NCBI RefSeq assembly: GCF_010091925.1 | Contig: NZ_WVID01000015.1 | Span: 1-64,000 of the forward strand | Reading direction: 5' to 3' | Length of the DNA stretch: 64,000 nt | From: Nostoc sp. B(2019) | Lineage (GTDB): Bacteria > Cyanobacteriota > Cyanobacteriia > Cyanobacteriales > Nostocaceae | Shown here: piece after piece, positions 1 through 64,000 of the stretch | Numbering within the stretch: position 1 is the stretch's first letter | Layout of the letters: each line of letters opens with the position of its first letter | Notes under the pieces: generated by a model | Database searches by the model: none | What the model was told of the DNA's origin: nothing | The model's input: only the letters and a program-made list of their open reading frames with translations | Made by a program: the position numbers and the translations under genes

Positions 1-103
1 CCACCTTGTTTGTGTCTCAAACAACCTTCGCCATCCGAAAATTATCTCATGTGCCAGTTCAAAGGGCGGAATGTGGGTCAATATTAAGCGACAAGTCTAT
101 TTT

Positions 104-151
104 GTAAATAAAAAAGTAAGCCCACACCAAAACGTGAAGCGATGGTGTGGG
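104..151 (-). terminator. Rho-independent terminator of the anti-sigma-type gene
   Basis: A perfect 9-bp stem (CCCACACCA at 121-129 pairing with TGGTGTGGG at 143-151) lies just past the stop of the minus-strand gene that ends at 160. Read on the minus strand it is followed by a T-rich run (CTTACTTTTTTATTT), the classic intrinsic terminator layout. Bases 1-103 show no gene. Confidence 0.8.
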
Positions 152-159
152 TAATTAGT

Positions 160-600
160 TCACTGTTCTTCTACACAGTATTTGACGATGAGCAGACAAT
201 TCCTACCATCCGCACCACGTTCGTAGACGACACGATCTGCTAGGCGTCGTAGGAGAAACCATCCATACCCACCTACTTGCAGAGTACCTGGTGCAGGCTC
301 AGCGATCGCATCAGGATTGAAAGGTTTTCCATGATCCCAAATTTTGATCTCTAGCCGATCAATCCACAGATAAACGTCAATTTCAATGGTTGTTTCCGGG
401 GGTAAAGCATGATGAGCGTGACGAACAGCGTTAGTAAAGCCTTCTGCTAATGCTAAGTTGAGGCGATAAAGTTGGGTTTCTGACCAGCCAAGTTGAGACA
501 GATGTTGCAGACAAAATTGCTCAAACCATTGTTGCACCTGGTTTAGGAGCTTTAGTTCGCTCTTTACCGTCAGATGGTCTTGCTCCACTATGCTAAGCAT
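160..600 (-). CDS. RsbW-like anti-sigma regulatory factor / HATPase_c_2 ATPase
   Basis: A 146-residue single-domain GHKL ATPase of the RsbW/SpoIIAB serine-kinase type. The N box is visible in LALAEGFTNAVRHAH (about residues 48-62), the G1 box in IWDHGKPFNP (about 87-96), and the glycine-rich lid in GGYGWFLLRRLAD (about 110-122). Such proteins phosphorylate STAS-domain antagonists or bind sigma factors in partner-switching pathways; in cyanobacteria they often act with PP2C phosphatases and response regulators. No STAS or PP2C partner lies nearby, so its partner is unknown. It is followed by its own terminator and looks monocistronic. Confidence 0.85.
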   Translation of the reverse strand: MLSIVEQDHLTVKSELKLLNQVQQWFEQFCLQHLSQLGWSETQLYRLNLALAEGFTNAVRHAHHALPPETTIEIDVYLWIDRLEIKIWDHGKPFNPDAIAEPAPGTLQVGGYGWFLLRRLADRVVYERGADGRNCLLIVKYCVEEQ

Positions 601-723
601 TGACCGTGACTTGAATTAAGTTAAGTGAGAATTGTTTGTGTTTGTTAGCTTTTAGTGATTTTAGCTTTTGGAATAGCTTTTCCATCCAAAACTTAAAATC
701 CAAGATGCAACCTGGACTATTAA

Positions 724-792
724 AATTGACGCCTGTTGATTTTTCTCAAAAGCACATCTGCACATGCTCTTGAAACTCACAGGCGTCAAAGC
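724..792 (-). terminator. Candidate terminator after petD
   Basis: An 11-bp perfect inverted repeat (TTGACGCCTGT at 726-736, ACAGGCGTCAA at 779-789) sits 20 bases past the petD stop. The 42-nt loop contains a weaker internal pairing (AGCACAT...ATGCTCT). On the minus strand it is followed by AATTTTAATAG, a modest T-rich tail, so termination or 3' end stabilisation is plausible rather than certain. Confidence 0.55.
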
Positions 793-809
793 ACTTTGTG
801 GTGACTAAT

Positions 810-1292
810 TTAGAACAGTCCCAAGGTTAAAGATTTATCTAATGGGAGGGCTGCACCAATACCTAGCCACAGGGTAACAAGAGTACCAAAGAGGAACACC
901 GTGGTCGCAACTGGACGACGGAAGGGGTTCTGGAACTTATTGACGTTCTCAATAAAAGGAATGAGGATCAGCCCCAGAGGTACGGACGCCATTGCTAACA
1001 CTCCTAAGAGTTTGTTAGGAAGCGATCGCAAAATCTGGAAGACCGGATATAAGTACCACTCTGGCAAAATTTCCAATGGGGTGGCGAAAGGATTTGCTGG
1101 TTCACCTGTCATAGCAGGATCTAGCACAGCTAGAGCTACGATCGCAGCAAAGGAACCCATGATCACTATTGGAAATACGTAAAGTAGGTCATTAGGCCAA
1201 GCTGGTTCACCGTAGTAATTGTGACCCATACCTTGAGCGAGTTTAGCTCTTAACTTTGGATCGCTGAGGTCAGGTTTTTTCTGTGTTGCCAT
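810..1292 (-). CDS. petD: Cytochrome b6f complex subunit IV
   Basis: The 160-residue protein has the full length and sequence character of PetD, the three-helix subunit IV of the cytochrome b6f complex that moves electrons from plastoquinol to plastocyanin or cytochrome c6 in the thylakoid. Visible signatures are the N-terminal [29 protein letters not shown] and the quinol-site PEWY motif (residues about 77-80, LPEWYLYP). Three hydrophobic segments follow. It lies 218 bp downstream of petB in the same orientation, the usual cyanobacterial petBD operon, and ends before a candidate terminator. Start is ATG at 1292. Confidence 0.98.
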
Positions 1293-1510
1293 ATTTAAAT
1301 GTGCTCTCCTGCTTAAATTAAGTTAAAGCATTTCTGAAAGCTATTAGCTATTAAGCAAGCCGATCCAGGGCTTTTACAGCTTTCAGTTTTAAGATGCAAG
1401 TGTTCGTCTTTGTGTAACTTATCTGTCACTAAATTCTTATTTTTCATAAGTTTAGAACAAACAACTCCATCTGGGAACTGATAATTGTTGCCTTTCGCTG
1501 ATAGCTGAGA

Positions 1511-2158
1511 TTACAAAGGGCCGGAAATGCCTTGTTTGCGGATCATTAAGAAGTGAAACAGCATGAAGACTGCAATCAACCAAGGCAATACAAAGGTGTG
1601 TGCGCTGTAGTAGCGAGTCAAGGTTGCTTGACCAACACTTGAACCGCCGCGCAGCAGGTCAGAGATGAGAACGCCGACAACGGGAATTGCTTCTGGTACG
1701 CCGCTGACGATTTTCACAGCCCAGTAGCCTACTTGATCCCAAGGCAGAGAATAGCCGGTGACGCCAAAGGAAACGGTGATCACAGCCAGGATAACACCAC
1801 TTATCCAAGTCAATTCACGGGGCTTTTTGAAACCACCGGTTAGGTAAACCCGGAAGGTGTGCAAAATCATCATCAGCACCATCATGCTGGCAGACCAGCG
1901 GTGAATGGAGCGAATTAGCCAACCGAAGTTGACTTCATTCATGATGTACTCCACCGAGGAGTAAGCTTCGGCTACAGTTGGCTTGTAGTAGAATGTCATC
2001 GCGAATCCAGTCGCAAACTGGATCAAAAAGCAAGTTAAGGTAATTCCACCCAGGCAGTAGAAGATATTGACGTGGGGAGGGACATACTTGCTAGTAACGT
2101 CTTCAGCGATCGCCTCAATCTCTAAGCGTTCCTCGAACCAGTCATAAACGTTGGCCAT
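1511..2158 (-). CDS. petB: Cytochrome b6
   Basis: The 215-residue protein is cytochrome b6, the haem-bearing core of the b6f complex. The first and second transmembrane helices carry the bis-histidine haem ligands ([27 protein letters not shown], and [31 protein letters not shown] at the C terminus), and the Cys for the covalent haem c_n is in VNIFYCLGG near residue 35. Length matches the family exactly. It is first gene of petB-petD and diverges from ctpA across a 540-bp region that must hold both promoters. Confidence 0.98.
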
Positions 2159-2700
2159 ACAATCTCAATTTCCTAAAAAGCGGTTGCGGTTGATAAATTC
2201 CGAAGTTCTGAATCGGCGATCATTCGCCTAGCCTCGACCATAGAAAAAATTTCGATGGTCGCAAGCCTCAGATTGAAAAGTCCAGATCGGACACTGAATT
2301 TCTGTTTGCCTCTATCCGACACTCAGAGTTCTCGCAAACCGACCATCCGGCTTTTCGCTCCGCTCAGACTTCTCTCCCAATTAGCAATTTTGGGATTTTA
2401 GCAAAGAGGAATTTGTTCGTTTGCTTGTTAGCTTTCAGAGCGGTTAAAGTTTTAAGGAACTTAACACTCTGTAAACATCGAATATATTGCTATCTCTTTG
2501 CAACCTAGCACCAAAAATGGTGGTAACAAAGTAGATTTTATCGTCTAGTGAGTGGGATGTACTTGCACCAGTTGAGGAAACAACTAGATGAGAGCAATGC
2601 ACCACTTCTATAAAAAAAGTAACATAGTCGAGAGATAGATTTCATAAACAACAAGGTAACTGGGCAGTTCTAGGCAATTTGGGTTGAGGTGGAATTTAAA
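2159..2700. other. Divergent intergenic region petB / ctpA
   Basis: A stretch of about 540 bp without a gene between the divergent petB and ctpA starts. It holds a short hairpin (GGCGA-TCAT-TCGCC near 2214-2227) and a fragment rich in CTCCGCTCAGACTTCTC (2357-2373) that resembles dispersed repeats elsewhere in the window (6517-6585, 25977-26041). The remainder is AT-rich and presumably carries both promoters; no specific operator was recognised. Confidence 0.6.
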
Positions 2701-3945
2701 ATGGGGTTCATGCACACAAAAGCTTTTCGGTTAGGATTTTCATTGTTAGTGACGGTTTGGTTGGCGCTGGGCACACTTATTCAACCAGCAGCGGCTTTGA
2801 CGGGGGAACAAAAACTTGTTTCAGAAGTTTGGCGAATTGTCAATCGCACTTATCTGGATGAGACGTTTAATCATCAAAACTGGGCCGCAGTCAGGCAAAA
2901 AGCTCTAGAGAAGCCGCTGCAAGACAATCAAGCAGCTTATGGGGCAATTCAGAAGATGCTCAAGAGCCTCAACGATCCGTTTACCCGCTTTTTAGACCCA
3001 GAGCAGTACCGCAGTTTGCAAGTAAATACTTCTGGAGAACTGACGGGAGTGGGGTTGCAAATTGCTTTGAATCCCGATACTGGTAAGTTGGAAGTAGTGG
3101 CTCCTATAGAAGGTTCCCCAGCAGATAAAGCTGGAATTAAACCACGCGATCGCATCCTCAAAATTGAGGGTACTTCCACTGAAAATTTGACTCTCGATGA
3201 AGCTGCGACCAGGATGCGCGGGCCAATTGGCAGTCTTGTGACTCTCTTAATCGAACGGGACGGAGAGGGAGAAACAGAAATTAGAGTTACGCGCGATCGC
3301 ATTGCTCTTAACCCTGTAGTATCAGAATTACGTGTTTCCCCAGAAGGTACACCCATTGGCTACATTCGCCTAACTCAATTCAATGCCAATGCCTCAATGG
3401 AATTAGCACACACTATTTCTAGTCTAGAAAAAAAAGGCGCTGCTGCCTATGTTTTGGATTTACGAAATAATCCTGGGGGGCTATTGCAATCGGGAATTGA
3501 AATTGCTCGTTTATGGTTAGATTCAGGGCCCATAGTCTACACCGTTAATCGGCAAGGCATTCAAGGAAGTTTTGAAGCCTTTGGCCCACCGCTGACAGAA
3601 GATCCTCTAGTGCTGTTGGTGAATCAAGGAACTGCTAGCGCTAGCGAAATTCTGGCCGGCGCACTGCAAGATAATGGTCGTGCTCAGCTAGTAGGCGAAA
3701 CCACCTTTGGTAAAGGCTTAATCCAATCCTTATTTGAATTATCAGATGGTTCCGGCTTGGCAGTAACAATTGCTAAGTACGAAACCCCCAAACACCGAGA
3801 TATTAACAAACTAGGTATTAAGCCAGACAAAGTAGTTCCCCAAGAGCCGATTAACCGTGAAAAGATTGGCACTCAAGCAGATCTGCAATATCAAGCGGCG
3901 GTGGAACTTTTGGTCAAAGACTCAGTAGTAGCAGGAAAGGCGTAA
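2701..3945 (+). CDS. ctpA: Carboxyl-terminal processing protease CtpA
   Basis: A 414-residue S41 tail-specific protease. The N-terminal hydrophobic segment ending AAALTGEQ is a cleavable signal peptide. A PDZ domain spans about 100-180 and the catalytic Ser lies in TASASE (Ser313), with the Lys in TFGKG (Lys338); the 25-residue spacing equals that of known CtpA enzymes. CtpA removes the D1 (PsbA) C-terminal extension in the lumen so that the manganese cluster can assemble. ATG 2701 is preferred over an in-frame GTG at 2689 because GAGGTGG at 2686-2692 sits 8 nt upstream as a Shine-Dalgarno sequence. The paralogues CtpB/CtpC cannot be excluded. Confidence 0.9.
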   Translation: MGFMHTKAFRLGFSLLVTVWLALGTLIQPAAALTGEQKLVSEVWRIVNRTYLDETFNHQNWAAVRQKALEKPLQDNQAAYGAIQKMLKSLNDPFTRFLDPEQYRSLQVNTSGELTGVGLQIALNPDTGKLEVVAPIEGSPADKAGIKPRDRILKIEGTSTENLTLDEAATRMRGPIGSLVTLLIERDGEGETEIRVTRDRIALNPVVSELRVSPEGTPIGYIRLTQFNANASMELAHTISSLEKKGAAAYVLDLRNNPGGLLQSGIEIARLWLDSGPIVYTVNRQGIQGSFEAFGPPLTEDPLVLLVNQGTASASEILAGALQDNGRAQLVGETTFGKGLIQSLFELSDGSGLAVTIAKYETPKHRDINKLGIKPDKVVPQEPINREKIGTQADLQYQAAVELLVKDSVVAGKA

Positions 3946-4030
3946 TTAGGGGCTAGGAACTGGGGAACGAGGTAGATAAGGGGACAAGGTGAATAAATAA
4001 TCAATACCCAATACCCAATACCCAGTCCCT

Positions 4031-4762
4031 TCACAGGATGGGTTGTGACTGAAGTAAAGCCTGTAAATCTAAGGAGGCAAGTCGCTGATAGGCTTGATCT
4101 ATTACACGTTTGCCTCTGAGAAAGCCAGTATTAGCACCTGGACAAATATACTGAAGAGCTTCTGGTGTAAAACGCTCTAAGAGTAACTGAAGACTCTTGA
4201 TTTGTCGGGGCCAGTGAAAGGTTTTTGCCGATCGCAATGGTACTGGTTCGCCCTGCTGGTTGGGGACTAAATGGCGTCCAGAAAACAGCACACCTCCCAG
4301 GTTACTGTAGTAAAGACAAGATGATCCAGGAGTATGACCTGGTGTCCAAATCACTTGTATTGTTGAATTGAGAGTTAATTCTTGACTAAAGGTAGTTACG
4401 GTTAAGCCTGGTAATAAATAAGCCTCTTGCTCTTGGATGAGAATCTCGCTCTCAAAGGTTTGTTGGATTTCTGCTGTCTTGCCAATAGCACCTCGATGAG
4501 TGAGGAATAACCAACGTACGCCTCCATGCGATCGTAAAAAATCCTGATTTGTTTGTTCTAAAGCAGGGCAATCTATGAGGATATTGCCTTCATTTCTTAC
4601 AATAAAGTAAGAGGTTCCCCCTAACGTGTCCCGATTGGGTGGAAAGGCAAATATGCTCTCTGGCGCGAAGTTCTCATTAGAAGACGAACCTTGAACTTCT
4701 TGAGAAAACACAGCCCGTGGTGGCTTAGCTGTATGGCTGGGCGGTTGAGGTAAAGGGCACAT
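4031..4762 (-). CDS. Metallo-beta-lactamase-fold protein with degenerate metal site
   Basis: This 243-residue protein follows the metallo-beta-lactamase fold: NEGNILIDCPAL (about 74-85), a strand ending WLFLTHRGAIGKTAEI (about 104-119), WTPGHTPGSSCLYY (about 157-170) and GGVLFSGRHLVP (about 173-184). The canonical HxHxDH loop is reduced to THRGAIGK and the usual Asp of the SGD motif is Arg, whereas the third-site His in GHTPG remains. Metal-dependent hydrolysis therefore looks impaired or altered. The gene is convergent with ctpA, and its role is not evident from neighbours. Confidence 0.75.
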   Translation of the reverse strand: MCPLPQPPSHTAKPPRAVFSQEVQGSSSNENFAPESIFAFPPNRDTLGGTSYFIVRNEGNILIDCPALEQTNQDFLRSHGGVRWLFLTHRGAIGKTAEIQQTFESEILIQEQEAYLLPGLTVTTFSQELTLNSTIQVIWTPGHTPGSSCLYYSNLGGVLFSGRHLVPNQQGEPVPLRSAKTFHWPRQIKSLQLLLERFTPEALQYICPGANTGFLRGKRVIDQAYQRLASLDLQALLQSQPIL

Positions 4763-4955
4763 GAGAAAAAAGCCGAAACTGAGGAGTTGTGGATAATCAG
4801 GTTAAAGTGTGGAAATTCTGAAGAATTGCAACTTGAGAGATAACTAGCACTATTAACCGTTGTTGAAAAGATCGGAGTTTGAAATCTGCCTTGTAGTTAG
4901 TACCGTGGTACTCATAATACAGGAATGATATTCTGTCAAAATTACTGAAGATAAC

Positions 4956-6437
4956 ATGGCATTTTGGTTTCTCCTCTTACTGGGGCTAGCTACTTATTTA
5001 ATGGTGCAGCGCAGCGTCGCTCACATCACCCGAACGCCAGTGTGGTTGTTATGGCTGGTGTTAATGACACCCGCATTTGTATTGAGCGGATGGACGCTGA
5101 TGTATGGGGCGAAACAACCGCCACCGCCATCGCTGCTCATTTGGCCGTCAGTTGTGTGCCTGCTGTTATACTGGCTGTTGTTTCAATGGGGGCGTCAAGC
5201 ACCAAGGGACACACAGACCCAAGCCCAAGCCCCGGAACCACAGTCGGCGACCCATCCCATAGCAGAACCAGCACCAGTGCGTCCCATTGAGCCAACAGAA
5301 GAAACCCAGCTGCGAAATTGTTTTCCCTGGTCTACATACTACGTCCAAAACATTGAGTATCGACCCCAAGCAGTAGTTTGCCGAGGTCAGTTACGAACTA
5401 CACCAAACAATGCTTACCAGCAGATTAAAGCAAATGTTGAAGCACAATTTGGCGATCGCTTCTTGCTAATCTTTCAAGAAGGTTTGAATGGTAAACCCTT
5501 CTTTGTGCTGGTTCCTAACACTCAAGCCGCTAAAGAGGGAAATTTACAACGCAACCCAGAAAAGTTAACTCGACCAGGATTAGCACTTTTGCTGCTAGCA
5601 GCTACTTTGGTTACTACTACTTTGGTGGGAGCGAAAATTGCTGGTGTTGAGCCAACGACACTGGAATCTGACCCAACTGTCCTTTTGAAGGGATTGCCCT
5701 ATGCTTTAGGACTAATGACTATTTTGGGCATTCACGAACTTGGTCACTATTTAACAGCAAGATTCTACAAAATTCGCTCGACGCTACCTTATTTTATCCC
5801 CATGCCTTTTTTCTTGGGAACTTTTGGCGCATTTATTCAGATGCGTAGTCCGATTCCCAACCGCAAAGCTTTATTTGACGTTAGCATTGCTGGGCCAATT
5901 GCAGGCTTTATTGCAAGTTTGCCATTACTAATATGGGGCTTGGCTAATTCAGAAATGGTTCCCCTCACTGAAAAAACAGGTCTGTTGAACTTTGATGCCC
6001 TCAATCCCAGATATTCAATTTTACTAGCGTTGCTCTCGAAGTTGGCTTTAGGTAGTCAATTAACGTCAAAATCAGCTATTGATTTGCATCCTTTGGCAGT
6101 AGCGGGTTTTTTGGGTCTGATTGTTACAGCATTGAATTTAATGCCAGTAGGACAACTAGATGGGGGTCACATCGTTCATGCGATTTTTGGGCAACGAACC
6201 GCAATGGCAATTGGTCAAATTTCTCGTTTGTTGTTACTAGTACTTTCGTTAGTCCAAGATGAATTTCTGTTGTGGGCAATTATCTTATTATTCATACCTT
6301 TGATTGATGAACCTGCGCTGAATGATGTCACCGAATTGGATAACGGACGTGACATTTTAGGTTTACTGGCAATGGCTTTGTTAGTTTTGATTGTATTGCC
6401 GCTACCGCAGGCGATCGCTGGCTTGTTGCAAATTTAA
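4956..6437 (+). CDS. Site-2 protease family membrane metalloprotease (EGY1-like)
   Basis: A 493-residue intramembrane zinc protease. Two N-terminal hydrophobic segments (about 1-60) are followed by a Pro/Gln-rich linker, a soluble domain (about 125-200), and a multi-helix S2P core with the zinc motif HELGH at 260-264 and the third ligand in MPVGQLDGG (Asp402). The GTFGAFIQMRSPIPNRKALFD segment is typical of the cyanobacterial/plant EGY-like branch, where homologues act in chloroplast membrane biogenesis. Substrate is unknown; RseP-type anti-sigma cleavage is possible. Start is ATG 4956, with only a weak Shine-Dalgarno sequence. Confidence 0.88.
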   Translation: MAFWFLLLLGLATYLMVQRSVAHITRTPVWLLWLVLMTPAFVLSGWTLMYGAKQPPPPSLLIWPSVVCLLLYWLLFQWGRQAPRDTQTQAQAPEPQSATHPIAEPAPVRPIEPTEETQLRNCFPWSTYYVQNIEYRPQAVVCRGQLRTTPNNAYQQIKANVEAQFGDRFLLIFQEGLNGKPFFVLVPNTQAAKEGNLQRNPEKLTRPGLALLLLAATLVTTTLVGAKIAGVEPTTLESDPTVLLKGLPYALGLMTILGIHELGHYLTARFYKIRSTLPYFIPMPFFLGTFGAFIQMRSPIPNRKALFDVSIAGPIAGFIASLPLLIWGLANSEMVPLTEKTGLLNFDALNPRYSILLALLSKLALGSQLTSKSAIDLHPLAVAGFLGLIVTALNLMPVGQLDGGHIVHAIFGQRTAMAIGQISRLLLLVLSLVQDEFLLWAIILLFIPLIDEPALNDVTELDNGRDILGLLAMALLVLIVLPLPQAIAGLLQI

Positions 6438-7078
6438 ATAGTGACATTAAAAGAATGGCTGGTGTATCTGGGACAGATATAGCGTTTCCTAATTTGCTGA
6501 GGTATAAATTTATCTGTCTTGAAAAGTTTTGCGCCGGAAAACCCGGACGCGCAAACTTCTCTCCGCCTCCAGAACTTTTCGCTGTCTTTATCTGTGGTGA
6601 ATTATTTCTTCTCGTATCTGACTCAAGTGAAAAATACTATATAACAGTCATCTATAATGTTTAAGTTGTAAATTAATAATAACAATTAGCACAAAAAGCG
6701 CAGAAATGATATAGCGAAGCTTCTGGGTGATTAAGTGTTAAATTCGATCTAAATTGACTGCTAAAGCCACTATGATTTCAATCAAGAATATCTGAACGCT
6801 TACTGATTTTAAACGTCATTAGTTCTAAAGGTAAATGGCAAAGCTGAAATTATTATGCATGAAACTTCAGCCTTTCAAACTTTGTTGAATCGATTGCAAC
6901 AAACTGAAGTTGAACTGGCGTGACTACGGAGTAACCAAACCGTTTTCGCAAGCTAGTTCAACTTAGTACTAGTGATTCTGCTATCCTTCACTACTGGTCT
7001 TCCATTGCGTCATAGCTGCAAACTGGATGTAACAAAATTTCAGGTTTATGGTAACTGCTGGTTCAGCCTTCTAGATTT
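6438..7078. other. Intergenic region with dispersed repeat and possible coding remnant
   Basis: About 640 bp without an intact gene. 6517-6585 holds a GC-rich palindromic repeat (AAAAGTTTTGCGC ... AGAACTTTTCGCT) whose relative is at 25977-26041. 6855-6950 reads as a short peptide (LLNRLQQTEVELA, stop, LRSNQT) resembling the coiled coil that often precedes sensor kinases, interrupted by TGA at 6921, so it may be a decayed gene fragment just upstream of the histidine kinase. Confidence 0.45.
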
Positions 7079-9955
7079 ATGAGTTCTGAGCATCACGATC
7101 CATCTCTAACTGTATCAGAGCAGCATACCTCTGCTGGATCAGTTGATTTTCGCGCCCTGTTTGAGGCGGTTCCCGGCTTGTATCTCGTGCTGGCAGCCGA
7201 CTTCCCCAAGTTTACGATCATCGCAGTCAGTAACGCTTACTTGCAGGCAACTATGACCCAACGAGCAGAAATTTTGGGTCGCGGTCTTTTTGAAGTGTTT
7301 CCCGACAACCCCAATGATCCTACAACGAGGGGAGTTTGCAACCTGCAAACTTCCCTGAAGACAGTGATCCAGAGCAGAGCCAAGGACGTAATGGCAGTTC
7401 AAAAGTATGACATTCCCCGTCCAGAGTCTAAAGGCGGTGGTTTTGAAGAACGCTACTGGAGTCCGGTCAATTCGCCTGTGTTGAGAGAAAACCAGGAGGT
7501 TACTTACATTATTCACCAGGTTCAGGACGTGACTGAATTTGTGCAGCTTCGACAGCAGCGCAATGAACAATATTTAGAAAATCAGGCATTGCGGAGTCAC
7601 TCTGAACTTATGGAGGCAGAGGTTTATCTCCGTGCTCAAGAATTAAAGGAGGCGAATCGACAGCTTCAGGAGGCAATGCAGCATGAGCAAGAACTGCGAA
7701 TGGAGGCGCAAGCTGCCAAAGCAAGCTTGGATAGCGTTTTGATGAGCCTTAGCGACCAATTTTTTAGACTTGATCGTGAGTGGCGCTACACTTACATCAA
7801 CGATCGCGTGTTGGAAGTGACTGGCAAATCCAGGGAAGAACTAATCGGACAAAGCATTTGGGACTTGTTCCCAGAAATGGTAAATAGCCAGTTTTACAGT
7901 GAGTTGCATCGCGTTGTTGTTGAGCAAACTCCTACCCAGTTTGAATACTTTTATTCCCACTGGCAACGCTGGTTTGAAAACCGTGTTTACCCTTCAGAAA
8001 CCGGAGTTACCATCTTTGTTACCGAAATCACTAATCGTAAGCAAGCACAAGAAGATCTCCGGGAAGCTCATGTGCAGTTGGAGTCTGCTTTATTGGCAGG
8101 AGCGGTTTATACTTGGCGGTGGAATCTTCTTGAAGACCGAGTTACTACAGATGCAGCCTTTGCTCACTTATTCGGAGTAGATCCAGAGAGTGCGGCAAAG
8201 GGATTGCCGATAGAGATATTTGTGCGTGCTATGCACGAGGAAGACCGACCACGCGTCTTAGTGGCAATTAACCAAGCGATCGCCACGGGTGAGGAATATC
8301 TAGCTGAGTACCGCGTCCATACTGCCACTGGCGAGGAGCGGTGGGTTACTGCACGAGGTCATGTTGAATATGACACCGCTGGTAAACCAGTCGCTTTTCC
8401 GGGCGCACTCGCAGACATTACCGAGCGCAGGAAAGCCGAAGAAGACCGCGATCGTTTCTTTCAACTTTCCCGTGATATGCTGGCAATCGTTAATACTGAT
8501 GGGTACTTTCTACAGGCTAGCTCGGCTTGGACAAAAACCCTCGGCTATACCTTAGAAGAGTTAACCAAACAGCCTTACATTGAGTTTGTTCATCCAGATG
8601 ATCAGGCTGCGACGCAAGTTGAAGCGCAAAAGCTAGCCCAAGGTATTCAGACCAGTGGTTTTGAGAACCGTTACCGCTGTCGAGATGGCTCCTACCGCTG
8701 GATTTTGTGGAGTGTTGCCCCTTTCCTAGAGCAAAAGCTGCTCTATTGTGTTGCGCGTGATATTACCGAACGCAAATGTGCGGAGGCAGAGCGTGAAAAA
8801 CTATTAGTACGGGAACAAGCTGCACGAGAGACAGCTGAAGCAGCAAATCGGGTCAAAGATGAGTTTTTAGCTGTGCTATCCCATGAACTCCGCACGCCCC
8901 TGAACCCGATTTTGGGATGGTCAAAGTTGCTGCAATCTCGGAAGCTAGATGAGCGCAAAACAACCTATGCACTGGAAACGATCGAGCGGAATGCTAGACT
9001 CCAGGTGCAACTAATTGAAGACCTGCTTGATGTGTCTCGCATCTTGCAGGGTAAACTTAGCTTGAATGTCGCTCCAATCAATCTTGCTATGACTATTACA
9101 GCCGCATTGGAGACTGTGCGACTGGCAGCAGAAGCCAAATCCATTCAAATTCAAACGGTACTAGAACCGAATGTTGGGCAAGTATTAGGCGATGCAGCTC
9201 GCCTACAGCAGGTGATTTGGAATCTTGTCTCGAATGCCGTCAAGTTCACACCTCAAGCAGGAAAAGTAGAGGTGCGATTAGAGCGCGTTGATTGTGATGC
9301 TCAAATTATAGTCAGCGATACAGGCAAAGGTATCCATCCTAACTTTCTTCCTCATGTGTTTGAGTACTTCCGACAAGCAGATAGCGCTACGACTCGAAAG
9401 TTTGGTGGATTAGGATTGGGATTAGCGATCGTCCGCCAAATCGTCGAGTTGCACGGCGGTACAGTTCAGGCAGAAAGCTTTGGAGAAGGACAGGGAGCCA
9501 CCTTCACTGTCAAACTTCCGCTGATGCAGCAACAACCAAGAATACATCAACAAATCAGGGAATCTCAACCTTCTCCAGATTTGCAGGGCGTTACGGTTTT
9601 GGTAGTGGATGACATGGCTGATATGCGGGAGTATATCAGTTTTATACTAGAGCAGGAAAAAGCAAATGTAATTGCCGTGGCTTCGGCAGCCGAAGCCCTG
9701 ACTGCTTTAGCTCAGTTCCAGCCAAGCGTATTGGTAAGCGACATTGGCATGGCAGAGATGGATGGATACATGCTAATGCGGCGAGTGCGAAGCTTAACAC
9801 CCGCTCAAGGCGGAAACATTCCAGCAATTGCCTTGAGTGCCTACGCTGGAGAAATAAATGAGCAAAGGGCGATCGCGGCAGGATTTCAACGCCACCTCGC
9901 TAAACCAGTAGAGCCAGCTGCATTAATTGCAGCCATTGTGAGCATTCTTAAGTAA
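7079..9955 (+). CDS. Hybrid sensor histidine kinase with multiple PAS domains and receiver
   Basis: A 958-residue cytoplasmic-looking sensor without obvious transmembrane segments. It shows four PAS-like domains (about 25-150, 220-325, 335-450, 460-570; each ending in a DVTEF/DITER-type motif), a HisKA domain with phosphoacceptor His602 (LSHELRTPLNPILGW), a HATPase domain with N box from about 715 (NLVSNAVKFTP) and DTGKGI, and a C-terminal receiver with phosphoacceptor Asp888 (VLVSDIGMAEMDGY). The signal is unknown. With no response regulator beside it, output may go through a phosphorelay to an unlinked partner. Confidence 0.93.
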   Translation: MSSEHHDPSLTVSEQHTSAGSVDFRALFEAVPGLYLVLAADFPKFTIIAVSNAYLQATMTQRAEILGRGLFEVFPDNPNDPTTRGVCNLQTSLKTVIQSRAKDVMAVQKYDIPRPESKGGGFEERYWSPVNSPVLRENQEVTYIIHQVQDVTEFVQLRQQRNEQYLENQALRSHSELMEAEVYLRAQELKEANRQLQEAMQHEQELRMEAQAAKASLDSVLMSLSDQFFRLDREWRYTYINDRVLEVTGKSREELIGQSIWDLFPEMVNSQFYSELHRVVVEQTPTQFEYFYSHWQRWFENRVYPSETGVTIFVTEITNRKQAQEDLREAHVQLESALLAGAVYTWRWNLLEDRVTTDAAFAHLFGVDPESAAKGLPIEIFVRAMHEEDRPRVLVAINQAIATGEEYLAEYRVHTATGEERWVTARGHVEYDTAGKPVAFPGALADITERRKAEEDRDRFFQLSRDMLAIVNTDGYFLQASSAWTKTLGYTLEELTKQPYIEFVHPDDQAATQVEAQKLAQGIQTSGFENRYRCRDGSYRWILWSVAPFLEQKLLYCVARDITERKCAEAEREKLLVREQAARETAEAANRVKDEFLAVLSHELRTPLNPILGWSKLLQSRKLDERKTTYALETIERNARLQVQLIEDLLDVSRILQGKLSLNVAPINLAMTITAALETVRLAAEAKSIQIQTVLEPNVGQVLGDAARLQQVIWNLVSNAVKFTPQAGKVEVRLERVDCDAQIIVSDTGKGIHPNFLPHVFEYFRQADSATTRKFGGLGLGLAIVRQIVELHGGTVQAESFGEGQGATFTVKLPLMQQQPRIHQQIRESQPSPDLQGVTVLVVDDMADMREYISFILEQEKANVIAVASAAEALTALAQFQPSVLVSDIGMAEMDGYMLMRRVRSLTPAQGGNIPAIALSAYAGEINEQRAIAAGFQRHLAKPVEPAALIAAIVSILK

Positions 9956-10467
9956 AATCTATGGACTATTTTTTACAATAATTTTATTGTAGTAATTACT
10001 ACTGTTTACCAATTATTTTGGTAGTATGATGTCTGACAATTCAGAGATGGTTGTAGGCTAATACTCTGCTTTTAAGATGTTCTTATTATCTATTTATTAC
10101 CAACTTAAAAAGACTTGAGATCCTAGAGCATCGATTCAGTAATCGCAAAAACCCGATTTCTTTTCGGTAAAACGACCAATTATCGTTGACTGTAGAGACG
10201 TTGCAATGCAACGTCTCTACGAAATAATTGGTTTTTCTCGCCCCTATCTTGAATACTGAATCGGTGTTCTAGAAACAAATAATCAACGCATTTTTACTTT
10301 TATGAGTAAAGAGATTGTGCAACTTTTATCTGGCAATTAAGCCAAAACTGTGTTTAATAAACAATGTTTGACGCTAGCTAAGAGTTGATAAAAGAGGAAT
10401 TTTAATTGGGTTAATTTTAACTATTCATAACAAATGTTTGCATACACTAATTCTTATACACAAAGCT
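9956..10467. other. Intergenic region upstream of modBC
   Basis: About 510 bp without a gene between the histidine kinase and modBC. It contains the nested palindromic element at 10175-10232 and is otherwise AT-rich. No modA gene lies here, and no molybdate-responsive site was recognised. Confidence 0.6.
10175..10232. repeat. Nested palindromic repeat (GTAGAGACG family)
   Basis: The core 10192-10220 is an inverted repeat with 14-nt arms (GTAGAGACGTTGCA and its complement) around one base. It is enclosed by a second pair, ACCAATTAT (10175-10183) and ATAATTGGT (10224-10232). A relative with the same GTAGAGACG ends is at 27860-27887. This is a dispersed intergenic palindrome of the kind common in Nostoc genomes. 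Confidence 0.8.
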
Positions 10468-12270
10468 ATGCAACTGGATTTATCGCCTCTCTGGATATCA
10501 CTTAAAACCTCATTATTCGCCACATTTATCACCTTTTTTTTAGGCATTGCTGCTGCCTATTGGATGTTGGAATATCGGGGCAAAGGTAAATCGTTGATTG
10601 AGGGTTTCTTGATTGCACCACTCATTTTACCTCCCACAGTAGTCGGTTTCTTGTTACTGCTATTTTTTGGCAAAAATGGCCCAGCAGGGAAACTGATGGA
10701 GTTTTTGAACTTTAGTATTGTTTTTACTTGGTATGGTGCAGCGATCGCAGCTACAGTAGTTGCTTTTCCATTGATGTATAAAACTGCACTGGGAGCATTT
10801 GAACAGATAGATGGGAATCTACTGCGGGTAGCCAAAACCCTTGGTGCAAGAGACACCACAATCTTTTGGCGTATCAGTTTACCCTTAGCATTACCTGGCA
10901 TTGTAGCCGCCACGACTCTCGCTTTTGCCCGTGCTTTAGGTGAATTCGGAGCCACATTGATGTTGGCTGGTAACATTCCTGGACAAACTCAAACAATCCC
11001 TATGGCGATTTATTTTGCTGTAGAAGCGGGAGCAATGAACGAAGCCTGGTTTTGGGCGATCGCTATTATGATAATTTCTCTATCTGGCATTATTGCAGTC
11101 AATCTTTGGCAGGAATTTAGGGAGAGAGCAGGGGGAGCAGGGGAGCAGGGCGGCAGAGGAGCAGGGCGGCAGAGGAGCAGGGCGGCAGAGGAGCAGGGCG
11201 GCAGAGGATTATTTGTAGATATCGAGAAACGATTGCCGAGTTTTCATCTCCAGGTGTCATTTAATAGTAATGAGCAACCTTTGGGATTATTGGGAGGCTC
11301 TGGAGCAGGTAAAAGTATGATTTTGCGCTGCATTGCGGGGATAGAAACACCTACTAGAGGGCGCATAGTCTTGAATGGTAGAGTATTATTTGACTCGGAA
11401 CAAGGGATTAATTTGCCAAGCCGCGATCGCCGCATCGGTTTTTTAGTGCAGAATTATGCTCTTTTCCCACATTTGAATGTGGCGCAAAATATAGCTTTCG
11501 GTTTACCCAAGGGACTATCTGCTGGGGCTATTCGGGTACAGGTAGAACAGCAACTAATAGCCATGCAGTTGCAGGGATTAGGCGATCGCTTTGTTTACCA
11601 ACTTTCTGGGGGACAGCAGCAACGGGTAGCTTTAGCCAGAGCATTAGCAAGTCAACCAGAAATCTTACTTTTAGATGAGCCGTTTTCCGCACTTGATACC
11701 CACTTGCGTAGTCAATTAGAACAGCAAATGACGGCAACTTTAGCTGAATATCAAGGTGTGACTCTATTTGTTACCCACAATATGGAAGAAGCTTACCGAA
11801 TTTGCTCCAATCTGTTGGTATTGGAGCATGGGAAAGCAGTTCATCATAGTTCTAAATACGATATTTTTGAGCATCCTGCTAATGTGAGTGTTGCCCAACT
11901 AACTGGGTGTAAAAACTTTTCTCGTGCTGTTTTCAAATCATCACAACAAGTGGAAGCAGTTGACTGGGGTTGTAGTCTCCAAGTTATTGAACCGATCAAG
12001 AGCGAATTATCTCATGTCGGCATTCGCGCCCATCAGATCACATTTACCAGAGATTCGTCCTGTGAAAATACCTTTCCCTGCTGGGTAGTACGCACAAGTG
12101 AAACGCCTCACCGAATGACGTTATTTTTAAAACTGCATTCTCCTGCTCATAGCCTTCAAGATTACCATCTGCAAGCAGAAGTTTTCAAGGAAAAATGGGT
12201 GACTATAAAAGACCAACCTTTCCCTTGGTATGTGCGTTTAGATCCCCTGCGGTTAATGTTGATGGAGTAA
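10468..12270 (+). CDS. modBC: Fused molybdate ABC transporter permease/ATPase ModBC
   Basis: One polypeptide joins a ModB-type permease (residues about 1-220, hydrophobic helices with the EAA-like loop RVAKTLGARDTTIFWRISLPLALPG) to a ModC-type ATPase (Walker A GGSGAGKS at 276-283, signature LSGGQQQR, Walker B ILLLDEP, then a C-terminal TOBE-like region). Fused ModBC is known in Anabaena and serves the molybdenum cofactor and nitrogenase. The linker at 226-247 is encoded by four 16-bp tandem repeats. ATG 10468 is chosen over an in-frame TTG at 10438 because homologous permeases begin near MQLDLSPLW. The binding protein gene modA is not adjacent. Confidence 0.92.
   Translation: MQLDLSPLWISLKTSLFATFITFFLGIAAAYWMLEYRGKGKSLIEGFLIAPLILPPTVVGFLLLLFFGKNGPAGKLMEFLNFSIVFTWYGAAIAATVVAFPLMYKTALGAFEQIDGNLLRVAKTLGARDTTIFWRISLPLALPGIVAATTLAFARALGEFGATLMLAGNIPGQTQTIPMAIYFAVEAGAMNEAWFWAIAIMIISLSGIIAVNLWQEFRERAGGAGEQGGRGAGRQRSRAAEEQGGRGLFVDIEKRLPSFHLQVSFNSNEQPLGLLGGSGAGKSMILRCIAGIETPTRGRIVLNGRVLFDSEQGINLPSRDRRIGFLVQNYALFPHLNVAQNIAFGLPKGLSAGAIRVQVEQQLIAMQLQGLGDRFVYQLSGGQQQRVALARALASQPEILLLDEPFSALDTHLRSQLEQQMTATLAEYQGVTLFVTHNMEEAYRICSNLLVLEHGKAVHHSSKYDIFEHPANVSVAQLTGCKNFSRAVFKSSQQVEAVDWGCSLQVIEPIKSELSHVGIRAHQITFTRDSSCENTFPCWVVRTSETPHRMTLFLKLHSPAHSLQDYHLQAEVFKEKWVTIKDQPFPWYVRLDPLRLMLME
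11143..11206 (+). repeat. Four tandem 16-bp repeats inside modBC
   Basis: Unit GAGCAGGGCGGCAGAG occurs four times without a mismatch (11143-11158, 11159-11174, 11175-11190, 11191-11206), preceded by degenerate GAGCAGGG-like sequence from 11121. Because 16 is not a multiple of three, successive units are read in frames 0, 1, 2 and 0, giving EQGGRGAGRQRSRAAEEQGG. Confidence 0.97.
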
Positions 12271-12296
12271 TTGGAGATAGTGACCAAATAATTATT

Positions 12297-12465
12297 AATT
12301 CATAATTCATAATTCATAATTCCGGTACAGAGCAAATTGATTTCTCAATTTAGAAATAAGAATCAACATCCTCAATATCCAAGCCCCCGCATTCATGCGT
12401 GGGGTATAATTATGAATTAGTAATTATGAATTATGAATTATTTTGACTCCCCCGTTTCCGGGGGA
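12297..12465. repeat. Composite repeat element after modBC
   Basis: Heptamer repeats AATTCAT (three copies from 12297) face the inverted heptamers ATGAATT around 12422-12440. Between them is a GC hairpin, CCCCCGCA (12384-12391) against TGCGTGGGG (12396-12404). Past the right heptamers lies a second hairpin, CCCCCG-TTTC-CGGGGG (12449-12464), which could also terminate modBC transcription because ATTTATTAAAT follows it. The first hairpin resembles subterminal hairpins of IS200/IS605-type elements. No transposase is present. Confidence 0.55.
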
Positions 12466-12482
12466 TTTATTAAATAGCAAAA

Positions 12483-13040
12483 CTAACTCGATGCTGAATT
12501 AGCTGTTTCGGAAGCTTTCGCAGCTGGTGGAAAACCACCCATGCGAATCTCAGAAGTGAAAGAAGCTACACTGAAGCCGTCAGAGCGCTTTAATACACTA
12601 GCCCGCATTCGCAAATTAGGGCTAGCAAACCACAGGCGTTCCTCAGACCAGATGGTTTCATACTCTGTAGTTAAGGTCAAAGCACCATCACTGTCTATGT
12701 TATAGCGTCTGGCTACTGGGGCTTTTTCGGTATGATCCATTTCCCGGAGTAACTTGCCTTCAGCAGGATTATCTGCATCGGGTACTAAAACCAACACAGT
12801 AGAACCATTAGATTTTTCTGGCTCCGTGCCGTTCCAAGTAACTCTAGCGCCACAAGATGCTGAATCAGGAGCAATTTCGTACAGTTGACACAGTTTGATC
12901 ACCTCTGGATGATCTACTGCTAGCGTCTCAATGATGATGTCTGACTTGCCATGTTCAAATTGCTTATCAGCTAAATGGTGACTAGTTCGATGGGAAAACC
13001 ATTTACCAGCACTCAACTGAAAAAATTCTTCAATATTCAT
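12483..13040 (-). CDS. cpcS: Phycobiliprotein lyase, CpcS/CpeS family
   Basis: The 185-residue protein begins [24 protein letters not shown], the hallmark of S-type bilin lyases, small calycin-fold (lipocalin-like) proteins that attach phycocyanobilin to the Cys-84-type site of allophycocyanin and phycocyanin beta subunits. The conserved SHRTSHH segment and the later [27 protein letters not shown] strands are present and the length is typical. It lies 67 bp downstream of a HEAT-repeat gene of the NblB/CpcE type on the same strand, so the two may be co-transcribed for phycobilisome assembly and turnover. Start is ATG 13040, with AGGG about 11 nt upstream. Confidence 0.88.
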
Positions 13041-13107
13041 GAATGAAATTACCCTGCATCAAAATGCGAAAACCCCACTTATTATTAAAAGGTAGTAGGA
13101 GCTGATA

Positions 13108-13788
13108 TTAAGCTGGATTGCCTGTTTCCTCAAGTTTCTTAAGAGAAAACCTTGCTGCCTCAGCAACGTGGTTGTGATTGTCTTTTTCTAAGTATTTTAA
13201 AGCAGAGATACTCTTGGGAGTAGGAAGATGACCCAAAGCTTCTGCAAGACGTTGCCGTACTAACCAATCATCTGATTGGGCAAAGCGCAGGATTTGATCT
13301 ACAGAATCAATGTCTTTTATTTCTCCTAAAGCGGAGATTGCAGCTTGTTGCAAAACTACTTCTTCGCTATCCAATGCCTTAATGAGGATTTCGTGGGCGC
13401 GGGGGTCTTTAATATTGCCTAGAGAAACGGCTGCACTAAAGCGGACTAACCAATCAGTATCTTCATAAAATGCCCGTGAAAGCACTTCAAAGGCTCTGAC
13501 ATCACCCAAATATCCTAAAGCACCAGCGGCATCAGCACGAATACCATAATCTGGATCGGTTTCTAGTATTCTCACTAAAAGTGGATAAGATTCTTCCGTA
13601 GGCTTGATGCCCAAGGCAAATATTGCCATAGAGCGTAGTTGCAGAGATTCATCATCCAATACCTTTTTAATCAAAGGTACTGCGTCTTCAGGGGAAACGT
13701 GACGCAGATTGGCAAGGGCTACCATGCGATCGCGCAAATTCGGACTTTCTAACTGAGCAGAGATTTCCTGTAAACTGAGAGCGGTCAT
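13108..13788 (-). CDS. HEAT-repeat protein, NblB/CpcE-type
   Basis: A 226-residue all-helical protein made of about six HEAT repeats (for example LLVRILETDPDYGIRADAAGALGYLGD and SDDWLVRQRLAEALGHLPTP). Length and repeat type match the bilin-lyase-like family that includes CpcE/CpcF and NblB, the latter being needed for phycobilisome degradation and chromophore detachment. Its position directly upstream of the CpcS-type lyase on the same strand supports a phycobiliprotein role. CpcE is normally larger and linked to the cpc operon, so NblB is the better guess, but the assignment rests on repeat type and context. Confidence 0.72.
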   Translation of the reverse strand: MTALSLQEISAQLESPNLRDRMVALANLRHVSPEDAVPLIKKVLDDESLQLRSMAIFALGIKPTEESYPLLVRILETDPDYGIRADAAGALGYLGDVRAFEVLSRAFYEDTDWLVRFSAAVSLGNIKDPRAHEILIKALDSEEVVLQQAAISALGEIKDIDSVDQILRFAQSDDWLVRQRLAEALGHLPTPKSISALKYLEKDNHNHVAEAARFSLKKLEETGNPA

Positions 13789-14027
13789 TTAGTTAAATTA
13801 GCGTTTCTTTACTTATCTTTAATTTACCCGATTCGCTCATCAGGCTGTCGCCATACCGAAGTAGCATTTTGCCGACTTTACGAGATGGCTTGATTATGAA
13901 TGAAAGAAGTTGAGTGATGGAGCTAATTTATCCAGGGTTTACCGGTGTGAGATTTTATCCAATCTGTTACCTGCCGCGATCTCCCAGATCATCCTAAACT
14001 GTATTTAGTAGAGACGAAGGTAGCAAC

Positions 14028-14642
14028 ATGACTACAACTAAACAAATAGTTACCTTTGAAGAATATTTAACTTATAACGATGGCACTGATACACGTTATG
14101 AACTGGAGCGTGGAGAACTAATACCTATGGCTCAAGCTCGTGGCGGGCATGGTGAAATCATGCACTTTCTCGAACGTGCATTCACAACAGAAATTCAGCG
14201 CTTGGAGTTAAGTTGGGTTGCTCGTCAAGCTGCTATTGGTGTCAGAGTTCCTCAAGTAGGTAGGCGAGATACTTCTAGAGTCCCCGATGTCACTGTTTTG
14301 CCTTTGGAACAGTGGAAAAGTCTGAGAAATAGAGAAGCCGTGATTGAACTCGATGAAGATCCGCCGCTGTTAGTTGTAGAAGTCGTAAGTGCAGCAACCG
14401 AAAGCCGTGATCATCGAGCCAAAAGGGCAGAATATAACATTGTTGGCATCCCTGTTTATATGTTGGTTGATTTTCTGGACTTTGATCAAAACGGCAAAGC
14501 AGTGGACAAGCGAGTCACAGTTCTAACTTTGGTTGAGGGCTTTTACGATGAAGCTGTTTACAGGGGAGAACAAGTGATTGAAATTCCGACATTTCCTGAG
14601 TTAAAACTAACTGTTAACCAAGTTATCAATGCTGGTACATAG
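14028..14642 (+). CDS. Uma2 family (DUF820) PD-(D/E)XK endonuclease-like protein
   Basis: A 204-residue member of the Uma2/DUF820 family, greatly expanded in cyanobacteria. The N-terminal TFEEYLTYNDGTDTRYELERGELI, the central RVPDVTVL and LLVVEVVSAATESRDHRAKRAEY supply the Asp/Glu/Lys set expected of the restriction-endonuclease fold. The biological role is unsettled; members are often transposon-associated or stand alone. It is isolated between a minus-strand HEAT gene and a minus-strand TPR gene, with 239 bp of featureless upstream DNA. Confidence 0.85.
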   Translation: MTTTKQIVTFEEYLTYNDGTDTRYELERGELIPMAQARGGHGEIMHFLERAFTTEIQRLELSWVARQAAIGVRVPQVGRRDTSRVPDVTVLPLEQWKSLRNREAVIELDEDPPLLVVEVVSAATESRDHRAKRAEYNIVGIPVYMLVDFLDFDQNGKAVDKRVTVLTLVEGFYDEAVYRGEQVIEIPTFPELKLTVNQVINAGT

Positions 14643-14664
14643 TTTAACGATTTTCAGTTTTCCT

Positions 14665-15930
14665 TTACATGCCGCGATCGCGTTCCAAATCATCGATTAC
14701 TTTTTGTAAATACCATTCCTCTGACATTCCAGGATAATAATCTTGTTTTTGATCAATCAATCTTTGAGCTATTTCCCAATATCCCCCAACTAATCGCAAA
14801 AGTCGCTGGCGTAGTAAGTTATCTTTTTGCTTTTTCGATTCAGGACTGAATTTTTGAATTTTTTCGAGACTATTTAAAACTTGTTGGTAATTTTCCCAAT
14901 CTTCTTGTTCACAAAAAATACTTGCTGCTCGCTGATAATCTTCTACAGCGTTTTGCATTTCTTCTAATAAAGTATAGGCAATGCCGCGATTATAGTAGGC
15001 TTGGGCATCATTGGGATTAATTTGTAATACTTGGTTGTAATCTTTAATTGCACTTAGATAATTGCCCATTGCCCGATAGACATTACCTCTGGCAACATAC
15101 ACTAAGATATCTTGGGGTTGTATCTGGAGTGCTTGGTTAAAATCTGCGATCGCTCCTTGATGATCACCTAACAAATAACGTGCTTTGCCTCGGTTGCGAT
15201 AAACAATTGCTTCTTGAAAATTCAGTTTTAGTGCTTGATTAAAATCTGCGATCGCTTCTCGATAACTACCCATTTTACAACGCACAACCCCACGACAGCA
15301 GTAAGCTTGGGCATCTTGCGAATCTGCTTGTAACACCCAGTTTAAATCAGCGATCGCCTCACGCGTATCTCCCTTTTCAGCTTTTTCTAATAATTGCGCG
15401 AAGTAATCATTTGTGGATAGGATTGGCAAAGTTTTGATTGATTGCTTAACAGCCAGTTTTTGTGGTTGTTGTAGCTTTTTAATTTGTTCTAGACAGAGAC
15501 GACAATTTTCTTTATCCTGTTGCTCTAAATATAATTCTGCTGCTTTTTTAAAACTAGCGATCGCATCTTGAATATACCCCTGTTTGCGTCGCACAATTCC
15601 CCGCAAACTATAAGCAGCCGCATAATTTAAATTAAGACGAATAGCGCGTTCAACATCCTCTAGCGCCCCTGGCAGATTTTTCAGCGCTACCCTTGCCAAT
15701 CCACGACAATAATATGCTTCGACACTCTCAGGATTAAGGTTGATAGCTTCGGTGTAATCTGAAACAGCTTGGAGAATTGCGCCTAAGTCATAATATGCCA
15801 AACCTCGCTGAAAGTAAGCTTCAGCAAAGTAAGGTGTTAGTTGCAAAGCATGGTTAAATTCCTCAATTGCACCAGCATAGTCTTTTTGTTTGGCTTTTTC
15901 TAATCCCTTATAGTAAAATTCGTCATTCAT
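14665..15930 (-). CDS. Tetratricopeptide repeat protein
   Basis: A 421-residue TPR protein with about nine 34-residue repeats in two blocks (about 5-135 and 175-365), separated by a lysine-rich linker and ending in a basic helical tail. Repeats show the usual AYYNRGIAYTLL / AIADFNQALQ consensus. There is no signal peptide, so it is probably a cytosolic scaffold of unknown partners. An in-frame GTG at 15975 with an AAGGG-like Shine-Dalgarno sequence would add 15 residues; ATG 15930 is preferred because it starts immediately before the first repeat (MNDEFYYKGLEKAKQ). Confidence 0.88.
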   Translation of the reverse strand: MNDEFYYKGLEKAKQKDYAGAIEEFNHALQLTPYFAEAYFQRGLAYYDLGAILQAVSDYTEAINLNPESVEAYYCRGLARVALKNLPGALEDVERAIRLNLNYAAAYSLRGIVRRKQGYIQDAIASFKKAAELYLEQQDKENCRLCLEQIKKLQQPQKLAVKQSIKTLPILSTNDYFAQLLEKAEKGDTREAIADLNWVLQADSQDAQAYCCRGVVRCKMGSYREAIADFNQALKLNFQEAIVYRNRGKARYLLGDHQGAIADFNQALQIQPQDILVYVARGNVYRAMGNYLSAIKDYNQVLQINPNDAQAYYNRGIAYTLLEEMQNAVEDYQRAASIFCEQEDWENYQQVLNSLEKIQKFSPESKKQKDNLLRQRLLRLVGGYWEIAQRLIDQKQDYYPGMSEEWYLQKVIDDLERDRGM

Positions 15931-16200
15931 GGCGTTTTTTGGGGTTGAATCAGTTAGTTTAATTCCAAAAGTCACTCGCCCTTAATATTTTAAGTATTCA
16001 GCGTGACTTTCATTCATTTCCTATTTTCTGTAAAACAAAACGAATATCTATCATAAATTTTTATGAATGGTATGTACCTTATGGAATATTGTATACTTCT
16101 AGCTTTTGAAGTTAGCTTTAGTTCAAACTTACGCTAAAACAGTAATATGTATATTTTTGTTTACTTTGAGTCCTACTACTATTAATAATACTTGGTACTG

Positions 16201-17349
16201 ATGAAAATTAGAACTATCACCACAGGAATATCACTTCAATCCGCAAAAGAGATAGAAAAAATTAAGCAGGCGGCTGCGTTTAATCAGCAAGCAAAGGCAT
16301 TTTTTGAGCAACAAGGCTACGAAGTACAAACCACTAGAATAGCTACTAATGCTTGGTCAGAATATTTACAAGGATTATCAACAGTTGAAATTATCAGTAA
16401 AATTCAAACTTTAGAACAAATTGGTCAAAATCTTAATATTAGCTTTTTCAATATTGGTTATGCAAGCCAACCCGAAACCATAGCTATAATTCCAGATTTT
16501 AACAAAAATACATCGATTATTTACTCTTCAAGCAAAATTGGCGATCGCCAGACTGGTATAAACTTTGAAAATGCTTGGGAATCTGCAAAAGCGATTAAAC
16601 GTATTTCGCAAGAAACTGAAAACGGCTATGGCAATTTTCGCTTCTGCGTATGGGCAAACTGTCCGCCAGGTATCCCATTTTTTCCTACTTCATACCATGT
16701 AGGAAATACATCTTTTGCTATAGGCTTAGAATTAGGTAAATTGGTAATGCAAGCCTTCACCCAAGCTAATCATATACAAGTGGCAGAAAAAAATCTGCAA
16801 TCCTTATTGGAAATCGAATTAAATAAGATTGCCGCGATCGCTGAAAAGATATCTGATAAATTTGATATTGCTTATGGAGGTATTGATACATCTCTTACAC
16901 CATCATTAGATAAACAAAATAGTATTGCTATTGCTTATGAAATACTGATGAATGGCAAATTTGGACATCAAGGAACACTAGCGATTTCTGGTATGCTAAC
17001 CCGTGCTTTGAAAAGTGTATCAGTAAAAATATGTGGCTACTCTGGTCTTATGCTTCCAGTTTGTGAAGATGTTGGTTTGGCTGCAAGAGCTAACGAGCAA
17101 ACCTATAATATTACCAATTTATTATTGTATTCAGCAGTTTGTGGCTGTGGACTAGATACAGTTCCGATTCCGGGTGATATCACAACAGAAAAAATTGCAG
17201 CGTTATTAATTGATATGGCAACTTTAGCTATTAAGCTAGATAAACCACTATCCACAAGATTATTTCCGATACCAAATAAAAAAGCTGGGGAAATGACTGC
17301 GTTCAATTCCCCATATCTTGTAAATTGCAAAATATTTGCCGTTGACTAG
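16201..17349 (+). CDS. DUF711 (UPF0210) family protein
   Basis: The 382-residue protein starts MKIRTITTGISL and carries the family's features, including FRFCVWANCPPGIPFFPTSYH (about 152-172), GGIDTSLTPS (about 224-233) and a Cys/Gly-rich VCGCGLDTVPIPGDIT (about 316-331). DUF711 proteins resemble the glycyl-radical-enzyme barrel in structure, but their reaction is unknown. ATG 16201 is chosen over an in-frame TTG at 16192. It converges with the 2OG-Fe dioxygenase gene 20 bp away; a shared pathway would be speculative. Confidence 0.82.
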   Translation: MKIRTITTGISLQSAKEIEKIKQAAAFNQQAKAFFEQQGYEVQTTRIATNAWSEYLQGLSTVEIISKIQTLEQIGQNLNISFFNIGYASQPETIAIIPDFNKNTSIIYSSSKIGDRQTGINFENAWESAKAIKRISQETENGYGNFRFCVWANCPPGIPFFPTSYHVGNTSFAIGLELGKLVMQAFTQANHIQVAEKNLQSLLEIELNKIAAIAEKISDKFDIAYGGIDTSLTPSLDKQNSIAIAYEILMNGKFGHQGTLAISGMLTRALKSVSVKICGYSGLMLPVCEDVGLAARANEQTYNITNLLLYSAVCGCGLDTVPIPGDITTEKIAALLIDMATLAIKLDKPLSTRLFPIPNKKAGEMTAFNSPYLVNCKIFAVD

Positions 17350-17369
17350 AAACTCAAGTTTTAGAATTA

Positions 17370-18038
17370 TTATTCCGAAAGCAAGCTAGGTGAGGTTAGA
17401 ACAAAAACGTCTCTCGTCCCTTGACCATCCGTGAGAGGTTTTATGGGAGTAGTGAAGTGGAAAAACTCATGATCGTTGACTAATAATAGTTCACCTGGAT
17501 TTAGAACTTTACTAAACACAGGCTTCTCTTTTTTGGCAGTGTATAAATGTGTTTCTCCGCCTTGAATATTATCTCTATCAACGGAGAAAATAGCAATAAA
17601 ATCAGTACCGTCTTGATGGATACCTTCCGGCGCTGGATTACCTAAATTATCGGGTGAACAGATAGTTCTAATTTGGTGAACTCCAATTTCAGCTTCAGGA
17701 TGAAGTTTACAGGAATCACTAAATGCCAAAACCAGATTCTTAAAGATATCAAGTTCTATGAGTGCATCATCTAATTCTGCAAACTCTCTTTTGACATCAC
17801 CCAATAATGGATTATATTCTTTGCTTTGGAAGAGGTAGCCATGAGGTAGTTTGATTAAATTATCTCTAGAAACTGTGAACCTAGATAATCTTCTCAAACG
17901 ATAGTTACCTTTGATATAAGGGTCAACAGGTAGTTCGTTAAAAAATTGCTTAAAACCTTCTAGATTGATTGAATTTACCTTTCTCAGGGTAAATAGAAAG
18001 GCATATTCTAATTCCGTTAATCCCCATACTTTTTGCAT
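17370..18038 (-). CDS. 2-oxoglutarate/Fe(II) dioxygenase family protein (2OG-Fe_Oxy_2)
   Basis: A 222-residue protein with the facial-triad motif HxD in GIHQDGTDF (His141, Asp143) and the distal His in NDHEFFHFTTPI (near residue 200), followed by RDVFVLTSPS with the Arg expected to bind 2-oxoglutarate. This family includes free-amino-acid hydroxylases such as the Bacillus L-isoleucine 4-hydroxylase and BsmA-type proteins, so hydroxylation of a small amino-acid-like substrate is a fair guess. A strong AAGGAGG Shine-Dalgarno sequence lies 7-9 nt before the ATG at 18038. The substrate is unknown. Confidence 0.85.
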   Translation of the reverse strand: MQKVWGLTELEYAFLFTLRKVNSINLEGFKQFFNELPVDPYIKGNYRLRRLSRFTVSRDNLIKLPHGYLFQSKEYNPLLGDVKREFAELDDALIELDIFKNLVLAFSDSCKLHPEAEIGVHQIRTICSPDNLGNPAPEGIHQDGTDFIAIFSVDRDNIQGGETHLYTAKKEKPVFSKVLNPGELLLVNDHEFFHFTTPIKPLTDGQGTRDVFVLTSPSLLSE

Positions 18039-18357
18039 AGGATTTACCTCCTTGCATGTTTAAATCCTCCCGAATTTTCTTTTATGGGAGGCTTATACCA
18101 TTAAGTATATGCTACTTTTTATTAAATTGTCGTAAAAACGACTACAGAAATTGACAAATTATGATATTAGAAAGACCTTTCAAATGTACGAGATGTAATG
18201 AAACGTAACTAATCGTGTTTCCACAAGATTCTACAAACAAGGTTGCTTTGCCAAGCTGCTAAATAGCAGTAGAGTGTATGCGCTACCAGTTTTAGTTCTT
18301 CAAAGAAGAATTACAGCAAAATCGACGTATATTTACTAGCAGCAACAAGGTTCCATA
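18039..18357. other. Divergent intergenic region, dioxygenase / sfsA
   Basis: About 320 bp between divergent starts. It contains the dioxygenase Shine-Dalgarno sequence and a short inverted pair CCTCCC (18066-18071) / GGGAGG (18087-18092) within its likely leader. Nothing else was recognised. Confidence 0.5.
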
Positions 18358-19083
18358 ATGATTGATTGGCTTTACCGCTATCCACCTCTGTATCCTGGCA
18401 TTTTGCTCAAACGCTACAAGCGCTTTTTTGCCGATGTTCAACTTGTTTCTGGCGAAGTAGTGACAGCACACTGTCCAAATACAGGGCCAATGACTGGAGT
18501 ATCAACTCCTGGTAGTGCAGTACAGCTTTCCAAAAGCGATAATCTCAACCGCAAATTGGCTTACACCTTGGAACTAATTCAGGTGCATGATAATGAGCCG
18601 ACTTGGGTAGGCATAAACACTGTCTTGCCCAATCGGTTGGTGAAGCTAGCTTTGGCCAAACAACTTTTCCCAGAATTGGGCGACTATAGCCAAATCAGGG
18701 GTGAAGTAGTTTATGGGCAAGATAAAAAAAGTCGGGTAGATTTTTTCTTAACAGGGAGTGATGACTATCGCCCGATTTATTTAGAAGTGAAAAACACAAC
18801 TTGGGCGCAGGGAAGATTAGCAGTATTTCCCGACACGGAGACGACAAGGGGACAAAAGCACTTACGGGAACTGACGGCGCTGTTACCTCTAACTCGTGCG
18901 GTGATGCTTTACTTTATCAATCGGGGAGATTGTACTGAGTTTGCCCCCGGCGATATTACAGACCCTATATATGGTAGGTTGTTGCGGGCTGCGATCGCTC
19001 TCGGTTTAGAAGTCTTACCCTGCCGTTTTGATGTCTCTCCAGAGGGTATCCGTTATTTAGGTTTAGCAAAGCTGAAAATTTGA
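18358..19083 (+). CDS. sfsA: DNA/RNA nuclease SfsA family protein
   Basis: The 241-residue product is a full-length SfsA: LLKRYKRFFADVQL at the OB-like N terminus, the conserved AHCPNTGPMTG (about 39-49), then the PD-(D/E)XK-type core SRVDFFLTG ... IYLEVKNTTW (Asp and Glu-x-Lys at about 124-145) and FPDTETTRGQKHL. The name comes from effects on sugar fermentation in E. coli; the fold and motif indicate a nuclease. It lies 241 bp upstream of nblA on the same strand, probably with a separate promoter. Confidence 0.95.
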   Translation: MIDWLYRYPPLYPGILLKRYKRFFADVQLVSGEVVTAHCPNTGPMTGVSTPGSAVQLSKSDNLNRKLAYTLELIQVHDNEPTWVGINTVLPNRLVKLALAKQLFPELGDYSQIRGEVVYGQDKKSRVDFFLTGSDDYRPIYLEVKNTTWAQGRLAVFPDTETTRGQKHLRELTALLPLTRAVMLYFINRGDCTEFAPGDITDPIYGRLLRAAIALGLEVLPCRFDVSPEGIRYLGLAKLKI

Positions 19084-19168
19084 TTACACAGTGCTACCTC
19101 TGCGTTCCCCTGCGTTCCCCTGCGTTAAAAGCTGACACCTCATCATCTCAGCTTTGTAAATTTTTTGT

Positions 19169-19240
19169 TATACTAGTTAATATAAATTCACAGAGGGTAA
19201 CACCCATAAACAAGGAAACACCCTCAAGTTCAATGGGTGT
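19169..19240 (+). promoter_or_regulatory. nblA promoter candidate and structured leader
   Basis: A -10-like TATACT (19169-19174) precedes a leader with two pairs of complementary segments: GAGGGT (19193-19198) with ACCCTC (19220-19225), and ACACCCAT (19200-19207) with ATGGGTGT (19233-19240). They interleave, so both can form only as a pseudoknot, or they exclude each other. Alternative pairings GGGT/ACCC (19195-19205) and ACACCC/GGGTGT (19218-19240) also exist. No canonical NtcA site (GTA-N8-TAC) was found. Confidence 0.45.
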
Positions 19241-19324
19241 AAGACTTTAACATATTTAGCTTCAGATTAAAGAAGCTATTATTAACCCTCTAGTTTTTGC
19301 CCCAGTTTGGCATAGGAGCCAGAA

Positions 19325-19522
19325 ATGAACCAGCCCATGAAATTATCTTTAGAACAAGAATTTAGCCTCCGTTGCTTTGCTGACCAAGTGCAGCAAATGT
19401 CTCGTGAACAAGCTCAGGCGTTATTACTCATGCTGTATGAGCGGATGATGATTCAAGAAAAGACTTACCAGCAATTGCTCAAGCATGAGTGGAAACTAGA
19501 TTCAGACGCAATTCCTGGGTAA
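19325..19522 (+). CDS. nblA: Phycobilisome degradation protein NblA
   Basis: A 65-residue helical protein with the NblA core LSLEQEFSLRCFADQVQQMSREQAQALLLMLYERMMIQEKTYQQLLKHEW. NblA binds phycobiliproteins and delivers phycobilisome rods to the Clp protease during nitrogen or sulphur starvation and during heterocyst differentiation. Length and the C-terminal LLKHEW are typical. AGGAG lies 7 nt before ATG 19325. The 5' leader has competing stem-forming segments described separately. Neighbours suggest a monocistronic gene, as in most filamentous species. Confidence 0.97.
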   Translation: MNQPMKLSLEQEFSLRCFADQVQQMSREQAQALLLMLYERMMIQEKTYQQLLKHEWKLDSDAIPG

Positions 19523-19642
19523 AGCAGGGAAGTAAAGATGTGACGTGTTGTAGATATGTGGTTGATGGCGTTGAAATTCAACCGTACGCGAGTTTTACAG
19601 TAACGAACGTCCAACCACTCTTCTATTAAATCAGTCAGCGTC

Positions 19643-20389
19643 TTAATTTTGGGAACTTAGATATGACGAGTAGAACGCTACTATTTCAGACCAAGCAGAG
19701 GTAGCAGCAGCAGAATCGTAGCGATAACCGTCATCGCGCATGAAGGTATGTTCTGCTTCATACAAGAGAATTTTGTGAGATACTCCAGCATTTTCCAGTA
19801 CTTTAGTTAAGCTTTGACGGTCATTCTCCGGTATATGCGGGTCAAGAGTACCAAACACAATTAGCATCTCGCTTTTAATTTCACTCACCCGCTGGATTGT
19901 ATCAGCTACTCCCTTACCTAACTTGCCACTCGGAATACCAGTAGGATAACAGCAGACTGTTGCCTTAACTTCACTCATGAAAGCTGCTCGAAAAGCTAAG
20001 TGTCCACCAATACAAAAGCCGAGAGTGCCTATTTGTTCCGAAGAAACTGAACTTTCTTTTTTAAGAAATTCAATCACGGCACGGCAATCAGCGTCATAAT
20101 CAGCTACTAGAGTTCGACGAGCATTGTCATTACCCCGCATCCGTCCAAGATCGTCTGGTTCAATAACCAGACCAACTGGCTCAAGTCGATGGAAAATTTC
20201 TGGGGCTGCTACTACATAGCCATATCCTGCTAAGTAGTTAGCTAGACGAATCATTGCACCACCTAACTGATAAATATCACTGAGAAACAAAATGCCTGGA
20301 TAAAGTCCTGTTGGTTTGGGAGATGCTACGTAAACACGCATTAAACTGTCGTCTACTCTTAACTCGACATTGCGCTTGATGATTTGCAT
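19643..20389 (-). CDS. Dienelactone hydrolase family alpha/beta hydrolase
   Basis: The 248-residue protein has the dienelactone hydrolase catalytic set: nucleophile Cys in GTLGFCIGGHLAFRAA (about residue 118), Asp in FGTLDPHIPENDR (about 178) and His in YEAEHTFMRDD (about 210). Cys rather than Ser as nucleophile is normal for this family. It has no signal peptide. The natural substrate in cyanobacteria is unknown; neighbours give no pathway. Start is ATG 20389. Confidence 0.9.
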   Translation of the reverse strand: MQIIKRNVELRVDDSLMRVYVASPKPTGLYPGILFLSDIYQLGGAMIRLANYLAGYGYVVAAPEIFHRLEPVGLVIEPDDLGRMRGNDNARRTLVADYDADCRAVIEFLKKESSVSSEQIGTLGFCIGGHLAFRAAFMSEVKATVCCYPTGIPSGKLGKGVADTIQRVSEIKSEMLIVFGTLDPHIPENDRQSLTKVLENAGVSHKILLYEAEHTFMRDDGYRYDSAAATSAWSEIVAFYSSYLSSQN

Positions 20390-20635
20390 TTTGTCTCCAT
20401 CTGGTGCTTGCTTTAATTAGCTTCGCTGCCCGTTTTCGCTATTGCAATTCTTCCAAAGCGAATTAACATACTTCACCGCGTTGAACAAGCTAAATTTCAC
20501 CTATGTTTAGCAAATGCACCCTTGACACTCCATTGCACGGAATAAATTTACCTTGATTGCCACCATAAAATAGTATTAATTACTACATTTCGGGGATGAA
20601 TGTTCATTTTATGGGTGCGATCGCGCGAAAATTAA

Positions 20636-22996
20636 TCAGCGCTCAAGTTTACTACTACTTCCTAACCCATACAATGACTGATTAGGCACAAGCTGACTCT
20701 CAAAACGGCTATAAACAATTTGGGTAGGATACCAGGGAGAAAACCAGTATAAATCTTGAATCGCTTTGTGAGGGCTACTGCTGTTTGCCAACTCAAATTT
20801 AACTACCGCCAAATTATTTAATCCCACCACTTCTCGTCCCTCTTGAAACGAGGGTAAGTTCCAGAACATTAAACGCTGTAACCATTTCCATTTGTCATTT
20901 CTTGCTTGTTGTCGGGTAGTGATTAGCCACGGTATATTAGCTCCAAAGTTAGGAGTCCGAGTACCTTGTCGAGGGATCCACTCCAATGCACAATACCAAT
21001 CGGGTTTCATTTGTGGCTGCTGATGGCGGCGGGATTGTTTGGCTGTTTGTTCTACCATATTGAGTGGATTAGACCATCCTATCCACCGTCTTACCTTTTC
21101 CGGTAAAAGCCAGTCTTTTAATCGTGTGTGGATGATCCGAGTAATAGTCTCTTCATTCTTCATGGCACTAGCGGTTAATTGCACCAAGACAGATTGCGCT
21201 GCCGAATTTGGAGAATTAGCTACATGAGACATGCGGACAACAGAACCGTAATGAATATCTCCAGACAAAACAACAACTTGTTGGCGTTGTTTAAATAGGG
21301 TAGTTAGAAATTGCGCCAATGCTTCAGTATGAATATTCCAGGAATCTCCAACATCAGCAGCAAACACTTTGTCGCGTCGTAACTGCCAATGGTGAATCCA
21401 ATCAATTACTTTTAAGCTAAATAGATTCGTAGGTGCAATCACCAATGTGGCTTGAATCTGAGGTGTTTGTTGTAGAGGTAGAAAAAGTTGTTGCTCGAAG
21501 GCTTGGGGACAAAGCAGCATCGGTGGTGCAGTCGGTTTGTCATCAGCAGGATAGCCCCGCCATGTGCGCGTATCTAAAACAATCACTTCATGGCAATTAC
21601 TCCGTACTGTATAGTGCCAAGTAAGTGCTTCAGGATGTCGCTCTAGCACCAACACAGAACCGTCTTGAACAAACTCAGGTAAGTTAGTGCGTGGGTTGGT
21701 AGGTGGCATTCCAACATAACGGGCGATCGCATTATAAGCTGCAACATTTGTACCTTGGGAAGCAGACCACTCCTGAGCAGCTGCCAATAATTTTTCACCA
21801 GGTTGACCAGCTTCAAATTGCTTGGGTGTATTGCCCCATGCCTGAGAAACCGCATAGGCTAACAGGGCGTTTTGAACGGTTCGTTGCCCCAAGGGTCGTC
21901 CCAACACTCGTAAACACCATGCCTGATTGAGGTTCCAGTCATCGCTGACATCATGGTCATCAAAGATACTATATACAGGAACATTTGCAAGAGCGCGTCG
22001 CACTTTCCAGAGGGTGTGGATAAATTGCCGCATATCTCGAACTTCTCGATCCCACAGCCGACGCGTTTTGCGATCGCTCATCATCTCCCGTCCCTTGGGA
22101 AAAGTGGTCGGCCAGCACACAGGCGACCAAACTAATAGGTAAGATGCGTAATACTCACCAAGGCCTAAAAGGTGGCTGGCGACTTTGGCCTCTTTATTGT
22201 GCAATCCGGCTGTAAAGCCAGCTTGGTAAGTCGCAACTTCAACTCGTTGTCCGGGAGGTAATTGCTTAGGTGTGTAATACCCAACACCCGTAGGTTTATT
22301 TTGAGTGGCTGGTAGCCGTTCTTCCCAGCCGAGCAGCGCGTCGCCAAGCATACTAGACACCCACAATAGCGGTGCAGCAACATCGTCTCCATAAATCTGA
22401 TCACCAGTAAGAAAAAGCTGATGGGGACGATGTGCTGGTTGGTTTGCAGCTTCCTCAATTAGGCAATCTAAAATGGGCAATGCATCGAATCCATGACCGT
22501 GGGGTTTGCGACAGGAACCATGCACAATTCGTAAATCTTGGAGACGGCTGGGCGGTAGAACAAATGTTGGTTTTTGATGTTCAAAATAGCTGATGTTAAC
22601 GTTGGGAAAGCGGTTTGAACACAAGGCTTGCTGCAAAGGTTGCTGATGGGAAGTCTGGTCAGTAAACTGGAGGTCATAGGCATATATGCGATCGCTCGTT
22701 AGGCATTCTCTACCCGCAGACCGAGCCGTTACCGCCACAATATGAAGTGATTTTCCCAGCGCAACTGTAGAGCGTCTTCCTTCTAATAGAGAGTTACCTA
22801 ACACCGTACCGTTATTTGTTGTGTCGTACACCTTGAGTTCTACTTGACAAGGCAGTTTGAGTGCGACCCAGACCGTCACTGATTTAGGTTCAGTGTGTTG
22901 TAAGATTGGCCCCGCTAAAATCAGTGGCAAATCTTGTAAAAACTCGTCCTCAGATTGATTGTTCATTGCAAAGCCTAAGATGAGGGTTCGTGTCAT
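20636..22996 (-). CDS. PhoD-like phosphatase, non-exported type
   Basis: A 786-residue protein with a PhoD-type metallophosphatase core: RIVHGSCRKPHG, then the metal-site LTGDQIYGDDVA (about 195-206), FDDHDVSDDWN (about 345-355) and VVLSGDIHYGS (near 585). The N-terminal 150 residues form a beta-rich domain as in other PhoD relatives. No Tat or Sec signal is visible, unlike the second PhoD at 44685-46277, so this paralogue is probably cytoplasmic and may act on intracellular phosphoesters. Starts possible are TTG 23005, ATG 22996 and ATG 22966; 22996 is reported. Confidence 0.83.
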   Translation of the reverse strand: MTRTLILGFAMNNQSEDEFLQDLPLILAGPILQHTEPKSVTVWVALKLPCQVELKVYDTTNNGTVLGNSLLEGRRSTVALGKSLHIVAVTARSAGRECLTSDRIYAYDLQFTDQTSHQQPLQQALCSNRFPNVNISYFEHQKPTFVLPPSRLQDLRIVHGSCRKPHGHGFDALPILDCLIEEAANQPAHRPHQLFLTGDQIYGDDVAAPLLWVSSMLGDALLGWEERLPATQNKPTGVGYYTPKQLPPGQRVEVATYQAGFTAGLHNKEAKVASHLLGLGEYYASYLLVWSPVCWPTTFPKGREMMSDRKTRRLWDREVRDMRQFIHTLWKVRRALANVPVYSIFDDHDVSDDWNLNQAWCLRVLGRPLGQRTVQNALLAYAVSQAWGNTPKQFEAGQPGEKLLAAAQEWSASQGTNVAAYNAIARYVGMPPTNPRTNLPEFVQDGSVLVLERHPEALTWHYTVRSNCHEVIVLDTRTWRGYPADDKPTAPPMLLCPQAFEQQLFLPLQQTPQIQATLVIAPTNLFSLKVIDWIHHWQLRRDKVFAADVGDSWNIHTEALAQFLTTLFKQRQQVVVLSGDIHYGSVVRMSHVANSPNSAAQSVLVQLTASAMKNEETITRIIHTRLKDWLLPEKVRRWIGWSNPLNMVEQTAKQSRRHQQPQMKPDWYCALEWIPRQGTRTPNFGANIPWLITTRQQARNDKWKWLQRLMFWNLPSFQEGREVVGLNNLAVVKFELANSSSPHKAIQDLYWFSPWYPTQIVYSRFESQLVPNQSLYGLGSSSKLER

Positions 22997-23405
22997 GGGG
23001 GGCAAAGTAGTACAACATTGCCTAAAACTAAAACCTGTAGTATGTGACTGACACGGCTCAAACCCTGATTATTTTGTACCAGCCCAGCTTAATTTTGCCT
23101 AATTAGAAGTGAAATAGGCAAAGTTAATATATAAAAACCCAGAGTTGAAATATTTACACAGTAATGCTTTCAGAGCCACTCTGCCTTTGGTGTTATGAAT
23201 TATTATATTATCCCAAACTGTAGACCTTGTGATCCACAGCTTACAAAGTTTAGATCTCTAATCAAACAATTTTGATTAGATAGCATGACTGCATACCTCA
23301 GTTCGATGGGATAAATTGACTGTGGTTACAAGTTAAGGCTTCAATTCAGTAAGTAGGCGATCGCTAAATAGTCTTTTTATTTTCGCGTCTGAGTGCCAAA
23401 TTAAT
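22997..23405. other. Divergent intergenic region, PhoD-like gene / gntK
   Basis: About 400 bp without a gene. It contains a perfect 10-bp inverted repeat (TCTAATCAAA at 23257-23266, TTTGATTAGA at 23271-23280, loop CAAT), which could be an operator or a hairpin about 125 bp before gntK. No tandem Pho-box array was recognised. Confidence 0.5.
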
Positions 23406-23900
23406 ATGATTATTCTGGTAATGGGTGTATCTGGATCTGGCAAAACTACTATCGGGTTTCTACTGGCAGATTCATTACACTGGGAATTTAGAGACGCTGA
23501 CGCTTTCCACTCGCCAGCAAACATTGAGAAAATGAGGCTTGGTATCCCCTTGAGTGATGCCGACAGGATACCTTGGTTGCAAGCTTTGCAAAGAGCGATC
23601 GCCCAGTGGTTGCAAGAAAATAAAAATGTGGTGTTAGCATGTTCAGCACTCAAAGCTAACTATCGCCAGTTTTTGTCATTGGATAGCGATCGCGTCAAGC
23701 TAGTTTACCTCAAAGGCTCTTTTGAGGTCATTCAAAATCGATTACAAGAACGCCACAATCACTTCATGAGCGAAAAACTCCTAAAGAGCCAATTTGATGC
23801 CCTTGAGGAGCCACCTGATGCTATAAGTGTCGATGTTTCTGATCCACCACAAGTGATAGTGCAAACTCTTATAAAAGCTTTGGGAATTGCGGCAAGTTGA
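23406..23900 (+). CDS. gntK: Gluconokinase
   Basis: A 164-residue P-loop kinase of the GntK type. Walker A is MGVSGSGKTTIG (residues 6-17); DADAFHSPANIEKMRLGIPLSDADRIPWL and ACSALKANYRQFL are diagnostic of gluconate kinases. It phosphorylates D-gluconate to 6-phosphogluconate, which enters the oxidative pentose phosphate pathway. Length is normal. The next gene starts 24 bp downstream, so co-transcription with the small protein/HIRAN pair is possible although a functional link is not obvious. Confidence 0.93.
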   Translation: MIILVMGVSGSGKTTIGFLLADSLHWEFRDADAFHSPANIEKMRLGIPLSDADRIPWLQALQRAIAQWLQENKNVVLACSALKANYRQFLSLDSDRVKLVYLKGSFEVIQNRLQERHNHFMSEKLLKSQFDALEEPPDAISVDVSDPPQVIVQTLIKALGIAAS

Positions 23901-23924
23901 TGGGGAAAGCTGGCAAGATAACTC

Positions 23925-24146
23925 ATGACAGATAATTTTCTCATCATTGAAGTTCCTCTAAATGCTCCTGAAGCTGATGAAGATTGGGGAACAAAAGAAA
24001 AGTTTTGGTTCCGCTATCGTGATTGCAATGATACGTTAGAGCTTTTTGAGCGCATTCCATCTAATCGCATATCAAGAACAGCAATTGAATTTGCACAAGA
24101 AATATTGGAATTAAATCAAAGTAAGCTGCTGAACACCCTACTATGA
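23925..24146 (+). CDS. Small acidic protein coupled to a HIRAN protein
   Basis: A 73-residue protein of no family I recognise. It has an acidic N-terminal half (LNAPEADEDWGTKEKFWFRY) and a predicted C-terminal helix (SRTAIEFAQEILELNQSKLLNTLL). Its stop overlaps the next start in an ATGA junction at 24143-24146, so the two are translationally coupled and probably stoichiometric. Size and coupling recall an antitoxin or subunit, but no DNA-binding motif is evident. It is judged real from the overlap and the coding-like composition. Confidence 0.7.
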   Translation: MTDNFLIIEVPLNAPEADEDWGTKEKFWFRYRDCNDTLELFERIPSNRISRTAIEFAQEILELNQSKLLNTLL

Positions 24147-24907
24147 AAACACTTTTTTTATCTTGGCAAGATGCAAAAAGCCGAGTTTGGTTTCCCATTG
24201 GTCGGTTAACATTTGATGGAACAAAGTATCAGTTTGTGTATACGCAAGGTGCTGTAGAAGCTCAATCTCAGCATAGGTTTCAACTGTTATATTCCTTCCC
24301 AGACTTGAATAAGGTATATACATCGCTTGAACCGTTTCCCTTGTTCTCTAATCGATTAATGCGACCCTCTCGCCCCGACTATAAAAATTATATTGAATGG
24401 CTAAATATTCCTGAAGGCGAAGACGACCCAGTTACCATTCTTTCTCGGAGTGGTGGACGAAAAACAACGGACAATTTTGAAGTTTTTCCCTTGCCGGAGC
24501 CAGATGAGAATGGTTTATATCATATCCACTTCTTTGCTCATGGGCTGCGACACCTTCCGGCTTGTGCAACTGAACGAATTAATCAATTACAAACAGGCGA
24601 ATTGCTGTATTTAGCTAACGGATTTCAAAATCCTTATGACCAGCGTGCGTTGCTCTTATGTACTAAGGATCACTACATTGTAGGTTATTGCCCTCGTTAT
24701 ATTGTGGATGATGTTTTTAAACTCAAAAGCAAAAACCCAGAACTGGTAAAAGTAAACGTTGAACGAGTCAACCCAGCACCAACACCACTCCAGCTACGTT
24801 TGTTGTGCAACATGACAGCAGAATGGCATGAGGAATTTCGTCCATTTTCCAGCTGGGAGTATCAGCCGTTAGTAGCTGATATCCCAACTGCTTATGCCAC
24901 TCTTTAA
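24143..24907 (+). CDS. HIRAN domain-containing protein
   Basis: A 254-residue protein. Residues about 1-80 (LSWQDAKSRVWFPIGRLTFDGTKYQFVYTQGA) resemble the HipA-N-like module with which HIRAN domains are often found. About 125-205 (HIHFFAHGLRHLPACATERINQLQTGELLYLANGFQNPYDQRALLLCTKDHYIVGYCPRYI) match the HIRAN fold, an OB-like domain that in HLTF binds 3' ssDNA ends at stalled forks. No nuclease or helicase domain is attached. The stop codon overlaps that of the convergent fructokinase gene. A role in DNA repair or defence is inference only. Confidence 0.75.
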   Translation: MKTLFLSWQDAKSRVWFPIGRLTFDGTKYQFVYTQGAVEAQSQHRFQLLYSFPDLNKVYTSLEPFPLFSNRLMRPSRPDYKNYIEWLNIPEGEDDPVTILSRSGGRKTTDNFEVFPLPEPDENGLYHIHFFAHGLRHLPACATERINQLQTGELLYLANGFQNPYDQRALLLCTKDHYIVGYCPRYIVDDVFKLKSKNPELVKVNVERVNPAPTPLQLRLLCNMTAEWHEEFRPFSSWEYQPLVADIPTAYATL

Positions 24908-25881
24908 AGTTGATGTGTGGCTAGAAATGCTTCGACTTCAGCAGATGTTGGTTGAGAGGCGATCGCTCCTGGTTTAATGGTAGTCAGCGCCCCAACAGCA
25001 CTGGCGTAGGTAACGATGCGTTTTGCTGTTTGTGCATCCCGCAAGCTATGGATACCATGCTGACTCAACTGGTGGATGAACCCTGCTAGAAAGCTGTCTC
25101 CTGCACCTGTTGTATCGACTACGGGGATGGAAAACGAAGGTAATTTGCCCTCGTTCTCACCCAGACAATAGGCACAACCATTTTCGCCGTCTGTCACCAG
25201 CACCCCTTCAACTGAAGCCAGGCGATAAGTAATGGCTCCCGGATCGGCGGTATCAAATAGCCATTCCGCTTCTTCTTTGGAGAGTTTGAGAAAATCGACT
25301 CGCTTAAATGATTCTTGAATTTTTTGACGAGCCATATTTGAATCTTGCCAAAATACAGGACGCCAATTGACATCCAGCACAATCTTCAAGTCGTATTGTT
25401 CTGCCAGTTCTAAGGCGCGGTGAATTGCCTGCTCACTTTCAGGATAGGCTAATTCCAAAGTACCCAAAACCAGAAAATCTGCCTCTTGAAACAGCAAATT
25501 TGGCAATTTCTTGGCTTGCAGACGGGTGTCGGCAAATTCTGCGGTGTTATACTGACCAAATCCAGCAAAGGTGCGATCGCCTGCTAAATCCCGCGTCACA
25601 TAAACTTGCCGCGTTGGTGCTGTGGGATGGCGTTGCACCCCAGTAGTATCTACACCTACTTCTTGTAATAGCTTGACCAGTGCATTTCCTGGCTCATCTT
25701 CACCAACTGCTCCGATAAATCCTGCTGGCGTTCCCAACTTAACTAAAGCACAGGCTACGTTAGCTGGTGCTCCTCCTGGGTAGGGAGTCCAAGATTGAAC
25801 TTCTTCCAGGTTTAGCCCCAATTGATCGGCTAAACAATCAAACAAAATTTCACCGAGGCACAAAACACGGGGATTGCTCAT
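24904..25881 (-). CDS. PfkB family carbohydrate kinase, probably fructokinase
   Basis: A 325-residue ribokinase-fold sugar kinase. The N-terminal CLGEILFDCLAD and PYPGGAPANVACALVKLG (PfkB signature 1, about 34-51) and the C-terminal VVDTTGAGDSFLAGFIHQL (signature 2 with catalytic Asp, about 250-268) are intact. The GEILFDC/GGAPANVA pattern fits fructokinases that make fructose 6-phosphate, an enzyme used in sucrose catabolism by filamentous cyanobacteria. 2-keto-3-deoxygluconate kinase is an alternative, given gntK close by. It converges with the HIRAN gene, with stop codons overlapping. Confidence 0.87.
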   Translation of the reverse strand: MSNPRVLCLGEILFDCLADQLGLNLEEVQSWTPYPGGAPANVACALVKLGTPAGFIGAVGEDEPGNALVKLLQEVGVDTTGVQRHPTAPTRQVYVTRDLAGDRTFAGFGQYNTAEFADTRLQAKKLPNLLFQEADFLVLGTLELAYPESEQAIHRALELAEQYDLKIVLDVNWRPVFWQDSNMARQKIQESFKRVDFLKLSKEEAEWLFDTADPGAITYRLASVEGVLVTDGENGCAYCLGENEGKLPSFSIPVVDTTGAGDSFLAGFIHQLSQHGIHSLRDAQTAKRIVTYASAVGALTTIKPGAIASQPTSAEVEAFLATHQL

Positions 25882-26429
25882 TTCATTTTAGATTTTCGAT
25901 TTTGCCAAAAGTTTAGCCTGTCGCATACGGGGAGAAGTCAGAGCGCTCACCGAAGTTCTGTACGGAGGAAGCCTGTCTTGAAAAGTTTTGCGCTCCTGTT
26001 ACCCGAACGCTCCAACTTTCCACTCCGCTCAGACTTTTCGAAACTCGGCAAACTGAACTTCAGGGGTTTCCCGGTCTAGCAAACTTCTAAAGACAGATGA
26101 CAAATTTCCAGTATAAAATCTACAATGATCTCTACTCATTTGTCGCCAGTCCTTCATAGAATGAAATAGCAATTTTTACTACTCTCATATCATGTATATG
26201 CTCTTGATCCTCGCTTTATTTGCTCAACAATTATACGGTTATTTTATGTCTTAAAATGCAATATTTAATACATAAAATATTCATGGTTTAGATTACTGTC
26301 AATTTGAAATCCAAAGAAAATATTGATAATGGTATTGCCGCGAACACTTGAAACCCCTACCTACAAAAGAATCTTCTAGAATTAGAAAGAGCGATTAAGT
26401 ACATATACCAAGGGAGGATAGAAATAGTC
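25882..26429. other. Intergenic region upstream of pedR-like gene
   Basis: About 550 bp without a gene between the divergent kinase and pedR. 25940-26070 is a GC-rich dispersed repeat with CACCGAAGTTCTG and AAAAGTTTTGCGCTCC ... CAGACTTTTCGAAAC pieces that recur at 2200-2370, 6517-6585 and 57510-57560. The rest is AT-rich and should hold the pedR promoter; GGGAGG at 26412-26417 is its ribosome binding site. Confidence 0.55.
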
Positions 26430-26693
26430 ATGGCTGGTGGCGAGTCTCAGACCCCTGTTACTCTGTCAGACAGAGAACTGCAAATTATCGACTTAGTGGC
26501 CGCTGGCTTAACTAACCAAGAAATTGCAGGAAAACTGGAAATTAGCAAGCGTACAGTTGATAACCATATCAGTAACATTCTGACTAAGACCCAAACAGAA
26601 AATCGAGTGGCTCTTGTCCGCTGGGCTTTACAGTGGGGCAAAGTCTGTTTGAATGATGTCAACTGCTGTCTTTTGCCTAACCAGAACGAATAA
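26430..26693 (+). CDS. pedR: Small LuxR-type regulator, PedR-like
   Basis: An 87-residue protein that is almost only a LuxR/GerE helix-turn-helix: LSDRELQIIDLVAAGLTNQEIAGKLEISKRTVDNHISNILTKTQTENRVALVRWAL, followed by a Cys-rich tail KVCLNDVNCCLLP. Size and tail match PedR of Synechocystis, a redox-responsive regulator that senses photosynthetic electron transport through thioredoxin and cysteine chemistry and alters photosynthesis gene expression. No receiver domain is present, so control through the tail cysteines (about 72, 78, 79) is the likely mode. It stands alone with its own ribosome binding site. Confidence 0.82.
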   Translation: MAGGESQTPVTLSDRELQIIDLVAAGLTNQEIAGKLEISKRTVDNHISNILTKTQTENRVALVRWALQWGKVCLNDVNCCLLPNQNE

Positions 26694-27123
26694 ACTATTT
26701 GCTAGTAGCGACGCGATTAATCTGGTCTGGTATGCTGACAACCCAATTTTGAGATTTACTGATTATTCTCCTCACGCCTTTATTTCAGTGTGATCACCTC
26801 TACCAATTCCGCATCCTTTACTTAGTGGGAGTTTACGCTAATGGAGCCAGCTAACCCTCGGAAGCGGAAGCTATAGATTCAGAATTTCTCTCAAAATGCA
26901 GTAGAACAGATTACTAGCCTATTGTTTCTGGTAAAGGCAGTTTTCCTTCCATCGGTATTATTATATTTCTTTAGGAAAAATAATTAGTACCGATGGAAAA
27001 TTTCCTCTGTACTAACTTTGTTGTCAACGAATCATCAACAAAAATTAGCAACAATCTACAGGCTCAAGCGTTACATTTGAAAGAAATCTATGTTGCTCCA
27101 TAGGCTTGAGGAGCAGTGTTCCT
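26694..27123. other. Intergenic region with long hairpin
   Basis: About 430 bp without a gene between pedR and the DUF6391 gene. 26947-26998 forms a long hairpin: perfect 11-bp arms TTCCATCGGTA (26947-26957) / TACCGATGGAA (26988-26998), continued inward by a weaker A/T-rich stem (ATTATATTTC against GAAAAATAAT). Neither side has a clear T tract, so it is not an obvious terminator. Confidence 0.65.
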
Positions 27124-27825
27124 ATGAATACTTCTGCTTCTGCCAAAGGTGATTCATCTCCCTTTGACTTTTTTGGTTTTGATTTTACGATACCTCTATC
27201 TGGGAAAGTTCCGAGTCTCGAAGACCGACCCTTGGACTTTCCCCAACCTACACAAGATGCTGATTTACTCAAGCAGCTATCGTTTATTCCAGGCTTGAAA
27301 GAAATTTTGATGGTGCGACAGGTTCACGCCCTAGAACACGCCACTGTTTGGGTTCTAGGTGAATCAAAAAGCGCCTATTCTTCTCCACCAGGGTCTACTA
27401 ATATTCAAGTTGATAACGAACTATTAAGCGGTTTGTCTACCGAACAAGGCTTTTACCTATATGGTGAGGTAAATATTAGTGATTTACGGCGAGCGATCGC
27501 ACTTGCTCAACATCGCCTTACCAGTGGAGAATGGGATTTGGCTGTACATCCCCGTTGCGGCACCAATTTATCAGTAGCAATGCTCTTAACAGCTGGACTA
27601 GCTGTGGGTGTAAATCTTCTGCTACCGTTCCGACCAATTGAACAACTGATAGGTTTGGGGTTAGCAGCCACGACAGCAGCCGAACTTGCACCTGATTTAG
27701 GTTCTATGGCGCAGCGCTACTTAACAACTGCTATTCCCTTTAACCTAGCAATTGAAAATATTACCCGTACACGCGACGTTTGGGGACGACAGGGGCATTT
27801 TGTTAAGGTGTGCTGGCAGGATTAA
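27124..27825 (+). CDS. DUF6391-type conserved cyanobacterial protein
   Basis: A 233-residue protein resembling the DUF6391 family. After a Pro-rich N terminus come VRQVHALEHATVWVLGE (about 67-83), a beta-rich middle (GFYLYGEVNISDLRRAIALAQHRLTSGEWDLAVHPRCGTN) and two hydrophobic segments (SVAMLLTAGLAVGVNLLLPF and IGLGLAATTAAELAP), so it may be membrane-associated. The HxxEH pattern is reminiscent of a metal site, but no activity is known. ATG 27124 is preferred over an in-frame TTG at 27106 because AGGAG at 27109-27113 precedes it. Confidence 0.7.
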   Translation: MNTSASAKGDSSPFDFFGFDFTIPLSGKVPSLEDRPLDFPQPTQDADLLKQLSFIPGLKEILMVRQVHALEHATVWVLGESKSAYSSPPGSTNIQVDNELLSGLSTEQGFYLYGEVNISDLRRAIALAQHRLTSGEWDLAVHPRCGTNLSVAMLLTAGLAVGVNLLLPFRPIEQLIGLGLAATTAAELAPDLGSMAQRYLTTAIPFNLAIENITRTRDVWGRQGHFVKVCWQD

Positions 27826-27859
27826 TTAGAAGAAGGGGGGCAAGAGTTAAGGGTTAAGA

Positions 27860-27887
27860 GTAGAGACGCGATTAATCGCGTCTCTAC
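27860..27887. repeat. 28-bp palindrome of the GTAGAGACG family
   Basis: A perfect palindrome starting GTAGAGACGCGATT and ending in its complement, within a 200-bp intergenic gap. It shares both ends with the element at 10192-10220. Next to it (27944-27990) is another GC-rich segment, GAGCGCTAGCGCTGAGCG, also repeat-like. Confidence 0.8.
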
Positions 27888-28028
27888 AAGGGTCAAGAGA
27901 CAGTAGTTATATATTCTCCCCCGCCACTCCGGCTGTTGAGCGCTAGCGCTGAGCGTGCTTAGACTGCGCGGCAGTTGAGCGTAGTCGAAACACCACTCCT
28001 CCATTCATATAAATAAAAAAATTGTCTA

Positions 28029-29027
28029 ATGAGAAAGCTTTACTTCTTACTCCCTGGGACAGATGGCAAATTTGCTTGTGGTGGTTTGTTTGCAGAGTTA
28101 AAAACAATTAATCTTGCTCAGCACTTCTGTAGCGCTGATGTTGTAACTTATCGTCAACGAGAAAAAGGCAAGCTTTTTATAGATGATTTGCTAAAAGAGA
28201 AAAATTTAAATGATGTAATTTTTGTCATTAGCTGGGGATTTGATATTGCTAAACTTGTCACCAAGCTCAAACCCTACAACGCAGTTTATCATGCTCATAG
28301 TGCAGGTTATCCATTCATGCTACCTGCGAGTATTCCGATCATTACTGTGAGTCGAAATACAATGGGATATTGGGGACAAAAATCACCCAATTCTCTGATT
28401 TATTATTTGCCTAATGAAATTTCTGATGAATTTCAAAATTTACATATTGAGCGAGATATTGATGTTTTAGTTCAAACTCGGAAATCTTCTGAGTATTTAA
28501 TTAAACAATTGGTTCCGGCTTTGCAAAAAAAATGTAAAGTATTGGTCGTTGATTCTTATGTAGAAGATTTGCCTGGATTATTTAATAGGGCTAAAGTTTA
28601 TCTCTATGATTCTGCTGAATATTGGGTGAAACAGCGTGTTAGTGAAGGATTTGGACTGCAACCAATGGAAGCGATCGCCTGTGGCTGTCAAGTATTTTCT
28701 AGTGTCAATGGTGGACTTTCCGATTATTTAGATCCGGGATTTAATTGCTATAAAATTGCCGGATATTCTCAAGAATATGATGTCAAACGTATCTTGAAAG
28801 TGGTTAATTCCTCAAGTTCGCTATCTTTCTCTAAAGATTTTTTGGCTGAGTATAGAACTGAAAATATTATTCAACGTTTCCAAATAATAGTAGATGAATT
28901 AAATGAATTCTTTGATCACAAAATCCAGCAGCCATCCAATATTAAGAGTTTGACGAGAATGCGTATAGCAAAATTAATGGCACAGAGGATATACGATAAG
29001 TTCAGCAAAAAATATTTTAGGGATTAA
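28029..29027 (+). CDS. Glycosyltransferase, GT4-like
   Basis: A 332-residue glycosyltransferase of the GT-B type. The C-terminal half has the donor-site motif EGFGLQPMEAIACGCQVFSS (about 209-228), with the Glu-x7-Glu arrangement of GT4 enzymes; the N-terminal half begins KLYFLLPGTDGKFACGGLFAELKTINLA, a typical acceptor-domain start with the Gly-rich loop. It lies 57 bp before rfbB on the same strand, which suggests the transfer of a dTDP-sugar-derived or related residue during surface polysaccharide synthesis. The exact sugar is not predictable. Confidence 0.85.
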   Translation: MRKLYFLLPGTDGKFACGGLFAELKTINLAQHFCSADVVTYRQREKGKLFIDDLLKEKNLNDVIFVISWGFDIAKLVTKLKPYNAVYHAHSAGYPFMLPASIPIITVSRNTMGYWGQKSPNSLIYYLPNEISDEFQNLHIERDIDVLVQTRKSSEYLIKQLVPALQKKCKVLVVDSYVEDLPGLFNRAKVYLYDSAEYWVKQRVSEGFGLQPMEAIACGCQVFSSVNGGLSDYLDPGFNCYKIAGYSQEYDVKRILKVVNSSSSLSFSKDFLAEYRTENIIQRFQIIVDELNEFFDHKIQQPSNIKSLTRMRIAKLMAQRIYDKFSKKYFRD

Positions 29028-29084
29028 TATTGTGGTGCGGCGTGAGAAAGATTGACGAACCACAAAAAAAAGAGAGGGAGTTAA

Positions 29085-30164
29085 ATGAATCGGCGGTTAT
29101 TGGTAACAGGGGGTGCGGGATTTATTGGGGCGAATTTTGTGCATCACTGGTGTCAGGTTTACCCTAATGACCGAGTGGTAGTATTGGATGCTCTTACCTA
29201 TGCTGGAAATCGTCGTAATTTAGCGCTAGTTGAAGGAAGAGAAAATTTTCGGTTTGTGCATGGTAATATTTGCGATCGCTCTGTTGTAGAGCAGTTATTA
29301 GCAACTGAAAACATTGATATCATCGCCCATTTTGCCGCTGAATCTCATGTTGATCGCTCAATTCTCGAACCCGGCGCTTTTGTCCAAACTAATGTAGTAG
29401 GAACTTTTACACTTCTTGAAGCTTTTCGACAGCATTGGGAGGCAAAATCAGAGCCGCCTAGTTATCGTTTCCTACACATTTCTACTGATGAAGTCTACGG
29501 GAGTCTGAACCCAGATGATCCAGCTTTTTGTGAAACAACGCCCTACGCTCCTAATAGTCCCTATTCAGCCTCGAAAGCTGGCAGTGATCACTTAGTTCGT
29601 GCTTACTACCATACTTACAAACTCCCGACACTTATCACAAATTGTTCTAATAATTACGGTCCCTATCAATTTCCCGAAAAACTCATTCCATTAATGTGTA
29701 TCAACATCTTAATAGGTAAGTCATTACCAGTTTATGGTGATGGCAAAAATGTACGAGATTGGCTTTATGTAGGCGATCATTGTCATGCTTTAGATGTAGT
29801 GATTAATCACGGTAAACCAGGGGAAACTTACAATATTGGTGGTAACAATGAGGTGGAAAATATCAATCTCGTACAGATTTTGTGCCAGATGATGGATGAA
29901 TTAGCACCTAACTTACTAGTTTTTCCCTCAAAGCAGTTAATTACTTTCGTTAAAGATAGACCAGGACATGACCGGAGATATGCAATTAACGCGAACAAGA
30001 TCAAAAATCAACTTGGTTGGACGCCTTCATTTACAATTGCTGAGGGTTTACGTTTAACTGTTGAATGGTATCTCACTCATCGTGATTGGTGGGAACCTCT
30101 CTTGTCTCCAGAATATCAAGCTTTCTATCGCAAAAATTATCTAGAATCGGCAAAGGATCATTGA
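29085..30164 (+). CDS. rfbB: dTDP-glucose 4,6-dehydratase
   Basis: A 359-residue short-chain dehydrogenase of the RfbB/RmlB type. NAD-binding GGAGFIGANFVHH (residues 9-21), the TDE active-site motif in HISTDEVYGSL (about 132-142), and the YSASKAGSDH catalytic Tyr-Lys segment (about 164-173) are all present, as is NNYGPYQFPEKLIP. The enzyme makes dTDP-4-keto-6-deoxyglucose, precursor of rhamnose and other deoxysugars. AGGGAG lies before ATG 29085. It follows a glycosyltransferase; the rest of a rhamnose pathway is not in the window. Confidence 0.95.
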   Translation: MNRRLLVTGGAGFIGANFVHHWCQVYPNDRVVVLDALTYAGNRRNLALVEGRENFRFVHGNICDRSVVEQLLATENIDIIAHFAAESHVDRSILEPGAFVQTNVVGTFTLLEAFRQHWEAKSEPPSYRFLHISTDEVYGSLNPDDPAFCETTPYAPNSPYSASKAGSDHLVRAYYHTYKLPTLITNCSNNYGPYQFPEKLIPLMCINILIGKSLPVYGDGKNVRDWLYVGDHCHALDVVINHGKPGETYNIGGNNEVENINLVQILCQMMDELAPNLLVFPSKQLITFVKDRPGHDRRYAINANKIKNQLGWTPSFTIAEGLRLTVEWYLTHRDWWEPLLSPEYQAFYRKNYLESAKDH

Positions 30165-30271
30165 CACTAAGTTTGCTTCTTTGATTCTATCCCTCCCACA
30201 GTCTTGCGAGATAATGACTATCCTTAAATAGTAAGAGAATCAGATCAGCGTAAATTGCAAGCAGGTGTCAA

Positions 30272-31462
30272 ATGCTGCAAGCAGAGCAGATATTACAAGA
30301 GCGTTATCAAATTCAACGCCAACTCGGTAACAATGGGATTCGTCAAACTTGGCTAGCAACGGATTTACAAGCTTCCGATGCGGAAAATTCGTTAGTTGTT
30401 GTCAAACTTTTGGCTTTTGGCGGTACTGTACAGTGGGATGACCTAAAACTCTTTGAAAGGGAAGCACAGATTCTTAAACAGCTAAATCATCCTCGTATTC
30501 CTCAGTATATCGATTATTTTTGTATTGACGATCGCACACTCTGGTTTGGCTTGGTGCAAGAGTATATTCCTGGTGAGTCACTCAAGGAACAACTTACTGT
30601 TAGCAAAAGGTTTACCGAAAAACGAGTGAGGAAAATTGCTATTGAGGTTTTGAATATTCTCATGCATTTGCATGAGTTGAATCCAGGGGTGTTACATCGG
30701 GATATTAAGCCAAGTAATTTAATCTGGGGTGAAGATAATCATATTTATTTAGTTGATTTTGGCGCAGTTCAGGATAGAGCGGCAAAAGAAGGCGTTACTT
30801 TTACCATTGTGGGTACTTATGGTTATGCTCCAATGGAACAATTTGGTGGTAGAGCCGTTCCAGCATCAGATCTCTATGCACTGGGAGCAACTTTGATTCA
30901 TTTGTTAACTGGTATTTCCCCTTCTGATTTACCCCAGCAGGATTTGCGGTTGCAATTTACTGAGCGAGTAAATCTTAGTCCTAGTTTTATCAGCTGGCTA
31001 CAAAAGTTGACAGAACCAGCCCCAGAACAGCGCTTTGCTAGTGCTCGTCAAGCTTTAAATGCTCTCAAATCTGGTTTGGCTGTCAAACCTGCCAAGAATC
31101 AGCTTTTGCCATTAAAAGAAGTCACCAACAATTCTGGATGCGGAATCAATAATTACACTGAAGCTGTCCCAGAGGAAATTCTGGGGTGGAATTGGGGGGC
31201 GTTTCTACTACCTTGGTTATGGTTGTGGCCTAATCAAGTGTGGTTTGGGCTATTCTGTTTTGTACCCCAAATTGGCTGGGTAATGGCGATCGCTCTCGGT
31301 GCAAAGGGCAATGAATGGGCATGGAAAAGTAGACAGTGGCGCAGTATTGAGCACTTCAAAGCCCATCAGAGAGGCTGGGCGATCGCCGGTGTCCTCATTG
31401 GAGCACCTATAAGTATTGCATTGTGGACGTGGGCGATCGCTTTGCTCAAATCTGCATTTTAA
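30272..31462 (+). CDS. Serine/threonine protein kinase with C-terminal membrane region
   Basis: A 396-residue Hanks-type kinase. Residues about 8-265 are the kinase domain with the ATP Lys in VVVKLLAFGG, catalytic HRDIKPSN (142-149), DFG in LVDFGAVQD and the activation-segment GTYGYAPMEQFGG typical of cyanobacterial kinases. After a short linker, about 310-396 form a hydrophobic module (LLPWLWLWPNQVWFGLFCFVPQIGW and a terminal helix WAIAGVLIGAPISIALWTWAIALL) that anchors it in a membrane. Substrates are unknown. It follows rfbB by 107 bp. Confidence 0.93.
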   Translation: MLQAEQILQERYQIQRQLGNNGIRQTWLATDLQASDAENSLVVVKLLAFGGTVQWDDLKLFEREAQILKQLNHPRIPQYIDYFCIDDRTLWFGLVQEYIPGESLKEQLTVSKRFTEKRVRKIAIEVLNILMHLHELNPGVLHRDIKPSNLIWGEDNHIYLVDFGAVQDRAAKEGVTFTIVGTYGYAPMEQFGGRAVPASDLYALGATLIHLLTGISPSDLPQQDLRLQFTERVNLSPSFISWLQKLTEPAPEQRFASARQALNALKSGLAVKPAKNQLLPLKEVTNNSGCGINNYTEAVPEEILGWNWGAFLLPWLWLWPNQVWFGLFCFVPQIGWVMAIALGAKGNEWAWKSRQWRSIEHFKAHQRGWAIAGVLIGAPISIALWTWAIALLKSAF

Positions 31463-31533
31463 GGAGACAAGAGGCAGAGGGGAAAGACTTGCTGCAACAT
31501 CCCCTGTGCTCCTACTCTCCTACTCCTCCACTT

Positions 31534-32202
31534 CTAACTACTCACTTGCGATTCAATTACACCCACAGGACAAGCAACATTTGTACCACCTAAACCACAA
31601 TAACCATTGGGATTTTTAGCTAGGTACTGCTGATGGTAAGCTTCTGCGTAGTAGAATTCAGGCGCATCCAAGATTTCTGTGGTAATCTCGCCATAACCCG
31701 ATTTGTTGAGAGCTTGCTGATAAGCTTCTCGTGATGCTTCTGCTAGCTGCTTTTGACTTTCGGAATATACGTAAATTCCAGAACGGTACTGAGTGCCGCT
31801 GTCATTACCCTGACGCATTCCTTGGGTGGGGTTGTGGCTTTCCCAGAAGACTTTTAGCAGTTGGGCGTAACTAATTTCTTTGGGGTCAAACACAACTAGC
31901 ACGACTTCATTGTGACCAGTCCGTCCACTACATACCTCTTCATAGGTAGGGTTGGGCGTGAACCCGGCAGCATAACCTACGGCGGTGGTGTAAACTCCCT
32001 TCAGTTGCCAAAATTTACGTTCTGCACCCCAAAAACAGCCCAAACCAAACAATGCCTTTTCCAATCCATCGGGATAAGGAGGTTTTAGGGGATTCTTATT
32101 AACATAGTGATGAGCGGGTACTTGTATAGACTGTGCCCTTCCTGGCAAAGCTTCTTCAGGAGTGGGCATAACCTGTTTTTTGCCAAATCCAAATAGCACC
32201 AT
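31534..32202 (-). CDS. msrA: Peptide methionine-S-sulfoxide reductase MsrA
   Basis: A 222-residue MsrA. The catalytic Cys is in [19 protein letters not shown] (Cys about 53), followed by [33 protein letters not shown] and [12 protein letters not shown]. The C-terminal region carries a resolving Cys candidate in [19 protein letters not shown]. The enzyme repairs methionine S-sulfoxide in proteins with thioredoxin as reductant. An N-terminal extension of about 45 residues ([18 protein letters not shown]) is common in cyanobacterial MsrA. It is convergent with the Ser/Thr kinase gene. Confidence 0.96.
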
Positions 32203-32855
32203 TGATTCTGACTCTGATATACATCTTTACCTTATTTAATATTGTAAAGATTTTAGCGATCGCTTGGGATTTTCTCGAAATCCTTAGCACCACAAGTAGA
32301 GCAACTAAATTTATTGATACAGAATAGGGGAAAAAGTTAAAGGGTAAATTTCAGCCTTTTCCTTTTAACCGAAAGGTATTGCGTAAGTTCTAATTCCGTT
32401 GCGTGTGTTTTACAACACTTAATATTTATCTTCAAGAATATAATCTTTTACAAACAAAAAAGCACTTGAGAGTTTTGCTCACCCAAGCACTTCCCCGTAT
32501 AACTGTATACCAATTTACTTTTCTGCTGCAACATTTTAAATTCACAATACTCCCTTTTAAGGGAGTATTGCGAGGATAAATTGTGACAAACATGTGGTGA
32601 AATGGTATCACTCCTTGCACTAGTTAAGAATATCTCTTCTGCTATAAAACGGGGAATCTAGTGAGTGACAGTTTATCAACTGAACACTAGTTAAAAACGA
32701 CTCATCTATGGATGGTGATGAACAAAACCAAGCATGATTTGAGAAAATTTATGTATGTAGTATAAAAAACTATAGTTGATTGGCGATCGCTTACGGTTAA
32801 TAGCAAATATCGCTTGTAATTTTTCCCAAAATTTAATCTTTAAAACCGACGATTT
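32203..32855. other. Intergenic region with palindrome and dispersed repeat
   Basis: About 650 bp without a gene. 32331-32384 is one copy of a repeat (AAAGGGTAAATTTCAGCC ... GAAAGGTATTG) also seen at 46686-46735 inverted and 57377-57444. 32545-32570 is a perfect palindromic hairpin with 12-bp arms (CAATACTCCCTT and complement) around TT. The rest is AT-rich upstream DNA of the galU-type gene. Confidence 0.6.
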
Positions 32856-33737
32856 ATGCAAAAAAAGCAAGTTAACAAAGCTGTGATTCCGGCGGCTGGT
32901 TTCGGTACTCGCTTGTTTCCAGCTACCAAAGTTGTCAAAAAAGAACTTTTTCCGATTATTGATCAAGATGGCAGGGCAAAACCTGTGATTCTAGCAATTG
33001 TTGAAGAGGCAATCAGTGCTGGAATTACAGAAGTTGGAATAGTAGTGCAGCCAGATGATCAAGAAATCTTTGAAGATTTATTTAAAAATTCACCAAAAAA
33101 AGAACTTTTCGACAAACTGTCACCACAGAATCAAGAATATAACCGATATCTCCAAGAGTTAGGCAGCAAGGTCACAATTTTAACGCAAGAGGAGCAAGCC
33201 GGCTACGGTCATGCAGTCTTTTGTGCCAAGGACTGGGTGCAAGATGAGCCATTTCTGTTGATGCTGGGCGATCATGTTTATACATCTGATACTGAAAAAT
33301 CTTGTGCGCGTCAAGTTTTAGATGTTTACGAACAAGTTAATAAAAGCGTTGTTAGTTTAACTACAATGCCAGCAAAGATGATTCATAAAGCTGGATGTGT
33401 AACAGGAATTTGGCAAGAATTAAATTCAATTATTGAAGTAACACAACTCTCTGAAAAACCCACCCTTGAGTATGCATATCAGCATTTGCGTGTAGAAGGA
33501 ATGGCAAAAGATAAATTTTTATGTATATTTGGCTTATATTTACTGACGCCGCAAATTTTTGATTTTCTGGCAGAACACATCAATAAAAATTTCCGGGAAC
33601 GGGGAGAATTTCAGTTAACGTCTTGTCTTGATAGATTGTGTCAGCAAGAGGGAATGACAGGATATGTTGTTAAAGGTAAGTGTTTTGATACAGGATTGCC
33701 AGATGCTTATCGCCAGACGATGATTGATTTTAGATGA
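32856..33737 (+). CDS. UTP-glucose-1-phosphate uridylyltransferase, GalU-type
   Basis: A 293-residue nucleotidyltransferase. KAVIPAAGFGTRLFPATKVVKKELFPI (about 8-34) is the nucleotide-binding signature of GalU proteins, and LLMLGDHVY (about 137-145) contains the metal-binding Asp. The C-terminal KGKCFDTGLPDAYRQTM is also conserved. It should form UDP-glucose for exopolysaccharide, glycolipid or sucrose synthesis; many cyanobacteria use the unrelated CugP as the main enzyme, so this may be a specialised copy. Its end overlaps the convergent LD-carboxypeptidase gene by 8 bp. Confidence 0.88.
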   Translation: MQKKQVNKAVIPAAGFGTRLFPATKVVKKELFPIIDQDGRAKPVILAIVEEAISAGITEVGIVVQPDDQEIFEDLFKNSPKKELFDKLSPQNQEYNRYLQELGSKVTILTQEEQAGYGHAVFCAKDWVQDEPFLLMLGDHVYTSDTEKSCARQVLDVYEQVNKSVVSLTTMPAKMIHKAGCVTGIWQELNSIIEVTQLSEKPTLEYAYQHLRVEGMAKDKFLCIFGLYLLTPQIFDFLAEHINKNFRERGEFQLTSCLDRLCQQEGMTGYVVKGKCFDTGLPDAYRQTMIDFR

Positions 33738-34767
33738 CAGCTACCTCTAACATTCGTATTGTTCCAAAATTGGCATCTATTTCCACTTCTACACCAATTG
33801 GTAGGGTAAATTTATCCTTAATATGACCAATCATTGAACCGTACCAAGCGGGAATATTTAGGGGAATTATGTGGTCTTGTAATACTTGCATTAAGGTAAA
33901 TGATGGTTCATCCCCAGGACTACAATTAGTACATTGCCCAAATATAAAGCCAGCGATTTGGTTAAGAATACCAGCAGTTTTTAACTGCGTCAGCATCCGG
34001 TCTAAACGATAAACATCCTCGCCAATTTCTTCTACAAACAGGATGCTTTTATTCCAGGAAGGCAGGTAAGGTGATCCTACCATCGCTGCTAACACTGACA
34101 AATTACCACCCACAAGTTTACCCCTTGCCTTTCCGAGTGCGATTGTCTCTACTGGTACTTCTCTGGGATTAAGATTTTGCATTGTTACCGCTTCAGCATT
34201 AAATAAAATGCGTTTGAGGTAATCCACCGTTAACTGATTCCAAGTAGACGTGGCTACTGGCCCATGAAAAGTAATCACCCGACTTCGGGCATTAATTGCT
34301 AACAATAGGGAAGTGATATCGCTGTAACCCATAAGAATTTTGGGATGGGAACGGATCAGCGAGTAGTTCAGTAAGGGTAAAATGCGATTACAGCCCCAGC
34401 CTCCACGCATAGCAATAATTGCTTTCACGGAGTGATCGCTAAACATCACGTTAACATCCTGAGCGCGATCGGCATCTTTACCAGCTAAATAGCCGTAGCG
34501 ATCTAAAATATGCTTCCCTAACTTGACTTTTAAGCCTAACTGTGATACCGATTTCTTTGCTGCTTCAATGTCTTTAGCTTCAATGATACCTGCAGGGGCA
34601 ATCAATCCTACCGTATCACCTATTTGCAGGCGGGATGGTTTGAGGATGATGTTCGGGGATAGCTGACCGTGGGCAACAAGTGGAGGGCTTTGGGTAGCTA
34701 AGGCAGCTAACCCACAGGTTGTGAGAAATTGTCGGCGCTTGATAGTCATGATGGGATAGCGTAACAT
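33730..34767 (-). CDS. LD-carboxypeptidase (S66 family), Tat-type signal
   Basis: A 345-residue member of the S66 (LdcA/MccF) family. The N terminus has a twin-arginine-like KRRQFLTTCGLAALA signal, implying periplasmic export. The nucleophile Ser is in ILMGYSDITSLL (about 155), with MRGGWGCNRIL preceding it, and Glu/His of the triad are expected around VEEIGEDVYRLD and SMIGHIKDKFTLPIG. LdcA trims the terminal D-Ala from the tetrapeptide in peptidoglycan recycling; MccF-type relatives instead hydrolyse microcin C-like amides. ATG 34767 or 34749 may start the protein; the latter begins right before the Tat motif. Confidence 0.9.
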   Translation of the reverse strand: MLRYPIMTIKRRQFLTTCGLAALATQSPPLVAHGQLSPNIILKPSRLQIGDTVGLIAPAGIIEAKDIEAAKKSVSQLGLKVKLGKHILDRYGYLAGKDADRAQDVNVMFSDHSVKAIIAMRGGWGCNRILPLLNYSLIRSHPKILMGYSDITSLLLAINARSRVITFHGPVATSTWNQLTVDYLKRILFNAEAVTMQNLNPREVPVETIALGKARGKLVGGNLSVLAAMVGSPYLPSWNKSILFVEEIGEDVYRLDRMLTQLKTAGILNQIAGFIFGQCTNCSPGDEPSFTLMQVLQDHIIPLNIPAWYGSMIGHIKDKFTLPIGVEVEIDANFGTIRMLEVAVI

Positions 34768-34869
34768 TTACCACCCATCTTGAGAAGTTCTGGGAAGAAG
34801 TTTCCTTTGGAAATCGAAGACACAATGACGCCAAGAGTTAAATTGCGATCGTGTCCGTTACCATTTTCT

Positions 34870-37491
34870 CTAAGCGACTACAAAATTCACCAACTTCCCA
34901 GGCACTACAATCACCTTTTTAATTTCCTTACCCGCGATGTAACGTTGGGCGACTTCTGATTCACAGGCATACTTTTCCTGCGCTGCTTTATCTGTTTGCG
35001 TTGGCACTTGAATCACGCCGCGAAATTTGCCATTAATCTGAATCGTCAAAGTGATTTCATCAGCTACTAAAGCAGCAGAGTCAAAAGACGGCCAAGTTTG
35101 AGTGTGGACTGAATTGCTCTCACCTAACAAATGCCACAATTCATCAGCAATGTGTGGCGCAAAAGGAGCTAGCAACGCTACCAAAGTCTGAATTCCTTCT
35201 GCATAAATTGGTGAATTTTTGCACTTGGCATCAGTTAAGGCATTACTCAACTTCATCAATTCTGAAATAGCTGTGTTGAATTGATATTCGTCCTCCAAAT
35301 CTTCTGTCACAGCTTTAATAGCAGTGTGAATCGCCCGCCGCAATTCCTTTTCCGGCTGAGACAAATCAGATAGTTGGGCTTTCTTACGGGATACTCCAGC
35401 AGCAACATAATCTGTCACCAAGCGCCACACCCGATTTAAGAAGCGGAATTGTCCTTCTACATCAGCTTCATCCCATTCCAGGTCTTTTTCTGGCGGTGCT
35501 TTGAACAAGATGAACATCCGTGCTGTGTCTATGCCATATTTGCCAATGACATCTTCCGGCGCGACGCCATTACCCTTAGATTTGGACATGGTGGCATAAA
35601 GGCGTTGCAGTGGTTCACCTGTCTGAGGGTCACGAGGATCAGCTGGATTCACAAGATTCGAGGGAATCCATTTATCTTTACCGCCCTTGTTGGGATTTAA
35701 GTAAGTTAAGCCCTGTACCATGCCTTGAGTCAACAGACGTTGGAAGGGTTCATCAAAATTCAACAAGCCTCTATCCCGCAGCACCTTAGTAAAGAACCGC
35801 GAATACAACAAATGCAAAATCGCGTGTTCAATCCCACCCACATACTGATCAACTGGCATCCAGTCGTTGGTTTTACTGGAATCAAAAACCTGCTGCTCGT
35901 TCTTGGCGTCAGGAAACCGCAAGAAATACCACGAAGAATCAATAAACGTGTCCATCGTGTCGGTTTCTCGTTTCGCTGGAGTGCCACAAGTCGGACAAGG
36001 CACATTTACCCAGCTTTCTAACTGAGTCAAAGGTGAACCACCACGTCCGGTAAATTCTACATCTTCCGGCAACTGCACTGGCAAATCTTTATCGGGGACT
36101 GGTACTATTCCACAGTTGGGACAGTGAATAACTGGGATGGGTGCTCCCCAGTACCGCTGGCGCGAAATCAACCAATCTCGCAGGCGATATTGTACACGCA
36201 CCTTCCCAAAACCTTGTTTTTCGGCGTATTCAACGATCGCCTGCTTAGCATCTGTAGAAGTCATACCAGTAAAAGGCCCGGAATTAATTAAAATTCCTGG
36301 TTCAGTGTATGCCTGGTTATATTCAATCTGAATAATTTGTGTGACTTCATCTATCTCTGATGTTGGAGTTAAGTCAAAATCTGTAACATCATCTGGCGAA
36401 GCGATGACAAAATCAATCGGTAAATCATAAGTTTGGGCAAATTTAAAATCCCGCACATCATGAGCAGGCACACCCATAACTGCCCCAGTACCATACTCAT
36501 ACAGTACATAATCAGCAATCCAGATGGGGACTTCTTCCCCTGTAAAGGGGTTAATTACCTTACCACCTGTAGGAGTACCCCGCTTCGGTTTATCTTCCGC
36601 AGTGCGTTCCAATTCGCTTTGATTAGAAACCTCTTTAATAAAGGTTTCTACTGCGGCTTGTTGTTCTTTTGTGGTGACGCGCTTTGTGAAAGGATGTTCT
36701 GGTGCTAACACCAAGTAGCTAACACCATAAACTGTATCTGGGCGTGTAGTGTATACAGCGATTTTTTCATCCAACCCAACGATGGGGAATTCCAAGTAAG
36801 CGCCTGTTGATTTGCCAATCCAGTTTGCCTGCATCAACTTGACGCGTTCAGGCCAACCTGTCAACTTATCCAAATCATTAAGCAATTCTTCGGCGTAGTC
36901 GGTAATCTTCAAAAACCACTGCCGCAATAATTTACGCTCAACTATTGCCCCACTGCGCCAGGAACGGCCTTCGTTATCAACTTGCTCGTTTGCTAGCACA
37001 GTTTGGTCAATGGGATCCCAGTTTACCGCTGCTTCTTTTTGGTAAGCTAACCCCGCTTGCAAAAACTGCAAGAAAATCCATTGTGTCCACTTGTAATAAT
37101 CTGGTGAACAGGTGGCAACTTCGCTATCCCAGTCAATAGACAAACCAAGACGCTGCAATTGCTGCCGCATCTGGGTAATATTTTGATAAGTCCACTTTGC
37201 TGGTGGAACGCCACGGTCAATGGCGGCATTCTCTGCTGGCAAGCCAAAGGCATCCCAACCCATTGGGTGCAACACTCGATAGCCCTGCATTCGTTTAAGG
37301 CGGGCAATTACGTCAGTAATCGTATAATTACGGACGTGACCCATGTGCAGGCTGCCCGATGGATAAGGAAACATAGACAGAGCGTAGAATTTGGGCTTGT
37401 TGCTTGCTGCGGGTGTCTTATCTAAGCCAAGTTCTGCCCATGTTTTTTGCCATTTTTCCTCAATTGCTGCTGGGTTATATCGGGAATCCAC
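34870..37491 (-). CDS. leuS: Leucyl-tRNA synthetase
   Basis: An 873-residue class I synthetase. The HIGH-type motif is [16 protein letters not shown] (about 43-58), the KMSKS motif is [19 protein letters not shown] (about 625), and a CP1 editing domain (about 225-420, [22 protein letters not shown]) and a zinc-type insert (HCPNCG, PCPTCG) are visible. The C-terminal anticodon-binding and LeuS-specific domains are complete. Start is GTG 37491 ([14 protein letters not shown]), since no nearby ATG is in frame. It diverges from the gamma-glutamylcyclotransferase-like gene by 86 bp. Confidence 0.98.
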
Positions 37492-37577
37492 CAGAAAATT
37501 CTCCTACTGGGTCTGTAATCGTATCTGCCTCCATATTGTAGATGCTAGGCAAAGCAATCAGTTGGTTAAAATAAGCG

Positions 37578-38018
37578 ATGGCTGAATCAAAAATAAAATT
37601 ATCTAGTTTGGTACGGGTTTTTGTCTACGGCACACTCAAACCAGGGGAAGCTAATTATAAAAGATACTGCGCTGGCAAGGTAGCAGATGCCAAACCAGCT
37701 ATGTTACAAGGTAAACTCTTTGCTCTACCGATGGGTTATCCAGCGATGACGCTAGGAGATAGCCAAGTCCACGGATATTTACTTTCTTTTACTAACCCAG
37801 GAATTTTAAAACAGCTAGATGTGCTGGAAGATTACCAGCCACATAGACAAATGTCAGAAAACCTCTATAACCGCCAAATTATCGAGGCTTACGAGCCAAA
37901 AGGACTATCCCTGGGTTACGCTTGGGTCTACTTAATGTCTCCAGAGCGGGTTTACCAATTTGGAGGGGTTCCTCAACCTGACGGCTGGTGGAGCAACTCT
38001 GGTTTCACTCCAAATTAG
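37578..38018 (+). CDS. Gamma-glutamylcyclotransferase family (AIG2-like) protein
   Basis: A 146-residue protein with the BtrG/GGCT fold signature VRVFVYGTLKPGEANYKRYC (residues 12-31) and the catalytic acidic residue probably in LKQLDVLEDYQPHR (Glu near 92). The family acts on gamma-glutamyl peptides or amines, forming 5-oxoproline or cleaving analogous linkages; the substrate here is unknown. Its 3' end overlaps the convergent anti-sigma gene by 4 bp. Confidence 0.87.
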   Translation: MAESKIKLSSLVRVFVYGTLKPGEANYKRYCAGKVADAKPAMLQGKLFALPMGYPAMTLGDSQVHGYLLSFTNPGILKQLDVLEDYQPHRQMSENLYNRQIIEAYEPKGLSLGYAWVYLMSPERVYQFGGVPQPDGWWSNSGFTPN

Positions 38019-38632
38019 TTTATATCTTGTTTGGTATCTCGCTGTTGTAGCTGTATATGATTTAATGGATTTTCCGCAGGAGCCACTGCTGCTTTAGGAA
38101 TTTCAATCACTGGGTTATTTAGTCCCACCATCAGCGGGGAAGCGGGGGGAACAATAGACGCTGAAGTCGTTTGTGTCGGTTCTATTAGTGGCTTTTGCGC
38201 CAGTTGTGGCGCCCTCGTACCACCCGGTAGCACGCCAGATACCGCGCCGATAACGCAAGCAGCAATAGCCGCACCTCCAAATGTCCAGGCTAACTGAGTA
38301 CGGCGGCGCAAACGTGCCAATACTTGTTGGACTGCTGCTTCTGGCGACTGTTGGGTTGCTGGTACTGGCAAAGTTCGCAAGCCTTGGCGTAGCTTTAATA
38401 GTCGCGCATACAAGCATTGAACGGAGGCATCGTTTGCCAACCATTCTTCTACTTGCCTGCGTTCTGCTGCTGTTACCTCACCATCGAGGTAAGCACTTAA
38501 TAACTCGAAGCGATCGCGCTTCACCATATCCATAAAACCCGTTGATTCATTGGTATGCTTAGCCATTCCATTTGGCAAATTTTTAGGTAGTTGCGAGCGG
38601 GAACGGTCATAAAACTGAGAATCAGTAGTCAT
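38015..38632 (-). CDS. sapG: Anti-sigma factor of the ECF sigma gene (SapG-like)
   Basis: A 205-residue membrane protein next to the ECF sigma factor. Residues about 38-90 (FELLSAYLDGEVTAAERRQVEEWLANDASVQCLYARLLKLRQGL) form the helical anti-sigma domain, which lacks a HxxxCxxC zinc site. One transmembrane helix follows at about 115-137 (LAWTFGGAAIAACVIGAVSGVLPG), then a Pro-rich periplasmic tail. Nostoc punctiforme SigG/SapG has the same arrangement, in which SapG holds SigG until envelope stress. It lies 157 bp after sigG, probably as one operon. Starts at 38632 or internal ATGs (38566, 38533) are possible. Confidence 0.85.
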   Translation of the reverse strand: MTTDSQFYDRSRSQLPKNLPNGMAKHTNESTGFMDMVKRDRFELLSAYLDGEVTAAERRQVEEWLANDASVQCLYARLLKLRQGLRTLPVPATQQSPEAAVQQVLARLRRRTQLAWTFGGAAIAACVIGAVSGVLPGGTRAPQLAQKPLIEPTQTTSASIVPPASPLMVGLNNPVIEIPKAAVAPAENPLNHIQLQQRDTKQDIN

Positions 38633-38789
38633 CTTAACATTATTACCAATTCATACACGGGTAAAGGGATTCTGACAATCCGAAGAAATTAATCATTTTC
38701 CTCTTGATGACAGAAGTAATCTGCTTTTTCCTCACAATTCTTAATCAATGCTTAAATTCTGTTAATGGTTAAACGAAAGATACTGTAAA

Positions 38790-39446
38790 TTAGGTATCTA
38801 GATAATTTTGCAATTGAGCTTGTAATCTAGATCTCGCTCGGGCTATTCTCGACTTCACAGTTCCCAAGGAAACTCCAGTGATTTCGGCAATTTCTTCATA
38901 CGCCATGCCTTCAATTTCTCTAAGGACAATAGTAGTACGAAACACTTCTGGTAAATCCGCGATCGCCTCCCGTAGTTGTTCGTAAAATTCTCTAGTAGTC
39001 AGTGCTTCCTCTGGGCCGGGAGTATCTCCAGCAATTTCCCAATCCATCTCGCCGTCTTCTACTGAGCGAGGTGCATCCAGCGACAAGGGACTGACAACCC
39101 GCTTGCGTTTCCGTAACTCATCGTAAAACAAGTTAGTGGCAATGCGGCTTAACCAGCCCCGAAATTTAGAAGGCTCTTGCAATCTGTTAATATTCCGATA
39201 CACGCGAATCCAAACTTCTTGAGCCAAATCAGCTCTATCTGACCAATCGGGAGCCAGGTGGTATAAAACCCTATCGACTTGTGTCTGATAGCGGCGCAAT
39301 AGTTCTGCAAACGCAGCACGATCAGGGCGCAGTCCTATTTGACAGCGCAAAATTAGATCATGATTAGAGAGTTTGTCAACTTGCACTGATGCTTCTGGAT
39401 ACCTTGCATCAACAGTTGACCAGGATACAGTAATCGACTGACTCAT
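38790..39446 (-). CDS. sigG: ECF RNA polymerase sigma factor, SigG-like
   Basis: A 218-residue ECF sigma factor. Region 2 (about 40-105, LLRRYQTQVDRVLYHLAPDWSDRADLAQEVWIRVYRNINRL and FRGWLSRIATNLFYDELRKRKR) and region 4 (about 155-210, LPEVFRTTIVLREIEGMAYEEIAEITGVSLGTVKSRIARARSRL) are intact. The protein is taken to begin at ATG 39446 (MSQSITVSW) and not at the in-frame 39584, because a near-consensus sigma-E-type promoter lies at 39479-39506, inside the longer frame. Nostoc SigG controls envelope-stress genes; envelope genes flank this one. Confidence 0.9.
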   Translation of the reverse strand: MSQSITVSWSTVDARYPEASVQVDKLSNHDLILRCQIGLRPDRAAFAELLRRYQTQVDRVLYHLAPDWSDRADLAQEVWIRVYRNINRLQEPSKFRGWLSRIATNLFYDELRKRKRVVSPLSLDAPRSVEDGEMDWEIAGDTPGPEEALTTREFYEQLREAIADLPEVFRTTIVLREIEGMAYEEIAEITGVSLGTVKSRIARARSRLQAQLQNYLDT

Positions 39447-39478
39447 AGATCGTACTGGCTTTAAATCATCCCTTCCTA

Positions 39479-39506
39479 TTAGACCTGCTAATGAGCAGGA
39501 AGTTCC
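39479..39506 (-). promoter_or_regulatory. Sigma-E-type autoregulatory promoter of sigG
   Basis: Read on the minus strand, GGAACTT (39506-39500) is followed after exactly 16 nt by TCTAA (39483-39479), matching the GGAACTT-N16-TCTRA pattern of group IV sigma factors. The spacer CCTGCT-CATT-AGCAGG is itself an inverted repeat with 6-bp arms. Transcription would begin near 39472 and give a leader of about 26 nt to ATG 39446. Confidence 0.72.
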
Positions 39507-40270
39507 TTGGTAAGGTGACGGATTTATGACTGGAACACTGAAGTATACAAGTTTGGGTAGATTATTGGCAACGGTAAGAGCCACTGTCTCCTTATGCTGC
39601 TTGCATAGTTGCTTTTTTATTTATCAGTTAACAGTTGACAAGGGAATAGCAATGTTACGTAGATTTGTGCTAATTATGGCAACCGAATACACACGCTTGA
39701 CAAAAATAATTAGATATGGTTTTAAAGATGAGGGATCAAAATTTTTCACTTCTAAATTGATATCTCATACTTTATCCTGGATCTAAGGCGTAAGATTTGA
39801 TACCCTTAACCAGGTAAGAATTTTTGTAATTTATGCTGCTATATTTGCTATGACTATTATTTTTTGGGATTTGTCACCAGAATAGTTGATGTTTTTTCTG
39901 AGTGTTGTTGGTAATTACCAAAATTAGTGTGTTCGGGTACACGAACTTGAAAAAAGAAATTGAGGGAAAATGTAATTGTGACTGTTAGCAATAATTTTTC
40001 AAACATGGTCTTTCTTCCACCCACACCATTAATGATTGATTGCTACATTTCCAGAGTTCCAGAAAAGATTCCAAGCAAAGGCTTTCGTGCTTTGGAACTT
40101 CAAAGAAATGAATTTTACCTAGATTTCTGCTGGCATCTACATAGCTTTAGTTTGCCCAGAGCTATTAGCAGATTCATAATGAAATTGATAAGTATTTATA
40201 AATTTTTGATGATTGAAGCATGAACGCATTCAATTTATTTGCTGGATATGTCAGGGATAAACAATAAGCA
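39507..40270. other. Intergenic region, sigG / L,D-transpeptidase gene
   Basis: About 760 bp in which I see no convincing gene; frames of 86 and 87 codons here have no start context or recognisable motif. A near-palindrome GTTCGGGTACACGAAC (39931-39946, one mismatched pair) could be an operator. The remainder is AT-rich. Confidence 0.5.
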
Positions 40271-41092
40271 ATGACAATGGTAAGAAATGAATCAGTAGGG
40301 CGTATGGTAATGATGCTCTGTTTTGGCACAGCAATTTTATCTCTGGCTGTCCATTGGCGCATTACTTCAGCTCAACCGTATTTGGGACAACCTGCTTCTG
40401 CTTCGTTGCGGCGAGATTCTAATCCTCAAGGAAGTCGCCCAAAGGCTGTTTATGGAAATCTCTCGCAAGTAGACTTAGGGGATACGCTGAGTGAGTCTGT
40501 GTCTACTAAACGTGTAACAGACCAGAAGGTGTCTAAATCAAAGTCTTCTGCTATTAGCAAAAATGTAGCTCAAGTGACTAATCTGCCAAGTAAGACGCGA
40601 TTAGTAGCGCAAGCACAAAGGGATAATACAACTAAAGACAGCTGGCCCAAGTCTTTATTAGCTCAGGCTTTACCTCAACAAAAAACCTCTAATCAGAAGG
40701 ATATCAAGACGCAAGTGGTTGTTGATTTAAGCGATCGCCGCGCCTATGTCTACGCCAAAGATGAAGTGATAGCCAGTTACCCGATTGCTATAGGTAAGAA
40801 AGGCTGGGAAACACCTACGGGTGATTTCCAGGTGATGCACATGCAACACCATCCTATTTGGCGTCACCCAATTACTGGCAAAGTATTTGAAGCTGGTACT
40901 GACAGTCCTTTGGGAGATAGATGGATTGGCTTTTGGTCAGATGGACGCAATCATATTGGCTTTCACGGTACGCCAGAGGTGGAGGTGATCGGAACCGCTG
41001 TGTCTCACGGCTGCTTAAGAATGCGTAATCCTGATGTCCGAATGTTGTATGAGCAAGTCAAGTTGGGCACAACTGTAATAGTGCGTGATTGA
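40271..41092 (+). CDS. L,D-transpeptidase (YkuD domain), membrane-anchored
   Basis: A 273-residue protein with an N-terminal hydrophobic anchor (GRMVMMLCFGTAILSLAVHW), a low-complexity Ser/Lys/Gln linker (about 40-140) and a C-terminal YkuD domain (about 146-273). The catalytic motif is HGCLRMRN in the form HxnSHGCLRM (IGFHGTPEVEVIGTAVSHGCLRMRNPDV; Cys about 248). It should form 3-3 peptidoglycan cross-links or attach proteins to the wall. The gene lies in the envelope-related block with SigG, LdcA and an M23 peptidase. Confidence 0.92.
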   Translation: MTMVRNESVGRMVMMLCFGTAILSLAVHWRITSAQPYLGQPASASLRRDSNPQGSRPKAVYGNLSQVDLGDTLSESVSTKRVTDQKVSKSKSSAISKNVAQVTNLPSKTRLVAQAQRDNTTKDSWPKSLLAQALPQQKTSNQKDIKTQVVVDLSDRRAYVYAKDEVIASYPIAIGKKGWETPTGDFQVMHMQHHPIWRHPITGKVFEAGTDSPLGDRWIGFWSDGRNHIGFHGTPEVEVIGTAVSHGCLRMRNPDVRMLYEQVKLGTTVIVRD

Positions 41093-41101
41093 TTGGTAAA
41101 T

Positions 41102-41148
41102 AGTCAATGGTCAAGAGTCAATAGTCACAAGACTCTTGACCATTGACT
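41102..41148. terminator. Bidirectional terminator-like hairpin
   Basis: A perfect 18-bp inverted repeat (AGTCAATGGTCAAGAGTC at 41102-41119, complement at 41131-41148) with an 11-nt loop lies between the ends of the convergent transpeptidase and ComFB genes. TTTTGACTAT follows on the plus strand. It is built from TTGAC-type short repeats common in these genomes and could end transcription from both sides. Confidence 0.65.
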
Positions 41149-41153
41149 TTTGA

Positions 41154-41705
41154 CTATAAAGATTGTGGTGATTTTTGCTCAAAGTTAGGTGCGTGTGCTT
41201 GAAGTAAAGCACTGACTTGGCGTACAACATCATTGGCTGTATTTTTACCCAAGTCCTGACGTTCTGGAAAGAAATTGGGTCGATCTAGGTAACGACTGAT
41301 CGCTTCGCCGACTTGCTGGGAAATTAATTCTTGAAGTTCTGTCTTAGCCCGTTGACGCTGATAGTTAGCACCTTCTTCGGTGGTAGCATACAAGGGTGGC
41401 AGACGGTTGAGGGCGTAAGCGGCGATATCCCCGACATCCAGGGAACTTTCGCTGGTAGCTTCAATTTCGGCTACTCTGGCGATCGCTTCTGTCAGTACCA
41501 GTTCTTCCATGACGTTAATAAATTGTTTGCGAGGTACCGCCACTACCTCACCAGTCAACAGTGACCCCATCAGCCGATCCAGCGCCATGTACTCTTCAAT
41601 TGAGAGTTCTGAGGCATTATCACAGATTCGTCCGACTTCTGCTTCCATTGCTGGTGTCAAATAACCATCCTGGAGAGCTTGTTCTACAATTTTTTCGATA
41701 CTCAT
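41154..41705 (-). CDS. cdgR: ComFB-domain protein, c-di-GMP receptor candidate (CdgR-like)
   Basis: A 183-residue protein with a ComFB domain in FINVMEELVLTEAIARVAEIEATSESSLDVGDIAAYALNRLPPLYATTEEGANYQRQRA (about 68-126). Cyanobacterial ComFB proteins, including CdgR of Anabaena, bind cyclic di-GMP and influence cell size or pili. The N-terminal helical part begins MSIEKIVEQALQDGYLTPAMEAEVGRI. ATG 41705 is chosen; TTG 41753 and ATG 41717/41714 are upstream in frame. It shares the neighbourhood with sigG, as I recall for Anabaena. Confidence 0.82.
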   Translation of the reverse strand: MSIEKIVEQALQDGYLTPAMEAEVGRICDNASELSIEEYMALDRLMGSLLTGEVVAVPRKQFINVMEELVLTEAIARVAEIEATSESSLDVGDIAAYALNRLPPLYATTEEGANYQRQRAKTELQELISQQVGEAISRYLDRPNFFPERQDLGKNTANDVVRQVSALLQAHAPNFEQKSPQSL

Positions 41706-41826
41706 AACGCTCATCATCTTTACTCTAGCCAAGCAAGGTAGGGACGGTATCAATCTAATTTATTTTGTCTAATTCTCGGCAAAAAAACACACAAGCTATT
41801 TACCGAAATGATCAACTGAGTCTCTA

Positions 41827-42756
41827 CTAATTAAAGACATTGGTTCGCCAGGGTGTTGGATCAACAGATTGTCCATTGACATATAGACCCCAGTGCAAAT
41901 GCGGCCCTGTAGAAGCACCTGTTGAACCCACTGCGCCAATTAATTGACCAGGTTTCACAAAATCACCTTCTTTAACATTAATACGACTCAGGTGCATGAA
42001 AATACTGGTTACTCCATGACCGTGGTCGATGCCAACTACGTTCCCGTGAACCCGAAACCCTTGAGATACCCTACCTACCAAAGCAACTCGCCCTGCGGCT
42101 GGGGCAATTACAGGCGAACCCGTTGCACCAGCGTAGTCAACGCCACGATGGTAGTAGTCCTTTGCAAATTTACCATTATAGTAGCGACGTACACCATAGA
42201 TCGTACTAATCCGCCCTGCGTTGGGTTTGAGGAAGCCACCACTCCAATATTTTTGTGGTGTTTGTAGTGCCTTCAAAGCTGCTACGCGTGTAAGCTCTAA
42301 CTTTGTCGCTTGTACTCCGGCTTTTCCAGGTGGTAAATTAATGCGTTGTACGGGGAATTTGCGATCGCTCACTTTCACTGCTAAGTTTTGCACCTGACCA
42401 TCCCCGGAAATCCTAAACTTTCTAATTCCCGCTGTTTCTAAGGGAGTTGTGGGAATAAAAGCTCGATACCGACTGGGTGCAATTGCAAATGCTGGGTAAG
42501 TTTTCTGGCCAATAGCCACCGTTGGATTGCTACCACTTTCGGGATTATCTAGATTAATCTCTACTGATAGAGTATCCCCTAATTTAGGATTAGTCGGAGT
42601 CACTTTTACTTGCAAAGCATCCACAGGCAATGCCATGACGGGGATAGCGGCAAACATTCCCACTAACAAATTTACTGTTCGGTAATTTCCTGTCAAAACT
42701 TTGGCACCACAACTAAGTAAATTTTTGTTTAAATTACTAGCGAAACATTCCATCAT
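41827..42756 (-). CDS. M23 family metallopeptidase (LytM-like)
   Basis: A 309-residue exported endopeptidase. An N-terminal hydrophobic stretch (TVNLLVGMFAAIPVMALPVDA) is a signal or anchor, followed by a beta-rich domain (about 48-150) and a C-terminal M23 domain. Zinc ligands are in YYHRGVDYAGATG (H-x3-D) and GPHLHWGLYVNG (HLH), with MHLSRINVKEGDFVKPGQLIG between. It should cleave peptidoglycan cross-bridges or act as a divisome activator. It is downstream of the AEC transporter gene on the same strand but 307 bp away. Confidence 0.93.
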   Translation of the reverse strand: MMECFASNLNKNLLSCGAKVLTGNYRTVNLLVGMFAAIPVMALPVDALQVKVTPTNPKLGDTLSVEINLDNPESGSNPTVAIGQKTYPAFAIAPSRYRAFIPTTPLETAGIRKFRISGDGQVQNLAVKVSDRKFPVQRINLPPGKAGVQATKLELTRVAALKALQTPQKYWSGGFLKPNAGRISTIYGVRRYYNGKFAKDYYHRGVDYAGATGSPVIAPAAGRVALVGRVSQGFRVHGNVVGIDHGHGVTSIFMHLSRINVKEGDFVKPGQLIGAVGSTGASTGPHLHWGLYVNGQSVDPTPWRTNVFN

Positions 42757-43076
42757 AGATATGTAAAAAATTCCTTGCTTCTGTTGAAAAATAGACTAGC
42801 TTATTACTACTAGTGTTTCCTTCTGGAAGCAGATGTTTTGGGAAACTATAAAGGTTGCGAAACCTCCTAGAGACTTAACTTTTATAACCGAGGTGTATGA
42901 CATTAGGAACGAGAATATAATTTAGCTTGAACAACTTGTTTTAGGCATCATTTTTGTTTTGCTCAGACTTTTCAAGATCAAGGCTAGTGTAACTGTTTTT
43001 TAGCTTGATAGATCCATCCCAGTTTCCAAGCTATAGAATCTTGAGCAGAAATTATTGCATCTTCTGAATTTCAACC
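42757..43076. other. Intergenic region upstream of M23 gene
   Basis: About 320 bp with no gene seen. It should carry the M23 gene promoter on the minus strand; I recognise no operator or repeat in it. Confidence 0.4.
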
Positions 43077-44066
43077 TTAGCCAAACCAAGCAAGCCAGAG
43101 GGGAAGTGCAAAAAACAACCCTACAAAAGTCAAAGCGATACTGCTAGCCAACAAGTTCCGGTCTAGGTCATAAACTTCTGCCAAAATCAGTACAGAAAGC
43201 CCTGTGGGTGTTCCAGACATTAGCACTAGTACAAGTCGGTGTTCGCCAGTCACGCCTAAATAGGTAGCGCCTAATCCCACCAACGCTGGCACAATGAAGA
43301 CTTTCAATACGCTGGCAATTGAGGCGATTTCTAGACTTTTCCATCCTTTAATTGTCCCAAGTCGCAGACCAACCAGTAACAAAGCAAAAGCGATTACAAC
43401 CCAAACGGCTTGGTCTAGTCCTGACTCAACCACTGCTGGCAATTTTACAAACTGAGTATTTAAGCCAATGAAAAATGTCCACAGACTGGGAACAGTTGCA
43501 AGATCCCGTAACTGAGTCCACCAAGAGTTTTGGGTTTGACTCTTACCAAAATAGCTGGCGATTAAGATAGCAATACCATAAGTGCCTACAACATTGTTGG
43601 TAACGCTGAATAATACTGCCCAATCAGTATTTTCAGGACTGGTTAGCACCTGTGTGAGGGTCAATCCGACGAAGCCTGTATTGCCTAAAATTGTAGCCAG
43701 AATAAAGCTGCCCAAACTTGCTCGCACTAAGGAGTTAAAACCGGAAGATGAAGCATTAAGCGACAGATCCAAACTCTCTTGTTTTGGCTGCTCTTTTAGA
43801 CTGATTAACCATTGTCGTCCCCACCAGATTAACAGGGCTAGAACCAGACTCAGCAACAAAATTACTATTGCTATTCCAGGTATTAGTCCGCCATTGGACA
43901 AGTTAGTATGACGTGCTAGAACGAAAAGTTGTAGTGGAATTCCAACCCAGTAAAGCCCATAACCCAGTAGCTTCAGAAAACTATCTGGGATGAACCGAGA
44001 TACCAGAAAACCTAAACCTATCCAGGTAAGTAAAGGGGTGTAGGCATGAAATAAGGTTTCCATCAT
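43077..44066 (-). CDS. AEC family transporter (auxin efflux carrier-like)
   Basis: A 329-residue polytopic membrane protein with about ten hydrophobic helices and the AEC/BART family look (LLTWIGLGFLVSRFIPDSFLKLLGYGLYWVGIPLQLFVLARHTN at the N terminus; PALVGLGATYLGVTGEHRLVLVLMSGTPTGLSVLILAEVYDLDRNLLASSIALTFVGLFFALPLW at the C terminus). Such carriers export or import organic acids or amphipathic compounds; the substrate is unknown. ATG 44066 (or 44063) is preferred over GTG 44078 because GAGGGTG lies about 10 nt upstream. Confidence 0.85.
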   Translation of the reverse strand: MMETLFHAYTPLLTWIGLGFLVSRFIPDSFLKLLGYGLYWVGIPLQLFVLARHTNLSNGGLIPGIAIVILLLSLVLALLIWWGRQWLISLKEQPKQESLDLSLNASSSGFNSLVRASLGSFILATILGNTGFVGLTLTQVLTSPENTDWAVLFSVTNNVVGTYGIAILIASYFGKSQTQNSWWTQLRDLATVPSLWTFFIGLNTQFVKLPAVVESGLDQAVWVVIAFALLLVGLRLGTIKGWKSLEIASIASVLKVFIVPALVGLGATYLGVTGEHRLVLVLMSGTPTGLSVLILAEVYDLDRNLLASSIALTFVGLFFALPLWLAWFG

Positions 44067-44684
44067 GTAAAGTTGCACCCTCTATTAAACCTGTTTGTAC
44101 TCTCATGGCTGAAAGCCGATAGCATTAATGAGTTCTCGTCACGAGCGTCTGGGATTTTATTAACTCACAAATCACAAGTCAAAAGCAAAAATTTGCTCTT
44201 TTACTAGAGAAAGACGCGATTTTGCTCGTAACTATACTTAAAGCCTATCCGAAAAGTCACTATAAATTTTCTAGGGTAGATGATGTGAGGCGCTCACCAG
44301 TGACTATGTTATTTATCTCTACACAGAAGTTGTCCACTCCAGAGATCAGATTCCCGACTTTTTTAAGAAGTCGGGAATCTTGTGAAAAAGAACTTTCTAA
44401 GAAAGTGTTCATCTGTGGTTTGATTTGTAATTTTATTCTTAGTCTAAATTAGAGATACATAAGAATTAAGTTGATATTAACGATTTCTTTGTATAGAATT
44501 AATCTCCTCCTAGTAGGTTGTTATGGGGCAACAGAACATCTAACACATTGATACCAGTGTAAAAACTGGAAATTCAAACCTGATTTTGGTAAGGGCGTTA
44601 GCTATGAAGTCTGCTTACGACCACCCTGCCTTCTTCGTGTTAGTTGTTGCTGTGCTTTAACTTACCTGTTAGTCAGGAGTACAG
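44067..44684. other. Divergent intergenic region with GATTCCCGACTT hairpin
   Basis: About 620 bp without a credible gene. 44348-44380 is a strong hairpin with 13-bp perfect arms (AGATTCCCGACTT / AAGTCGGGAATCT) and a 7-nt loop, a dispersed Nostoc-type palindrome. A single Pho-box-like half site TTTAACTT (44656-44663) lies just before the PhoD ribosome binding site AGGAG (44675-44679), but no tandem array accompanies it. Confidence 0.6.
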
Positions 44685-46277
44685 ATGGTAGATTACCGGA
44701 ATTTTGAGCAGTTCTTGCACAGTCGGATCAAACGACGTAACTTGATTATTGGGGCAGGAGCATTTACTGGATTAGCGATCGCCAATCAATTTTCTCATCA
44801 ACCAGCGCTTGCTAGAGGCAGATTTTCCAATTATCCTTTCACTTTGGGTGTAGCGTCGGGTGAACCTTATCCTACCAGCGTAGTGATTTGGACTCGTCTG
44901 GCTCCCGAACCTTTAAATGGGGGTGGAATGCCATATACTAATGTGCCAATTCGCTGGGAAGTAGCAACTGATCCTGACATGAGGCGTATTGTCTCTAGAG
45001 GTACTGTAATTGCAACTCCACAACTAGCTCACTCTGTTCGAGTTGTAGTAGAGGGACTGCGATCCGATAGTTGGTATTGGTATAGGTTTATTGTCGGCCG
45101 AGACGCTAGCCCTATTGGTCGCACTCGTACAGCTCCTCTAACAGGCATCTACTTGAGTAAATTTAACTTTGCGCTTGTCTCCTGCCAAAACTATGAGCAA
45201 GGGTACTATACTGCCTACAAATATCTGGCCCAGGAGAAAGACCTCAGCCTAGTAGTACATGTTGGCGACTATATATATGAGGGAGGCATCAGAACAGATC
45301 GGGTAAGACAGCACAATAGTCCAGAAATTGTGACTTTGGAAGATTACCGCAATCGTCACGCCCTCTATAAAACCGATTCCAATCTGCAAGCGGCTCATGC
45401 AGCGTTTCCCTGGATTGTCACCTGGGATGACCACGAGGTAGAAAATAACTACGCCAACAACATCTCAGAACTCGATACTGAACCAGATCAAGACCGGGCA
45501 ATTTTCCTCCAACGACGAGCAGTTGCTTATCAGGCTTACTACGAACACATGCCATTGCGTCCTTTCTCCCGACCCACTGGCCCCGATATGCAACTTTTCC
45601 GACGGCTGGATTTTGGTAATTTAGCGACCTTCCATGTCTTAGATACCCGCCAGTATCGTACCGATCAGCCCTGTGGTGATGGTACTAAAGAACGTTGTCC
45701 AGAAAACTTCGATCCAAAGGCAACGATTACTGGTAAAGCACAGGAAGATTGGTTATTCCAAGGTCTAAATAGCTCACAGACTAAATGGAACATATTAGCT
45801 CAGCAAGTACCTATTGCTCAGCGAGACATGACACCAGGGGAAGGCGGAACCTTCAGTATGGATAAGTGGGATGGTTATCTGGCTTCGCGCGATCGCCTCA
45901 TGGCTTTTCTGGAACAGCGCCAGCCCTCTAATCCAGTATCCTTGGCAGGCGATGTACATTCTAACTGGGCCATGAATCTGAAGGCTAACTTTGATCAGCC
46001 AGAATCCGCTACAGTTGGGAGTGAATTCGTCTGTACTTCAATTAGCTCTGGTGGAGATGGTGCAGACACTACCCCCACAGTTGAAGCTTACTTACCGGAT
46101 AACCCACACATTAAGTTTTTCAACGCTCAACGGGGATATGTTCGTTGTGCGCTAACTCCCACAACCTGGAAGACAGACTATCTAGTTTTATCGGATGTGA
46201 CAACTCAATTTGGCACGCTTAGTAAGCGTGCTTCATTTGTGGTTGAAGACGGTCGTCCGGGAGTACAGCAAGTCTAA
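44685..46277 (+). CDS. phoD: Alkaline phosphatase D, Tat-exported
   Basis: A 530-residue PhoD-family phosphodiesterase/phosphomonoesterase. The N terminus has a twin-arginine signal (KRRNLIIGAGAFTGLAIANQFSHQPALA), as expected for export of the folded metalloenzyme. Core motifs are FALVSCQNYEQGYYTAY, VVHVGDYIYEGGI (about 190-202), VTWDDHEVENNYAN (about 244-257), FHVLDTRQYRTDQPC and NPVSLAGDVHSNWA (about 420). PhoD releases phosphate from organic esters under phosphate limitation, usually under PhoB control. AGGAG lies upstream of ATG 44685. It is a paralogue of the non-exported gene at 20636-22996. Confidence 0.94.
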   Translation: MVDYRNFEQFLHSRIKRRNLIIGAGAFTGLAIANQFSHQPALARGRFSNYPFTLGVASGEPYPTSVVIWTRLAPEPLNGGGMPYTNVPIRWEVATDPDMRRIVSRGTVIATPQLAHSVRVVVEGLRSDSWYWYRFIVGRDASPIGRTRTAPLTGIYLSKFNFALVSCQNYEQGYYTAYKYLAQEKDLSLVVHVGDYIYEGGIRTDRVRQHNSPEIVTLEDYRNRHALYKTDSNLQAAHAAFPWIVTWDDHEVENNYANNISELDTEPDQDRAIFLQRRAVAYQAYYEHMPLRPFSRPTGPDMQLFRRLDFGNLATFHVLDTRQYRTDQPCGDGTKERCPENFDPKATITGKAQEDWLFQGLNSSQTKWNILAQQVPIAQRDMTPGEGGTFSMDKWDGYLASRDRLMAFLEQRQPSNPVSLAGDVHSNWAMNLKANFDQPESATVGSEFVCTSISSGGDGADTTPTVEAYLPDNPHIKFFNAQRGYVRCALTPTTWKTDYLVLSDVTTQFGTLSKRASFVVEDGRPGVQQV

Positions 46278-46439
46278 CTTGCACTCTTGCTACGCCCTGC
46301 TGTAAGCGATGCCTACGGCGGTAAACTACGCACCATTACCATTGTATTTTTTCCATTATTATCAAAGCTCAAAGCATAGACGCGCAGCAGATGATCGCCT
46401 GATTGCCAGACATCACCTTTAGATCTCGGATGTTGCAGC

Positions 46440-46670
46440 TCCGAACACGAAGTTCCGAGTTCTGAGCACGAAGTTCCGAGTTCTGAGCACGAACTTCCGA
46501 GTTCTGAACACGAAGTTCCGAGTTCTGAGCACGAACTTCCGAGTTCTGAGCACGAACTTCCGAGTTCCGAACACGAACTTCCGAGTTCCGAACACGAACT
46601 TCCGAGTTCCGAACACGAAGTTCCGAGTTCCGAACACGAAGTTCCGAGTTCCGAACACAAACTTCCGAAG
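46440..46670. repeat. Minisatellite: eleven 21-bp tandem repeats
   Basis: Eleven consecutive 21-bp units fill 46440-46670 exactly. Each can be divided into heptamer-like thirds (TCCGAAC, ACGAAGT, TCCGAGT). Variation is patterned: the middle block is GAAGTTC or GAACTTC (a self-complementary core differing only at its centre), and the first block is TCCGAAC, TCTGAGC or TCTGAAC. The last unit is diverged (CACAAACTTCCGAAG). Because the unit is a multiple of three, several frames stay open across it, but none has a good start. Confidence 0.95.
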
Positions 46671-46685
46671 GCAGATCTATTCAAT

Positions 46686-46791
46686 ACCTTTCGATTAAAG
46701 GGTAAAGGCTGAAATTTACCCCTTACCCTTTACCCTTTACCCCTTCGGGTTCGCCAGTTGCCTGCGGAGGGGAACCCTCCCGCAGCACTGG
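46686..46791. repeat. Dispersed GGGTAAA repeat and GC-rich imperfect palindrome
   Basis: 46686-46735 is an inverted copy of the repeat at 32331-32384 and 57377-57444 and includes short TACCCTT iterations. 46754-46791 is an imperfect palindrome (CCAGTTGCCTGCGGAGGG against CCCTCCCGCAGCACTGG). A shorter relative (CTCCAGAAGG ... CAGTGCTGG) occurs near 51951. Together with the minisatellite, they fill the gap between phoD and the GH65 gene. Confidence 0.65.
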
Positions 46792-46830
46792 TCTCACCTT
46801 TTCCCAAACCTCAAAAGAGATAAGAAGTGC

Positions 46831-49773
46831 TTATCCTAAAACTATCGCGAGTGCATCTGTTGTCTTGCTGGTAGCTACCTGCTCCTGCAAATCTTGCCAG
46901 CGGACATCTTCCAGACTGGATAAAACTACATTAGCTCTACCTACTCGCTCAACTGGGCCAATCCCCACAGCCGACATGCCAGCAGCATGAGCAGCTTCTA
47001 TACCCGCAGCGGCATCTTCCACTACAACACACTGTGACGATGACAGACCGAGTTGCTGGGCAGCAAATAGAAAAATGTCTGGTGCTGGTTTCGGTTGTGA
47101 GACGCTGTAACCATCAGCTATGGCATCGAATTTATCTCTAATACCCAACCGTTCAATCACAGTTTGGGCATTTTTACTTGATGAACCCAACGCTACTTTT
47201 ATGCCAGCGGCTTGCAAGTCCTGTAATAAGTTTTTCACTCCTGGCAGTAAATCTGCGGTAGTAATTTTCTGCATTAATTCCAGGTAGTAGCGGTTTTTCC
47301 GCTCCATCATCTCCTGAATTTTCTCTTCAGTGGCGGGGCGATCGCCTAAAATTTCCAGGAGTGATTCCCGTCTAGGCAATCCTCGCATCGCCTCGTTTGC
47401 TTCTCGATTAAAAAAGATGCCTTCTTCATCCGCTAATCGCTTCCACCCCAGATAGTGATACTCTGAAGTATCAGTTAACACTCCATCTAAGTCAAAGATC
47501 ACACCGCTAATTGTCGGACGTGTATCGACCAAAGTTGGAACTTTTACTTCCTGGTTGCCTTCGATTTCTTTTTCGGCTCCCAAGTCGAAGTCATACCACT
47601 CGTTACGCCATTGGAGTCGAAATTTCAGACGTGTCCAACCAGGGGGCAGATTTGCACAAGCAATCGGGCCAAATTGAGTCATCCTAATGCCGCCAAACCC
47701 GAAAACTACTGCCTGCCAAACTCCTCCAGCACTGGCGGCGTGAATTCCTTCAGCTGCATTGAGTCTGACATCCTCCAAATCTACCAACGTTGCCCGGATA
47801 AAGTGGGTGTAAGCTTGGGTTGGTTGATTGAGGTCACAAGCTAAAATAGCGTGAATTGCCGGGCCTAGTGAGGAACCATAGCTGTGGTCGGTGCGCTGGT
47901 TGTAATAATCCCAGTTAGTGGCGAGGGTGTTATAGTCATAGCGATCGCGCAACAGGTAAAGCAGCATCAACACATCCGGTTGCTTGAGAATCTGCTTTTG
48001 GCTGGTGGCTTCAATTCCTAGCAATCCTTGCAGAGATTTGCTACGCGGTTCGTAATCAGCAAGATTAACGTGTTCTAGTTGGAAAAAGCCTTCAAACTGC
48101 TCAATCAAACCTGTTTGGGCATCTTCATTGATAAACAGACGTTCTTGAATTTCCGCCCATTGGTGCAGACGTTCTGTGGTTAAGTTGAGTTTTTGCACAA
48201 GTTGTGCTGAAGCTTCGGGATAAGCTTGCTTAAACCAGTCCCAAAGCGCTAAAGCAGATTGTAAATGCCACTGCACCATGAGATTGGTGAAGGCGTTATT
48301 ATCGACGCGATCGTGATTTTCATCTGGCCCAATCACATCGAGGATGTCATAACTGTTGCGTTCTGGGTTCCACTCAACTCGACTTTCCCAGAAAACAGCC
48401 GTATCGAGGATAATTTCTGCACCATAATCCCGCATCCAATGATCGTCGTCGGTGGTTTGCCAGTAGTGCCACACAGCATAAGCTACATCAGCAGTGATAT
48501 GCACTTCAATGTCACCACACCAAATGCGGATTTGTTCACCGTTAGCACCTGGTACCCACCGAGGAGTTACTTCATCGCCAGTGGTAGCACTTTCCCAAGC
48601 AAACATCGCTCCTTGATAGCCTGCTTCTTGGGCTTTGCGTCGCGCTCCTGGTAAAGTGTGGTAACGGTAGGTGAGCAAGTTACGCGCTAGCGCTGGTTGA
48701 GTTAAGGTCAAGAAGGGAAGGATAAAAATTTCTGTGTCCCAAAAGATGTGTCCGCTATAGGCAAAACCAGAGAGAGTTTTGGGAGGGATACTAACGCGCT
48801 CATCGTGACGCGGTGCAGCTGCTAGTAATTGGAAGAGATTATAACGGACACTCAATTGAGAGAGGCGATCGCCTTCAATAATAATGTCACTGTCTTGCCA
48901 TACCTGATCCCATGCGGCAATGTGAGCGGCTAGTAGGGTTGTGTACCTGGGTTCATCAGCCAACCTTTGTAGAGCTGCTGTCATCGGGGTTTCTGTCTCC
49001 CGTGACGTAAATAGGGTGACAATCTTTTCTACAGTTACCGTTTTTCCTTTGAGTAACTCAAAGGTGGTTGCCAAGCTGGGGGAATTGGAAGTATTCTCGA
49101 CACCTATAGATATACCATCGTCACCCTCTACCACTAACTTAGCTGCCATGCCGAGTTGAGCGCCTGAGTGGAGCGTTTGGCTGTGCAGCCAGATTATATT
49201 ATCTGCACCACCTTGATTTAAGGTTTGCCAGTGTTGAATACCTTGGGTGTCCGGTTCAGCATCAAACCCAGCTTCGACGGTAATTTCACCCTCAAAATCT
49301 ACAGATGTAATTTGACAGCGGATTGCCAAAAGATGTTGGTCTGCTAAACTGACGAAACGCTCAAAGTGGAAATCTAAGGTATGACCAGTAGGACTGCGCC
49401 AGCGCACATCACGGCTAACTAGGCCTAAACGCAGATCAAGCCGACGCTCGTAGTTGAGAATCTCACCACTATCCATGCTAAAGCGTTGACCTGCCACTTT
49501 TACCACTAATGGCAGCCAGTTGGGGCAGTTGACCAGTTGGGTGTAGGAAATTGTCACATCATCATACACACCGTGGATGAGCGTTGCGGGAAAATCCTGG
49601 GGATACCCTTCCTCGAAAGTACCCCGCGTTCCTAAGAAACCGTTGCCAAGTGTGAAGACAGTTTCTTTATGGTGGAGTTGCGTGGGGTCAAACTCCGTTT
49701 CAATAACGTTCCAGTTAGTAGCGTCAAGCAGTGGTTGATTTTCTTGAGAGTTAGGAACTGACAGATTGAGCAT
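46831..49773 (-). CDS. GH65 disaccharide phosphorylase fused to beta-phosphoglucomutase
   Basis: A 980-residue fusion. Residues about 1-740 form a glycoside hydrolase family 65 phosphorylase (TLGNGFLGTRGTFEEGYPQ, the general acid Glu485 in VIGPDENHDRVDNNAFTN). About 750-960 form a HAD-type beta-phosphoglucomutase (FDLDGVLTDTSEYHYLGWKRLA, LGSSSKNA, KPAPDIFLFAA, VVVEDAAAGIEAAHAAGM). The phosphorylase should release beta-glucose 1-phosphate from trehalose, maltose or kojibiose, which the second domain converts to glucose 6-phosphate without leaving the protein. Specificity among the disaccharides cannot be read by eye. ATG 49773 is preferred to TTG 49779. Confidence 0.93.
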   Translation of the reverse strand: MLNLSVPNSQENQPLLDATNWNVIETEFDPTQLHHKETVFTLGNGFLGTRGTFEEGYPQDFPATLIHGVYDDVTISYTQLVNCPNWLPLVVKVAGQRFSMDSGEILNYERRLDLRLGLVSRDVRWRSPTGHTLDFHFERFVSLADQHLLAIRCQITSVDFEGEITVEAGFDAEPDTQGIQHWQTLNQGGADNIIWLHSQTLHSGAQLGMAAKLVVEGDDGISIGVENTSNSPSLATTFELLKGKTVTVEKIVTLFTSRETETPMTAALQRLADEPRYTTLLAAHIAAWDQVWQDSDIIIEGDRLSQLSVRYNLFQLLAAAPRHDERVSIPPKTLSGFAYSGHIFWDTEIFILPFLTLTQPALARNLLTYRYHTLPGARRKAQEAGYQGAMFAWESATTGDEVTPRWVPGANGEQIRIWCGDIEVHITADVAYAVWHYWQTTDDDHWMRDYGAEIILDTAVFWESRVEWNPERNSYDILDVIGPDENHDRVDNNAFTNLMVQWHLQSALALWDWFKQAYPEASAQLVQKLNLTTERLHQWAEIQERLFINEDAQTGLIEQFEGFFQLEHVNLADYEPRSKSLQGLLGIEATSQKQILKQPDVLMLLYLLRDRYDYNTLATNWDYYNQRTDHSYGSSLGPAIHAILACDLNQPTQAYTHFIRATLVDLEDVRLNAAEGIHAASAGGVWQAVVFGFGGIRMTQFGPIACANLPPGWTRLKFRLQWRNEWYDFDLGAEKEIEGNQEVKVPTLVDTRPTISGVIFDLDGVLTDTSEYHYLGWKRLADEEGIFFNREANEAMRGLPRRESLLEILGDRPATEEKIQEMMERKNRYYLELMQKITTADLLPGVKNLLQDLQAAGIKVALGSSSKNAQTVIERLGIRDKFDAIADGYSVSQPKPAPDIFLFAAQQLGLSSSQCVVVEDAAAGIEAAHAAGMSAVGIGPVERVGRANVVLSSLEDVRWQDLQEQVATSKTTDALAIVLG

Positions 49774-50353
49774 GAGCAATAAAACTTATAGCCTGGGGTA
49801 GTTGTGGGCAGAATGAAACACAATTTGTCGGAGTTTCAAAGTAATTCGCTCCTTTCCTTTGCTGTTTAGACTCGGATGCAGTTCAAACAGCGAACATTGA
49901 CGTTCCGCTAACAGAAACGTTCCTGATTTCATCCCTCTATAGTAGGTTTCATCAATAACTCAAGTTAGAAAGCACAAGTACAAGAAACTATACTAATCGA
50001 TACATTTATTTAAATATAGTAGAAAAATAAATATTTTTTTATAGAACTTATGTTTTGGTGCTTTAAGATGTGATGCATCGCGTTTTGAAGCGTTAGGGTG
50101 CTTACTAACGATAATCTAAAATGATTTTTAATTTTGATTTTTATACCGAAGGATAAAACTATAAAAAAGTTACTAAGCTGGAAAGGGTTATCACTAATGA
50201 AAGTGTAATATTTTTACTAATATTTTCAGGAATCAGCGACGGTGATCCATGCTATTGATAGTTGTCCATCAAAGCTTACACCGTCGCGATCGCAATCAGT
50301 AGAGAAGCCATTCACTACATCTGTTTAAAGGCTGTGTTGCTCCCATTTTTGGT
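49774..50353. other. Intergenic region between GH65 fusion and beta-helix gene
   Basis: About 580 bp without a gene. It holds a 9-bp perfect inverted repeat (GCGACGGTG at 50236-50244, CACCGTCGC at 50279-50287) about 70 bp past the beta-helix gene stop; no clear T tract follows, so terminator function is uncertain. The rest is AT-rich and should hold the GH65 gene promoter. Confidence 0.5.
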
Positions 50354-51856
50354 TTAGAAGGTTTTTGCTGCTAATGGCGAACGAGCTTCAAGAGCACCTA
50401 TATCTATCCTCGCATCGCCGTTACCATTGCCATCCTGTGGACGAGTAGCGCCCCTTTGGTCAATCTTTGGTGCTTGCACGCCATTAAAGGCGTTAGTGCC
50501 AGCATCAATCGCCATGCTACCGAGTTTCAGAGAGAAATTTCTATAGCCAATATCTACAAATAGTGGGTTTTGTCCAATGATATTGTGAGGCTCTGAACTG
50601 GTAAATTTGGATGAATTATAAATCAAGTTGTAATCAAACTTGACATTGTTATTAGCTTGATTAACATGGTTGACTATTCCGTTTTTCTTGGCATACATAA
50701 TGTTGTTAAATACTCTAACATTCTCAGTCATAACTACTGCAATTTCGCCCAAATATTGAGTAGTAGAATTATGAGAGTTCTGATAGGTCGTGTTGTTAAT
50801 CACATCTACATTGGGACTTTTAAATACTTGAATTCCAGCAGCCCCATTGTTGTAAACAATGTTATTTGCAATTAATGTCTTTCCCCGATATGCTTGGCGA
50901 GTTGAGTTTTTTTGAGTATTTAGAGCATCATCAATCATGATGCCATTAGACTCAGCGATCGTTCCTGAAACTTTCCAAGGAATTAAGCTTCGATTGTCAT
51001 ATACAGTATTCCCCCGAATAATCATTTTATAGTCGGTGGTATTATCGTCATAATTCCAGTTGTGAAGTGTGGTAATTGTGTTTGCTCCCGTCGAACTATA
51101 CAAGCAATTTTTAAAGATAAGATTGTTCTCAATAGTCACGTAGTCAGTTCTGAACGCACCAATTGCTCCAGCACCAAATTTAGAGATCTTGTTGTTGCGA
51201 ATCACTATATGGTGAGAATGTGTTTTGATTGCCCCTCCTAAGAAGGATGGATGGAGCGCAATTCCAGCGCCGTTTGTTAGCGGATTGTGTATGTTGTCTT
51301 TTTGCTGTTGGGCATAGACCAAAGTCACATTGTCGTTATTCCCAACTAGCTCAAGACCTTCAATAACAATGTAAGAGGAGCCAACAACGTTAATGGCGTA
51401 AGGATTTTGTGATTTAATGACGGGGCGGTGTCCATGATAAGCCTTGAAAGTAATTGGAGCAGTTGGTGTGCCATGTTTGTCATAAATCACGAGGATCTCT
51501 TTGGAAGTATCTGCCCTTGTGTAAGTGCCATTCATGACGTAGACCTTATCGCCTGGTGTTGTCACCTGATTTGCTGCTCTTTGCAGCGTCCGAAATGGAG
51601 TAGTATGTCTTAGTCCGTCATTTTTATCGTCTCCATTCTCAGAGACGTAGTATGCCTTACCAGAAGTACTCAAAGATAATCTATCAGAGCCGTTGGAAGT
51701 AGGTGTACCTTTGCCCCAGTTAAAATTCACTGTGGTATCTGTGCGTGTCAACTTCGGTTCGTTCAAGTCTGCGTTCACAAAGGGTGCAGCTTTTACCCCC
51801 ATGTCAATTCCTGGGCTGACAACTAGGGTTATCGCCAGAGCTTGAGAAAGAAACAT
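50354..51856 (-). CDS. Secreted right-handed parallel beta-helix protein
   Basis: A 500-residue protein with an N-terminal hydrophobic signal-like segment (LSQALAITLVVSPGIDMG), then a DUF1565-like opening (KAYYVSENGDDKNDGLRHTTPFRTLQRAANQVTTPGDKVYVMNGTY) and many NN-rich beta-helix coils (IVIEGLELVGNN, HHIVIRNNKISKFGAGAIGAF, VTIENNLIFKN, ANNIVYNNGAAGIQVFKSPNVDVINNTTYQN). It ends in DQRGATRPQDGNGNGDARIDIGALEA, the choice-of-anchor-Q type terminus. It probably binds or cleaves an extracellular polysaccharide; no catalytic set is certain. Confidence 0.88.
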   Translation of the reverse strand: MFLSQALAITLVVSPGIDMGVKAAPFVNADLNEPKLTRTDTTVNFNWGKGTPTSNGSDRLSLSTSGKAYYVSENGDDKNDGLRHTTPFRTLQRAANQVTTPGDKVYVMNGTYTRADTSKEILVIYDKHGTPTAPITFKAYHGHRPVIKSQNPYAINVVGSSYIVIEGLELVGNNDNVTLVYAQQQKDNIHNPLTNGAGIALHPSFLGGAIKTHSHHIVIRNNKISKFGAGAIGAFRTDYVTIENNLIFKNCLYSSTGANTITTLHNWNYDDNTTDYKMIIRGNTVYDNRSLIPWKVSGTIAESNGIMIDDALNTQKNSTRQAYRGKTLIANNIVYNNGAAGIQVFKSPNVDVINNTTYQNSHNSTTQYLGEIAVVMTENVRVFNNIMYAKKNGIVNHVNQANNNVKFDYNLIYNSSKFTSSEPHNIIGQNPLFVDIGYRNFSLKLGSMAIDAGTNAFNGVQAPKIDQRGATRPQDGNGNGDARIDIGALEARSPLAAKTF

Positions 51857-52776
51857 AATTTAATTTCTTAAAGTGTGTAAAGGCTTTGGAAGAAAACGAG
51901 AATCTGAAACCTGTTAAATCAGTATTTATGACACCACTCACCTCCAGAAGGAAACCTTCTTGCAGTGCTGGCTAAGGGCTGCTGAAGACTTGGATTAACT
52001 AATCTTAGCCCACAGGATAAGGATGCTTATGCTCCTACAGATGCAGGACTTACGCAAAAATTGCTAAAAAGCTTAATTTATCGTTCGCTTAGCGTGCCGG
52101 AGGCACACCGCCTTCTGGTGCGTCGGCTCCGCCAGCGCGTAGCGTCTGTCTGCGACACGCTGCGCGAACGTAGAGAAGAATTCCTAGAGTGTGCGTAAGT
52201 CCTAAGATAATGTAGGCTTGACAAAAATTTGGCAAAACTTGATGAGTTGACCTGTTGTTTGATCATTTGAATGAGCTTTAAATGATCTTTAAAAAAATAC
52301 TTAGTTCATAGTATTTATTTTAACATTTCCAGTACCAATGTCAAGTCAATACCAGTATTTAGCTTGTAAATTTGTTACAAGTCATTGCTGAGCAGGCTTT
52401 ACTCGCCAGGGGTGGGGGAGTGGAGGAGCAGGGGGAGCACAAAGGGAATAAATACTCACTCTTGACTTTTGACTTTTGACTTTTGACCCTTGACGAATTA
52501 AGTTAGCGTAGCCCATTACGAAAGTCGTTGGGTACTTTTGCCACAAGGTAACTTTGCATAAAAAGTTTCATTTTATTTATATAAGCCTCATATAAAAACT
52601 CATATAAAAACTCATATAAAAATAGTGAATTTCATAGAAAAATCATGTTTTTAATATATATAGAAAAATGTATCTTTTGTTCTTGTTCATATCGCTAAAT
52701 ATATGAAGAAAGCTATGATTTATTGTGTTAAATTAATTTAGAGATTATTAGCGATCGCCCTTGGTACTGTATATCC
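51857..52776. other. 920-bp gene-free region with mobile and simple repeats
   Basis: No intact gene is present. It holds the MITE-like element 52045-52203, a heptamer tract (TTGACTT repeated from about 52463 to 52494), a GGAGCAGGGGGAGCAC tract near 52423 similar to the modBC linker repeats, and repeats of CATATAAAAACT at about 52590-52620. The promoter of the exported haem protein presumably lies in the last 100 bp. Confidence 0.6.
52045..52203. mobile_element. MITE-like element with 12-bp terminal inverted repeats
   Basis: AGGACTTACGCA (52045-52056) and TGCGTAAGTCCT (52192-52203) are perfect 12-bp terminal inverted repeats bounding 159 bp with no transposase. The inside is GC-rich and palindromic (GTGCCGGAGGCACACC, CGCGTAGCGTCTGTCTGCG, ACGCTGCGCGAACG). 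No target duplication is obvious. Ends of this sequence are characteristic of small non-autonomous elements in Nostoc genomes. Confidence 0.75.
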
Positions 52777-54273
52777 ATGAGAGCTATTCAACGTCTTATT
52801 TCAATTGCAGTTATTTCAATTTCAATTGTCTTCTTAACTTGTGTTTCTGGAAGTTTAGCATTCGTTCCAACTGAAACAGACTTTCAGAGGCAGTTGCAGC
52901 CAAAACCAGAAATAATCACTGCGGAGATTCCCCATAATCCCAATCAAGCTAAACAAGAAGCATCCTATCCAAACACACCGCGAGTAGTTTTTCTTGACCA
53001 CTTTGCTTGGCAAGTCTTCGCTGCTTTAAATTGGCCAGCTGACTGTCAGCAAGGTTCTCCCTTAGCAAGCAAGAAAATAGGCGAAGCTCCAGATGCTCCC
53101 CGTGTCTGGGAATTCTACCGCACTCCTGAGACAGTATTTCTTTCAGGACAAACGCCCAGCACTCCAAACAAACCCTTTATCTGTCTGAATGCTGAGAATA
53201 GATTGCTTCCACCAAAGAACTCAACTGTAAAACTTACAGAACAGGGTAGGCTAGACGCCAAAGGTCAGAATGCAAATCCTCAAGATCTACCTCTGGTTGA
53301 TCAGCGAGGCAACTATATTATTGTTGAAACCTACATTAACCCACAAGAGTTCAATCAAATTGTTAAAAACAAGTGGTATGACGGCGTTAATTTAGCACAA
53401 TTCAATAATGATAATAATCAGTTTGACCTTGTATGTAGCGGCAGTAAAAATGACAACATACTTGGAGTTCCATGTAGTACATACCAGAAGGAAGGCGCGA
53501 TTGAAATTAAGGCTAGTTGGCGAGTTTTTGATGACCAGACATCTGAGGACGAAAAAGCTCGTTACTACACCACCAAGCGCAAGGTATTGATTCCGGGACA
53601 GTCAGACAAATGTGACACTGGTAAAGCATTTTGTAGCGACACTGGTGAGGAATTTAGTCAAGTAATAGAAGTGGGTTTAATTGGCTTCCATATTAAGCAT
53701 AAAACTAGTGAGCAGGGATGGATATGGTCTACATTCGAGCAAATAGATAACGTTCCAGATGGAACTTTGAAACGGAATCAGTACACGCTCAATAACCCAG
53801 ACTGTCAAGAAAACTGCGTGGAAAATACTTCCTATGTAGAGCCACCATATCTTTGGCGGAAAGAAGCTCCCCACGCAGTCACAAAAATTAAGGGCGAAAT
53901 TAAAAATCAGATTCCGTCACAGATAGTTCGCTCATTCAAGCCAAAGCCACCGCTCGATTCTCAAATATCGGAGCAAAATCAACAATGGCATCAAGCACTA
54001 AAAGATATTTCTAAATCATCGGTCTGGCAATACTACAACCTTATTGGTACTCAATGGCTAACGAACCCCAGTCAACTTTACAACGAACAACTTAGAGAGA
54101 TTACACCGAAGTTGCCGCTAGCCAACGTCACCCTAGAACCCTATATCCAAAATAGTAATTGTATTGGATGTCATACTGGCGCAAAACTCCGAACTCGTAT
54201 GCAACCTTATGCAGACTTTACCTTTCAAATGGCGAGAGCCAATTCCAACAATAGTACGACAAAAGCTCAGTAA
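52777..54273 (+). CDS. Exported protein with single C-terminal c-type haem motif
   Basis: A 498-residue protein with a Sec signal (RAIQRLISIAVISISIVFLTCVSGSLAF). A long region of unrecognised fold follows, with HFAWQVFAALNWPADC (about 72-87) and RVWEFYRTPETVFLSG (about 109-124), and several Cys residues spread through the middle that could form disulphides. Near the end is one haem c attachment motif, NCIGCHTGAKLRTRM (Cys462, Cys465, His466). It is therefore probably a periplasmic or luminal cytochrome-like redox protein. The next gene starts 87 bp later on the same strand. Function is unknown. Confidence 0.8.
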   Translation: MRAIQRLISIAVISISIVFLTCVSGSLAFVPTETDFQRQLQPKPEIITAEIPHNPNQAKQEASYPNTPRVVFLDHFAWQVFAALNWPADCQQGSPLASKKIGEAPDAPRVWEFYRTPETVFLSGQTPSTPNKPFICLNAENRLLPPKNSTVKLTEQGRLDAKGQNANPQDLPLVDQRGNYIIVETYINPQEFNQIVKNKWYDGVNLAQFNNDNNQFDLVCSGSKNDNILGVPCSTYQKEGAIEIKASWRVFDDQTSEDEKARYYTTKRKVLIPGQSDKCDTGKAFCSDTGEEFSQVIEVGLIGFHIKHKTSEQGWIWSTFEQIDNVPDGTLKRNQYTLNNPDCQENCVENTSYVEPPYLWRKEAPHAVTKIKGEIKNQIPSQIVRSFKPKPPLDSQISEQNQQWHQALKDISKSSVWQYYNLIGTQWLTNPSQLYNEQLREITPKLPLANVTLEPYIQNSNCIGCHTGAKLRTRMQPYADFTFQMARANSNNSTTKAQ

Positions 54274-54360
54274 ATAGTATTACTCTCAACTAGCCTTTTC
54301 GTAACTAGCTAATTGATTATTCTGTGATCCAAATCAAACTAATTTCAGGAGTTTTTTACA

Positions 54361-54972
54361 ATGGCGATCCAACTTGAAACACCATTTCCTAAAGAATTAC
54401 GTACTCCAGAAAACTCAGCAAAAATCAGAATCATTATTAAGCAATGGACTCAACTCATAGCCTGGACTTGGACTAACTTTCTGGCATTTGAGCAAGATGA
54501 AACAAATAAGGCAGAAGAGAAACTGCTTAAAGAATACTTCAGTTCTATCCTCAAAAAGCAAGCCCTGTTTCGTCTGGCAGCAATTGAGTATGGCGATCCA
54601 CAATCAGCTCAATCTGCGGAAGAAACAAGCAAAATCATCAAAGAAGTTATAACCGCAAGTAAGACTGCACCAGGGATTAGCTTGACTTTGGCTGATGTGT
54701 ACAAGCAACTTACTACGAATGATTATATTTTTACTGATCCTCTTGTACAAGATTTTCGCTTTGAGGTAACAGTCGATTCTTTTACTGGCAACATCTCCTA
54801 TGAGTATGATGAAGAAAGAAAGGAGAAATATGTTGCTATTATTGCCTATCCACCGCGTCCCGCATTGAGTGAATTTACTGTCACAGAAGACCAATTGAAA
54901 GATTGGATGCAAGACAATCTTAGTGGTAATTATCTTCCTCCTTCTGTATATATTCCTGTTTCTGGGTCATAA
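54361..54972 (+). CDS. Unrecognised 203-residue protein of the TOMM locus
   Basis: A 203-residue soluble protein I do not recognise. The first 125 residues look helical with many Lys/Glu (LIAWTWTNFLAFEQDETNKAEEKLLKEYFSSILKKQALFRLAAIEYGDP), the rest beta-rich, ending in a Pro/Ser-containing tail (GNYLPPSVYIPVSGS). It contains no Cys, so it is a poor thiazoline substrate, although its Ser/Thr residues could be modified. AGGAG precedes ATG 54361. It is paired with the haem protein upstream and followed by a terminator-like hairpin before the cyclodehydratase. Confidence 0.7.
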   Translation: MAIQLETPFPKELRTPENSAKIRIIIKQWTQLIAWTWTNFLAFEQDETNKAEEKLLKEYFSSILKKQALFRLAAIEYGDPQSAQSAEETSKIIKEVITASKTAPGISLTLADVYKQLTTNDYIFTDPLVQDFRFEVTVDSFTGNISYEYDEERKEKYVAIIAYPPRPALSEFTVTEDQLKDWMQDNLSGNYLPPSVYIPVSGS

Positions 54973-55001
54973 GCTTTAAAAATTTAATTGATGACAAAAA
55001 T

Positions 55002-55050
55002 AGAGGTAGAAATAGGAGAAAAATTCTTTCTACTCTACCTCTTTTCTTGT
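55002..55050 (+). terminator. Terminator-like hairpin before the YcaO gene
   Basis: AGAGGTAGA (55002-55010) pairs with TCTACCTCT (55034-55042), preceded by an A run and followed by TTTCTTGTAT. It lies 30-70 bases past the 203-residue gene and suggests that the two upstream genes end transcription here, leaving the cyclodehydratase partly or wholly separately transcribed. Confidence 0.6.
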
Positions 55051-55098
55051 ATATAAATCTTGCGTTGGCATTCGGCGATCGCATAACCCTAGGCAAAT

Positions 55099-57345
55099 AT
55101 GTTTAGAAAACCGAAGTTTAAGTCTCGCTTTCGTGTTGAAACGGTTGAAGAAGGTGTATTTATTTTGTCTGAAAGAGGTGCGATAATACTTCGCGATCGC
55201 CTCTATCAGTTGTTGGTTCCTTTACTTGATGGAAATCTGACCACTGATGAAATTGCTGAGAAACTTCAAGATAAGCTACCAGCACCCTACGTTTATTATG
55301 CTCTCATGGAGTTAAAGCAAAAAGGCTATCTCATAGAGAATGAAGAGGTTTTACCTGCACATCTAGCCTTATTTTGCGAGCATTTGAACGTCAATCTTGA
55401 AAACGCCCGCCATCGGTTGCAAGCAACTAAAGTTGCCGTCAAGGCTTTAGGGACACCGTTTGCATTAGAATTTATTGCCATCCTCGAATCGCTACAAATT
55501 CAAGTCGCTGAAGAAGCAGACTTAGAAGTTGTCTTGACCGACGACTACTTGCGAACAGAACTAGTGGAGATTAATCAAAAAAACTTGGAGCGATCGCGCC
55601 CTTGGATGTTAGTCAAACCGACGGGAACTATAATCTGGATTGGCCCGGTCTTTCATCCTCACAAAACGGGTTGCTGGGAATGTCTATCCCAACGCTTGCA
55701 AGGTAATCGTCCAGTTGAAGGGTTTATCCAGAGACGCAAGAATGACGCATCATCTTTAACGCCACCATTGGCTAACTTACCCTCAACGCTGCAAACTGCT
55801 CTCTCAATGGTAGCGACTGAAATCCTCAAATGGATTGTCCAGGGAGAAAATAAGCGCCTCGAAGGAGTGCTTGTAACCCATGACACCCTGGCACTGGAGA
55901 CGCAGAACCATACACTGATTAGACGCCCTCAGTGTCCCATCTGTGGCATCATTAAACAAGAGCATCGTCAGCCTCTACCTGTGGTATTTGGCAGTCGAAA
56001 GAAAACTTTTACTGCTGATGGTGGACATCGCTGCTTAGAACCGGAAGCAACCTTTGAGAAATATCAACAGCACATTAGTCCCATCACCGGAATTGTCCGA
56101 GAGTTTGGGAAACTTTCCCGCAACTTGAACGGTTTAACGCCTACCTACTTTGCTAAGCATCATTTTGCCTCGATGTTTGATGATTTAAGTGTGTTAGAGC
56201 AAAACATCGGTGGTAGAAGTGCAGGCAAAGGAAGAACAGACGCCCAAGCAAGAGCCAGCGGTTTCTGCGAAGCCATCGAAAGGTACTCTGGCGTTTTTCA
56301 GGGAGACGAAATTAGAGTCAAAAGCAGTTACCAAAAACTGGGCGACAAGGCTATCCATCCTAATAACTGCATGAACTTTAGCCAAACTCAATATGATAAC
56401 CGAGAAAAATGGAATGCCTATTGCGCCAGTTTCTTTCAGAAAGTTCCCGAACCTTTTAACGAAGAAAGAGAAATTGAGTGGACGCCTGTTTGGTCTGTGA
56501 CTCACCAATGTTTCAAGTACTTGCCTACTGCTTATTGTTATTTTGGCTATCCCATGTCTTCTGAGCCAGACTGTTGGGCAGATACCAACGGTTGTGCAGC
56601 AGGCAATACCTTGGAAGAAGCTACTGTTCAGGGTTTTATGGAATTGGTAGAGCGAGATAGTGTCGCCTTGTGGTGGTATAATCGCATTCCCCGACCGGGG
56701 GTAGATTTAGAAAGTTTTGACGAGCCGTATTTTCAAGATCTGAAAAGTTATTACCAATCTATCCATCGTGAACTTTGGGTTCTTGATATTACTAGCGACT
56801 TGAATATTCCTACTTTTACTGCAATTAGTCGCAGGAGCAATCGCCCCGCAGAAGACATAATTTTAGGCTTTGGTACTCACTTCGATCCAAAGCTTGCAGT
56901 TCAAAGAGCTCTCACAGAAATGAATCAAATTCTTCCTGCTGTTTTAGCTTCTCATGCCGATGGCACAACTCAATATGCTGCCTCGGCTGAACCACCTGTT
57001 TTAGATTGGTGGAAAACGGCAACACTAGAAAATCAGCCTTACCTAGCACCTGATAATATTGCCCCCAAAGTGCATTCTAACTATCCTCAGATTGAGCATA
57101 ACGACCTGCTAGATGATATCAAGCTTTGCCAGCAAATTATTGAGCAACGTGGCATGGAAATGCTCATCCTCAACCAAACTCGTCCAGATATTGGATTGAA
57201 AGTTGTCAAAGTTATCGTTCCAGGAATGCGCCATTTCTGGAAGCGTTTAGGAGGGGGTCGGCTTTATGAGGTTCCGGTACAACTGGGTTGGCTGGAAGAA
57301 CCGACTTTGGAGGAGGAGCTGAATCCGTTTCCGATGTGGATGTAA
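55099..57345 (+). CDS. Fused TOMM cyclodehydratase (RRE + E1-like + YcaO)
   Basis: A 748-residue protein with the layout of fused azoline-forming cyclodehydratases (TruD/PatD type). Residues about 1-85 are a winged-helix leader-peptide-binding domain (RRE); about 100-330 an E1/ThiF-like domain with a zinc tetracysteine (CWEC at about 192, CPIC at about 280); about 365-735 the YcaO ATPase (GGRSAGKGRTDAQARASGFCEAIERYSG, NGCAAGNTLEEATVQGFMELVERD, GFGTHFDPKLAVQRALTEMNQ). It ends NPFPMWM, resembling the Pro-rich C terminus needed for activity. It should turn Cys/Ser/Thr of a precursor peptide into thiazolines or oxazolines. No precursor, dehydrogenase or export gene is recognised in the window. 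Confidence 0.92.
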   Translation: MFRKPKFKSRFRVETVEEGVFILSERGAIILRDRLYQLLVPLLDGNLTTDEIAEKLQDKLPAPYVYYALMELKQKGYLIENEEVLPAHLALFCEHLNVNLENARHRLQATKVAVKALGTPFALEFIAILESLQIQVAEEADLEVVLTDDYLRTELVEINQKNLERSRPWMLVKPTGTIIWIGPVFHPHKTGCWECLSQRLQGNRPVEGFIQRRKNDASSLTPPLANLPSTLQTALSMVATEILKWIVQGENKRLEGVLVTHDTLALETQNHTLIRRPQCPICGIIKQEHRQPLPVVFGSRKKTFTADGGHRCLEPEATFEKYQQHISPITGIVREFGKLSRNLNGLTPTYFAKHHFASMFDDLSVLEQNIGGRSAGKGRTDAQARASGFCEAIERYSGVFQGDEIRVKSSYQKLGDKAIHPNNCMNFSQTQYDNREKWNAYCASFFQKVPEPFNEEREIEWTPVWSVTHQCFKYLPTAYCYFGYPMSSEPDCWADTNGCAAGNTLEEATVQGFMELVERDSVALWWYNRIPRPGVDLESFDEPYFQDLKSYYQSIHRELWVLDITSDLNIPTFTAISRRSNRPAEDIILGFGTHFDPKLAVQRALTEMNQILPAVLASHADGTTQYAASAEPPVLDWWKTATLENQPYLAPDNIAPKVHSNYPQIEHNDLLDDIKLCQQIIEQRGMEMLILNQTRPDIGLKVVKVIVPGMRHFWKRLGGGRLYEVPVQLGWLEEPTLEEELNPFPMWM

Positions 57346-57645
57346 AGCGCTCTTTAGTATCTCAATACTTTTTTGTTTGGGAAAAGGTTAAGGGGTAAAG
57401 GGGAAACAGTAAATTCAAACTTTCCTTTTAACTCAAAGGTATTGCCTACTAGTTCATCGCATTAAATTTAACAAGTGAACTCATTCTTAATTTCTCTTCT
57501 TCTCTGTGTCCACCGAAGTTCAGATCGGCGGAAGCCGCCGCTCCGACTTCTCTCTGCGTCTCTGCGGTTCGTTCCTTGACCCCTCAAAATTAATGAGACA
57601 GACCACTAGTATCTGCTCTAAAACTTGTTTTGACTATAAATAAAT
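57346..57645. other. Intergenic region with dispersed repeats
   Basis: 300 bp without a gene. 57377-57444 is a copy of the AAAGGGGAAAC ... CAAAGGTATTG repeat found also at 32331-32384 and 46686-46735. 57510-57575 is GC-rich (CACCGAAGTTCAGATCGGCG, then CTCTGCGTCTCTGCGG) and related to the repeats at 2200-2370 and 25945-26041. This separation weakens the case for one operon with the amidohydrolase. Confidence 0.6.
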
Positions 57646-58728
57646 ATGCTTAAAGGATATCGAATTATTGATGCAGATTCCCACGTTTACGAGCCATACC
57701 AAATGTGGGAAGAGTATTTGGAACCTGCATTTAAAAGCTTTGCTCCATCTTCAGATTTCACGATTAAAGGTGAGGAAATTCTCAACAAATATTCTGATCT
57801 GCTCCGCCTTGAAGGAGCTAAACAAGTTACTCAAGCTTATCCCCTATCTTGGCTTAATAGCTTTGACTCAGAATCTCATGTATTAGCAATGAAGCAGATG
57901 GGGGTGGACATTTCGTTTGTCTATCCGACGTACTTTTCATGGATGATTGCTGTAGACAGCATGGCTCCTCAACTGGCTGGTGCGTTTGTCCGCGCCTATA
58001 ACAATTGGCTGCGAGACTTTTGCAGCTATGACCCGCAAATCCTTAGAGGCGTGGGAGTTGTGAATTTACATGCACCAGAAGAAATGGTGTCGGAGTTGCA
58101 GCGGGTGGCAGATTTTGGCTGGAAGGCGGTGTTTTTGCGCCCTAACCTTGTCAAAGGGCGATCGCTAAGTAGTCCCGCCTATGAGGCATTTTGGACAAAG
58201 TGCGAGGAATTAGGCATTGCAGTTAGCCTGCACGAAGGAACTCACTCTCGCCTACCTACTGCTGGTGCTGATCGCTTTAACACCCGCTTTGCTCTACACG
58301 CCTGCTCCCACCCATTAGAGCAGATGATGGGACTGCTTTCTCTCATCGAAGGGGGAGTTCTGGAACGCCATCCTCACCTCAAAGTCGGATTTATGGAGTC
58401 TGGCTGTGGCTGGCTTCCTTACTGGCTATGGCGACTCGATCGCGAGTACGAAGACTTGCAATGGGAAATTGGGGACATCGTAAAAATGAAGCCTTCAGAG
58501 TATTTCCGCCGCCAGTGCTTTATTGCGATCGAACCTTCAGAGCCTTATCTGAATGAGATTCTTGAGTATCTGGGTTCAGATAATTTAATTTTTGGTTCCG
58601 ATTACCCTCACATGGATCACAAGACAGATGTTGTCGCACAGATGGTAGATCTCCAAGAGAAACTCCCCGAAAAAACTGTACAGAAAATTCTTTGGGATAA
58701 CCCTGCTCGTTTCTATAGTTTGGAGTAA
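57646..58728 (+). CDS. Amidohydrolase family 2 (ACMSD-like) metal enzyme
   Basis: A 360-residue TIM-barrel protein of the ACMSD/gamma-resorcylate decarboxylase branch. The first-strand metal motif is IDADSHVYEPYQMWEEYL (about 7-24, a D-x-S-H variant of DxHxH), followed by GWKAVFLRPNLV, VSLHEGTH (His about 197), HACSHPLEQMMGLL and the C-terminal LIFGSDYPHMDH (metal Asp about 323). Members decarboxylate or hydrolyse aromatic or other carboxylic acids. It lies 300 bp after the TOMM cyclodehydratase on the same strand, so a role in tailoring is conceivable but unproven. Confidence 0.88.
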   Translation: MLKGYRIIDADSHVYEPYQMWEEYLEPAFKSFAPSSDFTIKGEEILNKYSDLLRLEGAKQVTQAYPLSWLNSFDSESHVLAMKQMGVDISFVYPTYFSWMIAVDSMAPQLAGAFVRAYNNWLRDFCSYDPQILRGVGVVNLHAPEEMVSELQRVADFGWKAVFLRPNLVKGRSLSSPAYEAFWTKCEELGIAVSLHEGTHSRLPTAGADRFNTRFALHACSHPLEQMMGLLSLIEGGVLERHPHLKVGFMESGCGWLPYWLWRLDREYEDLQWEIGDIVKMKPSEYFRRQCFIAIEPSEPYLNEILEYLGSDNLIFGSDYPHMDHKTDVVAQMVDLQEKLPEKTVQKILWDNPARFYSLE

Positions 58729-58897
58729 GAACTTGATTACTTGCGCTCAAAGAACTATGGGTTATGATACATCATAATCTTGGCAACGGCTGAGATGCTT
58801 GTACTGAGAATCTCTTGGTTGATCAGGGAAATATTTTGAGTGATTTGTAACTGACCAGACGGTAAACAAAGAGTGCTGTTTTGGAGGAAAACTGAAA

Positions 58898-61800
58898 ATG
58901 AGTGCGATACCTTCTCTACGAGACGCTGCGCGAACGGTGAGCTTCGCTAACGCAGATTACCAGATTGTCTCCAAGATTTATGAAAGTGCTAATTCATTAG
59001 TCTACCGAGCTGTGCTTAACTCCAATACCCAACCTGTCATCCTCAAGGTTCTTAAAGAAGATTACCCGATACCTTCAGAACTGACCCGATACAAACAAGA
59101 GTATGAAATTACCCGCTCTCTAAAAATTGATGGAGTAATCAAAGCTTACAACTTACTGCCCTATAAAAGCACCTTAGCAATGGTTTTGGAGGATTTCGGG
59201 GGCAAATCGTTGGACATTTTGATGAACTCTCAAAAGTTTACACTCTCAGAATTTCTCTGCATTGCCATTCAGATTTCTCAGACGCTAAGCGAGATTCATG
59301 CTGCTAGTGTAATTCACAAAGATATCACCCCTGCTAATATCGTTCTTAACTCAGAAACCAAGCAACTCAAGATTATTGACTTTGGCATCTCCACAGTATT
59401 TACACGAGAGAATCCAACAATTAAAAATCCCAACGTCTTAGAAGGAACATTAGCTTATCTGTCGCCAGAACAAACCGGCAGAATGAACCGAGCACTCGAT
59501 TACAGTACTGACTTTTATTCTCTTGGTGCAACTTTTTACAAGCTACTCACGCAAAAGCTGCCTTTTGAAACCAACGACCCTTTGGAGTTAGTCCACTGTC
59601 ACATCGCCAAACAACCTATTCCTCCCCACGAAGCCAATCCAGAAATTCCCCGAACCGTCTCCAATATCATCATGAAGTTGTTAGCAAAAACGTCTGAGGA
59701 GCGGTATCAGAGCGCATTGGGGATAAAAGCAGATTTAGAAGCATGTCTGACACAGTTACAGCAGGGACAGATTTTAGAGTTTCCCCTGGCTCGTCATGAT
59801 ATTTCTGACCGATTTCAAATTCCGCAAAAACTCTACGGTCGAGAAGCAGAAATAGAAACTCTACTCTCAACATTTCAGCGGATTGCCGAACGCGACCTTC
59901 AAGATAAACAACAAGAAAATGCAGCAAGTCATAAGCGAATTGAAATGACGCTAGTTGGTGGTTATTCTGGCATTGGTAAATCTGTGCTGGTACAGGAACT
60001 CTACAAACCGATAACACAGCAACGCGGCTACTTTATCTCTGGCAAATTTGACCAATTTCAGCGCAATATCCCTTATTCTGCCGTTGTCTTGGCGTTTCAA
60101 TCCTTGGTGCGCCAAGTGCTAGCTGAAAGCGAAGCTCAACTGGCTCAGTGGCGCGAAAAACTCCTGGCGGCTGTCGGTGTGAATGGACAAGTAATTATTG
60201 ACGTTATTCCTGAAGTAGAACTAATTATCGGTTCTCAGCAGCCGGTGCAACCACTGGAACCAACTGAGGCACAAAATCGCTTCAATGCAGTCTTCCAGAA
60301 TTTTATCCGGGTTTTTTGTCAGCGATCGCACCCTCTAGTTATTTTCCTAGATGACTTGCAATGGGCTGACTCTGGCAGCCTCAAGCTACTTGAGGTAATG
60401 ATGACTGACGATAACATGGAATATTTATTACTGCTTGGGGCTTATCGTGATAATGAAGTTGGCCCCAATCATCCCGCATCGCTAGCCCTTGCTCGCTTGA
60501 GGCAGCAAGGAGGGATTATTAATTGCATCAATCTTGACCCCTTAAACTTGGAGGAAATCACCCAGATGATTGCAGACACCCTCCACAGCAATCAAGAAAC
60601 AGTCAAATCATTATCGCAATTAGTTTTTCAGAAGACTTCAGGAAATCCCTTTTTTATTAATGAATTTCTCAAAACTATTTATCAAGAAAATCTCTTAACT
60701 TTTGACCGAGAGCAAAAATGCTGGCAATGGAATATTACTCACATTGAGTCTCTCAACATCACAGAAAACGTAGTGGACTTGATGCTCGGCAAGCTCAGAA
60801 AACTTTCAGATACAACTCAAAAAGCGCTACGCTTAGCTGCTTGTATTGGTAATAGTTTTGACCTTAGTACATTGGCAATTATTGACGAAAAATCTGCACC
60901 TGAAACTTTTAAAAATCTTTTGCCAGCTATTCAGTTAGGGTTGATTCAGCCTCTATCGGAGCTAGAAACAACTTCAAACACACCAATTGAATCTGCATTG
61001 ATTATTCAAAATTACAAGTTTCGTCATGACCGAGTACAACAGGCTGCTTATGAACTAATTGATGAAGACCAAAAAAAAGCAGTTCACTTACAAATTGGCA
61101 GGCTATTGCTTGCTAACATCTGTAAAAATGAACGTGAAGAAAAAGTTTTTACTTTGGTCGGTCATCTGAATAAAGGACGAGAGTTAATCGAAAGTGTGGC
61201 TGAAAAGAAAGAACTAGCAGAATTGAATTTATATGCTGGTAAAAAAGCCAAAGAAGCAACAGCTTATGCAGCATCCAGGGAATACTTGATTCTTGCAGAG
61301 AACGAGTTTCCAGGTGATATTTGGCAAGAGCGCTACGAGATGGCTCTTGACCTTTACAAAGAACTGGCAGAAGTCGAGTATCTGAATGGTAATTTTGAGC
61401 AGTCTCAGTCCTTGCTTGAAATGTCACTTAAGCAGGCGAAATCGGCTCTTGATGGCACAGACTTTTACTACTTACAAATTGTTCAATATACCCTGTTAGG
61501 ACGAATCAGCGAGGGAATTGAGTTGGGGCGAACTGCACTGAGGCTACTAGGAATCGACCTATCAGCAGAGAACTTACAAGCAGCTTTCGAGGCTGAGCTT
61601 GCAGAATATCGCCAAAATTTAGGTGAACGAGCGATCGCTTCTTTATACGACAATCCAGAAATGGAGATACCAGAAAAAAAGGCAGCTTTAAAAATACTGA
61701 CTCGGATTTTCCCCGCTGCTTGGATTTTAGATCCAGCTTTGAGAAATCTGGTTGCAACTAAACTAGCTAATCTTAATATCAAATACGGCCACATGGAAAA

Positions 61801-64000
61801 ATCTTCAATGGGCTATAGCTTTTTTGGCGTAGTCAATACCCATGTGTTGCGCGATTATTGTTCAGGTTATGAATATAGCTCTCTTGGGATGAAGCTAGCT
61901 GATAAATATCAGGATTGGTCTTGTAGGAATGCGGCTACCCAAATTCATGGCAGTTTCACCATGCACTGGTTGAAACACATTAAGCTGTCTGAGAAAGTTA
62001 ATACTGAAGGTGCTGATGCCGGATTGCAAGTTGGTGAGTTACAACTTGTGGGGTACACCTTTACTTACAACTTGTACAATCTGATTTGTCAAGGTAGAAG
62101 TTTAGACTCTCTTTTAAAGGAAGCGTCTCGCAGTTTGCTCTTTAGTGAAGAAACTCAAAATCAGTGGGCAATTAATTGTATATTGGGTGCTAAAATCCTC
62201 ATCCAAAATTTGCTAGGTCTTACCCAAGATAAACTATGTTTTGACATAGAACAGACAGAAGAGTCAGCTTTTTTAACAGCCTGTGAACGAGATGAAACGC
62301 TGGCAGCAATCTGCTTTTATTACATTTATAAAGCTCAGGTTCTTTATTTATATGGTGAGCCAATTGAGTTAATCTATTTGGAGAAAGCGGGAGAGTTGGT
62401 TGACTATATTCCCGGAACGATCGCGATCGCTGAGCATAATTTTTACTACTCGCTAACGCTAATTGCTCTCTATCCCCAAGCTTCATCAGATGAACAAGAT
62501 AAGTACTGGCTGCAACTGGAAACCAATCAACAGCGGATGAAAGAATGGGCAGATATCTGTCCAGAAAACTTTTTGCATAAATATCTTTTAGTCGCAGCAG
62601 AAATGCGAGACATTTCTGGTCAATGGTATGAAGCTGTAGATTTATATGACCAAGCCATTGAATCCGCTAAAGAACATGAATTTATCCAGAACGAAGCTTT
62701 GGCTAACGAACTAGCAGCAAAGTTTTGGATGAAACGCGGAAAAGAAGAATTTGCCCAACTCTATATGAGAAAAGCTTACCAAGGCTACCAAATATGGGGT
62801 GCAAAGCGTAAGGTAGAGGACTTAGATCAGAAATATCCGCAGTGGTTGGCTTCAACATTATTCGCCAGCAAAACAACTTTCAGCAGTACTTCAACAAATA
62901 CCAGCAGTTCCGGTGAAGCATTGGATTTAGCCACGGTGCTAAAAGCCTCGCAAACAATTTCTGGTGAAATCGTTCTGAGCAAGTTACTGCAAAATATGAT
63001 GAAAACTGTCATTGAGAATGCCGGTGCTGAAAAAGGTTTTCTGATTTTGGAAAAAGAGGGTCACTGGTTTATAGAAGCTGAAGGCGCAGTAAATTCTGAT
63101 GATGTTACTATCTTGCAATCAGTTCCGGTAGACTCTGTTGATGCTCAGCAAATCCCCCTTTTGTCAGCCGCTATCATCAACTATGTCGCCCATACTCAAG
63201 AAAATATAGTCTTAAATGACGCTGTAAATGAAGGACTATTTACTCGCGATTGCTACATTACCATCACTCAACCCAAATCAATTCTTTGTACTCCCCTAAT
63301 TCATCAAGGCAAACTGAGCGGCATTCTATATTTAGAAAATAATTTAACAACAGGCGCTTTTACTAGCGATCGCGTCGAAATCTTAAAAATCCTTTCTGCT
63401 CAAGCCGCCATCTCTATTGAAAATTCTCGCCTCTATGAACAGTTAGAGGGTTACAGCCGAACTCTAGAACAAAAAGTAGAGGTCAGAACCCAAGAATTAC
63501 AAGATAAAAATCAGGAGTTAGCTAGCATCCTACAAACGTTGAGAGCCACGCAAGCTCAGATTATCGCTCAAGAGAAATTAGCTTCTCTGGGAGCCTTAAC
63601 AGCGGGTATCGCCCATGAAATCAAAAATCCTTTAAACTTTGTTAACAACTTTGCCGAGCTTTCTGTTGAGTTAACCCAGGAACTATGCGAAGAGATGGAA
63701 AATCAAAAAGACCGTTTAGCTCCAGAAAGCAGAGAATATATTGAAGAGATTTTAAACGATCTCAAACAAAATGCTCAAAAAATCCATGAGCATGGTACAA
63801 GGTCTGACAACATTGTCAGTGGGATGCTGATGCACTCACGGGGGCAATCGGGCGATCGACAAATGACAAATATTAACGCCTTGCTAGCGGAAGCGACCGA
63901 GCTAGCTTATCACGGAATGCGTGCCAAAGATGCTGCTTTCAAGATAATTATAGAAACTGATTATGATAATGAGATTGGACAATTGAATGTTGTGCCTCAG
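58898..64000 (+). CDS. Giant Ser/Thr kinase-AAA ATPase-GAF-histidine kinase (partial)
   Basis: An open frame of 1701 codons runs off the window end. It starts at ATG 58898 with GGAGG 10 nt upstream. Residues about 20-285 are a Hanks kinase (IHKDITPANIV near 140; DFGIST; GTLAYLSPEQTGRMNR); about 320-620 an AAA-16-type ATPase (Walker A GGYSGIGKS at 354-362, Walker B VIFLDDLQWAD near 482); a long helical region follows; about 1355-1510 a GAF domain; then a coiled coil and HisKA with His near 1573 (GIAHEIKNPLNFVNNF). The HATPase lies beyond the edge. This is the HstK-type architecture of filamentous cyanobacteria. The first 20 codons contain repeat-like DNA. Confidence 0.95.
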   Translation, partial: MSAIPSLRDAARTVSFANADYQIVSKIYESANSLVYRAVLNSNTQPVILKVLKEDYPIPSELTRYKQEYEITRSLKIDGVIKAYNLLPYKSTLAMVLEDFGGKSLDILMNSQKFTLSEFLCIAIQISQTLSEIHAASVIHKDITPANIVLNSETKQLKIIDFGISTVFTRENPTIKNPNVLEGTLAYLSPEQTGRMNRALDYSTDFYSLGATFYKLLTQKLPFETNDPLELVHCHIAKQPIPPHEANPEIPRTVSNIIMKLLAKTSEERYQSALGIKADLEACLTQLQQGQILEFPLARHDISDRFQIPQKLYGREAEIETLLSTFQRIAERDLQDKQQENAASHKRIEMTLVGGYSGIGKSVLVQELYKPITQQRGYFISGKFDQFQRNIPYSAVVLAFQSLVRQVLAESEAQLAQWREKLLAAVGVNGQVIIDVIPEVELIIGSQQPVQPLEPTEAQNRFNAVFQNFIRVFCQRSHPLVIFLDDLQWADSGSLKLLEVMMTDDNMEYLLLLGAYRDNEVGPNHPASLALARLRQQGGIINCINLDPLNLEEITQMIADTLHSNQETVKSLSQLVFQKTSGNPFFINEFLKTIYQENLLTFDREQKCWQWNITHIESLNITENVVDLMLGKLRKLSDTTQKALRLAACIGNSFDLSTLAIIDEKSAPETFKNLLPAIQLGLIQPLSELETTSNTPIESALIIQNYKFRHDRVQQAAYELIDEDQKKAVHLQIGRLLLANICKNEREEKVFTLVGHLNKGRELIESVAEKKELAELNLYAGKKAKEATAYAASREYLILAENEFPGDIWQERYEMALDLYKELAEVEYLNGNFEQSQSLLEMSLKQAKSALDGTDFYYLQIVQYTLLGRISEGIELGRTALRLLGIDLSAENLQAAFEAELAEYRQNLGERAIASLYDNPEMEIPEKKAALKILTRIFPAAWILDPALRNLVATKLANLNIKYGHMEKSSMGYSFFGVVNTHVLRDYCSGYEYSSLGMKLADKYQDWSCRNAATQIHGSFTMHWLKHIKLSEKVNTEGADAGLQVGELQLVGYTFTYNLYNLICQGRSLDSLLKEASRSLLFSEETQNQWAINCILGAKILIQNLLGLTQDKLCFDIEQTEESAFLTACERDETLAAICFYYIYKAQVLYLYGEPIELIYLEKAGELVDYIPGTIAIAEHNFYYSLTLIALYPQASSDEQDKYWLQLETNQQRMKEWADICPENFLHKYLLVAAEMRDISGQWYEAVDLYDQAIESAKEHEFIQNEALANELAAKFWMKRGKEEFAQLYMRKAYQGYQIWGAKRKVEDLDQKYPQWLASTLFASKTTFSSTSTNTSSSGEALDLATVLKASQTISGEIVLSKLLQNMMKTVIENAGAEKGFLILEKEGHWFIEAEGAVNSDDVTILQSVPVDSVDAQQIPLLSAAIINYVAHTQENIVLNDAVNEGLFTRDCYITITQPKSILCTPLIHQGKLSGILYLENNLTTGAFTSDRVEILKILSAQAAISIENSRLYEQLEGYSRTLEQKVEVRTQELQDKNQELASILQTLRATQAQIIAQEKLASLGALTAGIAHEIKNPLNFVNNFAELSVELTQELCEEMENQKDRLAPESREYIEEILNDLKQNAQKIHEHGTRSDNIVSGMLMHSRGQSGDRQMTNINALLAEATELAYHGMRAKDAAFKIIIETDYDNEIGQLNVVPQ
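58912..58953 (+). repeat. Dispersed repeat within the start of the giant kinase gene
   Basis: CTTCTCTACGAGACGCTGCG, continuing CGAACGGTGAGCTTCGCTAACGCA, encodes SLRDAARTVSFANA between MSAIP and the conserved DYQIVSKIYESANSLVYRA. The MITE at 52045-52203 contains CTTCTCTACG (minus strand) next to the core ACGCTGCGCGAACG in the opposite orientation, so the segment looks like an intergenic repeat that sits in frame in a coding region. Confidence 0.6.

What the first reader, a model, noticed from the sequence alone, without database searches (positions are those of the whole stretch)
52777..58728. TOMM (azoline) cyclodehydratase locus without a recognisable precursor
A complete fused RRE/E1-like/YcaO cyclodehydratase (55099-57345) is plainly visible, with intact Cys pairs, YcaO motifs and a Pro-rich C terminus. 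Yet no precursor peptide, dehydrogenase, protease or exporter is seen nearby. Its neighbours, an exported single-haem protein, an unknown 203-residue protein and an ACMSD-like amidohydrolase, are not standard TOMM components. Either the precursor is unlinked or the substrate is a larger protein, which would be a new kind of TOMM-like system.
Basis: partly seen in the sequence, partly recalled or inferred. Interest (0 to 1): 0.75.

Follow-up and report, generated by a model that had tools for sequence, protein, structure and literature searches.

The report
Azoline enzyme with hidden oversized precursor
A cyanobacterial enzyme that should put heterocycles into peptides does have a likely substrate gene beside it, a 203-residue protein whose last few residues form a conserved target, and its supposed amidohydrolase neighbour looks like an oxygenase that could finish the job.

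Summary
The fused RRE/E1/YcaO cyclodehydratase (55099-57345) is intact and aligns end to end with TruD and LynD. The precursor is not missing: the "unknown 203-residue protein" (54361-54972) is a diverged, oversized relative of nitrile-hydratase-like leader peptides (NHLP). It has the helix motif [ST]Q-x2-A-x2-W and the V-x4-L docking motif that bind an NHLP-type YcaO in published work, then a 21-residue tail ending YIPVSGS. Relatives of about 116 to 397 residues with the same kind of tail sit beside orthologous YcaO genes in many cyanobacteria; 46 of 47 strong hits in relatives lie within 15 kb of a YcaO hit. The "ACMSD-like amidohydrolase" keeps the metal ligands of PtmU3/LynB7 dinuclear oxygenases; LynB7 turns a C-terminal thiazoline carboxylate into a thiazole. 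A giant Ser/Thr kinase-AAA-histidine kinase follows. The haem protein is a lineage-limited extra. Best reading: a widespread azoline RiPP-like system with unusually long precursors and a conserved tail. The substrate assignment is strong; the oxygenase chemistry, cleavage, export and role are inferred. In wider sampling the tail is not universal. New variant of a known kind.

The parts
52777..54273 (+). 498-aa probably exported protein with one CxxCH (single-haem type); accessory to the 203-aa sub-type, role unknown
   Evidence: no Pfam or NCBIfam family; 13 of 150 relatives have a match; stays with the 203-aa gene when the pair is 12.6 kb from YcaO in G093
54361..54972 (+). 203-aa NHLP-derived precursor / substrate protein
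   Evidence: profile links A1-A3 E 1.1e-19, A3-A2 E 4.4e-18, A1-A4 E 5e-12, A1-A2 directly only 1.4e-4; linkage to YcaO; dN/dS 0.06-0.18 against five relatives, 0.42 against the sixth, L081; AlphaFold2 pLDDT 83.6
54448..54471 (+). helix motif T30-Q31-x2-A34-x2-W37, at the spacing of the MprE7 residues S10/Q11/A14/W17 that contact the YcaO RRE
   Evidence: sequence; PMC12455567
54880..54906 (+). docking motif V174-x4-L179-x2-W182, counterpart of L(X)4L
   Evidence: invariant V174, L179, W182 in the ten sequences of A1; PMC12455567
54907..54969 (+). 21-residue tail ending YIPVSGS, presumed modified core
   Evidence: pLDDT under 50 for residues 199-203
55099..57345 (+). fused RRE / E1-like / YcaO cyclodehydratase
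57646..58728 (+). PF04909 protein, predicted amidohydrolase-related dinuclear oxygenase (ARO) with D11, H13, H196, E251, D319, H322, D324
58898..64000 (+). giant kinase (Pkinase - AAA_16 - GAF - HisKA), 1,828 aa in full, ends at 64384 outside the window; presumed regulator/sensor

Best explanation
The locus is an azoline-forming maturation system whose substrate is the adjacent 203-residue protein. Shown by comparison: that protein belongs to an NHLP-derived family that typically carries a helix motif [ST]Q-x2-A-x2-W, a V/L-x4-L/I docking motif and, after it, a tail ending in [Y/F][I/L]P-x-[S/T/C]. Inferred from published MprE7/MprC and PatE/LynD work: helix and docking motif bind the RRE domain of the YcaO enzyme and feed the disordered tail into the active site, where Ser/Thr (elsewhere Cys) near the C terminus become azolines. 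Inferred with less certainty: the PF04909 enzyme is a dinuclear O2-dependent oxygenase that acts on the azoline, most simply by the LynB7 reaction (oxidation, loss of the terminal carboxylate, aromatisation), so that no flavin dehydrogenase is needed here (about 0.35 for exactly that reaction). The giant kinase and its response regulators probably control expression or sense the product. Cleavage and export are unknown; the product may stay attached to the protein.
For: Homology chain from the 203-aa protein to NHLPs; tail at 49 of 711 ORF C-termini against 1.5 expected, 47 of the 49 being precursor-family proteins; helix motif in 35 of 51 tail-bearing ORFs against 8 of 660 others; 46 of 47 strong precursor hits within 15 kb of a YcaO hit, 44 within 5 kb; YcaO and precursor both decayed in G018; 6 of 7 class-level genomes fetched later also have a tail precursor; purifying selection; YcaO like TruD/LynD; ARO within 5 kb of YcaO in 33 of 36 cases; LynB7 metal ligands conserved in 31 of 31 homologues; one 40-row YcaO clade (SH-aLRT 100) holds the tail loci apart from L106/L107.
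Confidence: 0.8

Rival explanations
1. The PF04909 enzyme hydroxylates a residue of the tail (Tyr, Ile, Pro or an azoline) as PtmU3 and AibH2 hydroxylate their substrates, without decarboxylation.
For: PtmU3 and AibH2 are hydroxylases (PMC10401708 passages; PMC10127204 passages); the Y/F-I/L-P part is the most constant part of the tail, and some tails end in F, L or M; ARO and dehydrogenase coexist in 5 of 40 loci.
Against: No direct test; the cyanobacterial relative LynB7 acts on a thiazoline carboxylate.
Confidence: 0.3
2. The tail is modified but not cut off: the folded protein itself is the product and its C-terminal heterocycle is a protein-derived cofactor or signal read by the neighbouring kinase.
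For: Precursors up to 397 aa; conserved tail and purifying selection over the whole gene; well-predicted fold; no GG site; no protease or exporter recognised among the scanned neighbours; sensor kinase beside many loci.
Against: Known NHLP relatives are cleaved; an exporter with peptidase domain over the NHLM cut-off exists elsewhere in this genome (C11); lone precursors and tandem precursors with differing N-terminal parts suggest that the tail is what matters.
Confidence: 0.25
3. The YcaO enzyme makes a thioamide or macroamidine, and the PF04909 protein is a hydrolase gatekeeper as PurAH is in bottromycin biosynthesis.
For: YcaO enzymes have several activities (recalled); PF04909 also holds hydrolases and decarboxylases (PMC10811679 part 1).
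Against: The enzyme is a fused TruD/LynD-like cyclodehydratase and no TfuA-like partner was seen among the scanned neighbours; six dinuclear-oxygenase ligands conserved; LynB7 is only 14% identical to PurAH (PMC10127204 passages).
Confidence: 0.1
4. The 203-aa protein is an accessory (scaffold or immunity) protein and the real substrate is a small peptide elsewhere.
For: Several known TOMM precursors are unlinked (PMC2887384 passages); the 203-aa protein matches no curated precursor model.
Against: Docking motifs and tail; the genome-wide TIGR03793 search gave only two sub-threshold scraps, E 0.055 and 0.2; tandem copies with the same tail beside one YcaO, as precursors have (L089, L093, L094).
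Confidence: 0.08

Closest known systems
MprE/MprC, an NHLP precursor with a YcaO cyclodehydratase (PMC12455567, parts 1-2 of 3 read)
   Same: structured NHLP leader docking on a YcaO RRE by an alpha1 helix motif and L(X)4L; tail modified
   Different: 81-aa leaders and a flavin oxidase MprD there; here 203 aa (relatives to 397) with long insertions or extensions, a conserved tail, a PF04909 enzyme and a giant kinase
Nostatin A cluster of Nostoc (PMC11583998, abstract, outline and passages)
   Same: NHLP-type precursor plus cyclodehydratase in Nostoc
   Different: 30-residue core rich in Cys/Ser/Thr, oxidase, LanM-like enzyme and epimerase; no PF04909 enzyme or kinase named in the passages seen
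Cyanobactin heterocyclases TruD, LynD, MusD
   Same: same fused architecture; E 1e-210 or better by phmmer
   Different: cyanobactin precursors are short PatE-type peptides with PatA/PatG proteases (PMC4603692 passages); none recognised here
NHLP-Burk TOMM clusters with a large Ser/Thr kinase (PMC2887384 and PMC4603692, passages)
   Same: NHLP-related tandem precursors, cyclodehydratase, large Ser/Thr kinase; the window kinase matches TIGR03903 at E 4e-40 in its AAA part
   Different: below the TIGR03903 cut-off (137.6 vs 705.75 bits); histidine-kinase C terminus; PF04909 enzyme; tail of another kind
LynB7/BarH and PtmU3 dinuclear oxygenases (PMC10127204 passages; PMC10811679 part 1 of 3)
   Same: all metal ligands named for LynB7, shifted by at most one position; PtmU3 is the best solved relative
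   Different: LynB7 acts on an NRPS product; here the gene goes with YcaO and precursor genes; LynB7 sequence itself was not available for comparison

Membership tests
TOMM fused cyclodehydratase | TIGR03882 and TIGR03604 over curated cut-offs | tested here: met
   182.8 vs 36.9 and 270.8 vs 219.25 bits
TOMM fused cyclodehydratase | RRE-like N terminus, CxxC pairs and YcaO motifs alignable with solved TruD/LynD | tested here: met
TOMM fused cyclodehydratase | azoline formation on a precursor | not testable with these tools
   needs an assay
NHLP / proteusin precursor (203-aa protein) | TIGR03793 over its cut-off | tested here: not met
   no family at E <= 0.1 for the 203-aa protein; its ORF is not among the two hits of the genome-wide search at E <= 1. 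Hence called NHLP-derived, not a standard NHLP
NHLP / proteusin precursor (203-aa protein) | homology to NHLP / nitrile hydratase alpha leader | tested here: met
   through intermediates A1-A3-A2 and A2 to 8TB1 and nitrile hydratase alpha; direct A1-A2 only E 1.4e-4
NHLP / proteusin precursor (203-aa protein) | NHLP fold | tested here: inconclusive
   good model, no clear match to solved chains
NHLP / proteusin precursor (203-aa protein) | YcaO-binding helix motif and L(X)4L motif | tested here: met
   T30-Q31-x2-A34-x2-W37 and V174-x4-L179; the position matching Q7 of MprE7 is K27 here
NHLP / proteusin precursor (203-aa protein) | GG cleavage site and hypervariable Cys/Ser/Thr-rich core | tested here: not met
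   no GG and no Cys in the sequence; tail conserved
NHLP-Burk / two-chain TOMM with kinase | TIGR03795 precursor and TIGR03903 kinase over cut-offs | tested here: not met
   203-aa protein has no TIGR03795 hit; kinase 137.6 vs 705.75 bits
Cyanobactin | PatE-type precursor and PatA/PatG proteases in the cluster | tested here: not met
   none among the six window proteins scanned; the rest of the genome was not searched for them
PtmU3/LynB7-type dinuclear oxygenase | PF04909 membership with PtmU3 as close relative | tested here: met
   PF04909 115.3 vs 26.4 bits; PtmU3 best of 40 solved sequences
PtmU3/LynB7-type dinuclear oxygenase | three His and three carboxylate metal ligands | tested here: met
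   D11, H13, H196, E251, D319, H322, 31 of 31 homologues; in a second alignment of 45 rows H13 is lost in one; D324, the LynB7 D325 position, is His in four
PtmU3/LynB7-type dinuclear oxygenase | O2-dependent oxidation, thiazoline decarboxylation for the LynB7 branch | not testable with these tools
   no assay; no LynB7 sequence for a tree

The most novel reading that the evidence does not exclude
A widespread cyanobacterial system in which a folded 200-400-residue protein, not a small peptide, receives a conserved C-terminal azole made by a YcaO enzyme and a LynB7/PtmU3-type dinuclear oxygenase, and the modified protein end (or the short YIPLS-type piece released from it) is a conserved signal or cofactor tied to a giant sensor kinase rather than a diversified antibiotic.
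Probability: 0.25. Interest if true: 0.85.

Novelty: new variant of a known kind. Interest (0 to 1): 0.62.

Why it matters
If right, it gives substrates to a common group of cyanobacterial YcaO enzymes that look orphan (the partner PF04909 enzyme was found in 95 of 388 genomes sampled from the order). It extends NHLP-type precursors to nearly 400 residues, with long insertions between the two docking motifs, and it puts a PF04909 dinuclear oxygenase into azoline maturation, a role so far reported for an NRPS product (LynB7). A conserved tail argues for a physiological signal rather than an arms-race toxin, which can be tested. In the open-licence papers held here no description of this combination turned up: searches 'YcaO amidohydrolase RiPP cyanobacteria', 'cyclodehydratase, precursor peptide, nonheme diiron, PF04909' (none), 'proteusin amidohydrolase cyanobacteri' and 'cyclodehydratase, oxidative decarboxylation, C-terminal thiazole, RiPP'; the papers listed there were seen as listings only. 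Most subscription papers are not held.

Tried and rejected
Unlinked precursor: TIGR03793 over the whole genome gave only two sub-threshold scraps. A DNA pattern for a YIP-type ending before a stop gave 12 genome hits (control 13); of the five in-frame ones that I translated only the window's belongs to a long ORF.

Mutual exclusion of oxygenase and dehydrogenase: seen in the first 56 loci with YcaO (40 oxygenase only, 7 dehydrogenase only, 9 neither, 0 both) but broken by 5 of 40 later loci. Dropped as an argument that one replaces the other.

LynB7/BarH orthologues next to NRPS genes: none recognised in the loci fetched. The 36-37% relatives in L169 and L170 sit beside polyketide synthase genes, so no direct comparison with LynB7 was possible.

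Universal tail: not so. Of 56 YcaO loci, 40 hold a tail ORF; of 27 YcaO loci in the later 40, 15 have a precursor hit and 12 do not. L242 and L243, with a PF04909 enzyme 74-77% identical, have instead a 204-aa ORF ending LGGIFLIGS or LGGIFLFGS; L225 and L237 have tandem NHLP-like ORFs of 107-150 aa ending in forms such as LYGILRVC.

Fold: no clear match for the 203-aa model among 257 chains, so no fold claim. Plain Foldseek and the fold of the 498-aa family could not be queued. The 498-aa family matched no solved structure by sequence.

Rows dropped before counts: one search used 47 of 66 precursor rows (E under 1e-7; the other 19 had E 2.9e-5 to 0.009), 36 of 41 rows (three fragments and two rows under 40% identity left out) and 72 of the 118 YcaO rows by my count (weak YcaO-only rows and small pieces left out). 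One search used only precursor hits at E under 1e-12 not touching a contig end. In one search, 2 of the 51 pattern matches (L086 712 aa, L163 93 aa) are chance. The tail pattern was written after the first tails were seen; searches check it on loci fetched later, with a slightly widened pattern anywhere in the last 10 residues. Near-identical strains are included, L100 and L177 are one locus, and L241 is the contig of L035, so counts are not independent.
Full report
WHAT IS THERE. The window lies on contig C16 of a 7.43-Mb genome; the closest named relatives at this locus are Nostoc sp. MG11 and Komarekiella, so it is a filamentous cyanobacterium. The same strand continues with a 1,828-aa kinase (58898-64384), a 122-aa response regulator and a 726-aa protein that begins with a receiver-like sequence (64720-67293), the last two outside the window and read by eye only.

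THE CYCLODEHYDRATASE. TIGR03882 and TIGR03604 are over their curated cut-offs; the closest solved structures are MusD, TruD and LynD (E 1e-210 or better), with alignment from the N-terminal RRE to the C terminus. It is the only PF02624 match in this genome. In the relatives search 66 of 150 genomes have some match.

THE PRECURSOR IS THE 203-AA PROTEIN. Homologues lie beside YcaO genes. Reading the small and medium ORFs beside YcaO homologues showed a shared ending: NYLPPSVYIPVSGS here, YPPHPYIPLTAC in a 127-aa protein, YVSPPYPYIPLSTS in a 354-aa protein. Alignment of 37 of them shows one architecture: a variable N-terminal part, a helix with SQ-x-x-A-x-x-W, a beta region, YPPxP, (V/L)-x4-(L/I)-x-x-W, then the tail. 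Profile comparisons tie the groups together: 203-type to short type E 1.1e-19, short type to NHLP-like type E 4.4e-18, 203-type to 345-392-aa type E 5e-12; the direct step from 203-type to NHLP-like is weak, E 1.4e-4. Of ten proteins scanned, five hit the NHLP model TIGR03793 (E 1e-13 to 4e-7, all below its cut-off) and five do not; four of the five hitters are members of the NHLP-like group, the fifth (L090) is of the short type. The profile of the NHLP-like group hits the NMR structure 8TB1 of an NHLP (E 8.6e-12) and nitrile hydratase alpha chains; the short-type profile does not do so significantly (8TB1 at E 0.34), nor does the combined profile A6 (E 0.11). The 203-aa protein itself reaches no family model, lacks a GG site and has a conserved tail. 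I therefore call it NHLP-derived, not a standard NHLP/proteusin precursor.

DOCKING MOTIFS. In PMC12455567 (parts 1 and 2 of 3 read) residues Q7, S10, Q11, A14 and W17 of the MprE7 leader helix and its L(X)4L motif are needed for modification by the YcaO enzyme MprC, and Leu to Val is tolerated. The window protein has T30, Q31, A34 and W37 at the same spacing (K27 at the Q7 place) and V174-x4-L179, with the tail starting three residues later. The strict pattern [ST]Q-x2-A-x2-W is in 35 of 51 tail-bearing ORFs and in 8 of 660 other ORFs of at least 90 aa (2 of the 51 are chance matches).

THE TAIL IS NOT CHANCE, BUT NOT UNIVERSAL. Of 711 ORFs of at least 90 aa in the loci fetched by then, 49 end in the tail pattern against 1.5 expected from internal positions; 47 of the 49 are precursor-family proteins. 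The pattern was defined after the first tails were seen, so later loci matter. Of seven class-level genomes with the PF04909 enzyme and not in the first set, six have a tail precursor (in L166 the hit is split over two neighbouring ORFs) and the seventh is a 4.5-kb contig. In 40 order-level loci, 25 of 28 complete strong precursor hits carry a slightly widened pattern within the last 10 residues. Against this, 12 of the 27 loci among those 40 that hold a YcaO gene have no precursor hit; four of the 12 show NHLP-like ORFs with other tails (L225, L237, L242, L243), eight nothing recognisable. The last residue is Ser, Thr or Cys in 45 of 49 of the first set and 18 of 28 of the second; the others end in Phe, Leu, Met or Pro.

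THE 'AMIDOHYDROLASE'. Its best solved relative is PtmU3, a dinuclear monooxygenase (E 9e-37), ahead of ACMSD (E 4e-12 or weaker). The LynB7 paper (PMC10127204, passages) names D11, H13, H197, E252, D320, H323 and D325; the window protein has D11, H13, H196, E251, D319, H322 and D324, conserved in 31 of 31 homologues. In a further alignment of 45 rows H13 is lost in one and D324 is His in four; the rest are invariant. PMC10811679 (part 1 of 3) describes a three-His/three-carboxylate dinuclear site for this class. LynB7 converts a C-terminal thiazoline-4-carboxylate to a thiazole with Fe(II) and O2 and needs the free carboxylate. That suits a substrate whose azoline sits at the very C terminus, but 14 of 77 tails end in another residue, the window tail has Ser rather than Cys, and L092 and L096 have tail precursors without the enzyme in the stretch fetched. 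I give C-terminal decarboxylation about 0.35 and plain hydroxylation about 0.3. The gene is within 5 kb of YcaO in 33 of 36 cases; two of the other three have no YcaO on the contig (G036:C211, G089:C34) and one sits with precursor and kinase on a short contig (G050:C321).

OXYGENASE AND DEHYDROGENASE. In 56 loci with YcaO, 40 have the PF04909 enzyme, 7 a SagB-type dehydrogenase (TIGR03605 over cut-off for L106), 9 neither, none both. Wider sampling broke this: 5 of 40 further loci have both. On the YcaO tree (54 rows, quick search) a clade of 40 rows with SH-aLRT 100 holds the tail loci apart from L106/L107; PF04909 loci also occur outside it, for instance L100 as sister of the dehydrogenase locus L101.

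KINASE AND HAEM PROTEIN. The kinase has Pkinase, AAA_16, GAF and HisKA domains and resembles the TOMM kinase/cyclase model TIGR03903 in its AAA part (E 4e-40, far below cut-off). Haft 2010 (PMC2887384, passages) noted a large Ser/Thr kinase with NHLP-Burk precursors, so this link has a precedent. The haem protein matches in 13 of 150 relatives; it goes with the 203-aa sub-type in ten genomes counting this one, also when the pair is 12.6 kb from YcaO (G093), while G113 has the 203-aa sub-type without it and G002, G011 and G124 have a match away from such a locus. A 33% relative with CxxCH lies in another azoline locus, L226. Its function is open.

VERDICT. The finding as worded (no precursor) is wrong, but what replaces it is more interesting than a routine azoline cluster: a common cyanobacterial system with oversized, NHLP-derived substrates, a conserved C-terminal tail and a predicted dinuclear oxygenase. 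The substrate assignment rests on several lines that agree; the chemistry after azoline formation, cleavage, export and biological role are inference.

Noticed in passing
window 46831-49779 (-): One 982-aa ORF that looks like a glycoside hydrolase family 65 phosphorylase fused to a HAD-type beta-phosphoglucomutase (read by eye, not scanned).
   Followed up: no
window 50354-51856 (-): Probably exported right-handed beta-helix protein with a choice-of-anchor Q domain (PF13229, NF041518).
   Followed up: partly
G000 contig C11:230238-235929 (loci L121, L123): An exporter over the NHLM_micro_ABC1 cut-off lies about 3.5 kb from a 106-aa ORF with a sub-threshold NHLP match: probably a separate RiPP cluster of this genome.
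   Followed up: no
L036, L038, L086, L092, L096, L167, L168: A radical SAM protein (about 450-476 aa) accompanies the roughly 190-240-aa precursor types, in L092 and L096 without the PF04909 enzyme.
   Followed up: partly
L204, L206, L207, L209: Two PF04909 paralogues (351 and 360 aa) flank two or more precursors with tails such as DNLYIPVTF and NSYIPSCSS, with giant kinases beside them.
   Followed up: no
L087 7464-8816, L091 5808-8108: AAA_35 (PF14516) proteins lie just upstream of precursors; ORFs with similar C termini recur beside other loci.
   Followed up: no
L242, L243, upstream of YcaO: 204-aa ORFs that look like two NHLP-like units in one chain, ending LGGIFLIGS or LGGIFLFGS: a different precursor type in otherwise similar clusters.
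   Followed up: partly
L169 913-10535, L170 3632-9034: PF04909 relatives (36-37% identity by BLAST) directly beside polyketide synthase genes.
   Followed up: partly
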